Of a DNA stretch of 64,000 nt, positions 1 to 64,000 are shown one piece after another. The translations under genes were made by a program, and so were the position numbers. The DNA is taken from assembly GCF_027947535.2 (NCBI RefSeq), contig NZ_JAAGKO020000004.1, positions 186,001 through 250,000 of the forward strand. The letters run 5' to 3'. Each line of letters begins with the position of its first letter. Position 1 is the stretch's first letter. Source of the DNA: Streptantibioticus silvisoli. GTDB taxonomy: Bacteria; Actinomycetota; Actinomycetes; Streptomycetales; Streptomycetaceae. The notes beneath the pieces were generated by a model. The model saw only the letters and a list, made by a program, of their open reading frames with translations, did no database searches and was not told the DNA's origin.

Positions 1-2
1 CC

Positions 3-101
3 GGCTCGGCCGGCGAGACCCTGCGCTGGGCCGCCCCCGCGGCGGCCGCACTGCTGGCCGGCGCGGTGGTCGTCGGCCGGGCGTGGCGCCGACGCCGCTG
101 A
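3..101 (+). CDS. C-terminal end of a membrane-anchored protein (5' truncated)
   Basis: Only the last 32 codons are in the window. They encode an Ala/Leu/Val-rich hydrophobic stretch (about 20 residues) followed by Trp and four arginines, then TGA. This is the typical shape of a C-terminal transmembrane anchor with a positively charged cytoplasmic tail, as in actinobacterial surface proteins and carboxypeptidases. The identity of the protein cannot be judged from this fragment. The frame is open to the window edge. Confidence 0.6.
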   Translation, partial: GSAGETLRWAAPAAAALLAGAVVVGRAWRRRR

Positions 102-795
102 GGCCGCTTGCCTCCGGCGGTCGGCCGGGGGACCGTCCGTCTGCCGGGCACCGGGTGGGCGCTCGCGCTGGGGGTCGTCCTGCGGGTGGGTCGGCTGCGG
201 TGCCGGGTTCGCCGGGCGGCTGACCGGGGCTTCCGGTGCGGCTTCGCGGTGGGGGTTCGCGATGCGGGTTCGCCATGTGTGTCCGGCTCCGTTCCCGTGC
301 GGGGGCGCTGCGTGGCGGGTTCGGCTGCGGTGGCGGGGCTGGACGCGGTGGCGGGTTCGGTTGCTCCGACGGCTCGCCGTGCGGTCGGTCCGGCTTCCGG
401 GGCGTGGTTCGCGGGCGTGACCGGTGGTTTTCTCCGGCGGGGTCCGTCGGGTGGTGGTTCCGCTCCGGCGTCGGGCTCGCGTACGACCAGCGTCCGGTCC
501 GACCAAAGTCCGTTCCCGCGTCGGGTTCGCCGTGCGAGCGGTGCCGCTCCGGCGCGCTGTTCGCCGTGCGGCGAGTCGGCCTCGTTGCGGGGCCCCGGCG
601 GCACCCGGTCCCGCCTCTCCGTCCGGCACCCGGTCCCGCCTCGGGTCATCCGGCACCCGGACCCGTCCGCCCGACGACCCGACCCCCACCCGCTCCCGCT
701 CCCGCCTGGGACCCCCGTACCGGCGTCGTGGTGGTCCGGGTGATCGTGGCGGGCGGTGTCCTTCGGGGGCGGGCGGGCCCCGGTAGATTCGGGGC
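102..795. other. Intergenic stretch with no supported gene
   Basis: About 690 bases of very GC-rich DNA. Open frames exist on both strands but have Arg/Gly/Pro/Ser-dominated translations, no recognisable domain and no convincing ribosome-binding site. The first half is rich in short GGTTCG/GGGTTCG words and the second half in CCGGCACCCGG and GACCCG words, so it looks like decayed simple repeats. It should contain the promoter of the epimerase gene that starts at 796, but I see no clear -10/-35 pair. Confidence 0.5.
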
Positions 796-1635
796 ATGAC
801 CGAGACCCCCCGGGCGGCCGACGCCCTGTCCTCCCCCGTTCGACTGACCGCGGGTGACGTCGAGTTGACGATTCGTCCGCAGGCCGGCTGCCGTATCGGC
901 GGTCTGCGGGTCGGCGGCCGGGAACTGCTGCGTCAGGGTGACAAGTACGGCGCGTTCCCGATGGTGCCGTGGTGCGGGCGGACCGCGCTGGGCAGGTTCC
1001 GCAACGGCGCCGTCACGCACCAGTTGCCGATCAACTCCGCGCCGCACGCCATCCACGGCACCGGTCGCGACACCGTCTGGCGGCAGGCCCCCGGCGGCAC
1101 CGAGCGCACGGCCGCGTTCACCTACGACCTCGCCGACCCGTGGCCGTACCCGGGCCGGGTGACGCAGACCTTCGAGCTGACCGAGGACTCGCTGACGCTG
1201 GGGATGGCGGTGGAGACCGTCACCGACGTGCCCGGCGACTCGTTCCCCGCGCAGGCCGGCTGGCACCCGTGGTTCAAACGCAACCTGGGCGACGGCGGCG
1301 CGAACGTCACCGTGGCCTTCGACGCCGCCTGGCAGGAGGAGCGCGGCGACGACCACCTGCCGACCGGCAAGCGCATCGACCCGCTGCCCGGCCCCTGGGA
1401 CGACTGCTTCGGCATGCCCGACGGCGTCGACGTCACCCTCACCTGGCCCGGCGAGCTGCGGCTGCGCGTCACCAGCCCGTCCCCGTGGGTCGTGGTCTAC
1501 GACGAGCAGGACGCCGCGGTCTGCGTCGAGCCGCAGTCCGGCCCGCCCAACGGCCTCAACACCGCGCCCCGGATGGTCACCCCGATCAACCCCCTGGAGA
1601 TGGCGGCCACCTTCGCCTGGGAGCGCCTGGGCTGA
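796..1635 (+). CDS. Aldose 1-epimerase (galactose mutarotase) family protein
   Basis: 279 residues, the usual length for the actinobacterial GalM-like family, which interconverts alpha and beta anomers of aldoses or binds hexose phosphates in the cytoplasm. Family landmarks are visible: an early beta-rich segment with GxRxGGLxVGGRELL-like spacing, a WCGRT/GRF motif (residues 58-67), an HGTGRD segment with the first active-site His, and a AGWHPWF motif (about residues 153-159) with the second. The ATG at 796 is preceded by GGGGC. It is followed by a GC-rich spacer and faces the MFS gene (convergent). Substrate is unknown. Confidence 0.85.
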   Translation: MTETPRAADALSSPVRLTAGDVELTIRPQAGCRIGGLRVGGRELLRQGDKYGAFPMVPWCGRTALGRFRNGAVTHQLPINSAPHAIHGTGRDTVWRQAPGGTERTAAFTYDLADPWPYPGRVTQTFELTEDSLTLGMAVETVTDVPGDSFPAQAGWHPWFKRNLGDGGANVTVAFDAAWQEERGDDHLPTGKRIDPLPGPWDDCFGMPDGVDVTLTWPGELRLRVTSPSPWVVVYDEQDAAVCVEPQSGPPNGLNTAPRMVTPINPLEMAATFAWERLG

Positions 1636-1885
1636 GCGCCTGGGCTGACGGCCCGCGACCCGCCGTGGGCGGGGGCCGGGGGCGGGCCCGGTGCCGCGCG
1701 CCCCCGGCCCCCGCCGCGCGCCGACCCCGGTCCCCGACGCCCCCGCCCCGCCGCGCCCCGCCGCACCCCGACTCCGACCCCCGCCGCGAGCCCCCGCCCC
1801 CGCCGCCCCCGATCCGCCGATCCCGACACCCCGACACCCCGACACCCGTCCGCGCGCCGGGTGGACGACCCCGTCGCGGGGCGTC

Positions 1886-3370
1886 TCACGGCGCCGTCCG
1901 GCCGCCCGCCGCGTTCACCGTGTAGGTCCGGAACGGGCGTACCGCCAGCGCGCCGGCCAGGACGAGGACGACGCAGAGCATGGCGCTGCCCGACCAGGCG
2001 ATGCCCACGGTGGTGGCCGCCGCCATCGCTCCCGCGCGCAGGTCGCCGAGCCGGGGGCCGCCGCTGACGACCACGGTGAAGATCCCCTGCATGCGGCCGC
2101 GCATCTCGTCCGGGGCGTGGGTCTGGAGGATCGTCTGGCGGTAGACGGCGCTCACCAGGTCGGCGGCGCCGGCCAGTGCGAGCAGGGCGACGGCGAGCCA
2201 CAGCGTGCGGGCGAACCCGGCGAGGGCGATGGCCACCCCCCAGCCGACCACCGCGACGGTGAGCGCCACACCCTGGCGGCGTACCCGCCCGATCCACCCG
2301 CTGCACAGTCCCGCCAGCACCGACCCGATGGCGACCGCCGAGTACAGCCAGCCGATCCCGCCGTGGAACCGGGTGGCCGCCACCTGCGGGAACAGGGCGT
2401 TCGGCATGGCCAGCACCATGGCGGCGATGTCCACCCCGAACGACATCAGCAGCACCGGCCTGCCGCTGATGAACCGCAGCCCGTCCAGGACCGCCAGCAG
2501 ACCGCGGCGGGCCGGGGCGTTCTCCGGGCGGATGGAAGGCAGCCGCAGCGTCGAGTAGAGCGACACGGTGAACAGCACGGCGTCCACCCCGTAGGCGAGG
2601 GCGTACCCGTGCGGGAGCCCGACGAGCACCCCGGCGGCCAGCGGTCCGAGGACCGATCCGATGTTGCCGACGGTGAAGCTCAGCGTGTTGGCGGCCGGCA
2701 CCAGGCCGGACGGCACGATGCGCGGGATGATCGCGCCGAGCGTGGACGAGGATATGGCGGAGCCGCCCGCCTGCACGGCGACCAGCGCGAGGATGAGGCC
2801 CACCGACCGGACGCCCAGCAGCGTCTGGACGAGCAGAGCGAGGGTCACCGCCCAGGTCACCAGTGACGACCACAGGCACAGCAGCCGCCGGTCCACCACG
2901 TCGGCGATCGCGCCGCCGTAGAGGCCGAGGACGACGATGGGCACGAACCCGGCGAGCCCGGCCAGCCCCACGTACAGCGACGAGTGCGACAGCGCGTAGA
3001 TCTGCACCGGGATGGTCACCTGGGTCACCATCGTCCCCACCAGCGACGCGCCCTGACCGGCCAGGACGCGTCGGTAGGCCGGCACGGCGAGCGGCCGGAC
3101 GTCGACGGCGGCACGGCGCAGCCGGCCCAGCAGCCCACCGGCCGCCCCGCGGCGCCCGGCCGTCCCCGGCGTGCCGCCGCCGCCCGGGGGACGGGCCGCC
3201 GGGGCGTCGTCGAGGGTGGCCGGGCCGCCGGAAAGGGTCGTCGGGCTGCCGGAGAGGCGTGTCGGGTCGCCGGAGAAGGGTGCCGGGTCGCCGGGGAAGG
3301 TCGTCGGGTCGCCGGGGAGGGGCCCCGGCCCGGTTCGCGGCGGTGCGGAATCACCTGGTGCTGTCGCCAT
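1886..3370 (-). CDS. MFS transporter, enterobactin-exporter-like (MFS_3) family
   Basis: 494 residues. After about 95 hydrophilic residues comes a 12-helix major-facilitator body beginning near RRVLAGQGASLVG, with a loop-2/3 GAIADVVDRR motif typical of the exporter-type transmembrane secretion effector group. Many members export siderophores, macrolides or other small molecules; the substrate here is unknown. The N-terminal extension holds five degenerate 7-residue repeats (GDPTTF-, GDPAPF-, GDPTRL-like), encoded by about 21-bp DNA repeats at 3212-3319. The true start may be later in the gene, since the repeats are outside the conserved fold. It is divergent from the adjacent AraC regulator gene, with 54 bp between starts, so that regulator probably controls it. 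Confidence 0.85.
   Translation of the reverse strand: MATAPGDSAPPRTGPGPLPGDPTTFPGDPAPFSGDPTRLSGSPTTLSGGPATLDDAPAARPPGGGGTPGTAGRRGAAGGLLGRLRRAAVDVRPLAVPAYRRVLAGQGASLVGTMVTQVTIPVQIYALSHSSLYVGLAGLAGFVPIVVLGLYGGAIADVVDRRLLCLWSSLVTWAVTLALLVQTLLGVRSVGLILALVAVQAGGSAISSSTLGAIIPRIVPSGLVPAANTLSFTVGNIGSVLGPLAAGVLVGLPHGYALAYGVDAVLFTVSLYSTLRLPSIRPENAPARRGLLAVLDGLRFISGRPVLLMSFGVDIAAMVLAMPNALFPQVAATRFHGGIGWLYSAVAIGSVLAGLCSGWIGRVRRQGVALTVAVVGWGVAIALAGFARTLWLAVALLALAGAADLVSAVYRQTILQTHAPDEMRGRMQGIFTVVVSGGPRLGDLRAGAMAAATTVGIAWSGSAMLCVVLVLAGALAVRPFRTYTVNAAGGRTAP
3212..3319 (-). repeat. 21-bp coding minisatellite in the MFS transporter N-terminus
   Basis: About five imperfect copies of a 21-bp unit containing GTCGCCGG, each encoding seven residues of the form [PS]G[DSG]PxxF/L. 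The copies keep the reading frame. Such in-frame repeats can change copy number by slippage without breaking the gene. Confidence 0.7.
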
Positions 3371-3424
3371 GGCGTCACGGTGTCATGAGCACCGCCAGTC
3401 GTGCTTCCGTTATTCTGCCGTTCC

Positions 3425-4213
3425 ATGTCGCGGAACGGCCAACCCGGGATCGCCCCCACCAGCACGCACACCCACGCCTCCGGCGAGATCATCGCCCGGC
3501 ACCGCCACGACCACCACCAGCTCATCCACGTCAGCACCGGCGTGCTCGCCGTCCAGACCGACGCGGGGGCCTGGGTCGCCTCGTCCGGCCGCGCCGTGTG
3601 GACCCCCGCCGGCACCTGGCACGAGCACCGGGTCCACGGGCGGACCTCCGTGCACACCGTCGGCTTCCCGGCGGACGACGCCCCGCTGCCGACCGGGTCG
3701 CCGACCGTCGTGGCCGTGGACGGTCTGCTGCGGGAACTGCTCGTCGCCTGCACCGGACCCGGCCTGCCGGACCCCGAGGCCCGGCGGATGCGGGCGGTGC
3801 TGACCGACCGGCTGCGCCGCGCCCACGTCCAGCCCCTGACGCTGCCGATCGCCCGCGACCCCCGGCTGGCCCAGGTCTGCCGGCTCGTCGCCGAGGACCT
3901 GACCCGGCCGCGCACCGCGGCCGCCCTCGCCCGCCGGGCCGGGGTCGGTGAGCGGACGCTCGCCCGGCTGTTCCGGACCGAGTTCGGCACGACCTACCCG
4001 CAGTGGCGCACCACCACGCGTGTCTTCCACGCGATGATCCACCTCGCCGAGGGGGCGACGGTCACCGAGACCGCCCGGCGCTGCGGCTGGGCCACGACCA
4101 GCGCGTTCATCGACACCTTCGCCCGGACGATGGGCCAGACCCCCGGTGCCTACCGCGCCGCGGCGGGTTGCGCGGACCACCGTCCCACCGCCGCCCCGCC
4201 CGGCGCTCCGTGA
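3425..4213 (+). CDS. AraC family transcriptional regulator with N-terminal cupin
   Basis: 262 residues from the ATG at 3425; an upstream in-frame start at 3401 exists but lies closer to the divergent gene. The N-terminal half is a cupin (RHRHDHHQ with a His cluster, then a WTPAGTWHEH motif), which usually senses a small ligand or metal. The C-terminal half has the AraC double helix-turn-helix (RRAGVGERTLARLFRTEFG, then a TETARRCGW/SAFIDTFARTMG segment with the usual GxxPxxYR ending). It is head-to-head with the MFS exporter gene, a common regulator-exporter arrangement. Its DNA site should lie in the 54-bp gap. Confidence 0.88.
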   Translation: MSRNGQPGIAPTSTHTHASGEIIARHRHDHHQLIHVSTGVLAVQTDAGAWVASSGRAVWTPAGTWHEHRVHGRTSVHTVGFPADDAPLPTGSPTVVAVDGLLRELLVACTGPGLPDPEARRMRAVLTDRLRRAHVQPLTLPIARDPRLAQVCRLVAEDLTRPRTAAALARRAGVGERTLARLFRTEFGTTYPQWRTTTRVFHAMIHLAEGATVTETARRCGWATTSAFIDTFARTMGQTPGAYRAAAGCADHRPTAAPPGAP

Positions 4214-4420
4214 GGGCCCGCCCCTTCCGGGGGACCCGACGGGTTCGACAGCACCGCCCGGTGCCCTGGCTCGCGGCGCCAATCGCCCCCCGCGATCCGC
4301 ACGCGGCCGTCGCCGCCGCCCGTCCCGCCCCCGCACCGCCCGTCCCGCCCCCGCACCGCCCGTCCCGGCCCCGCTCCCACCGGTTCACCACCGCCGGCGT
4401 CGGCTCGTTACCCTCGTCGC

Positions 4421-4957
4421 ATGACTGACGCCCGTGAGGCTCTGCTGCGGCAGATCAAGGAAAAGGCCGTGGTCCACGGCAAGGTGACGCTGTCCTCGGG
4501 GCTGGAGGCGGACTACTACGTCGACCTGCGCCGGGTCGCGCTGGACGGCGCGGCGGCGCCGCTGGTGGGGCAGGTCATGCTCGACCTGACCGCCGACCTG
4601 GAGTACGACGCGGTCGGCGGACTGACGCTGGGCGCCGACCCGGTGGCGGCCGCCATGCTGCACGCCGCCGCCGCGCGGGGCCGTTCGCTGGACGCCTTCG
4701 TGGTCCGCAAGACCGGTAAGGCGCACGGCCTCCAGCGCCGCATCGAGGGCCCGGACGTCGCCGGCCGCCGTGTGCTGGCGGTCGAGGACACCTCCACCAC
4801 CGGCGGTTCGGTGCTCACCGCGGTCGAGGCGCTGCGCGAGGCGGGCGCCGAGGTGGTCGGCGTGGCCGTCCTGCTCGAACGCGGCGCGGCCGGTGCGATC
4901 GCCGACGCCGGGCTGTCGTACCACTACGCCTACGGGGTGGGCGACCTCGGCCTGTAA
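4421..4957 (+). CDS. pyrE: Orotate phosphoribosyltransferase
   Basis: 178 residues. It transfers the phosphoribosyl group of PRPP to orotate, giving OMP in pyrimidine synthesis. The PRPP-binding loop is clear: VLAVEDTSTTGGS at about residues 117-129. An early GKVTLSSGLEADYYVDLRR segment is diagnostic of PyrE. ATG start at 4421. It stands alone here, not in a pyr operon, as in other streptomycetes. The upstream 207 bp are GC-rich repeats (CCGTCCCGCCCCCGCACCG) without a clear promoter. Confidence 0.95.
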   Translation: MTDAREALLRQIKEKAVVHGKVTLSSGLEADYYVDLRRVALDGAAAPLVGQVMLDLTADLEYDAVGGLTLGADPVAAAMLHAAAARGRSLDAFVVRKTGKAHGLQRRIEGPDVAGRRVLAVEDTSTTGGSVLTAVEALREAGAEVVGVAVLLERGAAGAIADAGLSYHYAYGVGDLGL

Positions 4958-5164
4958 CGGCTGACGGAGGGCCCGGGCGCCGGGGGTGGGGGTCTGCGGA
5001 GGCCCGGGCGTCCGGGGTGGCGGTCAACGGAGGCCCGCGCAACGGTCACCGCGGGTCCGCGCAACGGTCAACGGAAGCCCGGACAACGGCCCGCCGCCAA
5101 CTCACCCCCGGCAAACGCCTGGCGGAAGCCCCTGGAACCGGGCGGGGCGGGACCCGTTGAGCCG
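4958..5164. repeat. Imperfect GTCAACGGAGGCCCG-type repeats between pyrE and parS
   Basis: Several variants of an approximately 20-24 bp element (CGGAGGCCCGGGCG, GTCAACGGAGGCCCGCGCAA, GGTCAACGGAAGCCCGGACA) follow each other between 4970 and 5100. No ORF with coding character is present. Together with the next 160 bp this makes up the 370-bp gap between pyrE and fbaA. Confidence 0.55.
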
Positions 5165-5192
5165 GGCGGGTGTTTCACGTGAAACACCCGCC
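5165..5192. other. parS-like centromere site (28-bp perfect palindrome)
   Basis: A perfect palindrome whose 16-bp core TGTTTCACGTGAAACA matches the chromosomal parS consensus bound by ParB in Streptomyces and Bacillus. The arms extend symmetrically six more bases on each side. It lies in the pyrE-fbaA intergenic region, 136 bp before fbaA. ParB loading here would support chromosome segregation. No other exact copy was seen in the window. Confidence 0.88.
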
Positions 5193-5327
5193 GCCGCCCA
5201 ACAGTCGTACAAACGCCCCCAAAACGGGGTATGTGCCTCGGTCGCCGCGTCTGGAAGGATGAGGGCGACAACGGCGTCGAGAGAGCCCCTGAAGCACCGC
5301 ACACCCGCAAGTCCAAGGAGCGGACAC

Positions 5328-6350
<1,023 letters not shown>

Positions 6351-6724
6351 CCGCCGCGGCACGGGCGCGGCACACCGCGGACCACGCACCGCACGCGTCA
6401 TCGCACCGCCGGACGGACGCGGAGACGCAACGCCTGACGGGCGCGGAGACGCACCGCCGAACGCGCCGCGGACGCGCCGCCGCCGCACCCGTGCCACCCG
6501 CACCAAGCACCGCACCCCGCACCACCGCAATCGCACCACCGCACCCGCACCACGTACCACCGCACCACGCACCGCAATCGCACCACGCACCACATCGCAA
6601 CCGCACCACCGCACCGCATCCGCACCCGCAGCGTGCTCGCGGCGTGGCCCGCGCACGGCCCCGGAGACCTTGGTCCGCCGGGGCCGTGCCGCGTCCCGTC
6701 GCGGGAACCGGCAGACTGGAAACC
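6351..6724. repeat. CGCACC/CACCACCG low-complexity repeats
   Basis: The 374-bp gap between fbaA and the DUF3151 gene is dominated by GACGCGGAGACGCA copies at 6415-6455 and then by alternating CACCGCA, CACCACG and AATCGCACCAC words up to about 6630. There is a strong purine/pyrimidine strand bias. No gene is supported. The last 90 bp should carry the promoter of the DUF3151 gene. Confidence 0.55.
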
Positions 6725-7138
6725 ATGGCTACACACGAGAACCTGCTCGGGGGACCCGCCCCCACCCACCTTCCCGACGACCCGGAGCCGCGTGACCTGC
6801 TCGCCTCCGGCGCCGCACCCGCGGACGTCGCGGCGAAGTACCCGTCGTCCTCCCTCGCGTGGGCGCAGCTCGCCGACGACGCGTTCGAGACGGGCAACAC
6901 CGTGGCGTCCTACGCGTACGCCCGGACCGGCTACCACCGCGGGCTGGACGCGCTGCGGCGCGCGGGGTGGAAGGGCCACGGCCCGGTGCCGTTCGAGCAC
7001 GAGCCGAACCGCGGCTTCCTGCGGGCGCTGCACGCGCTGGCCCGCGCGGCGCAGGCGATCGGTGAGAGCGAGGAGTACGAGCGCTGCAGCACGTTCCTGC
7101 GCGACTCCTCCCCGACCGCGGCCGACACGCTGGGCTGA
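6725..7138 (+). CDS. DUF3151 domain-containing protein
   Basis: 137 residues, ATG at 6725. The sequence matches the pattern of the actinobacterial DUF3151 family: PLPDDPEPRDLLA-like start, KYPSSSLAWAQLAD, a SYAYARTGYHRGLDALRR helix, and an EPNRGFLRALHALARAAQAIGE helix. It is all-helical, with no transmembrane segment and no catalytic motif. Its role is unknown. The gene is conserved beside fba in streptomycetes as far as I recall. A hairpin terminator follows at 7148. Confidence 0.85.
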   Translation: MATHENLLGGPAPTHLPDDPEPRDLLASGAAPADVAAKYPSSSLAWAQLADDAFETGNTVASYAYARTGYHRGLDALRRAGWKGHGPVPFEHEPNRGFLRALHALARAAQAIGESEEYERCSTFLRDSSPTAADTLG

Positions 7139-7147
7139 CGGACCCGG

Positions 7148-7178
7148 GTGACCCCCCGCGCCACGTGCGGGGGGTCAC
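7148..7178 (+). terminator. Hairpin terminator after the DUF3151 gene
   Basis: 12-bp perfect stem (GTGACCCCCCGC / GCGGGGGGTCAC) with a 7-nt loop, 10 bp after the stop codon. No T-tract, as is common for Streptomyces terminators. Confidence 0.75.
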
Positions 7179-7202
7179 TCCGGCAGACCTTGCGGTCCGG
7201 CC

Positions 7203-7231
7203 GGGCCATGCGGAAGATCTCCGCATGGCCC
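7203..7231. promoter_or_regulatory. Inverted repeat in the kynA leader (possible operator or attenuator)
   Basis: 11-bp arms GGGCCATGCGG / CCGCATGGCCC around a 7-nt spacer that itself contains AGATCT. It lies 39 bp before the kynA start and is separate from the preceding terminator. It could be a regulator-binding palindrome for the kyn operon, or an RNA hairpin. Confidence 0.5.
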
Positions 7232-7269
7232 CCGGCGATCCCGTGGGGCCGCAATGAACGGAGAAAGTG

Positions 7270-8118
7270 ATGTCCGTACCGCCCCCCGAGGCCCGAAACG
7301 AAGCCGGACCGGAGACCCCGAACCTCGACTTCGAGGGCACCACGCCCTACGAGGACTACGTCCAGGCCGACGTCCTCACCCATCTCCAGCACCCGCTGTC
7401 GGACGAGCCGGGCGAGATGGTCTTCCTGGTGGCCACCCAGGTGATGGAACTGTGGTTCACCGTGCTGGTCCACGAATGGCAGGTCGCCTGCGAGGCGCTG
7501 CGCCAGGACGAGCTGCCGGTCGTGCTGGAGGCGCTGCGCCGCAGCACGTGGGAGCTGGAGTCGCTCAACGCCTCCTGGAAGCCGCTGGCCCACCTGACAC
7601 CGGTCCAGTTCAACGCCTACCGCGCGGCGCTCGGCGACGGTTCGGGGTTCCAGTCCGCGATGTACCGGCGGCTGGAGTTCCTGCTCGGCGACAAGTCGGC
7701 GTCCATGCTGGTGCCGCACCGCGGCGCCCCCCGGGTGCACGCCGAGCTGGAGAAGGCGCTGTACGAGCCGAGCCTGTACGACGAGGTGCTCGGCTACCTG
7801 GCCCGCCGCGGCCACGCCGTCCCGCCGGAGGTCCTCGGCCGCGACCTGTCCGCCCGCTACGTGCCCGACCCGCGCGTGGAGCAGGTCTGGGCGAACGTCT
7901 ACGCCGGCGGGCAGGACACCCCGGAGGTGCGGCTCGGCGAGGCGCTGACCGAGGTCGCCGAACTCGTCTGGCGCTGGCGCAACGACCACCTGGTCGCCAC
8001 CCGCCGCGCGATGGGCGCCAAGTCGGGCACCGGCGGCTCGGCCGGTGTCGCCTGGTTGGAGAAACGTGCCGCCAAGACCGTCTTCCCCGAACTGTGGACG
8101 GCCCGCAGCCATGTCTGA
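7270..8118 (+). CDS. kynA: Tryptophan 2,3-dioxygenase
   Basis: 282 residues from ATG 7270 (GTG 7267 is the adjacent alternative; GGAG lies 8-10 bp upstream). This haem enzyme opens the indole ring of tryptophan to N-formylkynurenine, the first step of the kynurenine pathway. Family features: early LDFEGTTPYEDYVQ, the QVMELWF helix, a LTPVQFNAYRAALGDGSGFQS core resembling the substrate-binding FR..L...SGFQS motif, and a C-terminal GTGGSAGVAWLEK segment. First gene of a four-gene operon; its last 8 bp overlap the next gene's start. Confidence 0.95.
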   Translation: MSVPPPEARNEAGPETPNLDFEGTTPYEDYVQADVLTHLQHPLSDEPGEMVFLVATQVMELWFTVLVHEWQVACEALRQDELPVVLEALRRSTWELESLNASWKPLAHLTPVQFNAYRAALGDGSGFQSAMYRRLEFLLGDKSASMLVPHRGAPRVHAELEKALYEPSLYDEVLGYLARRGHAVPPEVLGRDLSARYVPDPRVEQVWANVYAGGQDTPEVRLGEALTEVAELVWRWRNDHLVATRRAMGAKSGTGGSAGVAWLEKRAAKTVFPELWTARSHV

Positions 8119-9439
8119 CGCCCCCGAGGACACCGCCGCCCACCCCCCGCACGCCGCCCCGGTCACCGCCGGCGCAGCGGAGCAGACCGCACCGGCCACC
8201 ACCGGCGCCGCGCAGCAGACCACCCCCGGCGCCGCGCAGCGGACCCCCACGTTGGACGACCGCGCCCGCGCGCTGGACGGCGCCGATCCGCTGGCCGCGG
8301 TGCGGGACCGGTTCGCGCTGGACGACACCGTCTACCTGGACGGCAACTCGCTGGGCGCGCTGCCCACCGCGGTCGCGGACCGGCTGCACCGGGTGGTGAC
8401 CGAGGAATGGGGTGCGCTGCGCATCCGGTCCTGGACGGAGTCGGGCTGGTGGACGGCGCCGGAGCGGATCGGCGACCGGATCGCGCCGCTGGTGGGCGCG
8501 GCGGCCGGGCAGATCGTGGTCGGCGACTCCACCAGCGTCAACGTCTTCAAGGCCGTCGTCGGCGCGGTCCGGCTCGCCGGGCAGGACCGCGACGAGATCC
8601 TGGTCGACGCCGCGACCTTCCCGACCGACGGGTACATCGCCGCCTCCGCCGCCCGGCTCACCGGCCGCACGGTCCGGCCGGTGGACGCCGCCGCGATGGC
8701 CGGCGAGATCGGCCCGCGTACCGCCGTCGCGCTGGTCAACCACGTCGACTATCGCACCGGACGGCTGCACGACCTGCCCGGCGTCACCGCCGCGGCGCAC
8801 GCGGCCGGCGCGCTGGTCGTGTGGGACCTGTGCCACAGCGCCGGCGCCCTGCCGGTCGGACTGGACGCGCACGGCGTCGACCTCGCGATCGGATGTACGT
8901 ACAAGTACCTCAACGGTGGGCCGGGCGCGCCCGCGTACCTCTACGTGCGGCGCGACCTCCAGCCGCGGTTCGACTCGCCGCTGCCGGGCTGGAACTCGCA
9001 CGCCGACCCGTTCGGCATGACCCCCGGCTACCGGCCCGCCGACGGCGCGGCGCGCGGCCGGGTCGGCACGCCGGAGATCCTGTCGCTGCTGGCGCTGGAG
9101 ACCGCGCTGGAGGCCTGGGACGGCGTGCGGATCGAGCAGGTGCGGGCCAAGAGCCTGGCGCTGACCGACTTCTTCCTCGACTGCGTCGCCGCCCTGGTGC
9201 CCGCCGGCCGGGTGGAGCCGGTGACGCCGGCCGCGCACGCCGAACGCGGCAGCCAGGTCAGCCTGCGCTGCGCCGGCGCCGGTGAGGTGATGCGGGAGCT
9301 GATCGCCCGCGGGGTGGTGGGCGACTTCCGCCGTCCCGACGTGCTGCGGTTCGGCTTCACGCCGCTGTACACCCGGTATGCCGACGCGCTGCGCGCCGCC
9401 CGCGTCCTGGGCGAGGTGCTGGCCGGGGACGCCCGGTGA
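8111..9439 (+). CDS. kynU: Kynureninase
   Basis: 442 residues from ATG 8111, which overlaps the kynA stop (ATGTCTGA), implying translational coupling. This PLP enzyme cleaves kynurenine to anthranilate and alanine. Landmarks: DDTVYLDGNSLGALP near residue 75, a DSTSVNVFK helix, DLCHSAGALPV, and the PLP lysine in CTYKYLNGGPGAPAYLYV. The first 50 residues are an Ala/Pro/Thr-rich extension, longer than usual, made of degenerate repeats (TAGAAEQTAPATTGAAQQT); it is probably disordered. Confidence 0.95.
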   Translation: MSDAPEDTAAHPPHAAPVTAGAAEQTAPATTGAAQQTTPGAAQRTPTLDDRARALDGADPLAAVRDRFALDDTVYLDGNSLGALPTAVADRLHRVVTEEWGALRIRSWTESGWWTAPERIGDRIAPLVGAAAGQIVVGDSTSVNVFKAVVGAVRLAGQDRDEILVDAATFPTDGYIAASAARLTGRTVRPVDAAAMAGEIGPRTAVALVNHVDYRTGRLHDLPGVTAAAHAAGALVVWDLCHSAGALPVGLDAHGVDLAIGCTYKYLNGGPGAPAYLYVRRDLQPRFDSPLPGWNSHADPFGMTPGYRPADGAARGRVGTPEILSLLALETALEAWDGVRIEQVRAKSLALTDFFLDCVAALVPAGRVEPVTPAAHAERGSQVSLRCAGAGEVMRELIARGVVGDFRRPDVLRFGFTPLYTRYADALRAARVLGEVLAGDAR

Positions 9440-10170
9440 CCGGCGCCGCGGCCCGCGTCGCGGGGGAGTGGCCGGCGCTGGCCGCCCTGCCGGCGCCGCC
9501 GCCCGCGCGCACCTGGCGGTACGGGCCGCACGCGTCGCAGGTGGTGGACTTCCACGGCGACCCGGCCGGCCCGCGGGTGACCGTGCTGCACGGCGGCTAC
9601 TGGCGTCAGCGCCACGACCGCGGCTACCTGGCGGCGACCGCCGGCGCGCTGGCCGCCGAGGGCTACGCGGTCGCGCTCGCCGAGTACCGCCGGGTCGGCG
9701 GCGGCGGTCGCTGGCCCGAGATGTCGGCCGACGTGGCGGCGGTGGTCGCGGGCGCCTGGCCGGACGGCGCAGCCCAGGTGCTGCTGGGCCACTCCGCGGG
9801 CGGCCAGCTCGCGCTGTGGGCCGCGCACCGGCTGCCGGAACGGGTGCGCGGCGTGGTCGCCGTCGGCCCGGTGGCCGACCTCGCGCTGGCCCGCGAGCTG
9901 GGGCTGAGCGACCACGCCGTCGACGAGCTGCTCGGCCCGGACGGCCCGCTGGACGACGCCGACCCCGGGCGGCTGCTGCCCGCCGCCCGGCCCGCGGTGC
10001 TGCTGCACGGCACCGACGACCCGGACGTGCCGGTGGAGCTGTCCCGCCGGTACACGGCCGCCTCCGGCGCGGCGCTGCGCGAGCTGCCCGGCACCGGGCA
10101 CTTCGCGGCGCTCACCCCCGGCAGCGCCGCCTTCCCCCATCTGCTCGACGCCCTGCGGGAGTTCGCGTGA
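9436..10170 (+). CDS. Alpha/beta hydrolase, probable kynurenine formamidase
   Basis: 244 residues, GTG start in a GTGA overlap with kynU. The fold is a small alpha/beta hydrolase: oxyanion motif HGGYWR (residues 54-59), nucleophile elbow GHSAGG, acid in HGTDDPDVP and catalytic His in GTGHF. HGGxW plus its position in the kyn operon fit the arylformamidase that hydrolyses N-formylkynurenine to kynurenine, supplying the step missing between KynA and KynU. Biochemical assignment is inferred from context. Confidence 0.85.
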   Translation: MTGAAARVAGEWPALAALPAPPPARTWRYGPHASQVVDFHGDPAGPRVTVLHGGYWRQRHDRGYLAATAGALAAEGYAVALAEYRRVGGGGRWPEMSADVAAVVAGAWPDGAAQVLLGHSAGGQLALWAAHRLPERVRGVVAVGPVADLALARELGLSDHAVDELLGPDGPLDDADPGRLLPAARPAVLLHGTDDPDVPVELSRRYTAASGAALRELPGTGHFAALTPGSAAFPHLLDALREFA

Positions 10171-11369
10171 CCGCCTTCGACCCCTGGTCGCCCGCCTTCG
10201 TCGCCGACCCCTACCCCGCCTACGCCGCACTGCGCGACCGCGGCCGGGCGGTCCGGTTCGAACCGACCCGGCAGTGGCTGGTGCCGCACCACGACGACGT
10301 CAGCGCGCTGCTGCGCGACCGGCGCCTGGGCCGCACCTACCAGCACCGGTTCAGCCACGAGGAGTTCGGCCGCACCCCGCCCCCGCCCGAGCACGAGCCG
10401 TTCCACGTGCTGAACGGCAACGGGCTGCTCGACCTGGAGGCGCCCGACCACACCCGCATCCGGCGGCTGGTGTCGAAGGCGTTCACCCCGCGGACCGTCG
10501 AGCGGCTGCGGCCGACCGTGGAGTCGCTGGCGTCCCGGCTGGCCGACGACCTGGTGGCGGACGGCGGCGGCGACCTGCTGGCCCAGGTCGCCGAACCCCT
10601 GCCGGTCGCCGTCATCGCCGAGATGCTCGGCATACCCCCGCAGGACCGGGAGCCGCTGCGGCCCTGGTCGGCGGCGATCTGCGGCATGTTCGAGCTGAAC
10701 CCGGACGAGGCCACCGCCGCCGCCGCGGTCCGCGCCAGCGAGGAGTTCTCCGGCTACCTGCGCGGCCTGATCGCCCAGCGCCGCGCCCGTCCCGGCGACG
10801 ACCTGGTCAGCGCGCTGATCGCCGCCCACGACGGCGGTGAGACGCTCACCGAGCAGGAGATGGTCTCCACCTGCGTCCTGCTGCTCAACGCCGGCCACGA
10901 GGCCACCGTCAACACCACGGTCAACGGCTGGTGGACGCTGTTCCGGCACCCCGAGCAGCTCGCCGCGCTGCGCGCCCGCCCCGGCCTGCTGCCCACCGCC
11001 GTCGAGGAACTCCTGCGCTACGACACCCCGTTGCAGATGTTCGAACGCTGGGTGCTGGACGACATCGAGCTGGGCGGCACGGTGATCCCGCGCGGCAGCG
11101 AGGTGGCGCTGCTGTTCGGCTCCGCCAACCACGACCCGGCGCACTTCACCGACCCCGGCCGCCTCGACCTCGCCCGCGAGGACAACCCGCACGTCACCTT
11201 CGGCGCCGGCATCCACTACTGCCTCGGTGCGCCACTGGCCCGCGTCGAACTGCTGGCGTCCTTCGGCGCGTTGCTGCGGGCGGCACCCGGACTGCGGCTG
11301 GTGCGCGAGCCGTCGTGGAAGCCGGGCTACGTCATCCGCGGCCTGACCGAGCTGCTCGTCGAGGTCTGA
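10167..11369 (+). CDS. Cytochrome P450
   Basis: 400 residues, the standard length of a soluble bacterial class I P450. GTG start in a GTGA overlap with the hydrolase gene, so it is the last gene of the kyn operon. Signatures: I-helix AGHEAT (in place of AGxET), ExxR in EELLR, and haem-ligand motif FGAGIHYCLG. The N-terminus FDPWSPAFVADPYPAYAALR is typical. No ferredoxin or reductase gene is adjacent. Tight coupling to kynurenine genes suggests that it oxidises a tryptophan, kynurenine or anthranilate derivative, but the substrate cannot be read from sequence. Confidence 0.93.
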   Translation: MTAFDPWSPAFVADPYPAYAALRDRGRAVRFEPTRQWLVPHHDDVSALLRDRRLGRTYQHRFSHEEFGRTPPPPEHEPFHVLNGNGLLDLEAPDHTRIRRLVSKAFTPRTVERLRPTVESLASRLADDLVADGGGDLLAQVAEPLPVAVIAEMLGIPPQDREPLRPWSAAICGMFELNPDEATAAAAVRASEEFSGYLRGLIAQRRARPGDDLVSALIAAHDGGETLTEQEMVSTCVLLLNAGHEATVNTTVNGWWTLFRHPEQLAALRARPGLLPTAVEELLRYDTPLQMFERWVLDDIELGGTVIPRGSEVALLFGSANHDPAHFTDPGRLDLAREDNPHVTFGAGIHYCLGAPLARVELLASFGALLRAAPGLRLVREPSWKPGYVIRGLTELLVEV

Positions 11370-11381
11370 TCCGGTACCCGG

Positions 11382-11417
11382 GCCCGTCCCACCTCCCCCG
11401 GCGGGGGCGGGGCGGGC
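11382..11417 (+). terminator. Imperfect hairpin after the kyn-P450 operon
   Basis: GCCCG...CGGGC outer stem with a C-run/G-run inner stem (CCCCC/GGGGG), starting 13 bp after the P450 stop. Composition changes to AT-rich just downstream, where the ice-binding-like gene's promoter should be. Confidence 0.5.
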
Positions 11418-11660
11418 TCTGCCGTGTCCGAATATGAAAATAAGCCCGTATGACAATTCACCCGGATGCGCCGCCGCGCGTCCCCGGTGAATCCGTGACG
11501 TCCGCATAGCGTTCTCGTGGAATATGCCGAGCAAGTGTCTCTCCGCCGGAGAGTCGCGACGGGAACGCATTGCCCTTTACCGGAATTCGACCGTGCGTCT
11601 GTCATCGCTTCTCGGCGACCCAGAAACCGTCGGAACGTTCTGAAGGGGTCAGTCGTCACC

Positions 11661-12893
11661 ATGAAAAAGAAATCACCTGGCGTGCCGAGACGGCGCGCTT
11701 TCCACGCCTGGGGCGCGTCGGCCCTCGTCGTGAGCCTCGCGGCGGCGTGGGCGGCCTTCACGCCGGCCGGGGCGAGCGCGATCGGGGTGGCCGTGCCGCT
11801 GGGTACGACCAGCAGTTTCGCGGTCCTGGCCGGCCAGAGCGTCACCAACACCGGCCCCTCCGTGATCACCGGCAACGTCGGCGTCAGCCCGGGCACCTCG
11901 GTCACCGGATTCCCGCCCGGCACGGTGAACGGCGTCATCCACTCCGCGGACGCGGTCGCCCTCCAGGCGCAGACCGACCTGACCGCCGCCTACAACAACG
12001 CCGCGGGCCAGGCGCCGGACGCCAACATCGCCGGTGACCTCGGCGGTCTGACGCTGACGCCCGGCGTCTACCACGGCTCGTCGTCGATCGGCCTGACCGG
12101 CACCCTGACGCTCGACGCCGAGGGCGACCCGAACGCCGTCTTCATCTTCCAGATCGGGTCCACCCTGACCACGGCCTCCGCCAGCCGGGTCGTCCTGATC
12201 AACGGTGCCCAGCCGTGCAACGTCTTCTGGCAGGTGGGCAGTTCGGCCACCCTGGGCACCAACTCCACCTTCGTGGGCAACATCCTGGCCCTCACCTCGA
12301 TCTCGGCCACCACCGGCGCGACCGTCGACGGCCGGACGCTGGCCCGCAACGGGTCGGTCACGCTGGACACCAACACCATCACCCGCTCGGTCTGCGGCAG
12401 CGCCACCACCGGCGGCACGACGGGCGGCAACACCGGTGGGAACACCGGCGGCACGACGGGTGGGAACACCGGTGGTACGACCGGTGGGAACACGGGTGGT
12501 ACGACCGGCGGGAACACCGGTGGTACGACCGGTGGGAACACGGGTGGTACGACCGGCGGGAACACGGGTGGCACGACCGGTGGGAACACCGGCGGGACGA
12601 CCGGCGGCGGAGGGGGCGGCCACCACTGCGGCCGGTACCACCACTGCGGTCACCACCACCACCGTCCGCACCACCACCGTCCGCACCACGGCGGGTTCGA
12701 CCACGGTGGGTCCGACCACGGCCGGCGGCACCACGGCCACCGCCCGTACGGCACCCCGGGCACCGGGTTCGGCGGCTCGCAGGGCGGCTCGGCCGGTGAA
12801 CTCGGCGCCGGCGCCGGCCTGCTGGCCCTGACCGCGCTGGGCACCGGAGCGTACGCCGTGCGCCGCCGCGGCCCGCGTACCGCGCGGATCTGA
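11661..12893 (+). CDS. Secreted ice-binding-like (DUF3494) protein with Gly-Thr-Asn repeats and His-rich tail
   Basis: 410 residues from ATG 11661 (GAAGGGG upstream). Order of parts: basic signal peptide with hydrophobic core and an ASA cleavage site (about residue 34); a DUF3494 beta-helix (about 40-245) with LGTTSSFAVLAGQSVTNTG, GNVGVSPGT and NAVFIFQIGSTL, the signature of the ice-binding/adhesin family; seven to eight TGGNTGGT repeats; a His-rich stretch with HHCG repeats; a C-terminal hydrophobic segment ending in arginines. No LPxTG-type motif was seen, so anchoring would be by the membrane segment. The fold is used as an adhesin as well as an antifreeze. The His tail could bind metal. 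Confidence 0.85.
   Translation: MKKKSPGVPRRRAFHAWGASALVVSLAAAWAAFTPAGASAIGVAVPLGTTSSFAVLAGQSVTNTGPSVITGNVGVSPGTSVTGFPPGTVNGVIHSADAVALQAQTDLTAAYNNAAGQAPDANIAGDLGGLTLTPGVYHGSSSIGLTGTLTLDAEGDPNAVFIFQIGSTLTTASASRVVLINGAQPCNVFWQVGSSATLGTNSTFVGNILALTSISATTGATVDGRTLARNGSVTLDTNTITRSVCGSATTGGTTGGNTGGNTGGTTGGNTGGTTGGNTGGTTGGNTGGTTGGNTGGTTGGNTGGTTGGNTGGTTGGGGGGHHCGRYHHCGHHHHRPHHHRPHHGGFDHGGSDHGRRHHGHRPYGTPGTGFGGSQGGSAGELGAGAGLLALTALGTGAYAVRRRGPRTARI
12412..12606 (+). repeat. 24-bp coding repeats (TGGNTGGT) in the ice-binding-like gene
   Basis: Tandem near-identical units of CGGTGGTACGACCGGTGGGAACA, each encoding eight residues rich in Gly, Thr and Asn. Small base differences between units (GGCGGC/GGTGGT) suggest some age. 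They connect the folded domain to the His-rich tail. Confidence 0.85.
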
Positions 12894-12920
12894 CCCGCGT
12901 CCGCACCCCCACCGTGCCGT

Positions 12921-12960
12921 GGCTGCTCCCGGGGACGGACCACCGTCCCGGGGAGCGGCC
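12921..12960 (+). terminator. Strong hairpin between the ice-binding-like gene and the DUF5819 gene
   Basis: A 14-bp perfect stem (GCTCCCGGGGACGG / CCGTCCCCGGGAGC in RNA pairing terms) with loop ACCA, extended by GGC/GCC pairs at the base. It lies 28 bp after the stop and 47 bp before the next start, so it could terminate or attenuate transcription into the SdpAB-like pair. Confidence 0.75.
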
Positions 12961-13006
12961 GCGGCGCGCGCTCGCCACGCCTGCGCCCCCGGCCGGAAAG
13001 GAAGAG

Positions 13007-13690
13007 ATGAGCAGTACTGACCGCCACCGTGCGACAAGCACCGTTCCCGCGCCGGCACCGGCCGTGACCGGAACGGCGGAACCGGATGTCCCGCTTTCCC
13101 GCACGGCCGCAATCATCATCGCCGTCGGAGCGGCCGTGTGCGTCACCACGGCCCTTGTCCACCTGTGCCTGGTATTCCTCTACAACGCGCCGCCGAATGT
13201 CGTGTCCCAGCGATATCAGCGGCAGATCAACGCGTGGATCTATCCCTATTTCGAGCAGAACTGGCAGATGTTCGCGCCGAATCCGGAATCCGCGCCGCAG
13301 GAGGTCTGGGCGCGCGCCGCGACGACCTCGGCCGGCGGCACCCGGCGGGCCGGCCGCTGGCTGGACCTGACCGCGCAGGACACCGCCGCCGTCCGGCACG
13401 ACCCCTTCCCCAGCCACACGGCGCAGAACATGCTGCGCCGGGCGTGGTCCCTCTACTCCACCGCCCAGGGGACCGGTGACGAACCCGGTCCGGAGCGGGC
13501 CCGCATGCTGCGGCGGTACCTGGCCGGCATCGCCGCCCAGCGGCTGGCCGCCCACGGCTCCGGCGCGTTCGACGCCGTCCAGCTGCGCGTCGACACCACC
13601 CCGATCGGCCTCCCGGGAAGCCCGGGCCCCCGCACGCCCTCCAGCACCCAGATCCTCCCGTGGTGGCAGGTGACCTCCCATGGCCGCTGA
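13007..13690 (+). CDS. DUF5819 family (SdpA-like) membrane-anchored protein
   Basis: 227 residues, ATG at 13007 after GGAAAGGAAGAG. One N-terminal transmembrane helix (about residues 30-55, AAIIIAVGAAVCVTTALVHL) is followed by an extracytoplasmic domain with the motif NWQMFAPNPES, diagnostic of the DUF5819/SdpA-like group. In Bacillus, SdpA and SdpB mature the SdpC toxin; here the next gene is the SdpB-like HTTM protein, overlapping by 11 bp. No toxin precursor of SdpC type was recognised nearby, so the substrate is unknown. Confidence 0.85.
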   Translation: MSSTDRHRATSTVPAPAPAVTGTAEPDVPLSRTAAIIIAVGAAVCVTTALVHLCLVFLYNAPPNVVSQRYQRQINAWIYPYFEQNWQMFAPNPESAPQEVWARAATTSAGGTRRAGRWLDLTAQDTAAVRHDPFPSHTAQNMLRRAWSLYSTAQGTGDEPGPERARMLRRYLAGIAAQRLAAHGSGAFDAVQLRVDTTPIGLPGSPGPRTPSSTQILPWWQVTSHGR

Positions 13691-14687
13691 CCGCACCCCC
13701 GACCCGGTCACCCGGGCGTTCACCCTGCTGACCGAACGAGCGGTCTCCCTGCACGCCGCCGCCGTGCTGCGGGCCGGCTACGGACTGCTCTACCTGGCGT
13801 TCCTGCTGCGCGAGTTCCCGCACCGCGACGAGATCTGGGGGCCCGGTTCACCGTGGAGCCCGGCGCTCGCGCGAGAACTCCAGGGCCGGACCGGCTGGTT
13901 CAGTGTCCTGACCCTCAGCGACCGCCCCGCCTGGTTCGCGTGCTGCTACGCGTTCGCCCTGCTGGTCTGCGCCCTGTTCGCGCTGGGCTGGCGGACCCGG
14001 GCGCTGTCCGTGCTGTTCGCCCTCGTCGTGACGTCCTTCCACGGCCGGGCCATCCTCATGACGGACGGTGGCGACAACCTCATCGTCCTGATGGCCGTCT
14101 ACCTGGCGTTCACCGCCTGCGGCTCCCGCTGGTCGCTCGACGCCCGCAGACGCGGTCGCCGCCCGGCGCGTCCCGCCGTCCGGCAGGCCGCCCTGGTCCG
14201 GGTGCGGCTGCGTACCGTGCTGCACAACTGCGCGATGTTCGTCATCGCCGCCCAGGTCTGCGTCCTGTACGGCTCCACCGGCCTGTACAAGGTCCAGGGC
14301 GACCAGTGGCGGGACGGCACCGCGCTGCACTACGTCCTGCACCTCGGCCTGTTCCAGCCGTGGCCGGCGCTGTCCCACCTCGCCGACCAGCACCCGCTGG
14401 CCCTGGCGGTCACCGGGTACCTGACCGTCCTGGTCCAGGTGGCCGTGCCGTTCGCGGCGTTCAGCAGGGCGAAGTACGCGGTCCTGGCGCTGCTGCTCGG
14501 CATGCACCTGGGCATCGCCGTGCTCCTGGGGCTGCCGGTCTTCTCCGGCGCCATGATCGTCGCCGACGCGGTCTTCCTGCCGGACCGCTTCTTCCGCTCC
14601 CTCCGCCGCCCGGACCGCTCCCGCCGCCCCGGCGCCGCCCCCGCCGTACCCGCCCCCGCGGTGCCCGACGTGCCGGCCCGGGTCTGA
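13680..14687 (+). CDS. HTTM domain (vitamin K-dependent carboxylase-like, SdpB-like) integral membrane protein
   Basis: 335 residues, ATG at 13680 overlapping the DUF5819 gene. It has about eight hydrophobic helices, including AVLRAGYGLLYLAFLLREFP and TVLVQVAVPFAAFSRAKY. Characteristic HTTM features are an HRDEIWGPGSPWSP loop after helix 1 and YGSTGLYKVQGDQWRDGTALHYVL. This domain is shared by vertebrate gamma-glutamyl carboxylase and bacterial SdpB. Pairing with a DUF5819 gene is the usual Streptomyces arrangement. The enzymatic role is not established. Confidence 0.87.
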   Translation: MAADRTPDPVTRAFTLLTERAVSLHAAAVLRAGYGLLYLAFLLREFPHRDEIWGPGSPWSPALARELQGRTGWFSVLTLSDRPAWFACCYAFALLVCALFALGWRTRALSVLFALVVTSFHGRAILMTDGGDNLIVLMAVYLAFTACGSRWSLDARRRGRRPARPAVRQAALVRVRLRTVLHNCAMFVIAAQVCVLYGSTGLYKVQGDQWRDGTALHYVLHLGLFQPWPALSHLADQHPLALAVTGYLTVLVQVAVPFAAFSRAKYAVLALLLGMHLGIAVLLGLPVFSGAMIVADAVFLPDRFFRSLRRPDRSRRPGAAPAVPAPAVPDVPARV

Positions 14688-14734
14688 CGCCGGCCCGCCC
14701 GCCGATCCGGTGCGGTGCGGTGCGGGCGCGCGAA

Positions 14735-14777
14735 CGGGTGGGCGCACGGCGGCCGTTCACCGCCGCACGCCCACCCG
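14735..14777. terminator. Nested hairpin between convergent HTTM and DUF4397 genes
   Basis: Outer 10-bp stem CGGGTGGGCG / CGCCCACCCG and inner 6-bp stem CGGCGG / CCGCCG, separated by CA dinucleotides on both sides. It can act in both directions for the two converging genes. Confidence 0.65.
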
Positions 14778-14857
14778 GACCGCGAGAACGTCCTCCCCCG
14801 CCGGACGCCCGGACCGCGGGGCACCCCTCGCAGGACTTCGCGCCGGCGGTGGCCTCG

Positions 14858-15541
14858 TCAGTGGGCCAGGGACTGCACCTTCAGGGCGAGGTCGCGGTTG
14901 TTGGCGCTGCCCCAGGCGTAGACGACGGTGTTGCTGCCGGCCGTCACGGTGTAGCGGGACGGGCCCAGGACGACCTTGTCGGTGCCGGTGAGGACGACGC
15001 TGGTGTTGATCGTGCCGGCCGGGACGTCCACCTGGGCCTGGCCCGGGTTCTTCAGGTCCTTGAACACCGTGCCGCCGTTGACCTTGACGTCCACCGCCGG
15101 AGCCGCCGCGACGTGCCGCACGGTGAGCCGCGCCTTGCCGGCCGGGACCGCGGAGACGTCGTTGCTGAAGGCGTTCAGCGCGGGCTGGCCGCCGGGGTTG
15201 AGGTTCGCCACCAAGGTGGAGTTCGAGCCGCTGGTGACGTCGACGCTGCGCTGGAGCAGCGGCGAGCTGCCGGGGGCCGAACCGGCGCGCAGGACCTTGA
15301 TGTCGTACGTGCCCTGCGGCAGGTCGGTGGGCTGGGTGAGGCTGCCGGGCTTGAGGTCCGACAGCATTTTCTTGCCGTTGGCGTACACGTCGACCGTCAT
15401 GCCCGGGATGCCGTGGAAGACGGAGATCTTCGCGGTGCCCGCGGTGGCGGCGTGCGGAGTGGCGGCGGCCGGTGCGACGGCGCCCAGCGACAGCAGACCG
15501 CTGGCGCCGAGCGCCAGCGTGGTCCTCGCGAGCTTGTTCAT
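14858..15541 (-). CDS. Secreted DUF4397 domain protein
   Basis: 227 residues. A clear Sec signal peptide (MNKLARTTLALGASGLLSLG, cleavage near AAAT) precedes two beta-sandwich DUF4397 units: one starting at AKISVFHGIPGMTVDVYANG, the second at ARLTVRHVAAAPAVDVKVNG. The repeat of V-x-H-x2-P-AVDV is the family signature. No membrane anchor, so it is probably released outside the cell. Function unknown; such proteins are abundant exoproteins in streptomycetes. Confidence 0.9.
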   Translation of the reverse strand: MNKLARTTLALGASGLLSLGAVAPAAATPHAATAGTAKISVFHGIPGMTVDVYANGKKMLSDLKPGSLTQPTDLPQGTYDIKVLRAGSAPGSSPLLQRSVDVTSGSNSTLVANLNPGGQPALNAFSNDVSAVPAGKARLTVRHVAAAPAVDVKVNGGTVFKDLKNPGQAQVDVPAGTINTSVVLTGTDKVVLGPSRYTVTAGSNTVVYAWGSANNRDLALKVQSLAH

Positions 15542-16167
15542 GTACTCGTCCCTTCGTCACTTGGTCCCCGAGCGGACCCCGGGCATGGCCGGGAGGAGGT
15601 ACGGCGGAGGAGGTACGGCGGCGGACGGAGCCGGGGCACGCCGGCGCCGGCGCGGACGGCCTGACGCGGGGACGGCCCGGCGGACCGGGACGGCCCCGGC
15701 CCCCGCGGCCCCGGACGAGGCGATGGCGTGGACGTTCCGTGCCCGCGCCGTCACCCGAACGGCCCCAGATCACTGTCCCAAGGTCCAGACAGGTCGGCAA
15801 CTCGCGCGGAAGACGCAGGTCACGGCGGTGCGGTCGGGTTCGGAGACGCGCGGCCGGGGTGGGCGAGGTGCGGAGGCGCGGAGGCGCGGGGTCCGGAGGC
15901 CCGGGGCGGCCCAGCGTGCGGCCGGATGCGGTCGGGGCGATCGACGTGCGGCCGGGAGCGATCGACGCGCCGCCGGCGTGCGGCCGGGGCCGGGGCCGGC
16001 CCACCGTGCGGCCCGGAGGCGGCCCACCGTGCGGAGCGGCCCACCGTGCGGACCGGTGCCGCCGGCGTACGGCCGACGCGCCGCCGGCGTGCGGCGCCCT
16101 GCGGCAGCCCCGGCACCCCGCGGCCGCCCCCGGCACCCCGCGGCAGCCCCCGGCGCCCCGCCGCGGG
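15542..16167. repeat. Intergenic region with degenerate GCGGCCGGAG/CGGCCCACCGTGCGG repeats
   Basis: The 626-bp gap between two minus-strand genes. Near 15595-15625 there are two GGAGGTACGGCGG copies. From 15880 to 16160 there are multiple copies of CGGCCCACCGTGCGG and GCCGGCGTGCGGCC, then CCCCGGCACCCCGCGGC copies. Translations in all frames are Arg/Ala/Pro rich with no domain. The DUF4397 promoter should be near 15550-15600 on the minus strand. I see no gene. Confidence 0.55.
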
Positions 16168-17016
16168 TCAGTCCTTGGCCGGCACCGTCAGACGCCACGC
16201 CGACGGGTGCACCGTCCAGGTGCGGTGCCGCACCGGGCCGCACACCGCCTCGTCGGCGCGGTAGCGGAAGTCCCGGCCGGAGACGCTGAACTCGTGGGCG
16301 GACAGCGTCGTGCGGTCGCCGGCCTGGTGGACCCGGACCAGTGCGAGACCGCCGTCGGGCGCGTCGACGCAGACCTGGTGGACCGGGCGGTCGAGGTCGG
16401 CCAGCAGCACACCGTCCGCCTCGACCCGCAGCAGGTGCTCCATCGGGTGCCCGTGCGGCCCCGACAGCGCCCGGGCCAGCGACCGCGCGCCGCGCTCCAG
16501 CCAGTGCCGTCGCGCGGCGCCGTCCCCGGACTCCGGCGGCCGGGCGTCGGCCGGCTCCGGCGCCGGCTCCGGGCGGCCGTCCACCCCGGGGATGCGCAGC
16601 GCGCCGACCACGATGCCGCCGCTGTCGTCCACCAGCAGGTCCAGCGCCCGCTCCGCCCCCTCCAGCGCGGCGCGGGCGGCCGGCGCGGCCGACAACGGCA
16701 CCCCGAACCGCTCCGCGAGCCCCTGCGGCCGCCGGGGCCCCACCGGAACGTAGGACAGCGTCAGCTGCCCGAGCGTGCCCTCACTGCGCAGCGTCCGCAC
16801 CGTGCGCAGCAGCGCCGCGTCGTCGCCGACCACCACCGGGCGGCGCCGGCCGCGGTGCCGCAGCATCCGCTCCCACTCGGCGACGGAATCGGGCAGACAG
16901 AATTTCAACGAGTCGGCGCCGGCCCGCAGGACGTCCTTCGCGATGCGCACCGATTCGCCGTCCAACGTGCGGGCCACCGGGTCTATGACGACAAGCAGCG
17001 GGGCATGAGCCGACAC
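16168..17016 (-). CDS. Diacylglycerol-kinase-like protein with a degenerate catalytic motif
   Basis: 282 residues from GTG 17016, chosen because GAGAGG sits 6-8 bp upstream; the longer open frame upstream runs through the purA leader and is not supported. The start APLLVVIDPVAR and later DLLVDDSGGIVVG, VEADGVLLADLDRP and FSVSGRDFRYRAD follow the pattern of actinobacterial proteins annotated as diacylglycerol kinase. However, the nucleotide-binding GGDGT motif is replaced by VVGDDAALL (residues 62-70), so catalysis is doubtful. It is divergent from purA. Confidence 0.7.
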   Translation of the reverse strand: MSAHAPLLVVIDPVARTLDGESVRIAKDVLRAGADSLKFCLPDSVAEWERMLRHRGRRRPVVVGDDAALLRTVRTLRSEGTLGQLTLSYVPVGPRRPQGLAERFGVPLSAAPAARAALEGAERALDLLVDDSGGIVVGALRIPGVDGRPEPAPEPADARPPESGDGAARRHWLERGARSLARALSGPHGHPMEHLLRVEADGVLLADLDRPVHQVCVDAPDGGLALVRVHQAGDRTTLSAHEFSVSGRDFRYRADEAVCGPVRHRTWTVHPSAWRLTVPAKD

Positions 17017-17048
17017 CTTGGTCCTCTCGGGTAAAATCTCGGTGCAAG

Positions 17049-17076
17049 AGCCCCTTGCGCCTTTGCGCCAGGGGCT
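17049..17076. terminator. Hairpin in the purA 5' region
   Basis: 12-nt arms AGCCCCTTGCGC and GCGCCAGGGGCT with one mismatch and loop CTTT. It lies between the divergent starts of the kinase-like gene and purA, about 75 bp before purA. It could be a purA leader attenuator or a barrier between the divergent transcripts. Confidence 0.5.
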
Positions 17077-17151
17077 TCGTCTATTCCGGGGCACCGAACC
17101 GACTGCTGCGACGCACGTTGGACATGCCCCGCCCGGAAGGGGTGTACGCCT

Positions 17152-18435
17152 GTGCCCGCACTTGTGCTGCTCGGTGCTCAGTGGGGTGACGAGGGCAAGG
17201 GGAAGGCCACCGACCTCCTCGGCGGCTCCGTCGACTACGTCGTCCGTTACCAGGGCGGCAACAACGCCGGCCACACCGTGGTGGTCGGCGACCAGAAGTA
17301 CGCGCTCCACCTGTTGCCGTCCGGCATCCTGTCACCCGGATGCGTCCCCGTCATCGGCAACGGCGTCGTCGTCGACCCGGCCGTCCTGCTCTCCGAGCTG
17401 AGCGGGCTCCAGGGGCGCGGGGTCGACACCTCCCGCCTGCTGATCAGCGGCAACGCCCACCTGATCACGCCGTACCACCAGACCCTGGACAAGGTCACCG
17501 AACGCTTCCTGGGCACCCGCCGCATCGGCACCACCGGCCGCGGCATCGGCCCGAGTTACGCCGACAAGATCAACCGGGTCGGCGTGCGGGTGCAGGACCT
17601 GTTCGACGAGTCGATCCTGCGGCAGAAGGTCGAGGCCGCGCTCGGCGACAAGAACCAGATCCTGGTGAAGATCTTCAACCGCCGGGCGATCTCCACCGAC
17701 CAGGTCGTCGAGGAGTACCTCGGCTACGCCGACCGGATCAAGGACTTCGTCACCGACACCACCCTGGTGCTCAACGACGCGCTGGACCAGGACAAGGTCG
17801 TGCTGCTGGAAGGCGGCCAGGGCACGCTGCTCGACGTCGACCACGGCACGTATCCCTTCGTGACCTCCTCCAACCCGACGGCCGGCGGCGCCTGCACCGG
17901 CTCCGGCATCGGCCCGACCCGCATCACCCGCGTCATCGGCATCCTCAAGGCGTACACCACCCGGGTCGGCTCGGGCCCGTTCCCGACCGAACTGCACGAC
18001 GCGGACGGCGAGGCGCTGCGCCGGATCGGCGGCGAACGCGGCGTGACCACCGGCCGCGACCGGCGCTGCGGCTGGTTCGACGCGGTCATCGCCCGGTACG
18101 CCACCCGCGTCAACGGCCTGACCGACTTCTTCCTCACCAAGCTCGACGTGCTCACCGGCTGGGAACGCATCCCGGTCTGCGTCGCCTACGACATCGACGG
18201 CACCCGGGTGGAGGAACTGCCCTACAGCCAGACCGACTTCCACCACGCGAAGCCGATCTACGAAACGCTGCCGGGCTGGACCGAGGACATCAGCGCGGCG
18301 AAGACGTTCGAGGAGCTGCCGCCCAACGCGAAGGCGTACGTCAAGGCGCTGGAGGAGATGTCCGGCGCGCGGATCTCCGCCATCGGCGTCGGACCCGGCC
18401 GCAACGAGACCATCGAGATCAACTCCTTCCTCTGA
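17152..18435 (+). CDS. purA: Adenylosuccinate synthetase
   Basis: 427 residues, GTG start with GGAAGGGG upstream. It joins IMP and aspartate using GTP, the first committed step to AMP. Signatures: N-terminal P-loop variant [32 protein letters not shown], the [19 protein letters not shown] motif, and [12 protein letters not shown]. Full length for the family. Divergent from the kinase-like gene and followed by a strong hairpin. Confidence 0.98.
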
Positions 18436-18452
18436 TCCGCCCGTTCGCACCC

Positions 18453-18495
18453 CCGGGCCGCCCACGCCGACACTGTGTCGCCGCGGGCGGCCCGG
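18453..18495 (+). terminator. Hairpin terminator after purA
   Basis: 11-bp stem CCGGGCCGCCC / GGGCGGCCCGG enclosing a second small hairpin (CGACA / TGTCG). It begins 18 bp after the stop. Confidence 0.75.
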
Positions 18496-18548
18496 ACCAT
18501 ACAGGGTGAAAGCTTCCCGGCTCCGCGTGCCGTGCCTACGCTGGCGCC

Positions 18549-19919
18549 ATGACCACCCCTCGTGCCGACCACCAGCCCGACCCGGCCAAGGGCGCCGCCG
18601 TGAAGGCCGCCGACCGGGCCCATGTCTTCCACTCCTGGTCCGCCCAGGAGCTCATCGAGCCGCTGGCCGTGGCCGGCGCGCAGGGCTCCTACTTCTGGGA
18701 CTACGACGGCAATACCTACCTGGACTTCTCCTCCGGGCTGGTCAACGCCAACATCGGCTACCAGCACCCGAAGGTGGTCGCCGCCATCCAGGAGCAGGCC
18801 GGCCGGATGACCACCTTCGCGCCCGCCTACGCCATCGACGTGCGCGCCGAGGCCGCCCGGCTGGTCGCCGAGCGCACCCCCGGTGACCTGGACAAGATCT
18901 TCTTCACCAACGGCGGCGCCGAGGCGGTGGAGAACGCCGTGCGGATGGCCCGGCTGCACACCGGCCGCCCCAAGGTGCTGTCCGCGTACCGCTCGTACCA
19001 CGGCGCCACCTCCGGCGCGATCAACCTCACCGGCGACCCGCGCCGCTGGCCGTCGGACACCGCCTCGGCCGGCGTCGTGCACTTCTGGGGCCCCTACCCG
19101 TACCGCTCGCCGTTCCACTCCGACAGCCCCGAGCAGGAGTGCGAGCGGGCGCTGTCGCACCTGGCTGACCTGATCGCCTTCGAAGGACCGCAGTCGATCG
19201 CGGCGATCATCCTGGAGACCGTCGTCGGCACCGCCGGCGTGCTGGTCCCGCCGGAGGGCTACCTGGCGGGCGTCCGCGCGCTGTGCGACCGGTACGGCAT
19301 CGTCTTCGTCCTCGACGAGGTGATGGCCGGCTTCGGCCGCACCGGCCGGTGGTTCGCCGCCGACCACTGGGACGTGGTGCCCGACCTGATGACCTTCGCC
19401 AAGGGCGTCAACTCCGGCTACGTGCCGCTCGGCGGGGTGGCCATCTCCGCCGAGATCGCCGCCACCTTCGCCACCCGCCCCTACCCCGGCGGCCTCACCT
19501 ACTCCGGTCACCCGCTGGCCTGCGCCTCCGCCGTCGCCACCATCAACGCGATGCGCGAGGAGCGGATCGTGGAGAACGCCGCCGACCTGGGCGAACGCGT
19601 CATCGGCCCGGCGCTGCGCGAGATCGCCGACCGCCACCCCAGCGTCGGCGAGGTCCGCGGCATGGGCGTGTTCTGGGCGCTGGACCTGGTGCGCAGCAAG
19701 GAGACCCGCGAACCGCTGGTGCCCTACAACCCCAGCGCCGCCGACAACGCCCCGATGGGCGCGTTCGCCGCCGCCTGCAAGAAGAACGGACTGTGGCCGT
19801 TCGTGAACATGAACCGCACCCACGTCGTACCGCCGTGCACCATCACCGAGGCCGAGGCCAAGGAGGGCCTGGCCATCCTCGACGAGGCGCTGACCACGGC
19901 CGACGGGTTCACCGTCTGA
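18549..19919 (+). CDS. Class III PLP-dependent aminotransferase
   Basis: 456 residues, ATG 18549. Class III fold landmarks: GSYFWDYDGNTYLDFSSGLVNANIGYQHP, TNGGAEAVENAVRMAR, YRSYHGAT, LDEVMAGFGRTGRWFA, and the PLP lysine in TFAKGVNSGYVPLGG. The family includes taurine-, beta-alanine- and omega-amino acid:pyruvate aminotransferases; the pattern is closest to taurine/omega-amino acid types. It is followed by a GntR regulator gene that probably controls it. The amino donor is unknown. Confidence 0.9.
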   Translation: MTTPRADHQPDPAKGAAVKAADRAHVFHSWSAQELIEPLAVAGAQGSYFWDYDGNTYLDFSSGLVNANIGYQHPKVVAAIQEQAGRMTTFAPAYAIDVRAEAARLVAERTPGDLDKIFFTNGGAEAVENAVRMARLHTGRPKVLSAYRSYHGATSGAINLTGDPRRWPSDTASAGVVHFWGPYPYRSPFHSDSPEQECERALSHLADLIAFEGPQSIAAIILETVVGTAGVLVPPEGYLAGVRALCDRYGIVFVLDEVMAGFGRTGRWFAADHWDVVPDLMTFAKGVNSGYVPLGGVAISAEIAATFATRPYPGGLTYSGHPLACASAVATINAMREERIVENAADLGERVIGPALREIADRHPSVGEVRGMGVFWALDLVRSKETREPLVPYNPSAADNAPMGAFAAACKKNGLWPFVNMNRTHVVPPCTITEAEAKEGLAILDEALTTADGFTV

Positions 19920-20056
19920 CCCCGGCCCCCGCCGCCCGCCGTACCGCACGGGACGGGTCCCGGCCGCCGCCCGGCCGGGACCCCGCCCGTTCCTCGGTAT
20001 GTTGTCCGGAACCTGCCGCCCGGCGAGATCCGCCGCGGGCCGGTCGAGGAGGCGGA

Positions 20057-20731
20057 ATGTCCGGCGTGACGCCGGTACGGCGCAGCAGCCTGCGACAGCA
20101 GATCGCCGACGCGCTGCGCGACGAGGTGCTGACCGGCCGGCTCGCCGCCGGACGGCACTTCACGGTGAAGCAGATCGCCGAGCTGTACGGCGTGTCGGCC
20201 ACCCCGGTCCGCGAGGCGCTGGTGGACCTGGCCGCGCAGGGCCTGCTCGACGTCGAACACCACCGCGGCTTCCAGGTGCGCGCCTTCTCCGACGAGGACT
20301 ACCGCGGCATCGTCGAGGCCCGCACCCTGGTCACCGACGGCCTGCTGCGCCGGATGGCCGACCTCGGCCCGGTCTTCGCCCCGGAACGCCTCGCCTCGGT
20401 CCACCGCCGGGCCGAGGCCGCGGCCGCCGCCGCCCGGGCCGGCACCATCGACGTGCTGATCGGCTGCGACCTGCGCTTCTGGCGGGAACTCGCGCTGCTG
20501 GCCGGCAACGCCCACCTCACCGACTTCCTCGACCGGCTGCGCGTGCAGTCCTGGGTCTACGCGGTTCCCCACCTGCGCCGGGTCCCCACCCTCGCCGGCG
20601 TCTTCTGGACCGGGCACGTACCGCTGGCGCAGGCCGTCGGCGACGGTGACGCCGGCACCGCCCGGCGCATCGTCGCCGAGTACAACGGCCACACCCTGGA
20701 CGCCATGCGGGAGCTGGCGGCCGGCCGCTGA
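20057..20731 (+). CDS. GntR family (FadR/FCD) transcriptional regulator
   Basis: 224 residues, ATG 20057 after GAGGAGGCGGA. N-terminal winged helix typical of GntR: LRQQIADALRDEVLTGRLAAG, VKQIAELYGVSATPVREAL, DLAAQGLLDVEHHRGFQVR. The C-terminal all-helical FCD-type effector domain has EARTLVTDGLLRRM and DLRFWRELALLAGN segments, where metal or carboxylate ligands usually bind. It lies just downstream of the aminotransferase, whose substrate may be its effector. Confidence 0.9.
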   Translation: MSGVTPVRRSSLRQQIADALRDEVLTGRLAAGRHFTVKQIAELYGVSATPVREALVDLAAQGLLDVEHHRGFQVRAFSDEDYRGIVEARTLVTDGLLRRMADLGPVFAPERLASVHRRAEAAAAAARAGTIDVLIGCDLRFWRELALLAGNAHLTDFLDRLRVQSWVYAVPHLRRVPTLAGVFWTGHVPLAQAVGDGDAGTARRIVAEYNGHTLDAMRELAAGR

Positions 20732-20832
20732 CGGCCCGTCGCACGGCGGTCGGCCGGTGGTCCTGACGGGACGGTGCTCGGCGGCTACGCTGGGCAGTTC
20801 CCGCCAGCAACCCTCGATGACGTGGAGAGCCC

Positions 20833-21483
20833 GTGGCCTGTGACCTGTGGCTGGTCCCCCTGGTGGACGTGCTGTGCCACAGTCCCGACAACCCGTTCGC
20901 CGACGAGATCGCCTCGTTCGACAAGGCCCTGAACGAGGTCGGCCTGCCCTCGGTGCCGGTCTACCGCTACATGCCGGGCGTCTCCGGCGACGTCGCGCCG
21001 GTGGCCGGCTTCGACTACGCGGACCTGCACCTGCTGCGCCGCGTCCACCTGCTGGGCGTGTGCGGCCTGGAAGTGACACCGACCGGTGAACTCGGCTCGG
21101 ACTACCAGCAGTTGCTGGAGATGTTCCAGTCCGCCGCCGAGCAGTCCCACCTGGTGTGGCACTACGACAACGCCGGCGCCTACCTCCCGCTGGACTTCGC
21201 CGCGCCGGTCGCCAACGACGAACTGCTGGCCGGCGGCGGCCCGCTCGGGTCGAGCCACGGGCTGCTGCGCGAACTGCTCGCGGTCGCCCCGGCGATCGGC
21301 ATCGACCCGGCCAACCCGCCGGCCGCCCCGGCCCCGCCGGAGCGCCCCACCGAACTGGAGGAACCCGCCCGCCCGGTGCCGTCCGACGGCAGCCCCTTCA
21401 CCCGCGAACGCCACGTCTGGCTCGGCCTGCACGCGGCGGTCACCCGCAGCCTCGCGCAGAGCTCCATGATCATCTTCAGCTAG
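20833..21483 (+). CDS. Conserved hypothetical protein
   Basis: 216 residues, GTG 20833 preceded by GTGGAGAGC. It is acidic, soluble and without signal or membrane segment. The first 110 residues are coherent (VPLVDVLCHSPDNPFADEI, YRYMPGVSGDVAPVAGFDYADLHLLRRVHLLGVCGLEV). A Pro/Glu-rich linker at about 160-185 leads to a C-terminal helix ending HVWLGLHAAVTRSLAQSSMIIFS. I recognise no family. Coding character is good and it appears typical of streptomycete core hypotheticals. Confidence 0.75.
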   Translation: MACDLWLVPLVDVLCHSPDNPFADEIASFDKALNEVGLPSVPVYRYMPGVSGDVAPVAGFDYADLHLLRRVHLLGVCGLEVTPTGELGSDYQQLLEMFQSAAEQSHLVWHYDNAGAYLPLDFAAPVANDELLAGGGPLGSSHGLLRELLAVAPAIGIDPANPPAAPAPPERPTELEEPARPVPSDGSPFTRERHVWLGLHAAVTRSLAQSSMIIFS

Positions 21484-21590
21484 ACCGCGCCGCTCGCCGC
21501 TCGCCAACTGCCGCTCGCCAACTGCCGCTCGCCGACTGCCCGCCTGACCGGCTGACCGCTGCCGCCCGACCGGCCGGGCGGCGCGATCGG

Positions 21591-22547
21591 CTAGCGGCCC
21601 GGGCTCTCCGGCGGGCGCTGGCGCGGCATGCTGGGGCGGCCGGTGGCGGGCGGCAGCGGGAAACGGGCCGCCGGGCGCCCGTCGTCGCGGCGGTGCCAGC
21701 CGCCGGCCGACTGGGTGCGCAGCGGGCCGCCGCCGGCGTGGAACTCCACCATCCACTCGGCCGTCTCGCCCCGGACCAGCTCGGTGACGTCCTCGCAGAA
21801 CCGGCGCAGCACCGTCAGGCAGCGCTCCGCCGCCTCGCTGGCGGTGCCGTCCGCCGGGCCCAGCACCTCGCGCACGCTCTCCGACGCCCAGTCGAACCGC
21901 AGCGCCTCCAGCCGCCGCCGGACCGCCTGCGCGGTGGCCACGTCCCGCATCCACCCCGACGACAGCCCGAACCACCGGTCGAACCCGGCGCCGAGCGCCG
22001 CCGCCAGCAGCCCGAGGTCCCCCCACACCGCTGCCGACCGGCCCGCGTCGCCCGACGACCCGGCGGCCAGCGCCAGCAGCGGCAGCGCCACCGCGACGGC
22101 CACCCCGGCCAGCGTCACCGCCCGGGCCAGCCGCGCCAGCCGCCGCTTCCACAGCCGGTCCGCCAGATACCACTCGGCGGTGCGCGACGCGTCCTGCTCG
22201 GCCCAGCGGTACAACTCCGCCAGCCGGGCCGCCGGATCACCCCAGTCGCCCTGCGGGAAGGGCGCGCCGGCCAGGTCGCCGGCCCGGTCCCGCAGCCGGC
22301 CGCGCCGGTAGCCGCCGCCCGGCCAGCCCCCGGACCGCCCGCCGGGCCAGCCGCCGTCCCACCGCCCCGGCACCGGGCCGCCGAACGCCACCGGCCCGCC
22401 CGGTCCCCGGCCCAGCGGCCACGCGTTGCCCACGCCGTACGGCTGGCCGGGGACGCCGTGGCCCGCCGGGGTGCCGCCAACGCCGCCCGGGCCGCCGGGG
22501 ACGCCCTCCTGAGGGCCTCCTTCGGGGTGCTTGTCCGGTTGGCTCAC
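21591..22547 (-). CDS. SLATT-like two-transmembrane protein
   Basis: 318 residues. The first about 95 are Gly/Pro-rich and disordered ([16 protein letters not shown]). Then come a [25 protein letters not shown] helix, two hydrophobic helices ([20 protein letters not shown] and [18 protein letters not shown]) and a long helical C-terminal region with [18 protein letters not shown]. This order resembles SLATT (SMODS- and SLOG-associating two-TM) proteins, some of which are pore-forming effectors in nucleotide-signalling immunity. No SMODS/CD-NTase or SLOG gene is adjacent, so it is a lone member and may be housekeeping. Confidence 0.65.
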
Positions 22548-23016
22548 CCGTGAACTCCCTCACCCGTCCGCCGGGACCGATCAACGCGGCCGACGATCAG
22601 GCCGCGTGGCCCCGAAGTTCCCTTCATACCGCCATCCGGTGGACCGGATGAGCCTCTTGCACCGTGAACCCCCCGAAGGGGCCGTCCTCGCCGGTGCCCG
22701 GCCCCGTCCGGCCTCACCCGAAAGAGTGAGCACCGGCGCGGGGCCCCGGCGCACCGCCCCTCCGGAGCGCACCCACCCCGCCCGGCCCGGTGCCGCGGAC
22801 CACCCCGCGCCCCCTGCGCCGGCCCCGATCGCGTCCCGCCCGCCACCCGTGCCGTCCCCCGTCCGCGTCCCGCCCGCCACCCGCGCCGTCCCCCCCTCCG
22901 CGTCCCGCCCGCCGGCCGCGCCGTCCCACCCTCCGCGTCCCGTCCGCCACCCGCGCCGTCCCACCCATCGGACGCCGTCGGCGGAGCGGTCCCCGGGGCC
23001 GACTACCCTGGCCCGC
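22548..23016. other. SLATT-purD intergenic region
   Basis: 469 bp between divergent genes. It contains possible promoter sequence near 22600-22660 (lower GC) and a four-copy tandem repeat described separately. No ORF with coding character is present. The last 45 bases include GACTACCCTGG, where TACCCT may serve as a -10 about 10 bp before the purD GTG, which would give a nearly leaderless purD transcript. Confidence 0.5.
22831..22970. repeat. Four tandem copies of a 34-35 bp GC-rich repeat upstream of purD
   Basis: The word GCGTCCCGCCCGCC occurs at 22831, 22865 and 22900 and a variant at 22935, giving spacings of 34, 35 and 35 bp. Each copy continues with a [AG]CCCG[CT]GCCGTCCC block. Copies are 85-95 percent alike by eye. 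Confidence 0.8.
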
Positions 23017-24264
23017 GTGAAGGTCCTCGTAATCGGCGGTGGCGCCCGCGAACACGCCCTGTGCCGCGCTCTGTCCCTCGACCCCGGTGTGACGTCGCTG
23101 CACTGCGCCCCCGGCAACGCCGGCACGGCCCAGGTGGCCCAGTCGCACCCGGTCGACGCTCTCGACGGCACCGCGGTCGCCGCGCTCGCCACCCGGCTGG
23201 ACGCCGACCTGGTCGTGGTCGGCCCGGAGGCGCCGCTGGTCGCCGGGGTCGCCGACGCGGTCCGCTCGGTCGGCATCCCCTGCTTCGGCCCGTCGAAGGA
23301 GGCCGCCGAACTGGAGGGCTCCAAGGCGTTCGCCAAGGAGGTCATGGCGGCCGCCGGCGTCCCCACCGCGCGCAGCTACGTGTGCGTCACGCCCGAGGAG
23401 GCCGACGCCGCCCTCGACGCGTTCGGCCCGCCCTACGTCGTCAAGGACGACGGACTGGCGGCCGGCAAGGGCGTCGTGGTCACCGGCGACCTGCGCGAGG
23501 CGCGCGAGCACGCGGTGGCCTGCGGGCGCGTCGTCATCGAGGAGTTCCTCGACGGCCCCGAGGTCTCGCTGTTCGCGGTGACCGACGGCGTCACCGTGCT
23601 GCCGTTGCAGCCGGCCCAGGACTTCAAGCGCGCCCTCGACGCCGACCAGGGGCCCAACACCGGCGGCATGGGCGCCTACTCGCCGCTGCCGTGGAGCGAC
23701 CCCAAGCTGGTCGAGGAGGTGCTGGACAGCGTGCTCCAGCCCACCGTCGACGAACTGCGCCGCCGCGGCACCCCCTTCAGCGGCCTGCTGTACGCCGGGC
23801 TCGCGCTGACCTCGCGCGGCGTGCGGGTCATCGAGTTCAACGCCCGGTTCGGCGACCCGGAGACCCAGGTCGTGCTGGCCCGGCTCAGGACCCCGCTCGG
23901 CGGCCTGCTGCTGCACGCCGCCACCGGCCGCCTCGCCGACCACCCCGGCCTGCGCTGGAGCGACGGCTCGGCCGTCACCGTGGTCATCGCCTCGCACAAC
24001 TACCCCGGCACCCCGCGCACCGGCGACCCGATCGGCGGCCTGCCGGACGCCGCGGCCGACGAGCACACCTACGTCCACCACGCCGGCACCGCGCACGACG
24101 CCGACGGCCGGGTGGTCAGCGCCGGCGGCCGGGTGCTGTCGGTCACCGCGACCGGCCCGGACCTCACCACCGCCCGCGACCGCGCCTACGCCGGCGTCGG
24201 CCGGATCACCCTGGACGGCTCACACCACCGCACCGACATCGCCCGGGACGCCGCCCGCGGCTGA
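23017..24264 (+). CDS. purD: Phosphoribosylamine-glycine ligase (GAR synthetase)
   Basis: 415 residues, GTG 23017. It ligates glycine to phosphoribosylamine with ATP, step two of purine synthesis. ATP-grasp enzyme with the usual N-terminus [14 protein letters not shown], the [12 protein letters not shown] segment, [17 protein letters not shown] in the ATP-grasp core, [17 protein letters not shown], and [12 protein letters not shown] plus [12 protein letters not shown] at the active site. First of the purine cluster genes on this strand. Confidence 0.97.
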
Positions 24265-24589
24265 CCGGAGCAACCCCCGCCACCCCCGTGACCGGCGGCC
24301 CGACCCCGGTGTCCGCCCGCCCCCGGAGCGACTGCGCAGCGTGTTCGCCCGGTCGCCAGCCGTAGCCAAAGCCATTCAATCGGGTGAGCCCTTCCGCTAT
24401 CCGGCTGACGCGGCCCGCGACCCGAACTAGGGTGCCCGGCAAGTGGACTCCGGTGCCCCGGACGGATGTGTCCGGGGCACTGAGGCAACTGGCCCTCCCG
24501 GCATTGCGATGTCGGGAGCCTTTGCCACAGTGGGGGCATGAGCCAACGCCGTCGGCGTCCGCTGTCGTCTCAGCTGTATCAGCTTGGGG
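24265..24589. other. Intergenic region with hairpin and short leader ORF
   Basis: 325 bp after purD. A 10-bp hairpin (GTGCCCCGGA / TCCGGGGCAC, 24453-24480) probably ends purD transcription or serves the next gene's leader. A 24-codon frame opens at ATG 24538 behind GGGGG, encodes an Arg-rich start and overlaps the start of the next gene in another frame, ending at 24612. It could be a leader peptide or chance. The segment 24300-24440 shows nothing else. Confidence 0.45.
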
Positions 24590-26434
24590 GTGAACAGCTC
24601 GGTGGCCGGTAAAGACGCAGCACGTGTCCGTGCCCTCGCGGTGCTCCGCGTCCGGAGCGCCGCGCTGGCGCTCGCCCTGTCGCCCGCCGCGGTCGCGGTG
24701 GTGCTGCTGGGTGCCGTCGCGACCGGGCACACCGGTGGCGCCGTCTGGCACGTCCTGCGCTGGGCGGCGGTGCTGGTCGCCGTCCTGGCGCTGCTGGCCG
24801 GCGCCGCGGTCGCGGCGGTCGTCACCCGGGCCAGACCCGCGGTCAGCCCGACCGTCCCGGTGCCGGAGGAGTCCGCGCCGGAGCTGTACCGCCTGGTCCG
24901 CGACCTGGCCGGCCGGCTCGACGTGCCGGTGCCGTCCGCGATAGCCCTCACCCCGGACTGCGACAGCTGGCTGGAGGACCGCAGCCACCCCGGCCACACC
25001 GGCGGCACCGGCCTGCCCCGCACCGCCGCCCGCCGCCGCGCCGCCGGCGAACCGGCGCCGGTGCTGGTCATCGGCTCACCGTTCATCTGGTGGATGCGGG
25101 TCGCCGAACTGCGCGCCCTGCTCGCCCCGGTGGTGGCCGGCACCGGCCCGGCCACCGACCCCGACATAGCGGCCGCCCGCCGCTTCGTCCGCGGCCTGGA
25201 CGCCGCCGTCGCGGTCTGCGCCCCCGGCGGCCTCGACGCGCCGGCGGCCCTCACCGTGCCGCTGCGCCCGGCGCTGGCGCTGGTCGGCCGGCTCGCCCGG
25301 CTGATGCTGCGCGGCTGCCGCACGCACATCGCCGAGATGGAACGCGCGGTGGCCGCCGCCGCCTCGGAGAACGCCCAGACCGTCGACTACGGCCTGCGGA
25401 TCGTCGCCCAGGAGCAGGTGGGCCTGGCCTACGCCGGCTGGGACCGGCTGCTGACCCGGGTCGCGCTGCCCGCCTGGCGGATGGGCCGCTGGCCGTCCCG
25501 GCTGGACGTCGGCGTGGTCTGCGCGCTGACCGAACTGTCCCGCCGCGACCGGCTGGCGGAGGGCTTCGAGACCCGGCTGGGGGAACGCCCGGCCTGCGAT
25601 CTGCTGGAGTCGCCCGGCGCCGTCGACGAGGCCACCTCGCTGCTGGCCGCCCGCCTCTTCCACGGCGGCCCGGCCCGCCCCGGCCCCGCCTGGGCGCCGG
25701 TGAGCTGGGAGGCGTACCCGCGGGACGTGGTGGACCGCGGCTGGCGCACCGACGCCGCCCGCCTGCACCGGGTGCTGGACGAGCCCTCCGGCGCCGCACC
25801 GGAACCCGGCGCCCCGCCCACCGGTGCCCTCGCCGCCTACCCGCCCGCCGGGTCCGCCCCCGCCACCTCGCCGCCCGCCGGTGCCGTCGCCGCGGCGCCC
25901 CCGGGCCGAGGCGCTCTCGCCGCCGCGCCCGCCGGGGTGCCGTCCGCCGTGGCGTCCGCCGACCCGGCCGCCCCCGGGCCCGTCACGCTGGCCCGGGTGC
26001 TGGACCGGCTGGCGCGCGGCGGCAGCGAGGAGCTGGCCGCCCGGCTCACCGCCTGCCAGCAGCGCGACGAGCTGCGCCGCGAGGAGGAACTCGCCGCCGC
26101 GACCGCGGGCGCCGGTGACCCCGGCGACGGTGCCGGAGTCGGCCCGGAGGCCGAACCGCCCACCCCCGTCTACCAGTTGCTGCCCCCGCGCGGCGGCCGG
26201 GACCTGCTGGCCGACCACGTCACCGCGATGGTCTGCTGCGCCGCCGTCGACACCGCGGGCGCGGTGCCCGGCCTGGACTGGCTCGACGGCCCGGCGCTCC
26301 TGGTCGGCGGCGTCCGCCGCTGCGACCTCGCCCAGCCCGTGCAGTGCCTGGTCGAGCACGGCGACCCCGCGCCGCTGCGCGCCTGGCTGGCCGCCGTCGG
26401 CGTCCGCCTGGAGCAGCCGGTCCGACTGGTCTGA
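24590..26434 (+). CDS. Membrane protein with an M48-peptidase-like region lacking HExxH
   Basis: About 614 residues from GTG 24590; TTG 24584 and GTG 24602 are alternatives. Two N-terminal hydrophobic helices (about 23-43 and 55-78) are followed by ELYRLVRDLAGRLDVPVPSAIALTPDCDSWLED and VLVIGSPFIWWMRVAELRALLAP. This order matches M48 (HtpX/Ste24) peptidases, where ELxAVLAHELGH should follow, but here the HExxH position reads PVVAG (residues 180-184). The protein is therefore probably non-catalytic. A long Ala/Pro-rich linker (about 390-470) leads to a last domain with GGRDLLADHVTAMVCCAAVD. Role unknown; it lies among pur genes. Confidence 0.7.
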   Translation: MNSSVAGKDAARVRALAVLRVRSAALALALSPAAVAVVLLGAVATGHTGGAVWHVLRWAAVLVAVLALLAGAAVAAVVTRARPAVSPTVPVPEESAPELYRLVRDLAGRLDVPVPSAIALTPDCDSWLEDRSHPGHTGGTGLPRTAARRRAAGEPAPVLVIGSPFIWWMRVAELRALLAPVVAGTGPATDPDIAAARRFVRGLDAAVAVCAPGGLDAPAALTVPLRPALALVGRLARLMLRGCRTHIAEMERAVAAAASENAQTVDYGLRIVAQEQVGLAYAGWDRLLTRVALPAWRMGRWPSRLDVGVVCALTELSRRDRLAEGFETRLGERPACDLLESPGAVDEATSLLAARLFHGGPARPGPAWAPVSWEAYPRDVVDRGWRTDAARLHRVLDEPSGAAPEPGAPPTGALAAYPPAGSAPATSPPAGAVAAAPPGRGALAAAPAGVPSAVASADPAAPGPVTLARVLDRLARGGSEELAARLTACQQRDELRREEELAAATAGAGDPGDGAGVGPEAEPPTPVYQLLPPRGGRDLLADHVTAMVCCAAVDTAGAVPGLDWLDGPALLVGGVRRCDLAQPVQCLVEHGDPAPLRAWLAAVGVRLEQPVRLV

Positions 26435-26796
26435 ACCGCCGCCCCGGCCCGTTGGGGCAGCCCGGGGGACGGCGGTCCGCACCGGCGACGACGGGCCGCA
26501 CGGAGGACGGGGGCCCGCACCGGCGACGACGGGCCGCACCGGGGACTGCCGTCCGCACCGGCGACCGCGGGCCGCGCCGGGCCGGCCGCCGCGCCCATCG
26601 ACCACCGCCCTTCCGGCCGTTCGGTATGTGAGTAACGTCACGACTTCGTCACGCTTGGCCGGTAATAAGGCATCTGGCCGGGAATCCGTTCCGATAATTA
26701 GCCACGATGGGTGATGGAAGCGCTGCTTTGTGTGATCTGCTGGTGGTCCGCGGTGGTTTTCGTGACATTCGGCCGTTCGCGAGGAGGGGGAGACAG
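26435..26796. other. Intergenic region with CCGCACCGGCGACGACGGG repeats
   Basis: 362 bp. From 26470 to 26580 the words GCACCGGCGACGACGGGCC and GGGCCGCACCGG recur four or five times with variation. From 26620 to 26710 the sequence becomes AT-richer (GTAACGTCACGACTTCGTCACGC, GGTAATAAGG, GATAATTAGC) and probably carries the promoter of the next gene. No gene is supported. Confidence 0.5.
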
Positions 26797-28335
26797 GTGA
26801 GCCTGGATCAGATCCGGCGCTGGGACTCGGGTGCGCTCGCGCACGGCGTGAACGACCCCTTCGGCCAGGGGCCGCTGCCCTGGCTGCGCGAACGCGAGCA
26901 CTACCTGGAGGGCTCAGGACAGCTGCTGCCCTGGTACGTCGACCTGGCCGCCATCGACGGCGGCCGCACCGGCACCCGCACGCTGCCCGCCCAGCGCACC
27001 GCCCGCAGCAGACGCGAGCCCGGACCGCACAACGCCGACGACGTGGGCCTTCAGATCAAGGGGTACACCGCCTGCTCCTCGGTCGAACCCGGCGGCGCGG
27101 TCGACTTCCACGTCACCGTCAATCCCGCGCAGCAGTTCCTGGTCGACGTCTACCGGATCGGCGCCTACGACGGCGGCGCCGGCCAGATCACCACCAGCCC
27201 CCGGCTGTCCGGCATCGTCCAGTGCCCGCCGCTGACGGCCGGGCGCACCGTCTCGTGCCACAACTGGTGGCAGTCCTGGCGGCTCCAGATCCCCACCCTG
27301 TGGCGGCCCGGCGCCTACGTGGCCGTGCTGACCACCGCCGACGGCTACCGCAGCCACGTGCCGTTCACCGTGCGCTCGCCCGAGCCCGCCGACCTGCTGC
27401 TCGTGCTGCCCGACGTCACCTGGCAGGCGTACAACCTCTACCCGGAGAACGGCCGCACCGGCGCCAGCCTCTACCACGCCTGGGACGAGCACGGCGGGCT
27501 GCTGGGCGAGGAGTCCGCGGCCGTCACCGTCTCCTTCGACCGGCCCTACGCCGGCGCCGGCCTGCCGCTGCACGTCGGCCACGCCTACGACTTCATCCGC
27601 TGGGCCGAGCGCGAGGGCTACGACCTGGCCTACGCCGGCGCCCGCGACCTGCACGCCGGCCGGGTCGACCCCACCCGCTACCGGGGCCTGGTCTTCCCCG
27701 GCCACGACGAGTACTGGACCGTCGCCATGCGCCGCGCCGCCGAACGCGCCCGCGCCCACGGCACCTCGCTGGTCTTCCTGTCCGCCAACACCATGTACTG
27801 GCAGGTCTCGCTGGCCCCCTCGCCCAGCGGCGCCCCCGACCGGCTCATGATGTGCCGCAAGCGCCGCCCCGACGCCCGCGGCCGCAGCGCCCTGTGGCGC
27901 GACCTGGGCGAGCCCGAACAGGGCCTGCTCGGCGTCCAGTACGCCGGCCGGGTCCCGGAACCGTGCCCCATGGTGGTCCGCAACGCCGGCCACTGGCTGT
28001 GGCAGGACACCGGCGCCGGGGAGAACGACGAGCTGCCCGGCCTGGTCGCCGGCGAGGCCGACCGCTACTTCCCGCGCACCGCGCTGCCGGAGTACACCGA
28101 ACGCATGCTGCTCGCCCACTCCCCGTACGAGGACGGCACCGGCGCCCTCACCCACCAGGAGACCTCGCTGTACCGCGCGCCCAGCGGCGCCTACGTCTTC
28201 GCCTCCGGCACCTTCGCCTGGTCACCGGCGCTGGACCGGCCCGGCCACGTCGACCGCCGCGTCCAGCGCGCCACCGCCAACCTGCTGGACCGCGTCACCG
28301 GCCGCACCCGACCCGCCGCGCCCGGGCCGCGGTGA
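26797..28335 (+). CDS. N,N-dimethylformamidase beta-subunit-like (C-terminal domain) protein
   Basis: 512 residues from GTG 26797, selected for the GAGGAGGGGG ribosome-binding site 7-16 bp before it; a longer frame from 26707 lacks one. The middle has a beta-rich segment ([39 protein letters not shown]) and then [33 protein letters not shown], and [16 protein letters not shown], the signature region shared with large subunits of dimethylformamidase and many actinobacterial uncharacterised homologues. No signal peptide. Whether it is an amidase is unknown. It precedes purC by 47 bp. Confidence 0.8.
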
Positions 28336-28382
28336 GGTGCGCGAGAATCGACGCTGTTCGTCGGAACCACCGTGGAGGAAGC

Positions 28383-29282
28383 GTGTCCGGATTCGTGGAA
28401 AAGCCCGAACCCGTCGAGGTGCCGGGCCTGACCCATCTGCACACCGGCAAGGTCCGTGACCTCTACCGGGACGCCGACGGCCACCTGGTGATGGTCGCCA
28501 GCGACCGGATCTCCGCGTACGACTGGGTGCTGCCCACCGCCATCCCCGACAAGGGCCGGGTGCTGACCCGGCTGTCGCTGTGGTGGTTCGACCAGCTGAC
28601 CGACCTGTGCCCCAACCACGTGGTCTCCACCGACCTGCCGGCCGGCGCCCCCGCCGACTGGGCGGGCCGCACCACGGTCGTCAAGGCCCTCACCATGGTC
28701 CCGGTCGAGTGCGTCGCCCGCGGCTACCTCACCGGGTCCGGCCTGACCGAGTACGAGGCGACCCGCACGGTCTGCGGGCTCGCGCTGCCCGAGGGCCTGG
28801 CCGACGGCTCGCAGCTCCCGGCGCCGATCTTCACCCCCGCCACCAAGGCCGAGGTCGGCGAGCACGACGAGAACGTCTCGTTCGAGGTGGTCGCCCACCA
28901 GGTCGGCGCCGAGACCGCGGCCACCCTGCGGCAGCTGACGACCGCCGTCTACGCCCGGGCCCGCGACATCGCCCGCGAGCGCGGCATCATCCTGGCCGAC
29001 ACCAAGTTCGAGTTCGGCTTCGACGGCGACGAACTCGTCCTGGGCGACGAGGTCCTCACCCCCGACTCCTCCCGCTTCTGGCCCGCCGACACCTGGCAGC
29101 CCGGCCGCGCCCAGCCCAGCTTCGACAAGCAGTACGTCCGCGACTGGCTCACCTCTGCCGCCTCCGGCTGGGACCGCGCGGCCGAGGTCCCGCCGCCCCC
29201 GCTGCCCGCCGACGTGGTCACCGCCACCCGCGCCAAGTACATCGAGGCCTACGAGCGCCTGACCGGCCTGACCTGGCAGTGA
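28383..29282 (+). CDS. purC: Phosphoribosylaminoimidazole-succinocarboxamide synthase (SAICAR synthase)
   Basis: 299 residues, GTG 28383 with GGAGGAAG 5-10 bp upstream. It couples CAIR and aspartate with ATP in purine synthesis. Motifs: [57 protein letters not shown] and [13 protein letters not shown], all typical of the long actinobacterial/yeast-like PurC. A strong shared terminator follows. Confidence 0.97.
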
Positions 29283-29364
29283 CCTCCCGCGGTCCCCGCA
29301 CGGCCGCGGCCGGCCGGACCGCGCCCGCGCCGCCGCCGGGGACGGCCCGCCCGCGCCGGCGCGA

Positions 29365-29407
29365 CGACGAAGGACGCCACCCCGCCAGGCGGTGGCGTCC
29401 TTCGTCG
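29365..29407. terminator. Bidirectional terminator between purC and the MFS gene
   Basis: 17-bp perfect stem, CGACGAAGGACGCCACC paired with GGTGGCGTCCTTCGTCG, with a 9-nt loop. The genes on both sides converge on it. The GAAGGACGCC...GGCGTCCTTC layout is the classic Streptomyces terminator form. Confidence 0.93.
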
Positions 29408-29424
29408 CGACGGTGCCCGGCCGA

Positions 29425-30702
29425 TCACATGGCCGGCTCCGGCGCGGTGCCCGACTCCGGTGCCCCGGTCGCCGTGTCGTCCGCCCGGCCGAACCGCTGG
29501 CCGCGGGCCTCCTTGCCGACGGCCGTCAGCAGCACGACCAGCAGCAGGGTCGGGATGATCGTCACCATCAGCGCGGTCGGATAGCTGTAGCGGGTGGCCA
29601 GCCACTCCTGGAGCGGCAGGTTCAGCGCGGCGATCAGGTTGCCGAGCTGGTAGGTCACCCCCGGGTAGAAACCGCGGATCTTGTCCGGGCTCAGCTCGTT
29701 CAGGTGCGCCGGGATCACGCCCCAGGCGCCCTGGACGCACATCTGCATCAGGAACGAACCCAGCGCCAGCCAGCCGGCCGACGTCGAATAGGCGAACAGC
29801 GGCACGATCGGCAGGCCGATCACCGCCGCCACGACGATCACCCGGCGCCGTCCGAAGCGTTCCGAATAACCGCCCATCAGCGGGCCGCCGATCATCGCCC
29901 CGATGTTGTAGACGATGGCGATGACGATCGCGGTGTCCGGCGTCATCCCCAGGCCCTTCTTGATGAAGGTCGGATAGACGTCCTGGGTGCCGTGCGACAT
30001 CAGGTTGAACGCGGTCATCAGCAGGACCAGATAACCGAACCGGCGCAGCACCTTGGGGTCCTTGAAGATCTCCCGCACCGGCGTGTCGTTGAGCCGGACG
30101 GTGCGTTCCCACGCCTCGGACTCGCCGACCTTGGTCCGCACGTACAGCGCGACCAGCGCCGGCACCAGGCTGAACGCGAACATCCCGCGCCAGCCGAAGT
30201 GCGGCTCGATGAACAAGAAGGCGAGCGCGGCGATCAGGTAGCCGAAGGAGTAACCGCTCTGCAGCACCCCGGACCAGAAACCGCGCTTGGCCACCGGGAT
30301 CTTCTCCATCGCCAGCGCCGCGCCCAGACCCCACTCGCCGCCCATGCCGACGCCGTACAGCAGCCGCAGCAGCAGCAGGATCGTGTAGTTGGGCGCGAAC
30401 GCGCACGCGAAACCGACGACGGAGTAGAACATCACGTCCACCATCAGCGGCGTCCGGCGGCCGCGTTTGTCCGCCCACAGGCCGAAGACGAACGCGCCCA
30501 CCGGCCGCATGACCAGGGTGACCGTGGTCAGGAACGCCATGTCGGTCAGCGAGACGTGGAAGTCGTCGGCGATCTCGCTGTAGACGAGCACCACGAGGAA
30601 ATAGTCGAAGGCGTCCATCGTCCAGCCCAGGTAGGCCGCGAGGAACGCGTTGCGCTGGTCCTTGGTCAGGCCACGCGCCTGCTCCCGCACCGTAGTCAGC
30701 AT
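29425..30702 (-). CDS. MFS transporter of the sialate/lactate:H+ symporter (SHS) type
   Basis: 425 residues, 12 predicted helices. Start region LGWTMDAFDYFLVVLVYSEIA with the Asp-containing TM1, ADKRGRRTPLM in loop 2-3, and RLLYGVGMGGEWGLGAALAMEKIP in TM4-5 are the pattern of NanT/Jen1-like carboxylate symporters. A probable substrate is a monocarboxylate such as lactate or pyruvate, but this is not proven. The gene stands alone and is convergent with purC. The C-terminus ends in a soluble Glu/Pro tail. Confidence 0.85.
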   Translation of the reverse strand: MLTTVREQARGLTKDQRNAFLAAYLGWTMDAFDYFLVVLVYSEIADDFHVSLTDMAFLTTVTLVMRPVGAFVFGLWADKRGRRTPLMVDVMFYSVVGFACAFAPNYTILLLLRLLYGVGMGGEWGLGAALAMEKIPVAKRGFWSGVLQSGYSFGYLIAALAFLFIEPHFGWRGMFAFSLVPALVALYVRTKVGESEAWERTVRLNDTPVREIFKDPKVLRRFGYLVLLMTAFNLMSHGTQDVYPTFIKKGLGMTPDTAIVIAIVYNIGAMIGGPLMGGYSERFGRRRVIVVAAVIGLPIVPLFAYSTSAGWLALGSFLMQMCVQGAWGVIPAHLNELSPDKIRGFYPGVTYQLGNLIAALNLPLQEWLATRYSYPTALMVTIIPTLLLVVLLTAVGKEARGQRFGRADDTATGAPESGTAPEPAM

Positions 30703-30842
30703 CTGCGGAAGCTATGTCCGGGTTGCGGAGGTGTCAACGGCCCCTGGGAGCCGTGATCCCCGGCTTCGCCCGGATCGGTGCGGAATGGCGGCGCGGCCCG
30801 GCACCGAAGCTTCACCCCGGCTCCACGACGTCCGCACAACGA

Positions 30843-30874
30843 CGAAGGGCCCGGTCTGCCGACCGGGCCCTTCG
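30843..30874 (-). terminator. Terminator of the distal tRNA-Gly(GCC)
   Basis: 14-bp perfect stem CGAAGGGCCCGGTC / GACCGGGCCCTTCG with loop TGCC, beginning 5 bp downstream of the tRNA 3' end in the minus direction. Confidence 0.9.
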
Positions 30875-30879
30875 ATCTC

Positions 30880-30955
30880 TGGAGCGGACGACGGGATTCG
30901 AACCCGCGACCCTCACCTTGGCAAGGTGATGCTCTACCAACTGAGCCACGTCCGC
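30880..30955 (-). tRNA. tRNA-Gly (GCC)
   Basis: 76 nt including an encoded CCA (complement TGG at 30880-30882). On the minus strand it reads GCGGACGTGGCTCAGTTGG and onward, with perfect 7-bp acceptor stem GCGGACG/CGTCCGC, anticodon loop CTTGCCAAG giving GCC, and T-loop TTCGAAT. It is identical in sequence to the copy at 31107-31182. Confidence 0.97.
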
Positions 30956-31069
30956 GTGCGCTGTGACCACGTCATCATAACCACGGCCCCCCGGCCGTCC
31001 GGCACCCGCCACCGCCGGGCCGTGTCGCGCGCCGGCAACCAGGGCGCGACCACCGGTACCACGGCACGA

Positions 31070-31101
31070 CGAAGGGCCCGGTCAGCCGACCGGGCCCTTC
31101 G
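31070..31101 (-). terminator. Terminator of the proximal tRNA-Gly(GCC)
   Basis: Same 14-bp stem CGAAGGGCCCGGTC / GACCGGGCCCTTCG as the terminator at 30843, with loop AGCC. tRNA and terminator were evidently duplicated together. Confidence 0.9.
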
Positions 31102-31106
31102 ATTCC

Positions 31107-31182
31107 TGGAGCGGACGACGGGATTCGAACCCGCGACCCTCACCTTGGCAAGGTGATGCTCTACCAACTGAGCCACGTCCGC
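31107..31182 (-). tRNA. tRNA-Gly (GCC), second copy
   Basis: 76 nt with encoded CCA, identical to the copy at 30880. The two copies are 227 bp apart with their terminators, so this is a tandem duplication of a tRNA-terminator unit. Confidence 0.97.
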
Positions 31183-31215
31183 ATTGCCTCCGAACGGCTT
31201 TCACCGTCCGGCGCG

Positions 31216-31258
31216 CTGGCTACTCTACCTGATCCGTTGGACCAGGTAGAACGGCCAG
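31216..31258 (-). terminator. Hairpin downstream of the aberrant tRNA-Gly(UCC)
   Basis: Two-part stem: CTGGC/GCCAG and TCTACCTG/CAGGTAGA, with an 11-nt loop, starting 4 bp after the 3' end of the tRNA-Gly(UCC) gene. Unlike the other two tRNA-Gly genes it has its own distinct sequence, which suggests that the upstream RNA is a separately terminated transcript. Confidence 0.65.
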
Positions 31259-31261
31259 TCG

Positions 31262-31333
31262 AGCGGGTGACAGGAATCGCACACTGCGCCTCCCCTTTGG
31301 AAAAGGGGCGCTCTACTACTGAGCTACACCCGC
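31262..31333 (-). tRNA. tRNA-Gly (UCC) with an aberrant D-loop and T-arm
   Basis: 72 nt, no encoded CCA. Acceptor stem GCGGGTG/CACCCGC, D-stem GCTC/GAGC and anticodon stem CCCCT/AGGGG are perfect; the loop TTTCCAA gives UCC. The D-loop AGTAGTA lacks the G18-G19 pair. The T-arm reads CAGTG-TGCGATT-CCTGT: the normal 5-bp T stem cannot form (only about 1-2 pairs) and T55 is G. Compensated stems elsewhere argue against random decay. Features recall non-proteinogenic tRNA-Gly used for cell-wall bridges in staphylococci. It could also be a pseudogene. Confidence 0.75.
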
Positions 31334-31440
31334 GCGGTCCGGTTGGCCCGGCCTTTCGGCCTTGCCCCTCGGCGTGTTCCAGACTCTAGCGGATCACCGG
31401 GGGCTGCTGTCCAATCGGCCGCTTCGACCGGCCGTCAGGC

Positions 31441-31758
31441 TCAACTCGCCGATTCGAAGGCCTCGTAGACCTTCTTGGGGATGCGGCCGCGCGGCGGCAC
31501 CTCCATGCCGTTGGACCGGGCCCAGGCGCGCACCGCGGCCGGGTCCGGCGCGACCGCGGTGCGCTGGAAGGTCTTGCCGGAGCGGCTGCGGCGGCGGCCG
31601 GCCTCCAGATAGGGACCGAGCGCGGCCCGCAGCTTGCCGGCGTTGTCGCTGGACAGATCGATCTCGTAGGCCTTGCCGTCAAGGCCGAACGCCACCGTCT
31701 CGGCGGCTTCGCCGCCGTCGATGTCGTCGGAGAGTGTGACCACCACGCGCTGCGCCAT
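31441..31758 (-). CDS. lsr2: Lsr2 nucleoid-associated protein
   Basis: 105 residues from ATG 31758 (AAAGGA upstream); a longer frame from 32211 is not supported. It silences AT-rich, often horizontally acquired DNA. N-terminal dimerisation domain MAQRVVVTLSDDIDGGEAAETV and Lsr2 core AYEIDLSSDNAGKLRAAL; C-terminal DNA-binding domain with AVRAWARSNGMEVPPRGRIPKKV, holding the RGR AT-hook-like motif (PPRGRIP). The upstream 300 bp are the most AT-rich part of this region, consistent with autoregulation. It is divergent from purSQL. Confidence 0.97.
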   Translation of the reverse strand: MAQRVVVTLSDDIDGGEAAETVAFGLDGKAYEIDLSSDNAGKLRAALGPYLEAGRRRSRSGKTFQRTAVAPDPAAVRAWARSNGMEVPPRGRIPKKVYEAFESAS

Positions 31759-32089
31759 GGATTCTGTCCTTTCGTCCCGCCACGATCCGCCGGGAACGCT
31801 CGAAACGTCCCCGGTACCCGGTGTGCCGTGCGGGTATATGCCGTAGCCGACGGTTGTTGTCAATGAGTTTTCGTATGAAGCGAGCGGATTATCGCGTGCG
31901 GAAGTGACCGCATTTTCCACGGCGGACGGACCGCAATCGGGACCATACGGTTTTCCTGCTCCGATTCCCAAGAGGTTACCCCGGTCGATGCATAACCGTG
32001 ACGGGGTGACAGCTATATCTATGCGTGTAGATTCTGTGGCCGGGTACCCTGAGGACACTTCACCTAGCACCACACCCCCGGGAGTGCCA
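31759..32089. promoter_or_regulatory. lsr2-purS divergent promoter region
   Basis: 331 bp with clearly lower GC than its surroundings (for example GAGTTTTCGTATGAAGCGAGCGGATTAT in two overlapping parts, GCATTTTCCACGG, CTATATCTATGCGTG). TACCCT at 32045-32050 is a plausible -10 for purS, 40 bp before its GTG. The AT-rich patches are candidate Lsr2-binding sites. No gene is seen. Confidence 0.5.
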
Positions 32090-32347
32090 GTGGCACGCGT
32101 CGTCGTCGACGTCATGCTCAAGCCGGAAATCCTCGACCCCCAGGGCCAGGCGGTATCGCGCGCCCTCGTCCGCCTGGGCTTCGACGGGATCTCCGATGTA
32201 CGGCAGGGCAAGCGCTTCGAGCTGGAGGTCGAAGGGCCCGTCGATGACGACGCCCTCGGCCGTATTCACAAGATCGCGGAGAGTTTTCTGGCCAACACCG
32301 TGATCGAGGACTTCACCGTCCGCGTCGAGAACGGCGACGCCTCGTGA
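32090..32347 (+). CDS. purS: Phosphoribosylformylglycinamidine synthase subunit PurS
   Basis: 85 residues, GTG 32090 with GGGAG upstream. Small subunit that bridges PurQ and PurL in the FGAM synthase complex. Pattern [38 protein letters not shown] and [10 protein letters not shown] is diagnostic. Its TGA overlaps the purQ GTG (GTGA). Confidence 0.97.
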
Positions 32348-33021
32348 CCGCTCGCATCGGAGTCGTCACCTTCCCCGGTTCGCTCGACGACCGCGACGCG
32401 CTGCGCGCGGTGCGGCTGGCCGGCGCCGAACCCGTCGCGCTGTGGCACCGTGAGAAGGATCTCCAGCAGGTCGACGGCGTCGTCCTGCCCGGCGGTTTCA
32501 GTTACGGCGACTACCTGCGCTGTGGCGCGATCTCGCGGTTCTCCCCGATCATGGAGATGATCATCGAGGGCGCGAAGGAGGGTCTTCCGGTTCTGGGCAT
32601 CTGCAACGGATTCCAGATCCTGTGTGAATCGCATCTCCTGCCCGGTGCGCTCACCCGGAATGACCATTTGCACTTCATCTGCCGCGACCAGAAGCTCCGG
32701 GTCGAGAACAACTCCACCGCCTGGACGTCATCGTACGAAAAGGGCCAGGAGATCACTGTTCCGCTGAAGAACGGTGAAGGCGGCTATATCGCCGACGAGC
32801 GCACCCTGGACATGCTGGAGGCCGAGGGGCGGGTGGTGGCCCGGTACCTGGAGCTGAACCCCAACGGATCGCGCCGCGACATCGCCGGTGTCAGCAACGC
32901 CGCCGGCAACGTCGTGGGCCTCATGCCGCACCCCGAGCACGCCGTCGAGCCGCTCACCGGCCCGACCACCGAAGGGCTCGGCTTCTTCACGTCGATCCTC
33001 AAGCAGTTGGTGAACGTCTGA
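32344..33021 (+). CDS. purQ: Phosphoribosylformylglycinamidine synthase subunit PurQ (glutaminase)
   Basis: 225 residues. Class I glutamine amidotransferase that supplies ammonia to PurL. Nucleophile Cys in [10 protein letters not shown], His-Glu pair in MPHPEHAVE. Start [19 protein letters not shown] is typical. GTG start coupled to purS and its stop overlaps the purL ATG by one base. Confidence 0.98.
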
Positions 33022-35270
33022 TGATTCTCGACACCACTGAGCACGCCGCCAAGACGCCCGACACCCCGCTGCCCTGGGCCGAACTCGGCCTGAAGCCCGA
33101 CGAGTACGAGCGCGTGGTGGAGATCCTCGGCCGCCGCCCGACCGGCGCCGAACTCGCCATGTACTCGGTGATGTGGTCCGAGCACTGCTCGTACAAGTCC
33201 AGCAAGGTCCACCTGCGCCAGTTCGGCGAGAAGGCCCCGGCCTCCGACACCATGCTCGTCGGCATCGGCGAGAACGCCGGCGTGGTCGATGTCGGCCAGG
33301 GCTACGCGGTCACCTTCAAGATCGAGTCGCACAACCACCCCTCGTACATCGAGCCGTACCAGGGCGCCGCGACCGGCGTCGGCGGCATCGTCCGCGACAT
33401 CCTCGCGATGGGCGCCCGCCCGGTCGCCGTCATGGACCCGCTGCGGTTCGGCGCCGCCGACCACCCCGACACCCGGCGCGTGCTGCCCGGCGTGGTGGCC
33501 GGCATCGGCGGCTACGGCAACTGCCTGGGCCTGCCCAACATCGGCGGCGAGGTCGTCTTCGACCCCTGCTACCAGGGCAACCCGCTGGTCAACGCGCTGT
33601 GCGTGGGGGTCATGCGGCACGAGGACATCCACCTCGCCAAGGCCTCCGGCACCGGCAACAAGGTCATCCTCTACGGCGCCCGCACCGGCGGCGACGGCAT
33701 CGGCGGCGTGTCGGTGCTGGCCTCGGAGACCTTCGACAGCACCGGCCCGGCCAAGCGGCCCGCGGTGCAGGTCGGCGACCCGTTCCAGGAGAAGCTGCTC
33801 ATCGAGTGCACCCTGGAGGTCTTCGCCGAGAAGCTGGTCGTCGGCATCCAGGACCTCGGCGGCGCCGGGCTGTCCTGCGCCACCAGCGAACTGGCCTCGG
33901 CCGGCTCCGGCGGCATGCGCGTCGAGCTCGACACCGTCCCGCTGCGCGACTCCTCGCTCTCCCCCGAGGAGATCCTGATGAGCGAGTCGCAGGAGCGCAT
34001 GTGCGCGATCGTCGAACCGGGGCACGTCGACCGGTTCATGGAGATCTGCGAGAAGTGGGACGTCATCGCCACCGTCATCGGTGAGGTGACCGACGGCGAG
34101 CGGCTGGAGATCTACTGGCACGGCGAGCAGATCGTCGACGTGCCGCCGCGGACCGTCGCCCACGAGGGCCCGGTCTACCAGCGGCCCTACGCCCGCCCCG
34201 ACTGGCAGGACGCCCTCCAGGCCGACGACCCGTCGAAGCTGGCCCGCCCGGCCGGCGGCGACGAGCTGCGCGCGGCCGTCCTGGCGCTGGTCTCCAGCCC
34301 CAACCAGGCGTCCAAGGCGTGGATCACCGGCCAGTACGACCGCTACGTCCTGGGCAACACCGTGCTGGCCCAGCCCGAGGACTCCGGCATGATCCGCATC
34401 GACGAGGAGACCAACCTCGGCGTCGCGGTGGCCACCGACGGCAACGGCCGGTTCGCCAAGCTCGACCCGTACACCGGTGCGCAGCTGGCGCTGGCCGAGG
34501 CGTTCCGCAACGTCGCCGCCACCGGCGCCCGGCCGCTCGCGGTCTCCGACTGCCTCAACTTCGGCTCGCCCGAGGACCCGGCCGTCATGTGGCAGTTCGC
34601 CGAGGCCACCCGCGGCCTGGCCGACGGCTGCCTGGCGCTGGGCACCCCGGTCACCGGCGGCAACGTCTCGCTGTACAACCAGACCGGCGACACCGCGATC
34701 CACCCGACCCCGGTGGTCGCCGTGCTCGGGGTCATCGACGACGTCACCCGCCGCACCCCGATCGCCTTCGCCGAGCAGGGCCAGCTGGTCTACCTGCTGG
34801 GCGAGACGCGCGACGAGTTCGGCGGCTCCGCCTGGGCCCAGGTCGCCCACGACCACCTCGGCGGGCTGCCGCCGGCGGTGGACCTGGAGCGGGAGAAGCT
34901 GCTGGCCGAGATCCTCATCTCCGGCTCCCGCGACGGCATGATCGACGCCGCCCACGACCTGTCCGACGGCGGACTGGTCCAGGCGCTCGCCGAGTCCTGC
35001 CTGCGCGGCGGCAACGGCGCCCGGATCGTGGTGCCGGACGGCGTGGACGCGTTCACCCTGCTGTTCTCGGAGTCGGCCGGCCGCGCGGTCGTCGCGGTGC
35101 CGCGCAGCGAGGAACTGCGGTTCACCGACATGTGCGGCGCCCGCGGACTGCCCGCCACCCGGATCGGTGTGGTGGACGGCGACGCGCTGGACGTGCAGGG
35201 CGAGTTCACCCTGCCGCTGACCGAGCTGCTCGCGGCCCACGAGGCCACGCTCCCGGCGATCATCGCCTGA
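33021..35270 (+). CDS. purL: Phosphoribosylformylglycinamidine synthase subunit PurL
   Basis: 749 residues, the small PurL type that requires PurS and PurQ. It converts FGAR to FGAM with ATP. Motifs: MWSEHCSYK near residue 50, [56 protein letters not shown] 33021 overlaps the purQ TGA. Followed by a tandem repeat array. Confidence 0.98.
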
Positions 35271-35320
35271 CGCACGGCGCTCCCGGCGGCCCCGCGAACC
35301 CCTGGTGGTGCGCGGGGCCG

Positions 35321-35461
35321 CTGTCGTATCCGCGCACGGGTCCTGCGGGGCAGTTGTCGTATCCGCGACGGTTGGCGGGGCCGGCCTGTCGTATCCGCCA
35401 CGGTGCACGGGCCCGCGCTGCCGTATCCGCGACGGTTCACCGGCCGCTGTCCTACCCGCGC
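35321..35461. repeat. Five tandem copies of an about 32-bp CTGTCGTATCCGC repeat after purL
   Basis: CTGTCGTATCCGC or a close variant starts at 35321, 35354, 35386, 35418 and 35447 (spacings 33, 32, 32, 29). Each copy is followed by G[AC]ACGG and a 12-16 bp GC-rich spacer. The last copy is more diverged (CTGTCCTACCCGC). The array fills most of the gap before the next gene. Confidence 0.85.
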
Positions 35462-35476
35462 ATTAATCTCGACCGC

Positions 35477-36244
35477 ATGCCGCCGCGAACCCGCAGAGCC
35501 CGCGTCCACGACCCGGTGAAGACCCGTGCCGCACTGCTGGCGCAGGCCGCCGCGGTGCGGGACGCGGTCGCCGGGCTGGACCCGGCCGCCCTCGCGCTGC
35601 CGACCCGGCTGCCGGGCTGGACGGTGCGGGACCTGGCCGGCCACGTCGCGTCGCAGGTCGAGACGCTGCACGAGGCGCCGCCCGGCCGACCGGAGCAGGG
35701 CGCGGCGGACCCGGACCCGGCCGCCCGGCTGGCGTCGGCGGTGGCCGCGCTGGAGCGGGCGCCGGCCGGCCCGCCCGCCGACCCGACGGTGCGGGTGCCG
35801 CCCGGGAGCACGACCGCCGCCGGCCTCGTGGTGGGCCGGCTCGTCGAGCTCACCGTGCACGCCGACGACCTGGCCGCCGCCACCGGTGCCGCCGTGCCGC
35901 TGGACCGGCAGGCGCTGGCGTCCACCGTGCGGGTGCTGGCCGACGCGCTGGCCGAGCGGGCCCCCGGCAACGCGGTCGAGGTCCGGGTGCCGCCGTTCGC
36001 CGCCGTGCAGTGCCTCCCCGGCCCCCGGCACACCCGCGGCACCCCGCCCAACGTCGTCGAGACCGACCCGGTCACCTGGCTGCGGCTGGCCACCGGGCGT
36101 GTCGCATGGGCCGCCGCGCTGGCCGACGCCGCGGTCTCGGCCGGCGGCGAGCGGGCCGACCTCACCGGGTACCTGCCGGTGCCGGGCCGGCCGCTGTGCG
36201 TGGCGGAGGCGGGGTTGCCGGGGGCCGGGCCTGACAGACGGTGA
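35477..36244 (+). CDS. Maleylpyruvate-isomerase-fold / sterol-carrier family protein
   Basis: 255 residues, ATG 35477. N-terminal DinB-like MDMPI helical bundle (RAALLAQAAAVRDAVAGLD, TRLPGWTVRDLAGHVASQVE with the conserved His, VVGRLVELTVHADDLAAATG with the second His pair). The C-terminal part (VRVPPFAAVQCLPGPRHTRGTPPNVVETDPVTWLRLATG) is the SCP-2-like region. Related enzymes use mycothiol, but no function is established for this subgroup, which often lies between purL and purF in streptomycetes (from memory). Confidence 0.85.
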   Translation: MPPRTRRARVHDPVKTRAALLAQAAAVRDAVAGLDPAALALPTRLPGWTVRDLAGHVASQVETLHEAPPGRPEQGAADPDPAARLASAVAALERAPAGPPADPTVRVPPGSTTAAGLVVGRLVELTVHADDLAAATGAAVPLDRQALASTVRVLADALAERAPGNAVEVRVPPFAAVQCLPGPRHTRGTPPNVVETDPVTWLRLATGRVAWAAALADAAVSAGGERADLTGYLPVPGRPLCVAEAGLPGAGPDRR

Positions 36245-36350
36245 CCCCGCCGGCGCGTTGCGGTGCGCGGCGGCCGTGATTCTCGCCTCACCTGCCGGCC
36301 GGGCCGCCGCGCGGGTCCGGTCGGCGGGGGACCTGCCATAGACTCAAGAC

Positions 36351-37868
36351 GTGCCACGTGGAGACGGACGACTGAGCCACGATCTCCTTCCCGGTGAGAA
36401 GGGCCCCCAGGACGCTTGCGGCGTCTTCGGTGTCTGGGCTCCGGGAGAAGAGGTCGCGAAGCTGACCTATTTCGGACTGTACGCGCTGCAACACCGGGGT
36501 CAGGAGTCTGCCGGGATCGCGGTGAGCAACGGCTCGCAGATCCTGGTCTTCAAGGACATGGGGCTTGTCTCCCAGGTCTTTGACGAGACTTCCCTCGGAT
36601 CCCTCAGAGGCCATATCGCGGTGGGCCACGCCCGCTACTCCACCACCGGAGCCTCGGTGTGGGAGAACGCCCAGCCGACGTTCCGTGCGACCGCGCACGG
36701 CTCGATCGCGCTCGGCCACAACGGCAACCTGGTCAACACCGCCGAACTCGCCGAGATGGCCGCCCGCCTGCCGCAGACGGACGGCCGCGCGACCCGGGTC
36801 GCGGCGACCAACGACACCGACCTGGTGACCGCCCTGCTGGCCGGCCAGACCGACGAGGACGGCTCCCCGCTGCCCCTGGAGGAAGCCGCCCGCCGGGTGC
36901 TGCCCCAGGTCAAGGGCGCCTTCTGCCTGGTCTACATGGACGAGCAGACCCTGTACGCGGCCCGTGACCCGCAGGGCATCCGCCCGCTGGTGCTGGGCCG
37001 GCTGGAACGCGGCTGGGTCGTCGCCTCGGAGAGCGCGGCGCTGGACATCTGCGGCGCCAGCTTCGTGCGCGAGGTGGAACCCGGCGAGCTGATCGCCATC
37101 GACGAGAACGGCGTGCGCTCCTCGCACTTCGCCGAGCCGGCCCCCAAGGGCTGCGTCTTCGAGTACGTCTACCTCGCCCGCCCCGACACCGACATCGCCG
37201 GGCGCAACGTCTACCTCTCGCGGGTCGAGATGGGCCGCCGGCTGGCCAAGGAGGCGCCGGTCGACGCCGACCTGGTGATACCGACCCCGGAGTCCGGCAC
37301 GCCGGCCGCGGTCGGCTACGCCGAGGCCAGCGGCATCCCGTACGGCTCGGGCCTGGTGAAGAACTCCTACGTGGGCCGCACCTTCATCCAGCCCTCGCAG
37401 ACCATCCGCCAGCTCGGCATCCGGCTCAAGCTCAACCCGCTCAAGGAAGTCATCCGGGGCAAGCGGCTGGTCGTCGTCGACGACTCCATCGTGCGCGGCA
37501 ACACCCAGCGCGCCCTGGTGCGCATGCTGCGCGAGGCCGGCGCCCTGGAGGTCCACGTGCGGATCTCCTCGCCGCCGGTGAAGTGGCCGTGCTTCTTCGG
37601 CATCGACTTCGCCACCCGGGCCGAGCTGATCGCCAACGGCATGACGGTCGACGAGATCGGCAAGTCGCTCGGCGCGGACTCGCTGTCGTACATCTCGATC
37701 GACGCGATGGTCGAGGCGACCACCATCGCCAAGCCGAACCTGTGCCGCGCCTGCTTCGACGGTGAGTACCCGATGGAGCTGCCCGACCCGGAACTGCTGG
37801 GCAAGCAGCTCCTGGAGACCGAACTGGCCGGCGGCACGTCCGCGGCCGACGCGCTCCGCCGTCCCTGA
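36351..37868 (+). CDS. purF: Amidophosphoribosyltransferase
   Basis: 505 residues, GTG 36351. First committed step of purine synthesis: PRPP plus glutamine gives phosphoribosylamine. The N-terminal nucleophile is Cys23 in DACGVFGV after a short propeptide (removed in this family). PRPP loop RLVVVDDSIVRGNT. Four cysteines expected to hold a [4Fe-4S] cluster are present (KGCVFEYVY, WPCFFGID, NLCRACFDG), as in the Bacillus-type enzyme. Upstream of purM by 37 bp, so probably one operon. Confidence 0.98.
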   Translation: MPRGDGRLSHDLLPGEKGPQDACGVFGVWAPGEEVAKLTYFGLYALQHRGQESAGIAVSNGSQILVFKDMGLVSQVFDETSLGSLRGHIAVGHARYSTTGASVWENAQPTFRATAHGSIALGHNGNLVNTAELAEMAARLPQTDGRATRVAATNDTDLVTALLAGQTDEDGSPLPLEEAARRVLPQVKGAFCLVYMDEQTLYAARDPQGIRPLVLGRLERGWVVASESAALDICGASFVREVEPGELIAIDENGVRSSHFAEPAPKGCVFEYVYLARPDTDIAGRNVYLSRVEMGRRLAKEAPVDADLVIPTPESGTPAAVGYAEASGIPYGSGLVKNSYVGRTFIQPSQTIRQLGIRLKLNPLKEVIRGKRLVVVDDSIVRGNTQRALVRMLREAGALEVHVRISSPPVKWPCFFGIDFATRAELIANGMTVDEIGKSLGADSLSYISIDAMVEATTIAKPNLCRACFDGEYPMELPDPELLGKQLLETELAGGTSAADALRRP

Positions 37869-37905
37869 CCGGCGCCGCCGGACCCGACACGAAGGTTCCT
37901 CTGCC

Positions 37906-38973
37906 ATGTCTGAGACAACGGGCGGCGGCGCGTCCTACGCGGCCGCCGGCGTCGACATCGAGGCCGGCGACCGCGCCGTCCAGCTGATGAAGGAGTGGGT
38001 CCGCAAGGCCACCCGCCCCGAGGTGGTCGGCTCCATCGGCGGCTTCGCCGGGCTGTTCGACGCCTCCGCCCTCAAGCGGTACCAGCGCCCGCTGCTGGCC
38101 TCGGCCACCGACGGCGTCGGCACCAAGGTCGACATCGCCCGCCGGATGGGCGTCTACGACACCATCGGCCACGACCTGGTCGGCATGGTCGTCGACGACC
38201 TGGTGGTCTGCGGTGCCGAACCGCTGTTCATGACCGACTACGTGTGCGTCGGCAAGGTCTTCCCCGAGCGGGTCGCCGCCATCGTCAAGGGCATCGCCGA
38301 GGGCTGCGTGCTGGCCGGCTGCGCGCTGGTCGGCGGCGAGACCGCCGAGCACCCCGGCCTGCTGGGCCAGGACGAGTTCGACGTGGCCGGCGCCGGCACC
38401 GGCGTGGTCGAGGCCGATCAACTGCTGGGCGCCGACCGCATCCGGACGGGTGACGTGCTGATCGCCATGGCGTCTTCCGGACTTCACTCGAACGGGTACT
38501 CGCTGGTACGGCATGTGGTCTTCGACCGGGCCGGCTGGGCGCTGGACCGCGAGGTACCGGAACTCGGCCGCACCCTGGGCGAGGAACTGCTGGAGCCCAC
38601 CAGGATCTACTCGCTGGACTGCCTGGCCCTCACCCGCGCCTGCGAGGTGCACGCCTTCTCGCACGTCACCGGCGGCGGCCTGGCGGCCAACCTGGCCCGG
38701 GTCGTGCCGGACCACCTGACCGCCGTGGTGGACCGCGGCAGCTGGACGCCCGACCCGGTCTTCACCCTGGTCGGCTCGCTCGGCGAGGTCACCCGCCCGG
38801 AGCTGGAGAAGACGCTGAACATGGGCGTCGGCATGATCGCCGTCGTCGCGGCCGAGGCGGCCGACGTGGCGCTGGCGGTGCTCGCCGACCGCGGCGTGGA
38901 CGCCTGGGTGGCCGGCACCGTCACCGACCGGACCGCCGAAGCGGTCACCATGACCGGCGACTACGCCTCGTAA
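37906..38973 (+). CDS. purM: Phosphoribosylformylglycinamidine cyclo-ligase (AIR synthetase)
   Basis: 355 residues, ATG 37906 (GAAGG upstream). It closes the imidazole ring of AIR with ATP. Motifs: SYAAAGVDIEAGDRAVQLM, LLASATDGVGTKVDIA, HDLVGMVVDDLVVCGAEPLFMTDY, ALVGGETAEHPG, ASSGLHSNGYSLVR, HVTGGGLAANLARVV. All are standard. Terminator follows at 39004. Confidence 0.98.
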   Translation: MSETTGGGASYAAAGVDIEAGDRAVQLMKEWVRKATRPEVVGSIGGFAGLFDASALKRYQRPLLASATDGVGTKVDIARRMGVYDTIGHDLVGMVVDDLVVCGAEPLFMTDYVCVGKVFPERVAAIVKGIAEGCVLAGCALVGGETAEHPGLLGQDEFDVAGAGTGVVEADQLLGADRIRTGDVLIAMASSGLHSNGYSLVRHVVFDRAGWALDREVPELGRTLGEELLEPTRIYSLDCLALTRACEVHAFSHVTGGGLAANLARVVPDHLTAVVDRGSWTPDPVFTLVGSLGEVTRPELEKTLNMGVGMIAVVAAEAADVALAVLADRGVDAWVAGTVTDRTAEAVTMTGDYAS

Positions 38974-39003
38974 CCGGACGTCACGCCGCACGGGCGCGAC
39001 GAA

Positions 39004-39032
39004 ACCCGGTCCGGGCGGGGCCCGGACCGGGT
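39004..39032. terminator. Bidirectional terminator between purM and the DUF3073 gene
   Basis: 12-bp perfect stem ACCCGGTCCGGG / CCCGGACCGGGT with a 5-nt loop, placed between two convergent genes. Confidence 0.88.
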
Positions 39033-39048
39033 GAACGAGACAGAGGCG

Positions 39049-39306
39049 TCAAGCGCGACGGCGTTGCGGCGAGGGCTCGGAGTCCTCGTCGTCGTCGTCC
39101 TCGTCGTTGTAGCGATCCGCGTACTGTGCGTACGGGTCGTCGTCATTGTCCAGCTCATCGTCCTCAACCGGCTCCGGTGGTTTCACCGGATGGCTCGACG
39201 ATGCGCCCAGCTCCTCGGCCAGACGTGAGAGATCTGTTCCGCCGCTGTTGTACTTCAGCTGGCGGGCGACCTTTGTCTGCTTGGCCTTGGCCCGGCCGCG
39301 CCCCAT
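39049..39306 (-). CDS. DUF3073 domain-containing small acidic protein
   Basis: 85 residues. Basic start MGRGRAKAKQTKVARQLKY is followed by NSGGTDLSRLAEELG and an Asp/Glu-rich tail ending QRRR. This is the actinobacterial DUF3073 family, conserved between purM and vdh/bldC in streptomycetes. No enzymatic motif; possibly a nucleic-acid or ribosome-associated protein, unproven. Confidence 0.93.
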   Translation of the reverse strand: MGRGRAKAKQTKVARQLKYNSGGTDLSRLAEELGASSSHPVKPPEPVEDDELDNDDDPYAQYADRYNDEDDDDEDSEPSPQRRRA

Positions 39307-39558
39307 GGCTCGACCCCCTCAACGGCGGGGCTCGACGGCCCCGAGTCTTGACACGCGTATCTGATATGAATCGGCCTTCATGGCGAAGACCGGTCCGTAA
39401 GGCTTCAACGGTACCTGCTTCCGCGCTCGCACGGTACGTCGCCCGCATGACGCGCGTCGAGACAGACACCATCGAAGACCTTGTCCTGGCTGGTCAGCTG
39501 TGATTTTACCTTCTTCTGCCAGCAGGGTGCGGCCGGGGCGTGGTACGGGTCACCCGCG

Positions 39559-40671
39559 TCATGCCACGGTGGGCCGCAGCCAGCTCTCGGCGGGGGTGCG
39601 GTCGGCCATCCGCTGCTCGGCCAGCCGGTCGGCGGCGGCGGCCGGCGGGATGCCGTCGGCCGCGGCGCGTTCGAAGATCGCCAGCGTGGTGTCGTAGATC
39701 TTCGCGGCCTTGGCCCGGGCCCGGTCGAAATCGAATCCGTGCAGCTCGTCGGCGACCTGGATGACGCCACCGGCGTTGACGACGTAGTCGGGCGCGTAGA
39801 GGATCCCGCGGTCGGCGAGGTCCTTCTCCACTCCCGGGTGGGCCAGTTGGTTGTTGGCCGCTCCGCAGACCACCGTGGCGGTGAGCACGGGAACCGTGTC
39901 GTCGTTCAGCGCGCCGCCGAGGGCGCAGGGGGCGTACACGTCGAGGCCGGCGCGGATCAGCGCGCCGGTGCCGTCGGCCACCTCCACCCCGGGGTGCCGC
40001 TCGCACACCGCGGCGACCGCCTCGGCCCGCACGTCGGTGACCACCACGGTGGCACCGTCGGCCAGCAGGTGCTCCACCAGGTGGTGGCCGACCTTGCCGA
40101 TGCCCGCGATGCCCACCCGGCGGCCGGCCAGCGTCGGCTCGCCCCACAGGGTCCTGGCGCTGGCGCGCATGCCCTGGAAGACGCCGTAGGCGGTCAGCAC
40201 CGAGGAGTCGCCGGCGCCGCCGTTCTGCGGGGAGCGGCCGGTGGTCCACGGGTTCTCGGTGGCGACCACGTCCATGTCGGCCACGTAGGTGCCGACGTCG
40301 CACGCCGTCACGTAGCGGCCGCCCAGGGTGGCCACGAAACGGCCGTAGGCGCGCAGCAGTTCGGGCGTCTTGTCGGTGGCCGGGTCGCCGATGATGACGC
40401 CCTTGCCGCCGCCGTGGTCCAGCCCGGCCAGCGCGTTCTTGTAGCTCATGCCGCGGGCGAGGTTGAGCGCGTCCTCGACGGCCGCGTCGTCACTCGGGTA
40501 CGGGAAGAACCGGGTGCCGCCGAGGCCGGGGCCCAGCGCGGTGGAGTGCAGGGCGATGACGGCGCGCAGCCCGCTCGCCCGGTCCTGGCACAGAACGACC
40601 TGCTCGTGCCCGCCCTGCTCCGATCGGAACAGCTTGGAGACCACGGATTCCCGTGGAGGTACGTCGGTCAC
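39559..40671 (-). CDS. vdh: Valine (Leu/Phe/Val) dehydrogenase
   Basis: 370 residues from GTG 40671, chosen for GGGAG 8 bp upstream and because the following [21 protein letters not shown] matches the Streptomyces enzyme start; a longer frame upstream is not supported. It oxidatively deaminates branched-chain amino acids with NAD+, supplying keto acids for fatty-acid and polyketide precursors. Catalytic Lys in [32 protein letters not shown]; Rossmann motif [16 protein letters not shown]. Divergent from the next gene. Confidence 0.96.
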
Positions 40672-40918
40672 GGTGGTGACTCCCGAGGAGAGGTGCGCCC
40701 TCCAGGAGGGTGGGGAGGGCCTGGTGACGACAGCGTAGGCCCCATGGCCGGTTCCGGCCCACGTGCCGGCGGGTACCTCTCCCGGACGGGTGACGCCCGT
40801 GGGACGATGCGGCGTACCTGTGCGTGTCCCCTGATTCGGGAACGGGTTCGCGGGGGACGACAGGGGGAGACGGCAGGCGGGCGGGACCGTGCACGGACCG
40901 GCGACCAGGAAGCGGTGA

Positions 40919-41821
40919 GTGGGCTTGTCAGGGTTGTCGACGGCGGCCATCCCGTACGCGTCGTATCTGCGGGTCTACGAACCGCTCGCGGCCTTCCCCG
41001 AGCGGGAACGCAGCCACTGGCAGCGGTACGCGGCGGCCTCGGTGGCCGGTGAACCGCGCACCGCGCAGGACGAGTTGCGCCAGGCGCTGGCCGACCTGGT
41101 CCCGGTGCCGCCGGTCCCGGTCCCGGTGCGCGAGAGCCCGGACGCGTTCGTCACGCTGGTCGACGGCGTGCTGCACGTGTGCCCGTGGCGGACCCGGCTG
41201 CGCGGCTGGCTGGCGATGGAGGAGCTGACCGACCAGTGGCCGGCCCCGGTGCTGGACGCGGTGCTGCCGCCCCTGGTGCGGCGGCAGGCGGCCGAGGACT
41301 TCGAGCGCTGGCGGGAGCGCAATCCCGACGCGCGGCCGTGGATCCGCTCGGCGACCTGGCACGTGCCGGTGCGCTGGTTCGTGCTCTTCGACGACGGCGA
41401 GCGGCTCTTCGCACCGTCCGGCGACGTGATCGAGGTCCCGGATAGCTCAGGTGAAGGTGACCGTAAACAGCGCCCCGCGCCCTCGCTGCGCTACCGCGCC
41501 GCGATGGTGCAGGCCCGCCGCCGGGTGGCCAGGGGGCTGCGCGTGCTGCGCGACACCATGGAGGACAGCCCGATGATCGACGACCTCGTGGACGTCGGCC
41601 GATGGCTGGAAGAGTTCCACCCCCGCTCCCTGGTCGAGCTGGATTACGGGGGTTTGGTACACGTCATCCCGGAAAGCGGTCTGCGTGACGACCGCAGCGC
41701 CGCGGACGTCACGACGGCTCTGTCGGCCCTGCGGGACGGCGACTCGGACGCGGCCGGCGAGGCGTACACCCGGCTGGCCGAGCGCTGGCGCGCGGTGCGC
41801 GATCTCCAGTTCGCCAGCTAG
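40919..41821 (+). CDS. Conserved actinobacterial hypothetical protein upstream of bldC
   Basis: 300 residues, GTG 40919. Soluble, mixed alpha/beta, rich in Trp/Arg/Pro: [21 protein letters not shown] near the start, [20 protein letters not shown], a [18 protein letters not shown] segment and a C-terminal helical half ([49 protein letters not shown] in pieces). No catalytic motif identified. I recall that this protein is conserved beside bldC in streptomycetes, but no function is known to me. Confidence 0.8.
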
Positions 41822-42316
41822 ACCTGGCTTCGGCGGCCGTTCTCTGGTTCGTCCCCGGGGCGGGCGATGTGTACCCTTACCCAACGCTTATCCCGGGGTA
41901 AGCAGGGTCCGGATCCGGTGCGTTCCCATGCGCCGTTTTCGGACCAACGGGTCGAAGGTGACGGAGAGCACGTTTAGCACTCTTGCGCTCATACCCAACC
42001 CTCATGCCAAAATAGGACAACTTGCGTGTTCCAGAGGCGGTCGCACCGTCTTGATCACGCTGTGACTGATCGTCACGCCCGGGTGACTGTCCGTTATGGC
42101 ATGGTCCATCGGCATCCGCCGAGCTTGAACACCTGAGGGGCAATTCCATCGGTTTGGCCGCTCCGGCTGGACAGATGGTGTAGTTGTAGTGCCGAGGACA
42201 AGCCGTTCGTCCTATTACCGACTCGGCTCGCGTCCGCCATTTCGGGCAACGCGGGTCAAGGTGCAGAATTTAGAGGAATGAACCGTGATGGTTCGGTTCT
42301 CCCGAGGAGGCCGCTC
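41822..42316 (+). promoter_or_regulatory. Long bldC upstream region
   Basis: 495 bp without a gene. It is relatively AT-rich (ACGTTTAGCACTC, CATGCCAAAATAGGACAACTTGC in two parts). A short inverted repeat GTGACTGATCGTCAC lies at about 42062-42076, and CTTATCCCGGGGTAAG forms a palindrome at 41887-41902. bldC transcription probably starts well upstream of its ATG, so the long leader could be a control region. Exact promoter not resolved. Confidence 0.5.
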
Positions 42317-42523
42317 ATGACCGCTCGCACCCCAGATGCCGAGCCGCTGCTGACCCCCGCTGAGGTCGCCACCATGTTCCGCGTTGACCCGAAGACGGTC
42401 ACTCGCTGGGCCAAGGCCGGCAAGCTCACGTCGATCCGCACGCTCGGTGGCCACCGTCGCTACCGCGAGGCGGAGGTCAGGGCTCTGCTCGCGGGTATCC
42501 CGCAGCAGCGCACTGAGAGCTGA
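42317..42523 (+). CDS. bldC: BldC developmental transcriptional regulator
   Basis: 68 residues from ATG 42317, with GAGGAGG 7-13 bp upstream; a longer frame from 42278 is not needed. This length and sequence match Streptomyces BldC, a MerR-type winged-helix protein without effector domain that binds direct repeats cooperatively and holds back development. LTPAEVATMFRVDPKTVTRW is the DNA-recognition HTH and TLGGHRRYREAEVRALL the wing. Followed by a canonical intrinsic terminator. Confidence 0.98.
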   Translation: MTARTPDAEPLLTPAEVATMFRVDPKTVTRWAKAGKLTSIRTLGGHRRYREAEVRALLAGIPQQRTES

Positions 42524-42691
42524 CCCCGCGCAGTTCGGGGCAGTGCGTAACACCGGGCAATGCCCAGCAGCACCACGTAACACCATGTCCCACCGCAAAA
42601 CCACACCACCGGGCGGTTCGCCGGGTCCCCCAGCCGGGTACGACCGCCCATCGCGTGCTCAGGTCCCCTGTCCCCATCAGGGCTGCCGCTT

Positions 42692-42734
42692 CGATCGCGC
42701 CGGACTCCGCCGGGTCCGGCGCGATCGCTTTTTT
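42692..42734 (+). terminator. Rho-independent terminator after bldC
   Basis: 13-bp perfect stem CGATCGCGCCGGA / TCCGGCGCGATCG, 10-nt loop, followed one base later by a T6 tract. It is the most canonical intrinsic terminator in the window, 169 bp after the bldC stop. Confidence 0.96.
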
Positions 42735-42874
42735 GTGTGCCGAAGAGTGCAATTTCACATATTAAATTGACGAGGCCTCGGGGCTCGGCTGGTTCCCCCG
42801 CCTTGCGAAGTCTTTACGTGACGCCCGTCACTTGGCCAACTCTTGCCCATCGGGCGTTATTTCCGGTATTGGGC

Positions 42875-43132
42875 TCAACGCCTCTCCCGTGCCTCCAGCG
42901 CCAGCCGCAACAGGCGGTGGCATGTGCCACAGTGCCGGGTCAGGTGCGGGCCGCTTCCCGCGGCGGCGGACAGATGCGCCCGCAGCAGCGCCCGGGTCTC
43001 GTGCCGGCTCGCCGGCCGCGGGCCCGCGGCGGCGGCGGGCGGGTCGCCCGGAACCGGCCCCGGGTCTCGCGCCGGCCCGCCGGCGACCGGCTCCGCGCTC
43101 CCGGCCCGCCCGCGTTCCGCATCGTTCGCCAT
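42875..43132 (-). CDS. DUF6274 family small protein
   Basis: 85 residues from ATG 43132. The first 40 are Gly/Pro-rich. The C-terminal half is the conserved part: SRHETRALLRAHLSAAA, then HLTRHCGTCHRLLRLALE with CxxC, a possible metal-binding or redox pair. The pattern matches DUF6274 proteins near bldC as I remember them. Convergent with bldC. Function unknown. Confidence 0.7.
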   Translation of the reverse strand: MANDAERGRAGSAEPVAGGPARDPGPVPGDPPAAAAGPRPASRHETRALLRAHLSAAAGSGPHLTRHCGTCHRLLRLALEARERR

Positions 43133-43638
43133 GCGCCTGCACCGCCCTCCGGCCGCGTCCGTTGCCCCTCGCCAGGGGTACCCGCACCCCCCGCCCCCGT
43201 CAAGACTGCCCACGCCGCCTGACGATTCCACCCCTGCGTCCGTTCCAACGGCCCCCTGTGGGCCTCGTCACGTCCATACGGTCCCCAGTCCCCCCGAAGC
43301 CCCTCAAGGCCCCCAGACGCCCGTACAGGGCTTCCCCCACCCGGGTGTTGCCCTGCGGCCGGCCGAACGGGGACGGACGCATGCCAACGGCAGCCGGGGA
43401 GCGGGGGGTTGGGGGCGGTGGCCTCCGGCGGTTCGGGGCGGTGGCCTCCGGCGGTTCGGGGTGGCGGCGGGAGGTGCGAGGGGTGCGGGTGCGTCGGCCT
43501 CCGGCGGGTTGGGGCGTCGGCGGAACGCGGAAGGGATGCGGGTGCGTCGGCCGCCGGCGGTTCGGGAACGGTGACGGAACGCGGAACGCGGAAGGCGTGG
43601 CGGGCCGCGAACGCGATCGGGTTGCTCCGGGGATATGA
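43133..43638. repeat. Gene-free stretch with GGTGGCCTCCGGCGGTTCGGGG repeats
   Basis: After 43133 there is about 240 bp of unremarkable GC-rich DNA. From 43410 to 43600 come two adjacent copies of GGTGGCCTCCGGCGGTTCGG, two copies of GATGCGGGTGCGTCGGCC and interleaved CGGAACGCGGAA. Long frames across this region are Arg/Gly/Ala low complexity and are not believable genes. Confidence 0.55.
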
Positions 43639-44196
43639 CGATGGCCCGAAGCCGTCGCGGCTCACGGGCCATCGTTCACAACGGGCGGCTCCGCCGCCGG
43701 GCGTGGCCCCGGCCCGGATGGTTCTCGGCCCAACTGCCTCGCGGTGGGTACGGCGAAGGCCCGCAGCCTTTGCGGCTACGGGCCTTCGTTCATTACTGGC
43801 GGTCCTGACGGGATTTGCTGTGTCGATCGGGCGGCTCCGCCGCCGGGCGCGGCCCCTGGCCCGGATGGTTCTCGGCCCGGTCGGCTGGCGGTGGGTATGA
43901 CGAAGGCCCGGAGCCTTGGCGGCTACGGGCCTTCATTCACTACTGGCGGTCCTGACGGGATTTGCTGTGTCGATCGGGCGGCTCCGCCGCCGGGCGCGGC
44001 CCCGGCCCGGATCGTTCTCGGCCCGGTCGGCTGGAGGTGGGTACGGCGATGGCCCGAAGCCGTCGCGGCTCACGGGCCATCGTTCACAACGGGCGGCTCT
44101 GCCGCCGGGCGCGGCCTCGGCCCGGATCGTTCTCGGCCCAACTGCCTCGCGGTGGGTATGGCGAAGGCCCGCAGCCTTTGCGGGCTACGGGCCATC
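43639..44196 (-). repeat. Array of five tRNA-terminator-like hairpins with tRNA-Asp 3' fragments
   Basis: Five hairpins start at 43639, 43754, 43901, 44047 and 44162 (spacings 115, 147, 146, 115). Each has outer arms CGATGGCCCG or CGAAGGCCCG paired with CGGGCC[AT]TCG and an inner AGCC/GGCT stem. Hairpins 1-2 and 4-5 are duplicates 408 bp apart. Two 21-nt fragments identical to the tRNA-Asp 3' end (TGGCGGTCCTGACGGGATTTG) lie at 43797 and 43944. Between units are near-identical GGCGGCTCCGCCGCCGGGC blocks. The rightmost hairpin is the tRNA-Asp terminator. No gene. Confidence 0.85.
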
Positions 44197-44205
44197 GTTC
44201 ACAAC

Positions 44206-44283
44206 TGGCGGTCCTGACGGGATTTGAACCCGCGGCCTTCACCTTGACAGGGTGACGAGCACTCCAAACTGCTCCACAGGACC
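44206..44283 (-). tRNA. tRNA-Asp (GTC)
   Basis: 78 nt with encoded CCA. Acceptor stem GGTCCTG/CAGGACC, anticodon loop CTGTCAA giving GTC, T-loop TTCAAAT. Its 3' part recurs as 21-nt fragments in the hairpin array just downstream. A second tRNA-Asp lies at 48627. Confidence 0.95.
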
Positions 44284-44347
44284 AGGCTCTCGGCGAACCC
44301 CCGGAGGGCGTTCGCTTCGTTGCGTGCACGACTCTACAGCAGCTCGG

Positions 44348-44377
44348 GCCCCCGGGTCGAACTGGATACCCGGGGGC
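44348..44377 (-). terminator. Terminator after hrpA
   Basis: 10-bp perfect stem GCCCCCGGGT / ACCCGGGGGC with a 10-nt loop, 31-60 bp beyond the hrpA stop. A smaller hairpin (CGGGGCCG / CGGCCCCG, 44381-44401) directly precedes it. Confidence 0.8.
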
Positions 44378-44407
44378 TTCCGGGGCCGGTCAGCGGCCCC
44401 GGGGAGG

Positions 44408-48349
<3,942 letters not shown>

Positions 48350-48506
48350 ACGGCCTCCAGGATCTCACCCCGGCCGCCGGACGGGCCAACGGGTTTCCCT
48401 CCCGGGATGCGGAAGCGGTCCCTCCGGGGGTGTCGGGTCACTCGTACGAGTGCCTTCCCCCGGCCGGCCGGGGGAAGGAAAAGGGGAACGCCGGAACGGC
48501 GTGGGA

Positions 48507-48544
48507 ACGACGAAGGCCCCGTCCGGGGACGGGGCCTTCGTCGT
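48507..48544 (-). terminator. Terminator of the tRNA Glu-Asp-Phe operon
   Basis: 16-bp perfect stem ACGACGAAGGCCCCGT / ACGGGGCCTTCGTCGT, 6-nt loop, 5 bp after the tRNA-Phe 3' end on the minus strand. Confidence 0.93.
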
Positions 48545-48548
48545 GCGG

Positions 48549-48622
48549 TGGCTGGGGCCGGGGTCGAACCGGCGACCTACCGCTTTTCAGGCGGTCGCTC
48601 GTACCAACTGAGCTACCCAGCC
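48549..48622 (-). tRNA. tRNA-Phe (GAA)
   Basis: 74 nt, no complete encoded CCA. Acceptor stem GGCTGGG/CCCAGCC, anticodon loop CTGAAAA giving GAA, T-loop TTCGACC. Last gene of a three-tRNA operon. Confidence 0.95.
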
Positions 48623-48626
48623 GCAG

Positions 48627-48701
48627 CGGTCCTGACGGGATTTGAACCCGCGGCCTCCACCTTGACAGGGTGGCGAGCACTCCAAACTGCTCCACAGGAC
48701 C
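48627..48701 (-). tRNA. tRNA-Asp (GTC), second copy
   Basis: 75 nt, nearly identical to the gene at 44206 (differences in the anticodon-stem/variable region) but without encoded CCA. Middle gene of the tRNA operon, 4 bp before tRNA-Phe. Confidence 0.95.
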
Positions 48702-48739
48702 AAGCTTTGTGCGAGACGAGTCTCGCACATGGTGTTGCG

Positions 48740-48812
48740 TACCCCCAACGGGATTCGAACCCGTGCTACCGCCTTGAAAGGGCGGCGTCCTGGGCCACTA
48801 GACGATGAGGGC
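48740..48812 (-). tRNA. tRNA-Glu (TTC)
   Basis: 73 nt, no encoded CCA. Acceptor GCCCTCA pairs with TGGGGGT (two G-U pairs), anticodon loop CTTTCAA giving TTC, T-loop TTCGAAT. First gene of the operon. Confidence 0.95.
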
Positions 48813-48855
48813 TAATTGGCCCGCCTTAGCGGATGACCGCCTTGGGGACGTGAGA

Positions 48856-48885
48856 AGCATATGGGATGCCCCGGGCGAACGCCAA
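48856..48885 (-). promoter_or_regulatory. Probable promoter of the tRNA Glu-Asp-Phe operon
   Basis: On the minus strand TTGGCG (-35) and TATGCT (-10) are separated by 18 bp, about 43 bp upstream of tRNA-Glu. This fits the vegetative HrdB-type consensus. Confidence 0.5.
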
Positions 48886-48948
48886 AACGATTCCCGTCCC
48901 GCGCGCGGGAGCACGGGTCGCGGGCCCGGGAACGGGAAGAATGACCGT

Positions 48949-49299
48949 GTGCTGGAGATGTCCCGTGAGGAGTTCGAGGAGCTGGTCGGCCGGGCCCTCG
49001 ACCGCATCCCGCCGCAACTGGCCGCCCTGATGGACAACGTCGCCGTCTTCGCCGAGGACGAGCCCGACCCGTCCGGTCCCGAGGTGCTGGGGCTGTACGA
49101 GGGCACGCCGCTGACCGAGCGCGGTGAGTGGTACGCCGGAGTGCTGCCCGACCGCATCACCGTCTACCGCGGCCCGATCCTGCGGATGAGCGACAGCCGC
49201 GACCGCGCCGCCGCCGAGATCGAGACCACCGTCGTCCACGAGATCGCCCACCACTTCGGCATCGACGACGACCACCTCACCGCCCTCGGGTATGGGTGA
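48949..49299 (+). CDS. Small zincin-like metallopeptidase family protein
   Basis: 116 residues from GTG 48949 (ATG 48958 is an alternative). Helix MSREEFEELVGRALDRIPPQL, then NVAVFAEDEPD and a YEGTPLTERGEWYAGVLPDRITVYRGP strand region. The zinc motif is HEIAHHFGIDDDH (HExxHxxGxxD), typical of the minimal metallopeptidase family next to tRNAs in actinobacteria. Substrate unknown. The stop lies in a GGGTATGGGTGAGG repeat. Confidence 0.9.
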   Translation: MLEMSREEFEELVGRALDRIPPQLAALMDNVAVFAEDEPDPSGPEVLGLYEGTPLTERGEWYAGVLPDRITVYRGPILRMSDSRDRAAAEIETTVVHEIAHHFGIDDDHLTALGYG

Positions 49300-49647
49300 G
49301 GGGTCATCGGCTGCGGGTGAGGGGCCGCAGGTACGGGTGAGGGTTCACGGGTATGGGTGGCCGCCCCCGGCTGCGGGTGGCCGCCCGCCGCTCCGCTCCG
49401 CCCGCCGCTCCGGTGCGCACCGCTCCGCCCGACGCCCCGCACCGCACCGCTCCGCCGGCCGGCCAGTGCCTCCCGGCCGGCACCGGTGTGGTGCCTCCCG
49501 GGCGATCCGGCGGTCCGTCCGGCGTGTCCTGGGCGGGGGCGGGCGCGTTGGTCAGGTGTGACCCCGTCTTCGCCGCCCGCCGCGCCCGCCCGCCCGCCGC
49601 TTCCCGGCGTCCCGCCCCGCACCGCCGGTTCCGCCGGCCCCGGCGCG
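49300..49647 (+). repeat. G-run array after the zincin gene
   Basis: From 49288 to 49385 the plus strand carries GGGTATGGGTGAGG, GCGGGTGAGGGG, TACGGGTGAGGG and GGGTATGGGTGG: clustered runs of three or four Gs with potential for G-quadruplexes. 49386-49647 continues with CCGCTCCGC repeats. No gene is supported. Confidence 0.55.
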
Positions 49648-50157
49648 GTGCCCGATCCACGAGGTGCCCGGTCCCGGGTGCGGGCCGCGCTGCTGGCGGC
49701 GCCGCTGGTGGTGGTGATGGCGTCCGGGGCGGTGGGGTGCATGCGGTTCAGCGAGCCGGGGCGCTCCCCGGTGCCGAGCGCGTCGTCCGGGGCCGCGCGG
49801 AACAGCGGTAAGGGCCGGGCGGGCGGTACGGCGCCGGTGGGTGACACGCTGCCGGTGCCGGCCGGCGGCGGGCGGGCGGAGATCTCGCCGGCCGCGTCGT
49901 CCGGAGCGGCGGCCTCGACCTGGCCGTCCCCCGCCGCGGGGCGCCGCCCGCCGGTGACGCCGACCGCCCCGAAGGCGCAGGAGCCGCCGGGGGTGCCGGT
50001 GACGCCGACGGTTCCGGCGGGCCCGAGCGCGCCGGACGAGCCGCCGCCGGTGGCCAGTGACACCCCGACGCCGACGCCGACCGCGCCGCCGGTGACCGAT
50101 CCCACACCCTCGGCGGGCGACGGTTCGCCGGGGCTGCGGCATGGTGGACGGCGCTGA
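49648..50157 (+). CDS. Pro/Thr/Ala-rich lipoprotein
   Basis: About 169 residues from GTG 49648; GTG 49678 is an equal alternative. An Arg-containing n-region, hydrophobic ALLAAPLVVVMASGAVGC and a lipobox AVGC with Cys at about residue 31 mark a lipoprotein. The rest is low complexity (TPTAPKAQEPPGVPVTPTV, SDTPTPTPTAPPVTDPTP), resembling a cell-wall-spanning linker. No folded domain recognised. The composition makes gene calling uncertain, but the signal peptide plus lipobox is convincing. Confidence 0.6.
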   Translation: MPDPRGARSRVRAALLAAPLVVVMASGAVGCMRFSEPGRSPVPSASSGAARNSGKGRAGGTAPVGDTLPVPAGGGRAEISPAASSGAAASTWPSPAAGRRPPVTPTAPKAQEPPGVPVTPTVPAGPSAPDEPPPVASDTPTPTPTAPPVTDPTPSAGDGSPGLRHGGRR

Positions 50158-50280
50158 TGCCGGTGCTCAGGTCGGCGCCGGCGGTGCTGATGTCGGCCCT
50201 GATGTCGGTGCTGATGCCGGTGCTGACGTCGGCGCCGGCGGTGCTGACGGCGGGCCGGCCCGGGGCTGCGGCCTGGGGAT
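50158..50280. repeat. 12-bp GATGTCGGTGCT-type repeats
   Basis: Six to seven imperfect 12-bp units (GATGCCGGTGCT, GATGTCGGTGCT, GACGTCGGCGCC) between 50155 and 50250. They immediately follow the lipoprotein stop and precede the DEAD-box helicase promoter. Confidence 0.65.
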
Positions 50281-50310
50281 TTGGAGTGTGGGGACCGGGG
50301 TGCGTATGCT
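50281..50310 (+). promoter_or_regulatory. Probable promoter of the DEAD-box helicase gene
   Basis: TTGGAG (-35) and TATGCT (-10) with an 18-bp spacer. The start site would be near 50317, leaving a leader of about 145 nt before ATG 50461, a long 5' UTR as is common for cold-inducible RNA helicase genes. Confidence 0.55.
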
Positions 50311-50460
50311 AATAGATCGTTTGACCCCAATGCCCGGCGCCGATACCGAAGCGCGCCGTGTGGCGCGTTCCTTTTCTCCTGTGGCTGACCGCATTGAGGC
50401 GGTTGTATGCGAATCCGCGGAGCTGGCGCGTGCCGAGTCTCCGAGAGGTTCAGCTTCCGC

Positions 50461-52833
<2,373 letters not shown>

Positions 52834-52846
52834 CCTGGCACACCCC

Positions 52847-52880
52847 GCGGGCCCGACGACCATCCGGTCGCCGGGCCTGC
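52847..52880 (+). terminator. Hairpin terminator after the DEAD-box helicase gene
   Basis: 15-nt arms GCGGGCCCGACGACC and GGTCGCCGGGCCTGC with two mismatches and a 4-nt loop, 14 bp after the stop. Confidence 0.65.
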
Positions 52881-53011
52881 GGCGTTTCGGCCCGCCGGTG
52901 ACGCTCCCCGCGGCCCGGCCCGGTCCGCCGGCCCCCGCGCCGGCCTCCGCCACGCCGCGACCGCCGATACGCGATCGAAGCATCGCCCGCGCCCGGCTAT
53001 GCTGCGTGTGC

Positions 53012-53087
53012 GGGCCATTAGCTCAACTGGCAGAGCAGTGGACTTTTAATCCATTGGTTCAGGGTTCGAGCCCCTGATGGCCCACCA
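53012..53087 (+). tRNA. tRNA-Lys (TTT)
   Basis: 76 nt with encoded CCA. Acceptor stem GGGCCAT/ATGGCCC, anticodon loop CTTTTAA giving TTT, T-loop TTCGAGC. A TATGCT -10-like element lies at 52998-53003, 9 bp before the gene. Convergent with the AEC transporter gene. Confidence 0.97.
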
Positions 53088-53166
53088 GTTCTCCCTTTCC
53101 GATGAGGCCCCTGATGGGCCCATCAACACCGTTGCTGCGCAAGGTGGTTGACGGCGCCCGGACCCG

Positions 53167-54135
53167 TCAGGCCAGCAGCCAGGTGATGACGGACAGCGAC
53201 AGCATGGACAGCAGGGTCGACAGCAGGACCGCGTCGCGTGGCAGGTCGGTGTCCAGGTCGTACTCGGTGGCGAAGATGAACGCGTTCTGCGCGGTCGGCA
53301 GCCCCGCGCACAGCACCACCGCGAACAGCAGGTGCCCGTGCAGCCCGAACGCCCAGCGGGCCAGCGCGTAGGCGACCAGCGGCTGCGCGGCGACCTTGAG
53401 GGCGACCAGCGTGAACCGTTCCGTCCGGGTGCCGGGCGGTGGCCACAGCCGGCCGTGCAGCGACATGCCGAGTGCCATCAGCGCGGCCGGCACGCCCGCG
53501 TCGCCCAGCGTGCGCAGCGGCGAGCCGACCAGGTCCGGCACGTGCCATCCCAGCGCGGAGACCGCCGCACCGGCCGCCGACGCGGCGATGATCGGATTGC
53601 GGAACGGCAGCCGCAGCAGCCGCCCCCACGGCGGGCCGCTGCCCGCGCCGGCGTCCAGGTCGATCAGCACCAGGATCGTCGGCGTCACGATCAACTGCTG
53701 GAACAGCGCCGCGGTCACCACGAACGACGTGTCGTGCAGCACGTGCAACGCCACCGGGATGCCGAGGTTGGCCGAGTTGACGTACGCCGCGGCCATCGCG
53801 CTGATCGACTGCTCGGCCTGGCGCCGCCCGAAGACCCAGCGGCTCAGGGCGAGGCCGACCGCGAAGACCACCACCAGCGAGCAGCAGAACGCCAGCACAC
53901 CGGGGTTGGCGACCTCGGAGAACCGCGAGCCCGCCAGCGTCATGAAGATCAGCGCCGGCATCCCGAAACTGAACGCGAACCGGCCCAGCACCGGCTGCGC
54001 GTCGGCGCCGAGCACGTTGAACCGCCCGGCGAACCAGCCCAGGGCCGCGATCGCCCAGATGGGCAGGAAACCGGGAAGCACCGAACCCAACGGTCCTCCC
54101 GACATCGTCCCCGCACGGCTGCTTGGTGGGGACAT
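53167..54135 (-). CDS. AEC family (auxin efflux carrier-like) transporter
   Basis: 322 residues from ATG 54135; ATG 54105 is an alternative and the longer frame to 54243 is low complexity. About ten hydrophobic helices: FLPIWAIAALGWFAGR, GRFAFSFGMPALIFMTLAG, AYVNSANLGIPVALHVL (the conserved N-x-G-x-P of the AEC/PIN family) and PTAQNAFIFATEY. In bacteria, members export or import carboxylates such as malate or malonate. Substrate unknown. Confidence 0.87.
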   Translation of the reverse strand: MSPPSSRAGTMSGGPLGSVLPGFLPIWAIAALGWFAGRFNVLGADAQPVLGRFAFSFGMPALIFMTLAGSRFSEVANPGVLAFCCSLVVVFAVGLALSRWVFGRRQAEQSISAMAAAYVNSANLGIPVALHVLHDTSFVVTAALFQQLIVTPTILVLIDLDAGAGSGPPWGRLLRLPFRNPIIAASAAGAAVSALGWHVPDLVGSPLRTLGDAGVPAALMALGMSLHGRLWPPPGTRTERFTLVALKVAAQPLVAYALARWAFGLHGHLLFAVVLCAGLPTAQNAFIFATEYDLDTDLPRDAVLLSTLLSMLSLSVITWLLA

Positions 54136-54348
54136 GATCCCCCATGGGCGGTGTGGGGGAAGGGGAGGGAGGGGGCGCGGCCGGTCGGGGTGCGGGGTGC
54201 GGGGGCTGCGGCGGAGCGGCCGGTCGGGGCGCCGGGGCCGCACACCGCGCCGCCGGCGGCCCCCGCCGCCAGCAGCCTCCGCCCCCGGAGGAGCCGCACC
54301 CCAGCAGTCCTCGCCGCGGAGGAGCCCCGCCCCGGCGGAGCCGTTCCG

Positions 54349-55200
54349 TCAGCCCCGGCGGAAGCCGCCCTCGGAGTTGATGACCTGGCCGGTGATCCAC
54401 GCGGCGTCGTCCGTGGCCAGCCAGCCGATCAGCCGGGCCGGGTCCTGCGGGGTGCCCCAGCGGCCGGCGGGGAAGCGGCGGCGTACCGCCTCGTGCTCCG
54501 CGCCGGTGGCGTAACCGGTGTCGACCGGGCCGGGGTTGACCGCGTTGACGGTGATCCCGCGGTCGGCCAGCTGGTCGGCGAGCGTCGGGGTGATGGACGC
54601 CAGCGCGCCCTTCGCCGCCGCGTAGGCGATCTCGTCGCGCATCGGGCCCAGGTCCTGCCCGGAGGTCAGCAGCAGGACCCGTCCGCCGGGCCGGGTGTCG
54701 TCGTGCCGCGCGGCGAACGCCTGCGTCAGCAGCAGCGACGAGCGGGTGTTGACGGCGAAGTGCGCGTCCAGCATCCCGGCGTCCAGCGTGCCGAGCGGCC
54801 CGTCACCGCCGCTGCGGGCGTGATTGCACACCAGGATGTCGACGTGGCCGAACGCCGCCCCGGCCGCGTCGAGCAGTGCCTCCGGCGCGCCGGGCAGCGT
54901 CAGGTCGGCGCCCGCCTCGCGCACGCCGGCCTCGGGGCCGGTGAGCGCCGCGGTCACCGCGTCCGCCAGCGCCCGCGGGCCGTCGGGGTCGGCGCCCCAC
55001 GGCTGCGCGGCGTCGTGCGGCGCGTAGTGGTGCAGGAACAGGCTCGCGCCCAGCCCCGCCAGCCGCCGCGCGACCGCGAACCCGATCCCGCCGCGCCGGC
55101 TCACCCCGGTGACCAGGGCGACCCGTCCGGCCAGCGGGAACGCGGCGTCCGTTCCGTGGCCGGCGGCCTCGTGCGGCGTGCCGTCGTGTGCGGTGGTCAT
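54349..55200 (-). CDS. Short-chain dehydrogenase/reductase
   Basis: 283 residues. Classical SDR: cofactor motif VTGVSRRGGIGFAVARRLA, the NHA variant of the NAG motif (VCNHARSG), Ser in LLLTSGQD, catalytic YxxxK in YAAAKG, and NAVNPGPVDTG. The ending ITGQVINSEGGFRRG is typical. It resembles 3-oxoacyl-ACP-reductase-like enzymes of unknown substrate. Ordered with the GH25 gene (40 bp upstream on the same strand), but the two need not be related. Confidence 0.9.
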   Translation of the reverse strand: MTTAHDGTPHEAAGHGTDAAFPLAGRVALVTGVSRRGGIGFAVARRLAGLGASLFLHHYAPHDAAQPWGADPDGPRALADAVTAALTGPEAGVREAGADLTLPGAPEALLDAAGAAFGHVDILVCNHARSGGDGPLGTLDAGMLDAHFAVNTRSSLLLTQAFAARHDDTRPGGRVLLLTSGQDLGPMRDEIAYAAAKGALASITPTLADQLADRGITVNAVNPGPVDTGYATGAEHEAVRRRFPAGRWGTPQDPARLIGWLATDDAAWITGQVINSEGGFRRG

Positions 55201-55239
55201 CGGCGGGCGTCCTCCGGTCCGGCGGCGCCCCGGGCGCCG

Positions 55240-56151
55240 TCAGTAGGTCTCAATGGCGTAGCTCACCCCCGAACTCGCCGTCTGAAGGCTGACCTTGACG
55301 TCGGAGCTGGTCAAGTCGACGTCCGCGGCGCCGCCGCCGGCGGTGACCTTGACCTCGGTCGGCGGGGTCCAGGCGGTGCCGTTGTGGACGGCCACGCGGA
55401 CGGTGGCGACGGCCTCGGAGTCGCCGATCTCGTCGTAGACCAGGTGGAGAGCCCGGCTGGGGTAGGCGTGCCAGGCGTTGCCGTGCGGTACGGCGACGGT
55501 GGTGGCGTCGGGGCCCGCGGACACCCGGCCCTCGTTCCACTGGGGCATGTCGTCCTCCTCGGGGGGTGTGGTGCTGGTCGGGGTGCCGGCCGCCCAGGCG
55601 CGCAGGGCGGCCGCGTCGGGGAAGTCGGCGACGTCGCGGTCGACCCCGCCGGCGGCGGAGTACTGGTGGAAGGTCCACGGGTGCCGGATGCGGGGGTGGC
55701 CGGCCGTCGTCGTGTCGGCGATCCACAGGAAGTCGCCGCAGTCGGAGTCGGTGTCCACCGTCGTCCAGTTGTTGCGGTCCGAGTACAGGCCGACGCGGTG
55801 GCGCGGGGCCTTGGACTTCACGTGCGCGAGCCAGGTCTTCTTGTACGCGCGCGCCTGTGCGGCGGTGACCTTCTGGCCGTACCACTCCCAGTCCAGCGCG
55901 ATCAGGTCGCCGGCCGCGAGGTCGAGCTGTCCCAGGAAGTGATCGGCCTCGCTCACCGGCGAGTTGGCGATGTGCGGATAGTGGTAGTACCCGGTCGTGA
56001 GTCCGGCCTGCCGCGCCGTCGTGCGCTGCCCGGGCAGTTTCGGGTTGACGTACGACAGCCCCTCGGTGACCTTGACGAAGACGAAGCCGAGCCCGGCCGT
56101 CGGAAAATCGGCAGCCTGGTAGGAGCTCACGTCCACACCACGCACGGTCAT
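55240..56151 (-). CDS. GH25 (muramidase) family lysozyme-like protein without signal peptide
   Basis: 303 residues from ATG 56151, with AAAGGAGG 8 bp upstream. N-terminal GH25 domain: GVDVSSYQ (Asp at strand 1), FVFVKVTEGLSYVNP, and the acidic pair in LIALDWEWYG; end near ADFPDAAALRAWA (about residue 190). After a Thr/Pro linker a second beta-rich domain begins at MPQWNEGRVS. No signal peptide is present, as in phage endolysins. It may be a prophage remnant or exported by another route. It faces away from the riboswitch-controlled gene. Confidence 0.88.
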   Translation of the reverse strand: MTVRGVDVSSYQAADFPTAGLGFVFVKVTEGLSYVNPKLPGQRTTARQAGLTTGYYHYPHIANSPVSEADHFLGQLDLAAGDLIALDWEWYGQKVTAAQARAYKKTWLAHVKSKAPRHRVGLYSDRNNWTTVDTDSDCGDFLWIADTTTAGHPRIRHPWTFHQYSAAGGVDRDVADFPDAAALRAWAAGTPTSTTPPEEDDMPQWNEGRVSAGPDATTVAVPHGNAWHAYPSRALHLVYDEIGDSEAVATVRVAVHNGTAWTPPTEVKVTAGGGAADVDLTSSDVKVSLQTASSGVSYAIETY

Positions 56152-56427
56152 GCCTGTCGCCTCCTTTCCGTGCTGCGCCGTTCGGAACGGGTTGCCCACC
56201 AGGGGAGATTCCCCGAGTTCGGGCCGCCAACCAACCGACACGCTACGGAAAGTGACGAAACGTCGGCCAGGGCGGGGGCGGTCGAGGCATCCGGGGGGAG
56301 TGCGCCGGGAACCGGGGGCGCGCGGCGCGCGTGGAGGCTCAGGACGGGCGTGAGCAAGGAGACACGACGTGCGGGTGTGGTTTTTGGGCGTACGGCTTGG
56401 AAAGAGCGCCCGATGTCTATTACCGTT
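56152..56427. other. GH25-M23-like divergent spacer
   Basis: The first part of the 441-bp gap between the divergent GH25 and M23-like genes. It should hold the promoters for both. CCGAACTCG/GGAACGGG words and a lower-GC zone near 56380-56425 are visible but no clear -10/-35 was resolved. The rest of the gap is the riboswitch. Confidence 0.4.
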
Positions 56428-56568
56428 CGATAACGCAAGGCCTAATCCCGCGCGTTGCGGGAACCGGGGACCCGTCTTTGTGGGGTGAATCGGGCGATCT
56501 GCTGTCAAGAGAGCGCCCGTAGGAGACCTTCCTCCTCCGAACCCGTCAGCTAACCCGGTCAGCCTCAG
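56428..56568 (+). promoter_or_regulatory. c-di-AMP (ydaO-yuaA type) riboswitch
   Basis: The conserved blocks of the ydaO motif are visible in order: CTAATCCCGCG with a GCGTTGCGGG hairpin, AACCGGGGACCC, GGGGTGAATCG, AGGAGACCTTCCTCC, and CGAACCCGTCAGCTAACCCGGTCAG. It ends about 25 bp before the GTG of the M23-like gene, on the same strand. In streptomycetes this element reduces expression of cell-wall hydrolase genes when c-di-AMP is high. Not noticed elsewhere in the window. Confidence 0.92.
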
Positions 56569-56592
56569 GGAAGGAAAGGAGCACGCCTACTC

Positions 56593-57564
56593 GTGGCGTC
56601 GAACCAGTCGGGCTCGGCGGTCGCCGAAGCGATCGCACCAGCCATGCCCCCCATCGCCTCCTTCGACGAGACGACGATGATGACGTGGGTGCCCAAGCAG
56701 CGCCCCACGGTCGCCGCCGTCGTCATGGACCCCGCCGACGCCGCCGCGGACCCGTCCCACCCGGGCCTGGCCGGCCCGGCCTTCCCGGACCTCACGCTCA
56801 CGGAACCGGGTTTCGCGGAACCGGGTTTCCCGGAAGCGGGCGTCGCCGATTCCGTGCCCGCGCGGACGCCGTTCGCCGAGCCGGGGTTCACCGAGGCCGC
56901 GCCCGCCGAGCCGGCGTTCACCGATCCCGGTGAGCTGCTGCGCCTGCGGATCGTCAACCACGTGCTCCAGGCCCGCGCCGCGGTCGAGCGGGAGAAGGCG
57001 GCCGTGGAGGCCGCCGGGCGTGCGAAGGAGGCCGCGGCGCAGAAGGTCCGCGACGCCGCCGCGCGCAAGAAGGCGGAAGAGGTCGCCCGCCGCGAGGCCG
57101 CCGAACTCGCCGCCGCCGAGGCCGCGTCCCGCGCCGAGGAGGAGCGGCTCGCCGCCCTCGCCGCCAGCTACGTCAAGCCCGTCGTGTGCTGCGCGGTCGA
57201 CGGCGCCGGCGACTTCGGCGCCGCCGGCTCCCCGTGGGCGGCGTCCAACGCCGGCCAGGACTTCGCCGTGCCCACCGGCACCCCGGCCGTCGCGGTCCAC
57301 TCCGGCACGATCACCGCGGCCGGCTGGGCGGGCTCCTACGGCTACCGCATCGTGCTCACCCTCGACGACGGCACCCAGCTCTGGTACTGCAACCTGTCGT
57401 CCATGGTGAAGACCTCCGGCCGGGTGCTCACCGGCGACGTCATCGGCCGCGCCGGCGCCACCGGCAACGCCTCCGGACCCTCGCTCCACCTGGAGGTCCG
57501 CCCCTCCGGCGCCGCCCCGGTCGACCCGATCGGCTGGCTGCGCGACCACGGCGTGACGGTCTAG
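56593..57564 (+). CDS. M23-like cell-wall protein with degenerate catalytic residues
   Basis: 323 residues, GTG 56593. No classic signal peptide. An EPGF-repeat N-terminal part (about 65-115) precedes a long Ala/Glu/Arg coiled coil (about 115-190), then an M23 (LytM/lysostaphin-type) domain. The zinc site normally HxxxD reads NAGQD (N219, D223), the active-site His in the yxHLS motif is Asn267 (CNLSS), and HLHxEV reads SLHLEV (S297, H299). Two key His and one supporting His are replaced, so it is probably non-hydrolytic and may regulate partners as a pseudo-enzyme. Controlled by the c-di-AMP riboswitch. Confidence 0.88.
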   Translation: MASNQSGSAVAEAIAPAMPPIASFDETTMMTWVPKQRPTVAAVVMDPADAAADPSHPGLAGPAFPDLTLTEPGFAEPGFPEAGVADSVPARTPFAEPGFTEAAPAEPAFTDPGELLRLRIVNHVLQARAAVEREKAAVEAAGRAKEAAAQKVRDAAARKKAEEVARREAAELAAAEAASRAEEERLAALAASYVKPVVCCAVDGAGDFGAAGSPWAASNAGQDFAVPTGTPAVAVHSGTITAAGWAGSYGYRIVLTLDDGTQLWYCNLSSMVKTSGRVLTGDVIGRAGATGNASGPSLHLEVRPSGAAPVDPIGWLRDHGVTV

Positions 57565-57587
57565 CCGCCGGGACCACCGCGTACGTC

Positions 57588-57625
57588 AACGGGCCGCCCG
57601 CGTTCATTCCTGCGGGCGGCCCGTT
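57588..57625 (+). terminator. Terminator after the M23-like gene
   Basis: 14-bp perfect stem AACGGGCCGCCCGC / GCGGGCGGCCCGTT with a 10-nt loop, 24 bp after the stop. Confidence 0.9.
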
Positions 57626-58211
57626 GGCGTGTGGACGCGGCGGCGCCGGTGGACCCGGGGGCGGCTGGTTCGGCGACGGCCCAGGAGGTGCGGGCGCGGG
57701 CGCGGGCGCGGGCGACGGCCACGGCCGCGGGCGCGGTGAGGACCGGGGGCGGGCGCCGAGCTTCCCGGCCGGCGAGCGCGAACCGGCGAGGCGGCCGCGT
57801 GGAGCCCGGTGAGTGCGGCGGTGGTGCCGGGTTCGGCGGTCCGGGGCCGTTCCCGTGCGGTGATTGTGCCGGTGGTGGTCGGCGTGATTCCGCCTGGCGG
57901 CCGGTTGCGGGCGTACTGGCGAAGGCGGCCGCGTGGAGCCCGGTGAGTGCGGCGGTGGTGCCGGGTTCGGCGGTCCGGGGTCGTTCCCGCGCGGTGATTG
58001 TGCCGGTGGTGGTCGGCGTGATTCCGCCCGGCGGCCGCTTGCGCGTCCGCGGGCGGTCCCGTGGCCCCCGATCAACCCACCGGTCGCCGGCACGGCCCCC
58101 GGCACGCTCGCCGTCGCCGCGAACCCCTTCCCGTGGAACGTCGTGACGCTTCGAGGCCGACGCGGGCCGCTGCGCGCGGTGGCCGGGGTGGCGGGAACGC
58201 GGCGGTGCGGG
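57626..58211. repeat. Gene-free stretch with a 120-bp direct duplication
   Basis: Two copies of an about 120-bp sequence begin at 57790 and 57924 (offset 134). They share GGCGGCCGCGTGGAGCCCGG, then GGTTCGGCGGTCCGGGG and GATTGTGCCGGTGGTGG; they differ at a few positions. Flanks are GC-rich. Frames through them are low complexity and not coding. Confidence 0.75.
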
Positions 58212-58583
58212 TCAGTCCAGGTCGGTGAGCTCCTGGGCGTAGAGGGTGGGCAGCGGTTGCGGGCCGACGTACTGCTGGCAGGTGCAGGGCCGGGAGGCGA
58301 ACCTCACCGGCTTGCGGTCGGCGTCCCACTCCACCGGTGCCTCGACGTCCTCATGGCACTTGCCCTGCTTGTCGTGCTTGGCCAGGTGGTGCGTGCATCC
58401 GCACACCGGCTCCGGAGGCCGCCGCGCCGCCTCCAGCGCCTGCTGCCGCCGCTCCACCACGGCCTCCCGCTCCAACCGCCGTTCGTGCCGCGTCTTCAAC
58501 GCCCCCCTGACCTGAGCCCCGGCCCACCCCCCGACGACCACCACGCCCCACAGCACACCCCACACCGTCCCGCTCACCCGCAC
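58212..58583 (-). CDS. Conserved hypothetical membrane-anchored Cys-rich protein
   Basis: 123 residues, GTG at 58583. One N-terminal hydrophobic helix (VWGVLWGVVVVGGWAG), a basic coiled-coil-like helix with ALKTRHERRLEREAVVERR, and a C-terminal domain with CGCTHHLAKHDKQGKC and CTCQQYVGPQPLP. Five Cys and several His suggest a zinc site. Family function not known to me. It is the last gene with high-GC core composition before the island. Confidence 0.78.
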   Translation of the reverse strand: MRVSGTVWGVLWGVVVVGGWAGAQVRGALKTRHERRLEREAVVERRQQALEAARRPPEPVCGCTHHLAKHDKQGKCHEDVEAPVEWDADRKPVRFASRPCTCQQYVGPQPLPTLYAQELTDLD

Positions 58584-58657
58584 CCACCCCTTCTCCGTCC
58601 GGCTCCCAACGCGGCCATTATGAACACGCGGGGTGCGGCTGTCGTCCCCGGCTGAGA

Positions 58658-58822
58658 TCAGCAGTCAGGAGCGCTGGTACCCGGGCTGCCACAGCGCTCC
58701 ACGCGGACGGTGTAAGATCTCTCGGCTGTCCAGTGTCCGTCCTCGTATTCCGCGACCTTCTCTGGGCCGTTCTCCTCGATCCGGACGGTTACTTCGGTCC
58801 ACCTGGACTGAGATCCGGACAT
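58658..58822 (-). CDS. Small hypothetical protein at the island edge
   Basis: 54 residues from ATG 58822, with a strong GGAGGAGAG ribosome-binding site 2-10 bp upstream; a longer frame to 58894 lacks one. Sequence MSGSQSRWTEVTVRIEENG then GPEKVAEYEDGHWTAERSY and a Cys-containing tail. Acidic and soluble, resembling small DUF-type proteins of mobile regions. No family recognised. GC is lower than in the core genes. Confidence 0.6.
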   Translation of the reverse strand: MSGSQSRWTEVTVRIEENGPEKVAEYEDGHWTAERSYTVRVERCGSPGTSAPDC

Positions 58823-58993
58823 TTCTCTCCTCCGTGTGTAGGAATGGTTTTGGGCAGCACTCAGCCAGCCGACTGAACCAAGCGAGCGGGTCATGACCAG
58901 GACTCGATCGGCTGCACCCCTACGGGGTTATGAGGGTGCGTTGCAGCTACGGCTCTCCAAGCCGCGATTTAATATCTTTGGTACAGATACGTA

Positions 58994-59797
58994 TTACTTA
59001 GGGATGGCAGCGGCCAGGATGGCGCTGGCGGTCTCCGGCCGCCCCAGGGTGATGAGTTCTGCCGCGATTCTCATGACGTCGGCAGCGGGTCGCCGGCTGG
59101 CACTGCGCACCAGGCCCGCTTCCACCTCGGCATCGCCCAACTCCCGAAACACATCGGTTGATTCAGCAATCTGGCGGGCCGTCAGGCTGCTTCCCGCCGC
59201 CCAGATGAGCCCCAGCACGTCCTGACGGCGCCCAGCTGCCCTGTGTGCGGCTATGGCGGTCACCATCGACTGGACGGCTGCCGACGCTGTCCACTGCGGC
59301 CGGGCCGGAACGGTTCCCTTGCTGCCGTTCTGTGGCCGGTCCTCGACCGGCACAACGTTTTTTTGCCGGTCGAGGACCGGCCGGACGGCATATTCCCCGG
59401 ACGGTGTGACCTCGAGCTGCTGGGGGAGCTGGGCAACTACGGTTGCCGCTGAGAGATCGCGCCGACTGGTCCGCTTCTGAGACCGGTTGGTGCGCCTGCG
59501 GAGCGTTGCCTGCTTCCAGAGGTCACGAAGTTCCACCAGCTCCGGCAAGGGGCTTCCAGGCGGTACCACTTCTGATGCCGTCTGGTGGATCTTGTCAAGA
59601 GCCCCGAGGCGGGGCATCCGCCGTGCAGCCCGGTAGCAAGACAGCGCACTGGGGCTGATGTTCAGGAGCATCGCCTTCGCACTCTGCTTCGACGGAGGCA
59701 GTGAGTCCACGAGCCGTCGGAGCGCTACCGCGAAGGCCCGCTCCTCCGGAGTGCTGTCCGTGACGAAGTCAGGGCGGGTCTGTCCGGCCACCGGCAT
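58994..59797 (-). CDS. Probable HTH-domain regulator of the island
   Basis: 267 residues from ATG 59797 (AGAAGGGGG upstream). The N-terminal 70 residues form an XRE-like helix-turn-helix (FAVALRRLVDSLPPSKQSAKAMLLN, ISPSALSCYRAARRMP, then LGALDKIHQTA), typical of Streptomyces helix-turn-helix proteins. The middle is basic and low complexity; the C-terminal about 100 residues are all-helical (AIAAHRAAGRRQDVLGLIWAAG, FRELGDAEVEAGLVR). It faces the island's plus-strand genes across a 260-bp gap, consistent with control of them. A 19-bp perfect hairpin lies inside the coding sequence. Confidence 0.72.
   Translation of the reverse strand: MPVAGQTRPDFVTDSTPEERAFAVALRRLVDSLPPSKQSAKAMLLNISPSALSCYRAARRMPRLGALDKIHQTASEVVPPGSPLPELVELRDLWKQATLRRRTNRSQKRTSRRDLSAATVVAQLPQQLEVTPSGEYAVRPVLDRQKNVVPVEDRPQNGSKGTVPARPQWTASAAVQSMVTAIAAHRAAGRRQDVLGLIWAAGSSLTARQIAESTDVFRELGDAEVEAGLVRSASRRPAADVMRIAAELITLGRPETASAILAAAIPK
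59334..59382. repeat. 19-bp perfect inverted repeat inside the HTH regulator gene
   Basis: Arms GGCCGGTCCTCGACCGGCA and TGCCGGTCGAGGACCGGCC with an 11-nt T-rich loop (CAACGTTTTTT). The coding frame stays open through it (encoding parts of RPVLDRQKNVVPVEDRP). It looks like an inserted hairpin or recombination site, not natural protein-coding sequence. Confidence 0.9.
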
Positions 59798-59833
59798 GAG
59801 CAACCCCCTTCTGTGGGATGGTCGTTGCCTCAT

Positions 59834-60056
59834 CCTGGCTTAAGGCACTGACAACCGAGCTGCTCCGGAGCTAAAAAGGCTCAACTGTTTGTTTGCGGCC
59901 GTCAGATCCTGTTTGCATCTGCCTGTTTACACTTTGCCGCACTCTCGGTTCTTTCTGTTTGCGGTAGCCGGCGGAGCCCAATCTGACTTGTGTTGGGCTG
60001 TGTTTTTCGCTTCCAATAGACGCGTCACGACGAGCACTGAACGACGGGATCACAGG
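59834..60056. promoter_or_regulatory. Divergent island promoter region with TGTTTGC repeats
   Basis: TGTTTG[CT] or TGTTTAC occurs at 59886, 59910, 59924 and 59956, twice followed by GG (TGTTTGCGG). Spacings 24, 14 and 32. This AT-rich patch lies between the HTH regulator and the wHTH/HNH-like gene and is a reasonable operator for the regulator, which would then also be autoregulated. Confidence 0.55.
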
Positions 60057-60758
60057 ATGAACGTGAACGGGGAAGAACTGCCCTCGTGGCGGGACGAGAG
60101 TCGCGGCACCATGATCCGGTGTGCGCTCTGGCTCCTCGCTGAGGTCGGCGCGGGGAATGTCTTCACTAAGACGGAGTTGCGGGAGGCGTTCCCGGAAACG
60201 TCGCAGATCGACCGGCGTCTGCGTGACTTGCGGGACCGCGGCTGGCTCATCGGGACGAATCGGGAAGATCCGACCTTGAAGCCGAGTGAACAGCGCTTCG
60301 TCCAGCGCGGCGCCGATGTCTGGAAGCCCGGCCAGGGCCGGGCGGCGGCTGGCCGGACCGCCAGCATCAGCGCTGCTCAGCGTCAGGAAACTTTCGCTGC
60401 TGACGGTTACTTGTGCCGGGTGTGCGGCATTGCCGGCGGTGAGACGTACGAGAACGGGTGGGAGACTGCTCAGTTGGACGTCGCCCGCCGTGAGACCCTG
60501 CTGCCTGGCGGCGGGAAGCGCACCATGCTGATGACCGAGTGCAAGAAGTGCCGCGTCGCACGGCGTGAGTCCGAAGCGGATGTGGCTGGTGTTATCTCGG
60601 AGCTGGACGGACTCAGCTCCTTCGAGCGTGATCACTTCGCGCAGTGGGTGGCCGCCGATGCCCGTGACCTCAGTGTTCTGGAGCGAATCTGGGGACGCTA
60701 CCGCGTCCTGCCCGCCGAGGCGCGGAAGGTCGTTCAGGACGCCGCCAACTCCCGCTGA
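60057..60758 (+). CDS. wHTH plus degenerate HNH-like zinc protein
   Basis: 233 residues from ATG 60057. The N-terminal winged-helix part (RGTMIRCALWLLAEVGAGNVFTKTEL..., AFPETSQIDRRLRDLRDRGWLI, REDPTLKPSEQRFVQRGADVW) is the pattern of actinobacterial type II restriction HNH endonucleases. The C-terminal part keeps the zinc pairs CRVC and CKKC (CxxC...CxxC), but the catalytic HNH core has LDVARRE where LxVGHI/DHI is expected, and CN is CR. It is therefore probably not a nuclease, or uses another site. It could recognise DNA for the ParB-like and helicase partners. Confidence 0.72.
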   Translation: MNVNGEELPSWRDESRGTMIRCALWLLAEVGAGNVFTKTELREAFPETSQIDRRLRDLRDRGWLIGTNREDPTLKPSEQRFVQRGADVWKPGQGRAAAGRTASISAAQRQETFAADGYLCRVCGIAGGETYENGWETAQLDVARRETLLPGGGKRTMLMTECKKCRVARRESEADVAGVISELDGLSSFERDHFAQWVAADARDLSVLERIWGRYRVLPAEARKVVQDAANSR

Positions 60759-60900
60759 CCGGGCTCTGTCGCGTGGCGCTTCCGGGTAAATTGCGGAGCG
60801 GGGCCCGGTCTTCTTGCCGGCGGTGGCTATCCCGCCGCCGGTGTCCCCGCGAGCGGGTGCTGGGTTGGGTTTTTCGGGAGAGATAGGAAGAGAACGTCAT

Positions 60901-62310
60901 ATGTCGGATATTCCTCCGCCGCCGTGCGCTGACCAGAACGCTGCGCTGATCAGGCGCCGCCTTCGCGACGCGGCTGCGGGCGGAGGCACGCCGGAAACGG
61001 TCACTGTCGAGTGGAACCAGAAGCCGGTACACGTCAACGTCATCGACCTTCCGTTGCGTGACCTCTACTACAACCCAGCCACTCACCGAATCCAGGCACA
61101 GCGCGATCACCGGGCCGGGCTTGCTCAGCGTCTGAAGGAGGATCCGTGGGCAGACGACAGTCAGCAGTACCTTCACCACCTTCTGATGGGCAACCCGGCC
61201 AGCCCTGACGAGCCTGATCCCGAATTTGCTGATCTGAAGGCCAGCCTTGGCTCAGTCTCTCAGCAGGAACCGGGTCTGGTTACCTATGCCGGGATACTGG
61301 TCAACGGCAACACCCGTGCTGCCGCTTTGCGGGAACTGAAGCAGACGTCCATCCGCGTCGGGGTACTCCCGGAGTCCTTCACCTGGGAGGACGTCGCTGC
61401 CGTAGAGCTGGCGCTCCAGCTGCGGCCCGATAAACGTCGCGAGTACTCCTACATCAACCGTCTGCTCGCCATGGAAGAGCAGGCTTCCCTAGGCCGTGCC
61501 GCAGAAGCCATCGCCCGTGATTTCCACATGCAGGAGAAAACATTCCACCAGGAGCGGTGGATCCTCGGTGTCATCCGGGACATGATCGAACGGAGCAAGA
61601 CAGTTGACGGAGTGCAACTGCGACTGGTCGACTTCGAGGGTCATCAGGAGAACCTGAAGGAGCTTCACCGCACCTATAGGAACGCCGACAGTAGCGACAA
61701 GGCGGAGCAGATCAAGGAGAATCGCATCGTTGCGATTCTCCTGGACTTCGCCAAGACACGGACTCGTCTGGTCGATGACAAGTTCCAGGAAAAATACCTC
61801 GTCCCAGCTGTGTCGGCGGTGCAGACTATCGCCGCCCCGGTGCCGGCCATCAGCGGCAACATTCCGGGGCTGACCATCGCACCCCCTCCGGAACCCCAGA
61901 CGCTCGCCAGAGCCCGTGCCTTCACTGACCTGGTGCTGAAGGCGAAGGCAGTGGAGAACGCTGCTGGCCTGCCCGAGACCGCGATCGGTGCTGCTCGCGA
62001 CCAGGTGACCGAGCTGCGCAAGGGGCTGCGGCGGGCCCTCGACGCCGCAGAGCGCGACGACCGGCTCCGCAAGAGCCAGCAGACTGCGGCTGAGCACCTG
62101 GACGACGCGTGCGCTGCGATCAACCAGACGATCTCCGACCTTGCCAAGGCCCGCTCAACCCAGAGTCTTGACGAGGACAGCTTTGATGACGCCGTGCTCC
62201 GGCTCCGGGCCAGCCTAGCCAGGCTGGCCCAACAGGCCTCTCGCGGGCTGGCGGAGCCCGGGGACGGCGTGGCTTGGCTTCGCAGCATGGCGGGAGGAAC
62301 GTCCCGGTGA
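60901..62310 (+). CDS. ParB-domain-like protein
   Basis: 469 residues, ATG 60901 with AGGAAGAG upstream. N-terminal half: DLYYNPATHRI then VTYAGILVNGNTRAAALRELK (residues 127-147), whose GNTRAAAL is the ParB/Srx-type nucleotide-binding box (GxGxRR/GNTR); then VGVLPESFTWEDVAAVELALQL and an HTH-like SLGRAAEAIARDFHMQEKTFHQERW. The C-terminal half is helical with KGLRRALDAAERDDRLRKS. Proteins with this box occur in plasmid partition, in phosphorothioate DNA systems and as DNA-binding parts of restriction systems. It overlaps the helicase gene by 4 bp. Confidence 0.85.
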   Translation: MSDIPPPPCADQNAALIRRRLRDAAAGGGTPETVTVEWNQKPVHVNVIDLPLRDLYYNPATHRIQAQRDHRAGLAQRLKEDPWADDSQQYLHHLLMGNPASPDEPDPEFADLKASLGSVSQQEPGLVTYAGILVNGNTRAAALRELKQTSIRVGVLPESFTWEDVAAVELALQLRPDKRREYSYINRLLAMEEQASLGRAAEAIARDFHMQEKTFHQERWILGVIRDMIERSKTVDGVQLRLVDFEGHQENLKELHRTYRNADSSDKAEQIKENRIVAILLDFAKTRTRLVDDKFQEKYLVPAVSAVQTIAAPVPAISGNIPGLTIAPPPEPQTLARARAFTDLVLKAKAVENAAGLPETAIGAARDQVTELRKGLRRALDAAERDDRLRKSQQTAAEHLDDACAAINQTISDLAKARSTQSLDEDSFDDAVLRLRASLARLAQQASRGLAEPGDGVAWLRSMAGGTSR

Positions 62311-64000
62311 GTTCCGGAGAAGAGCCGAGCCTGCGGATCGGTTTCGATGTCACCCACACCAAGGTTATCTTGCATGTGATCCCGGAATTCCGGGAACACC
62401 TCGTACACCTTGCAGCCCGGTACATGACGGGTGAGCAGACCGCTCAGCTTGTCGCCGAGGTTGATCTCGAAGACTTCCTGGCCAACATCAGTCTGCTCTA
62501 CGGATGGACTGGCCCAGGCGTGAAGTTCGAGCCTGCGGTGGCGGCCCTGGCCGAGGGATCGGTCCGGGACGCGCAGGCCATTGACGCCCGCCTTGAGGCA
62601 GGGGCAAGTGGTGAGGATGTCAAGGGTGAAGTGCGCCCCGACGATGTGCTCGACCGCCTGGGGGCCGACTGGAGTGGGCCACTGACCGAATTCCAGCTGC
62701 GTGATATAGCCAAGCTGCTCTCCCTGACCCACGGTGCCAATTTCAGCGTCCCAGGTGCCGGCAAGACCCGCACCACTCTCGCGGTCTACGCGGCGTTGCG
62801 TGAGGCAGGAACCGCGCAGCGCCTGCTAGTAGTGAGCCCCAAGTCGGCCTACGAAGCCTGGCAGGAAGAGAGTCGGCTGTGCTTCACATCTCCGCCCGCA
62901 TTCGAGGTAATGGAGAAGGGGCGCACGGCCGCCGCTGAAGTCCTCCTTGTCAACTACGAGCGGCTCAAGCAGTCGAAGGCCAAGCTGGCCGACTGGCTCA
63001 GCGCTGCTCCCAGCATGCTGGTGCTTGATGAAGCACACCGCATGAAGCTGGGAGTGCGCGGCGCCTATGGCGCGGCTTGCATGACACTTGGCCCGCTGGC
63101 CCGGCATCGGCTGATCCTCACCGGTACACCGGCTCCCAATGGTGCTAAGGACCTGGAGAGCCTACTGTCGTTCGTCTGGCCAGGGCATGGGCGACGCTCT
63201 GTTGACCGGGCGGTGGCCGGCGGAGACCTTGCCTACGCCAGCCGTGTCCTGCGGCCGCTTTTCACCCGCACGACCAAGAACGAACTGGGTCTGCCTCCGG
63301 TTGAGTTCCGCATGCAGCCCGTCCAGTTGCCGCCGGTGCACCGGAAGCTGTACGACGCCTTGATCGGCAAGTATGCGGGGGAATGGGATGAGGAGGCGCA
63401 GCAGTTTGAAAGGCTCGGCAAGGTACTGGTCTACCTGATGATGGCTGCCACCAGCCCCGCGCTGCTGTCCGAGGGGCTTAGCCGCCACGAGCCACTGCCT
63501 TTCCACATACCACCGTTGAGCGTTCCGGATGACGACTCGCTTAGCGCATTGATGCGGCAACTGCCTGAGTACGAGATCTCACCGAAATATGACTACGTGA
63601 TCCGGAAGGTGGCCGCCAACGCGAAGCTCGGACGCAAGACCTTGGTCTGGTCGACCTTTGTCCGCAACCTGACGTCTTTAGGCGACATCCTTGAGCGCTT
63701 CAGTCCAGCCGTGGTCCACGGAGGTACTGCGGACCGGGAAGAGCAGATCCAGCGCTTCCGCAACGACCCGGACTGCATGGTGCTGCTCTCCAACCCCGCC
63801 ACCCTCGGCGAAGGCATCAGTCTTCACCACGACTGCCACGACGCCATCTATGTCGACCGCAACTTCGCCGCCGGCGGATTCCTGCAGAGCATGGACCGTA
63901 TCCACCGCCTCGGGCTCGCACCGGATACTAAGACCCAGATTACCGTGCTGGTCGCAGACGGCACGGTCGATGAGATCGTTCACGAACGGCTGGCGCTCAA
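62307..64000 (+). CDS. SNF2/DEAD-like helicase of the island (3' end beyond the window)
   Basis: 564 complete codons, open to the window edge; GTG 62307 in a GTGA overlap with the ParB-like gene. A 140-residue N-terminal domain without recognised fold precedes a superfamily 2 core: Walker A VPGAGKT (about 148-154), LLVVSPKSAYEAWQEE, DEAH in MLVLDEAHRMK (241-244), ILTGTPAPNG, and in the second RecA domain VWSTFVRNL, LLSNPATLGEGISLHH and the SNF2-type FLQSMDRIHRLGL. This is a SNF2/Rad54-like translocase. Such enzymes act in DNA repair and many defence systems. Full length and domain C-terminus unknown. Confidence 0.9.
   Translation, partial: MSSGEEPSLRIGFDVTHTKVILHVIPEFREHLVHLAARYMTGEQTAQLVAEVDLEDFLANISLLYGWTGPGVKFEPAVAALAEGSVRDAQAIDARLEAGASGEDVKGEVRPDDVLDRLGADWSGPLTEFQLRDIAKLLSLTHGANFSVPGAGKTRTTLAVYAALREAGTAQRLLVVSPKSAYEAWQEESRLCFTSPPAFEVMEKGRTAAAEVLLVNYERLKQSKAKLADWLSAAPSMLVLDEAHRMKLGVRGAYGAACMTLGPLARHRLILTGTPAPNGAKDLESLLSFVWPGHGRRSVDRAVAGGDLAYASRVLRPLFTRTTKNELGLPPVEFRMQPVQLPPVHRKLYDALIGKYAGEWDEEAQQFERLGKVLVYLMMAATSPALLSEGLSRHEPLPFHIPPLSVPDDDSLSALMRQLPEYEISPKYDYVIRKVAANAKLGRKTLVWSTFVRNLTSLGDILERFSPAVVHGGTADREEQIQRFRNDPDCMVLLSNPATLGEGISLHHDCHDAIYVDRNFAAGGFLQSMDRIHRLGLAPDTKTQITVLVADGTVDEIVHERLAL

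Follow-up and report, generated by a model that had tools for sequence, protein, structure and literature searches.

Isoacceptors of tRNA-Gly that do not serve protein synthesis were reportedly described in Staphylococcus aureus by Giannouli et al. in 2009. The non-proteinogenic tRNA-Gly of S. aureus is marked by the T-stem pairs A51-U63 and A49-U65, which weaken binding to EF-Tu (PMC4052509; this and the other papers cited here by accession are represented by excerpts), and the T-stem pairs 49-65, 50-64 and 51-63 are those that set the affinity of a tRNA for EF-Tu (PMC11231383). EF-Tu also shields Gly-tRNA-Gly from D-aminoacyl-tRNA deacylase (PMC4880308), for which U73 is an antideterminant, and the glycine identity elements are G1-C72, C2-G71, C35, C36 and U73 (PMC9976931). 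FemX and VanK are named as users of aminoacyl-tRNA (PMC4052509); the enzyme that attaches a single glycine to each precursor in Streptomyces coelicolor is FemX, the corresponding step on D-Ala-D-Lac precursors being carried out by VanK (PMC4790382). How FemX-type enzymes obtain aminoacyl-tRNA that would otherwise enter protein synthesis is called somewhat unclear in most instances (PMC4052509).

The gene considered here (31262-31333, minus strand) lies in a 64-kb stretch of the Streptantibioticus silvisoli genome that was analysed as a whole and is called the window. It encodes an unusual form of tRNA-Gly(UCC), hereafter the odd tRNA, which is best read as an orthologue that the Streptomycetaceae inherit vertically as an additional tRNA-Gly(UCC). 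It is a conserved streptomycete tRNA of which no report was found in the open-licence literature.

Structure and constraint of the odd tRNA

The gene consists of 71 nt plus the discriminator U73 at position 31262, with CCA unencoded. The first-pass annotation, which gave no strand and suggested scoring the gene with a covariance model, was right that an unusual tRNA-Gly(UCC) is present: with cmscan the gene scores 56.5 bits against RF00005, compared to 73.4 bits for the adjoining tRNA-Gly(GCC) genes, and it scores 102.6 bits against a model of its own family (R1). ARAGORN reports seven tRNAs in the window, and the odd tRNA is not among them. The acceptor, D and anticodon stems are perfect, as had been claimed, both in the window and in the pair counts of relatives. 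The D-arm is GCUC-AGUAGUA-GAGC, the anticodon stem is CCCCU/AGGGG with the loop UUUCCAA, and the variable loop is AGGC; U33 and the anticodon UCC (31299-31301, minus strand), within the motif UUCCA, are invariant in the alignment.

The T-arm (31270-31287, minus strand) had been said to be incapable of pairing. Alignment to RF00005, pair counts and a register control instead place in it a stem of five pairs, GCAG[U]G / CCUGU, with a seven-nucleotide loop, UGCGAUU, and one extra U (31283, minus strand) bulged from the 5' strand between positions 52 and 53; the alignments agree on the bulge, which lies one place earlier in one relative (L065). With the bulge, 99.3% of T-stem cells are paired over 27 distinct sequences. 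The usual register without a bulge was rejected, with 40% of cells paired; a register shifted by one, in which a U/C mismatch replaces the bulge and the loop is shorter, has 80% paired and is allowed by pairing alone.

Counts at individual positions were taken from 53 distinct odd sequences, which represent 223 copies at 208 loci. Position 18 (31317, minus strand; assigned by alignment to RF00005) is A in 50/53 sequences where G is usual, and position 55 (31280, minus strand) is G where U is usual in the same 50; the other three sequences, which are the form found in genera g2 and g5, have G18 with U55, and no sequence mixes the two states. As g2 and g5 are sisters, the swap at 18/55 was probably a single evolutionary event. 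The supposed loss of G18-G19 therefore applies only to position 18, since G19 is retained in 53/53 sequences and its partner C56 is kept as well, and the supposed changes of conserved T-loop bases come down to position 55, the rest of the loop being usual.

Within the T-stem, pair 51-63 is A-U in all 53 sequences, compared to G51-C63 in the canonical tRNA-Gly genes read in six genomes; pair 50-64 is C-G in all 53, and pair 49-65 is G-U in 49 (including the gene in the window) and A-U in four. Pair 32-38 of the anticodon loop is always Watson-Crick (C-G in 33/53, U-A in 20/53), whereas 90 other tRNAs parsed from the same loci have C-G in none, U-A in 47, C-A in 26 and a mixture in the rest. The discriminator is U73 in 223/223 copies, and all of the glycine identity elements are invariant. 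Over 27 distinct sequences, 99.8% of stem cells are paired, falling to 48-59% in slid versions, and compensatory changes affecting both sides occur in 8 of 21 stem pairs, a number reached by none of 500 shuffles; the anticodon stem is among those upheld in this way. Conservation across the family with compensatory changes indicates that the odd tRNA is more than chance. Sequencing error was ruled out by the compensatory changes, by recurrence throughout the family and by the constancy of U73.

Distribution, neighbourhood and expression signals

The odd tRNA was read in 15 of 17 sampled genera of the family, with the same T-arm, so the conservation that the first-pass annotation had proposed to check extends nearly throughout; the two genera without it are designated g12 and g15, the latter being Kitasatospora if our guess is correct. 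The 50 loci read contain 58 copies; these fall into 28 distinct sequences, 27 odd (all of 71 nt, gapless) and one canonical. Of 200 family genomes searched at the DNA level, 158 had matches, and both of the matches in g15 that were read (L066, L067) are canonical tRNA-Gly(UCC). A pattern covering both forms of UCC tRNA, canonical and odd, has at least one match in each of 249 family genomes; among the matches listed, the g12 and g15 genomes have a single match each, as do six genomes of other genera. Four of these six (G042, G046, G066, G135) have a DNA-search match elsewhere in the genome, another (G137) is 71% complete, and the last (G027) is without a good PurQ match, for which reason the region of the locus is probably missing from its assembly.

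Outside the family, a strict pattern for the odd tRNA matched 0/384 genomes of the phylum (12/396 overall, all within the family) and model R1 at an E value of 1e-15 matched 0/268 genomes of the class (28/296 overall, all within the family), these being searches that would miss a strongly diverged analogue. Model R1 separates the two forms, with odd tRNAs at 89.6-102.6 bits (true members at about 90-104) and canonical ones at 70.8 bits or less. A scan of named genomes gave at least 118 stretches, and the 80 that were listed belong to Streptomyces, Streptacidiphilus or Actinacidiphila, apart from one labelled "Actinobacteria bacterium"; the family was therefore taken to be the Streptomycetaceae. 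Some loci carry two to four odd tRNA genes in tandem, such as the four at 5449-5860 of L137 and those of L077, L078, L079 and L247. Mobile elements were considered as a source and rejected. Among 50,697 phage records there was no close copy, and of the 14 with weak matches one is matched over the full length at 76% identity and the other 13, from Synechococcus phages, over half the length; among 72,556 plasmid records there were two weak matches and no close copy, the match in a Streptomyces plasmid scoring 52 bits with the family model, the level of an ordinary tRNA, versus about 90-104 bits for true members. A plasmid of Streptomyces sp. NBC_00637 (L252) has two tRNA-like genes, at 1228-1299 and 1499-1571, that are absent from its gene table, which lists no RNA genes.

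The usual site of the odd tRNA is between lsr2 and tRNA-Gly(GCC). In the window, the upstream open reading frame (31441-31758, minus strand), a conserved neighbour on the same strand, is presumably lsr2-like, a name given from its sequence and not from an annotation; the conserved downstream neighbour is a canonical tRNA-Gly(GCC) (31110-31182, minus strand; found by ARAGORN, RF00005 and the loci of relatives), followed by a second one (30883-30955, minus strand; ARAGORN and RF00005). Among the matches listed, 108 of 117 scan loci have an lsr2-like gene in the same orientation no more than 800 bp away, and most of the other nine are near the end of the locus. In the loci examined, the fixed neighbours are lsr2 and tRNA genes, and no cell-wall gene is linked to the odd tRNA. 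Elsewhere in the window, genes for tRNA-Phe, tRNA-Asp and tRNA-Glu form a cluster at 48547-48812 (minus strand); another tRNA-Asp gene is at 44206-44283, and a tRNA-Lys gene at 53012-53087.

Nineteen loci were anchored on PurQ. Ten of 11 from carrier genomes have the odd tRNA and lsr2, the remaining one (L254, of G010) showing neither, and all eight from g12 and g15 hold lsr2 and two tRNA-Gly(GCC) genes with no odd tRNA. Relatives with a normal T-arm at this locus, which the first-pass annotation had named as evidence against its proposal, were not found in these two genera: their site contains the tRNA-Gly(GCC) genes alone and no normal-armed UCC orthologue. In a weakly resolved PurQ-PurL tree, g12 joins four of five g15 rows (90/92) and g2 groups with g5 (96/93), but one g15 row is placed elsewhere, so that absence of the odd tRNA needs two changes; one loss in the common ancestor of g12 and g15 together with exchange of purine genes would explain the tree. 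PurQ-PurL of a g15 genome (L266, of G026) groups with other genera, suggesting exchange of the purine genes beside the locus. The only tRNA-Gly(UCC) of the g15 genomes read (G014, G152 and others; L286, L287) has the T-stem GCGAG/CUCGU, with A52-U62, instead of GCGGG/CCCGU, and the same A52-U62 pair occurs in the canonical tRNA-Gly(UCC) of g5, which has the odd tRNA.

Upstream of the odd tRNA is a promoter-like element conserved in relatives, TGGACA-N19-TAGAGT (31383-31413, minus strand), of which the -10-like TAGAGT ends 49 nt 5' of the gene. The conserved form is CCGAcTTGC....CaCCCC.g.TGATC.GCTA.aGT; of 162 distinct upstream regions, 106 have the pattern GATC-N2-3-TANNNT (0.2 expected from shuffles) and 107 a looser pattern of two boxes (0.1 expected). 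A scan of the locus for the sigma-70 consensus matched no promoter and no terminator. A similar GATCGGCTACGAT lies upstream of the canonical tRNA-Gly(UCC) of the same genome and is absent from the upstream regions of seven other tRNAs examined, for which the strand was assigned by a rough rule. Between the promoter-like element and the odd tRNA, a GGCC-GAAA-GGCC hairpin (31333-31380, minus strand; z -1.55) recurs in relatives.

The downstream hairpin (31214-31261, minus strand; -33.5 kcal/mol, z -3.72), identified by folding, a terminator scan and inspection of the sequence, has no T run. It need not be a terminator, because it contains the promoter-like GATCAGGTAGAGT upstream of the next tRNA gene, and the scan for hairpins with a T run gave nothing that would uphold the terminator once assigned to this gene. 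In relatives, 80 of 184 distinct downstream stretches were folded, and these fold only modestly better than shuffles (median z -1.7).

Charging, candidate users and rival explanations

The source genome (8.7 Mb in 130 contigs, with 62 RF00005 matches) encodes canonical tRNA-Gly with the anticodons UCC (L009), CCC (L011) and GCC (in the window, and also L004), and all three are likewise present in the carrier genomes read. Decoding of glycine codons is therefore independent of the odd gene. With the features for charging fixed, and with the 51-63 pair, the bulged T-stem and the closed anticodon loop pointing away from translation, the odd tRNA would suit the donation of glycine to a non-ribosomal enzyme. 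For a Gly-tRNA that EF-Tu leaves exposed, the invariant U73 would be more important; D-aminoacyl-tRNA deacylase is encoded in 61/61 genomes, which does not discriminate.

The explanation that we prefer, and hold evenly poised between right and wrong, is that the odd tRNA is functional, charged and kept off EF-Tu and the ribosome, and most likely feeds FemX. Transcription would start at the gene's own promoter, and glycyl-tRNA synthetase would charge the product; A51-U63, the bulged U and the altered contact of 18 with 55 would weaken the T-stem and lower binding to EF-Tu; and the Watson-Crick 32-38 pair, often C-G, would close the anticodon loop and disfavour decoding, the C32-G38 pair in particular being expected to hinder it. 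The free Gly-tRNA would thus be reserved for a non-ribosomal acceptor, most likely FemX (with VanK where present), adding the single glycine bridge to peptidoglycan precursors. Judged from sequence, the chance that supply of glycine to the cell wall is the function is about even. The more specific proposal of a dedicated cell-wall tRNA-Gly that arose in streptomycetes independently of the staphylococcal one, is kept from translation by the bulged T-stem, swapped 18/55 and C32-G38, and serves the glycine bridge via FemX and VanK is offered tentatively, at slightly less than an even chance; no earlier description of this combined architecture was found in the open-licence literature.

Of 81 family genomes, 80 have FemAB-family genes, which in the source genome lie beyond the window, at G000:C65:102210-103283 and 23761-24480. 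They are also present in g12 and g15, where the odd tRNA is absent, while a draft genome in 410 contigs (G021) has the odd tRNA and no FemAB match; therefore, the odd tRNA is neither required by FemX nor tied to it, and g12 and g15 may use a canonical Gly-tRNA for FemX. The first-pass comparison to the cell-wall tRNAs of staphylococci is thus upheld in part, by the constant A51-U63, the change at position 18 and the presence of the gene in addition to a complete canonical set, and weakened by the retention of G19, the rarity of A-U at 49-65 and the occurrence of FemAB in genera that lack the odd tRNA.

An elongator with an unusual T-arm, an isoacceptor for development or stress that decodes GGA and GGG under special conditions, is unlikely. 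The invariant UCC and U33 and the compensatory changes in the anticodon stem would suit it, but glycyl-tRNA synthetase also reads C35 and C36 (PMC9976931), so that conservation of the anticodon is not enough to show decoding; the genomes read already have a canonical tRNA-Gly(UCC), A51-U63 and the bulge weaken the face that meets EF-Tu in a tRNA for a weakly bound amino acid, and C32-G38 has no counterpart in the 90 other tRNAs. Quite unlikely, too, is donation of glycine to a different non-ribosomal enzyme, whether for lipid aminoacylation, for a FemX-like transferase of natural-product synthesis or for protein tagging. Natural-product clusters are strain-specific, whereas the odd tRNA is nearly family-wide, although Gly-tRNA-dependent enzymes of Streptomyces do include DhpK and Orf11 (PMC12945691). 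The wide occurrence of LPG-synthase domains (59 of 61 family genomes) would favour a lipid acceptor, but no LPG-synthase match was obtained in two carriers, G043 and G015 (the latter with the odd tRNA in duplicate), and g12 and g15 have the synthase without the odd tRNA; LPG synthase as a universal user is unsupported, being missing from those two carriers.

We consider it very unlikely that the odd tRNA is a regulatory tRNA-like RNA that acts by base pairing or on a sensor and donates no amino acid. Its fixed position after lsr2 is compatible with such a role, and deletion of tRNA-Other, which probably lies outside translation in Bacillus cereus, thins the cell wall and alters antibiotic resistance (PMC3399842), but the elements for glycine charging, all kept, would be superfluous in an uncharged RNA, and the stems vary by compensatory change, leaving no long fixed stretch for pairing except the T-arm. 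Decay into a pseudogene, which the first-pass annotation had allowed, is rejected: it would account for the silence of ARAGORN and the lowered Rfam score, but the bulge and the loop changes are shared by 15 genera, with compensated stems, an unvarying U73 and a conserved promoter-like element.

Comparison with known tRNAs

In the same genomes, canonical tRNA-Gly(UCC) (L009 and L289 among others) has the acceptor identity pairs, anticodon and U73 of the odd tRNA. It differs in its regular T-stem of five base pairs, which is GCGGG/CCCGU or, in some genera, GCGAG/CUCGU, in the combination of G18 and U55, and in C32-A38. A bulge is present in every odd sequence read, so that none has the bulge-free five-pair T-stem that, with G18 and U55, characterizes a canonical elongator. 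A tRNA so nearly family-wide can evidently escape a standard tRNA finder.

Like tRNA-Sec, in which the T-stem and acceptor pairs are tuned against EF-Tu (PMC11231383), the odd tRNA may owe its fate to its T-stem, but it has no long variable arm or extended acceptor stem and has a UCC anticodon, and the pairs G49-U65 and C50-G64, compared with the tRNA-Sec antideterminant, are also found in canonical streptomycete tRNA-Gly. The tRNA-Other of B. cereus is likewise a tRNA-like RNA of a Gram-positive bacterium that is probably outside translation, with a cell-wall phenotype on deletion; its anticodon is that of Trp, it is poorly charged (in vitro, with lysine) and its gene lies at the edge of a genomic island (PMC3399842), in contrast to the glycine identity and fixed chromosomal site of the streptomycete odd tRNA.

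The nearest likeness is to the non-proteinogenic tRNA-Gly of S. aureus, which is encoded by extra genes beside the decoding set, has A51-U63 in place of G51-C63 and a changed position 18, and belongs to a host whose Fem-type transferases put glycine in the wall (PMC4052509). G18 and G19 are reportedly both replaced there (by UU or CU); the streptomycete tRNA, by contrast, has a constant G19 and seldom has A49-U65, and it also differs in the bulged U of its T-stem, the change at position 55 and the invariably Watson-Crick 32-38. If the preferred reading is correct, the odd tRNA would become the second example of a dedicated tRNA, independent of the first, in an antibiotic-rich genus whose well-studied vancomycin resistance (VanK) needs a glycine bridge; the clade without it would be a natural experiment, and convergence of the two systems on the change at 51-63 would support a rule of EF-Tu evasion.

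What the first reader, a model, noticed from the sequence alone, without database searches (positions are those of the whole stretch)
58600..64000. Candidate undescribed defence or DNA-modification island: wHTH/HNH-like protein, ParB-like protein and SNF2 helicase
A sharp compositional change after 58583 starts an accessory region. The plus-strand genes form a unit: a DNA-binding wHTH/zinc protein, a ParB-box protein and an SNF2-type helicase, the latter two fused by a GTGA overlap. A divergent HTH gene with likely operators controls it. ParB-box proteins plus SNF2-like helicases are found in phosphorothioate and 7-deazaguanine systems and in restriction islands, but this combination with a degenerate HNH sensor-like protein does not match a system I can name. 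The helicase is cut by the window end, so further components (methyltransferase, nuclease, modification enzyme) probably follow.
Basis: partly seen in the sequence, partly recalled or inferred. Interest (0 to 1): 0.88.

Follow-up and report, generated by a model that had tools for sequence, protein, structure and literature searches.

The report
Restriction island with disarmed-enzyme ParB–SNF2 module
This is a bacterial DNA-defence island in which an ordinary restriction-modification gene set is tied to a conserved three-gene machine: a restriction-enzyme relative that has lost its cutting residues, a ParB-like DNA clamp and a DNA motor. The combination recurs in many bacteria and I found no published description of it.

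Summary
From 58.6 kb the island is 62-64% GC against 74-76% in its flanks. It runs about 2.8 kb past the window end. Gene order: HTH regulator; wHTH/degenerate-HNH protein; ParB-like protein; SNF2 ATPase; m5C methyltransferase; Vsr; NaeI-family endonuclease.

The first three plus-strand genes are a conserved unit. Among 115 non-redundant actinomycete loci found by ParB similarity, the degenerate-HNH gene is present in 114, SNF2 in 115, methyltransferase in 113 and Vsr in 114. NaeI is optional (33/115), and 58/115 have no further recognised nuclease.

Gene 1 is a homologue of an intact wHTH-HNH protein encoded beside m5C methyltransferases, but its catalytic His is replaced by Arg (111/114, never His). 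More distant ParB-SNF2 operons (alphaproteobacterial plasmids, one Streptomyces) carry an unrelated gene 1 that is a dead relative of a PD-(D/E)XK Type II enzyme. So 'dead restriction enzyme + ParB + SNF2 + m5C methyltransferase + Vsr' appears to have arisen twice.

Best reading: a methylation-gated defence in which the dead enzyme finds unmethylated sites and hands them to a ParB/SNF2 machine, the nuclease being swappable. Anatomy and co-occurrence are shown; the mechanism is inferred.

The parts
58994..59833 (-). divergent HTH regulator (279 aa), start of island
   Evidence: ORF; no Pfam family. Relatives in the same divergent position in many loci (clusters c5/c8).
59885..59964 (+). operator-like direct repeats, 4 copies of TGTTTRC between the divergent genes
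   Evidence: 4 of the 5 copies in 64 kb lie in this 73-bp stretch
60057..60758 (+). gene 1: wHTH + degenerate HNH (Cys4 treble-clef-like) protein, 233 aa; catalytic His replaced by Arg145
   Evidence: 37% identical, E 2e-37, to intact wHTH-HNH paralogue L060:4786-5505
60901..62310 (+). gene 2: ParB-superfamily protein (ParB-N domain, HTH, C-terminal coiled coil), 469 aa
62307..64000 (+). gene 3: SNF2-family ATPase (612 aa), continues to 64145 (L002:4308-6146). The island goes on beyond the window (window position = L002 position + 57999): m5C methyltransferase L002:6330-7481 (+), Vsr L002:7416-7871 (-), NaeI-family endonuclease L002:7906-8841 (-), island end about 66840.
   Evidence: SNF2: PF00176/PF00271, Walker A and DEAH intact in 105/105, GTGA overlap with gene 2. 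Beyond the window: PF00145 E 3e-55 and TIGR00675; TIGR00632 131.6 bits against cut-off 97.85; PF09126 E 9e-88 and NaeI 1ev7 E 1.8e-62

Best explanation
A methylation-gated restriction-type defence system. The m5C methyltransferase marks host sites and Vsr repairs T:G mismatches from deaminated m5C. Gene 1, a restriction-enzyme homologue that keeps its DNA-binding wHTH and zinc fold but has lost its catalytic residues, binds the unmethylated target as a sensor. It passes the signal to the ParB-like protein, which by analogy with CTP-gated ParB clamps closes on the DNA, and to the co-expressed SNF2 ATPase, which translocates on or remodels the marked DNA. Damage is done by a swappable nuclease (here NaeI; elsewhere a DUF3883/NOV_C nuclease, an intact wHTH-HNH or a GmrSD protein). 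Where there is no extra nuclease, the clamp and motor may simply block replication or expression of the invader. SHOWN: gene content, co-inheritance, intact ATPase and methyltransferase motifs, ParB fold, loss of catalytic residues in two unrelated gene-1 families, nuclease turnover. INFERRED: site binding by gene 1, CTP/ATP-dependent loading, translocation, anti-phage effect.
For: Co-inheritance: in 115 non-redundant loci, gene 1 114, SNF2 115, methyltransferase 113, Vsr 114 (loci). Nuclease swaps: NaeI 33/115 with at least 14 changes on the ParB tree, DUF3883 basal with 8 changes. Minimal islands of regulator + gene 1 + ParB + SNF2 + methyltransferase + Vsr: the next core gene lies 62-97 bp from the R-M genes (L040, L045, L049, L050). 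Gene 1 is a dead REase homologue: His->Arg 111/114 against His in 10/11 of the intact clade, which lies about 1 kb from an m5C methyltransferase. Independent parallel: in X-ParB-SNF2-DUF3883 operons (Rhizobium, Azospirillum, Mesorhizobium, Kozakia, Streptomyces L090), X matches the PADLOC Type II REase family PDLC03501 (2.8e-19; the active homologue 2e-137), but HDY...I(E/D)LKG, present in 8/8 active homologues, reads TVY...IIQKG (or TIY) in 5/5 X. ParB fold. ParB-SNF2 pairs also lie beside Type III Mod-Res in Enterococcus and beside dcm/Sau3AI in Priestia.
Against: About half the loci have no recognised nuclease besides Vsr, so cleavage cannot be the general outcome. Gene-1 divergence does not track methyltransferase divergence better than ParB does (partial r 0.158 against 0.161), so a shared target site is not demonstrated. 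One locus (L034) has the trio with no adjacent methyltransferase; its genome carries an NaeI/methyltransferase/Vsr cluster elsewhere. The ParB box III Asn is Leu in this family, so CTP use is uncertain. Some ParB-SNF2 pairs lack any gene 1 (L179, L193, L209).
Confidence: 0.55

Rival explanations
1. An ordinary NaeI-type Type II R-M system with Vsr, next to an unrelated accessory set: the trio is a passenger or only regulates R-M expression.
For: NaeI, methyltransferase and Vsr are all intact and known. NaeI occurs in 75/395 Streptomycetaceae against 59/395 for the ParB gene, so NaeI usually lives without the trio. A divergent HTH gene already serves as regulator.
Against: The trio keeps methyltransferase and Vsr in 113-114/115 loci even without NaeI. 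The same ParB-SNF2 pair recurs with other R-M types in Proteobacteria and Bacillota. A 612-aa SNF2 motor is an unlikely R-M expression controller.
Confidence: 0.15
2. The trio helps modification rather than restriction: the dead REase finds unmethylated sites and ParB/SNF2 clear DNA-bound proteins so that the methyltransferase can maintain methylation, an analogue of DDM1/HELLS remodellers that promote 5mC in eukaryotes.
For: The constant partners are the methyltransferase and Vsr, while the nuclease is optional. SNF2 remodellers are known to promote 5mC in eukaryotes (abstracts of PMC10529913 and PMC10538959, listed).
Against: Basal and outgroup operons put a nuclease (DUF3883) directly after SNF2. 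The operons lie in variable hotspots and on plasmids, as defence genes do.
Confidence: 0.12
3. A restriction-moderation or addiction device: the dead REase competes with live REases (its own or foreign) for unmethylated sites and protects the host genome during methyltransferase shortage.
For: Dead and intact copies coexist in the same locus in several genomes (L058, L060, L145, L146, L153, L154, L157, L164, L169; Rhizobium L180).
Against: Does not explain 58/115 loci with no REase, nor the need for a ParB clamp and an ATP-driven motor.
Confidence: 0.08
4. A modification-dependent (Type IV-like) system in which gene 1 recognises modified phage DNA instead of unmethylated sites.
For: GmrSD (c38) and ParB-like DUF262 domains couple NTP hydrolysis to recognition of modified DNA elsewhere (SspE, PMC13251355). 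Four loci pair the trio with GmrSD.
Against: The close intact relatives of gene 1 are paired with m5C methyltransferases, as REases that cut unmethylated sites are.
Confidence: 0.08

Closest known systems
NaeI Type II (IIE) R-M system
   Same: NaeI-family endonuclease (1ev7, E 1.8e-62) with adjacent m5C methyltransferase and Vsr
   Different: adds gene 1-ParB-SNF2, which NaeI systems mostly lack and which exists without NaeI in 82/115 loci
MORC/paraMORC-associated R-M operons with SWI2/SNF2 helicase, cytosine methylase, Vsr and HNH (PMC2292703)
   Same: SNF2 ATPase plus m5C methylase plus Vsr in one R-M neighbourhood
   Different: none of the seven island proteins is a GHKL/MORC ATPase; a ParB-superfamily protein and a dead REase homologue take the fixed places instead
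DISARM (DrmD SNF2-like helicase, DrmMII m5C methylase)
   Same: SNF2-like helicase and m5C methylase in one island
   Different: no DrmA, DrmB or DrmC; the helicase matches only at ATPase-domain level and far below the curated cut-off (41 against 610 bits)
SWI2/SNF2 fused to DUF3883 in R-M operons (PMC3710099)
   Same: SNF2 linked to a DUF3883 nuclease in R-M context
   Different: here DUF3883 is a separate downstream gene, absent in the window's lineage, and ParB plus gene 1 are constant
DndB / SspE / GmrSD ParB-superfamily components of defence systems (PMC10853773, PMC13251355)
   Same: ParB/Srx-fold protein working in defence next to DNA modification
   Different: ParB boxes I-III with HTH and coiled coil, not DndB or DUF262; no phosphorothioation genes
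Druantia type II (DruM methyltransferase)
   Same: the methyltransferase is close to PADLOC DruM models (E 8e-123)
   Different: no DruE/F/G; the similarity is that of one m5C methylase to another

Membership tests
NaeI-type Type II R-M | NaeI-family endonuclease with catalytic motif | tested here: met
   PF09126 294.7 bits against cut-off 25; alignment to 1ev7 keeps the acidic residues and Lys
NaeI-type Type II R-M | cognate m5C methyltransferase adjacent | tested here: met
   PF00145, TIGR00675
NaeI-type Type II R-M | cleaves GCCGGC, needs two sites (IIE) | not testable with these tools
   -
Vsr endonuclease | TIGR00632 above cut-off | tested here: met
   131.6 against 97.85 bits
ParB superfamily | ParB-N fold with boxes I-III | tested here: met
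ParB superfamily | NTP (CTP) binding and clamp closure | not testable with these tools
HNH nuclease | catalytic His of the beta-beta-alpha metal site | tested here: not met
   Arg 111/114, Lys 2, Ser 1, never His
DISARM | DrmA helicase, DrmB (DUF1998), DrmC | tested here: not met
   none among the seven island proteins
Dnd/Ssp and Dpd | DndCDE/SspBCD or DpdA (TGT) | tested here: not met
   no such hit among the seven island proteins; only the SNF2 domain resembles DpdE
Druantia type II | DruE, DruF, DruG with DruM | tested here: not met
   only DruM-like methylase similarity
MORC R-M | GHKL/MORC ATPase in operon | tested here: not met
   no GHKL hit among the seven island proteins
BREX | PglZ and BrxC | tested here: not met
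   none among the seven island proteins

The most novel reading that the evidence does not exclude
A distinct class of innate immunity: restriction enzymes that have been catalytically disarmed at least twice independently (HNH and PD-(D/E)XK) serve as methylation-sensitive site sensors that load a ParB-type clamp and an SNF2 motor onto unmethylated invader DNA, with nuclease action optional.
Probability: 0.35. Interest if true: 0.9.

Novelty: new variant of a known kind. Interest (0 to 1): 0.72.

Why it matters
If true, Type II restriction enzymes have repeatedly been turned into dead recognition subunits of an ATP/NTP-driven machine, a natural parallel to dCas9. That would link ParB clamp biochemistry (chromosome segregation) to restriction. 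It gives a function to proteins annotated only as 'hypothetical' or 'ParB/RepB/Spo0J family partition protein' beside methyltransferases in actinomycetes, Proteobacteria and Bacillota. It also matters for transforming Streptomyces, since about 15% of the sampled Streptomycetaceae species carry the module (59/395).

Tried and rejected
Phosphorothioate, 7-deazaguanine, DISARM, BREX, Zorya and Hma membership: only helicase-domain-level similarity. Solved relatives by sequence of gene 1 and ParB: none convincing. Foldseek for gene 1: nothing significant; the best-probability hits include the HNH domains of Cap5 (0.75) and McrA (0.60), weak support only. Mantel test that gene 1 co-varies with the methyltransferase more than ParB does: not shown. 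ParB relatives in phages: none in 50,697 records. Homology between actinomycete gene 1 and the proteobacterial gene-1 family X: none found, hence 'two origins'. One phylum-sample hit (L175/L177) is an unrelated ParB-methyltransferase fusion in a phage-like region.
Full report
WHAT IS THERE. The window is G000:C65:186001-250000 of an 8.7-Mb Streptomycetaceae draft genome. The next 14 kb were read as locus L002 (window position = L002 position + 57999). The island starts after 58583 and ends near 66840. GC falls from 74.1% (left flank) to 62.4% and rises to 76.5% on the right. Its genes are a divergent HTH regulator; gene 1 (233 aa); gene 2, ParB-like (469 aa); gene 3, SNF2 (612 aa); an m5C methyltransferase (383 aa); Vsr (151 aa, opposite strand, 3' overlap with the methyltransferase); and an NaeI-family endonuclease (311 aa). 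Family searches identify SNF2, DNA_methylase, Vsr and NaeI, but not gene 1 or the ParB-like gene. Four of the five TGTTTRC words of the whole window lie in one 73-bp stretch between the divergent genes.

HOTSPOT. In another genus (G005, L202) the same flanking genes (M23 peptidase and 123-aa protein on the left, PrsW-TrmB-LhgO on the right) enclose a different 5.7-kb, 64%-GC insert with a 1047-aa protein whose sequence I read as a PLD-like domain plus SF2 helicase. So the island is a cargo of a variable site. In other genomes the same set sits at other places.

CONSERVATION. A search with the ParB-like protein found it in 59 of 395 Streptomycetaceae genomes and 226 stretches in the GTDB genome collection, of which the best 80 were kept: Streptomyces, Kitasatospora, Streptacidiphilus, Actinacidiphila, Amycolatopsis, Saccharopolyspora, Saccharothrix, Lentzea, Herbidospora, Sinosporangium, Streptosporangium. 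It is rare over the phylum as a whole (5 of 396, two of them very distant). After removing near-copies, 115 loci remain: gene 1 in 114, SNF2 in 115, methyltransferase in 113, Vsr in 114, NaeI in 33, DUF3883/NOV_C nuclease in 20, intact wHTH-HNH in 12, GmrSD in 4, another HNH in 4, none of these in 58. ParB was the query, so the co-occurrence of the other genes is not circular. In several loci without extra nuclease the R-M genes are followed by a core gene after only 62-97 bp, so no nuclease is hidden on that side. NaeI itself is found in 75 of 395 genomes, mostly without the trio. On the ParB tree NaeI changes state at least 14 times, while DUF3883 is present in the outgroups and basal actinomycete branches. 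The constant core is therefore trio + methyltransferase + Vsr, with a replaceable nuclease.

GENE 1 IS A DISARMED RESTRICTION ENZYME. Some loci encode, about 1 kb from a second m5C methyltransferase, a protein 37% identical to gene 1 over its length (E 2e-37; positions) with an intact HNH signature (GHVNPH...CARCN). At the catalytic His column gene 1 has Arg in 111/114, Lys in 2, Ser in 1 and never His; the intact clade has His in 10/11. The zinc Cys pairs and the wHTH are kept. Gene-1 and intact copies fall on two sides of one branch. AlphaFold gives a confident model (pLDDT 89), but Foldseek finds nothing significant; HNH domains of Cap5 and McrA are among the best by probability.

AN INDEPENDENT PARALLEL. 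ParB relatives on alphaproteobacterial plasmids (Rhizobium, Azospirillum, Mesorhizobium, Kozakia) and in one Streptomycetaceae genome (L090) sit in an operon X-ParB-SNF2-DUF3883, with an m5C methyltransferase and mostly Vsr on the same locus or plasmid. X is not related to actinomycete gene 1. It is related to the ORF that overlaps m5C methyltransferases on many plasmids (annotated examples), which PADLOC models as a Type II REase (PDLC03501, 2e-137; X itself 2.8e-19). All 8 aligned active homologues have HDY...I(E/D)LKG; all 5 X have TVY or TIY...IIQKG, losing the acidic residues. So a dead REase homologue was placed before ParB-SNF2 twice, from two nuclease folds. In Rhizobium pRL11 the active and dead forms lie within 6 kb of each other. 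ParB-SNF2 pairs without a gene 1 also accompany R-M genes in Bacillota: Type III Mod-Res in Enterococcus faecium, dcm and Sau3AI-type endonuclease in Priestia, dcm and Vsr in Lactiplantibacillus.

THE PARB-LIKE PROTEIN. The model (pLDDT 88.7) matches ParB, Noc and KorB structures (prob 1.0, E 1.8e-4). By my reading of the model it holds the ParB-N domain, a following HTH region and a long C-terminal helix. Boxes I and II are kept (NPxTHR, NGNTR). Box III reads VELxLQLR, with Leu where canonical ParB has Asn (from general knowledge of ParB motifs), so CTP use is uncertain. SNF2 Walker A and DEAH and methyltransferase PC and ENV motifs are intact in 105/105.

HOW IT PROBABLY WORKS. Inferred: gene 1 binds the unmethylated cognate site; ParB closes on DNA there; SNF2 moves along or remodels the DNA; a nuclease (NaeI here) or simple blockade stops the invader; methylation protects the host and Vsr limits mutation at m5C. 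A direct test of a shared target by co-divergence of gene 1 and methyltransferase was not decisive.

KNOWN OR NEW. Literature searches found related themes, but no description of this set: R-M operons with SNF2 and Vsr plus MORC ATPases (PMC2292703), SNF2-DUF3883 fusions (PMC3710099), ParB-superfamily proteins in Dnd, Ssp and BREX contexts (PMC10853773, PMC13251355, PMC12839542). Only open-licence papers were searchable and REBASE was not available, so prior notice elsewhere is possible. I rate it a new variant of restriction-type defence, with a minority probability that it is a class of its own.

LIMITS. Gene calls in the relatives are heuristic. 'No extra nuclease' means none related to the five nuclease families used as queries within about 11 kb. 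The actinomycete sample is the best-matching part of a larger set. No function was tested.

Noticed in passing
L209 (Enterococcus faecium p1818-a), 1-7725: Type III Mod and Res genes stand directly before, and Res overlaps, a ParB-SNF2 pair, suggesting that the pair is an add-on to several R-M types.
   Followed up: partly
L208 (Priestia megaterium p1), 1982-12462: dcm - ParB-like - SNF2 (851 aa) - MutH/Sau3AI endonuclease - hypothetical - dcm; ParB identity confirmed by profile (5e-19).
   Followed up: partly
L058, L060, L145, L153 and others, about 5 kb after ParB: A divergent pair m5C methyltransferase / intact wHTH-HNH protein with no PADLOC or strong Pfam match: a candidate unnamed Type II R-M pair.
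   Followed up: partly
L090:3397-4410 (-) and L181:16307-17179: DUF4928 (PF16280) protein next to an m5C methyltransferase in two ParB-SNF2 islands: a candidate uncharacterised restriction enzyme.
   Followed up: no
L202 (G005) 8192-11335: The same chromosomal hotspot carries a 1047-aa protein that looks like a PLD-domain SF2 helicase in another genus.
   Followed up: partly
L189 (Kozakia pKB14400_4) 2093-2951: The active-type REase ORF beside the methyltransferase is broken into two frames with stops, while the dead homologue X on the same plasmid is intact.
   Followed up: no
L085-L089, upstream of ParB: In an early-branching group gene 1 is divergent from ParB and stands in one orientation with the methyltransferase, like an R-M pair.
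   Followed up: partly
window 58658-58894 (-): 78-aa ORF at the island edge, no family match.
   Followed up: no
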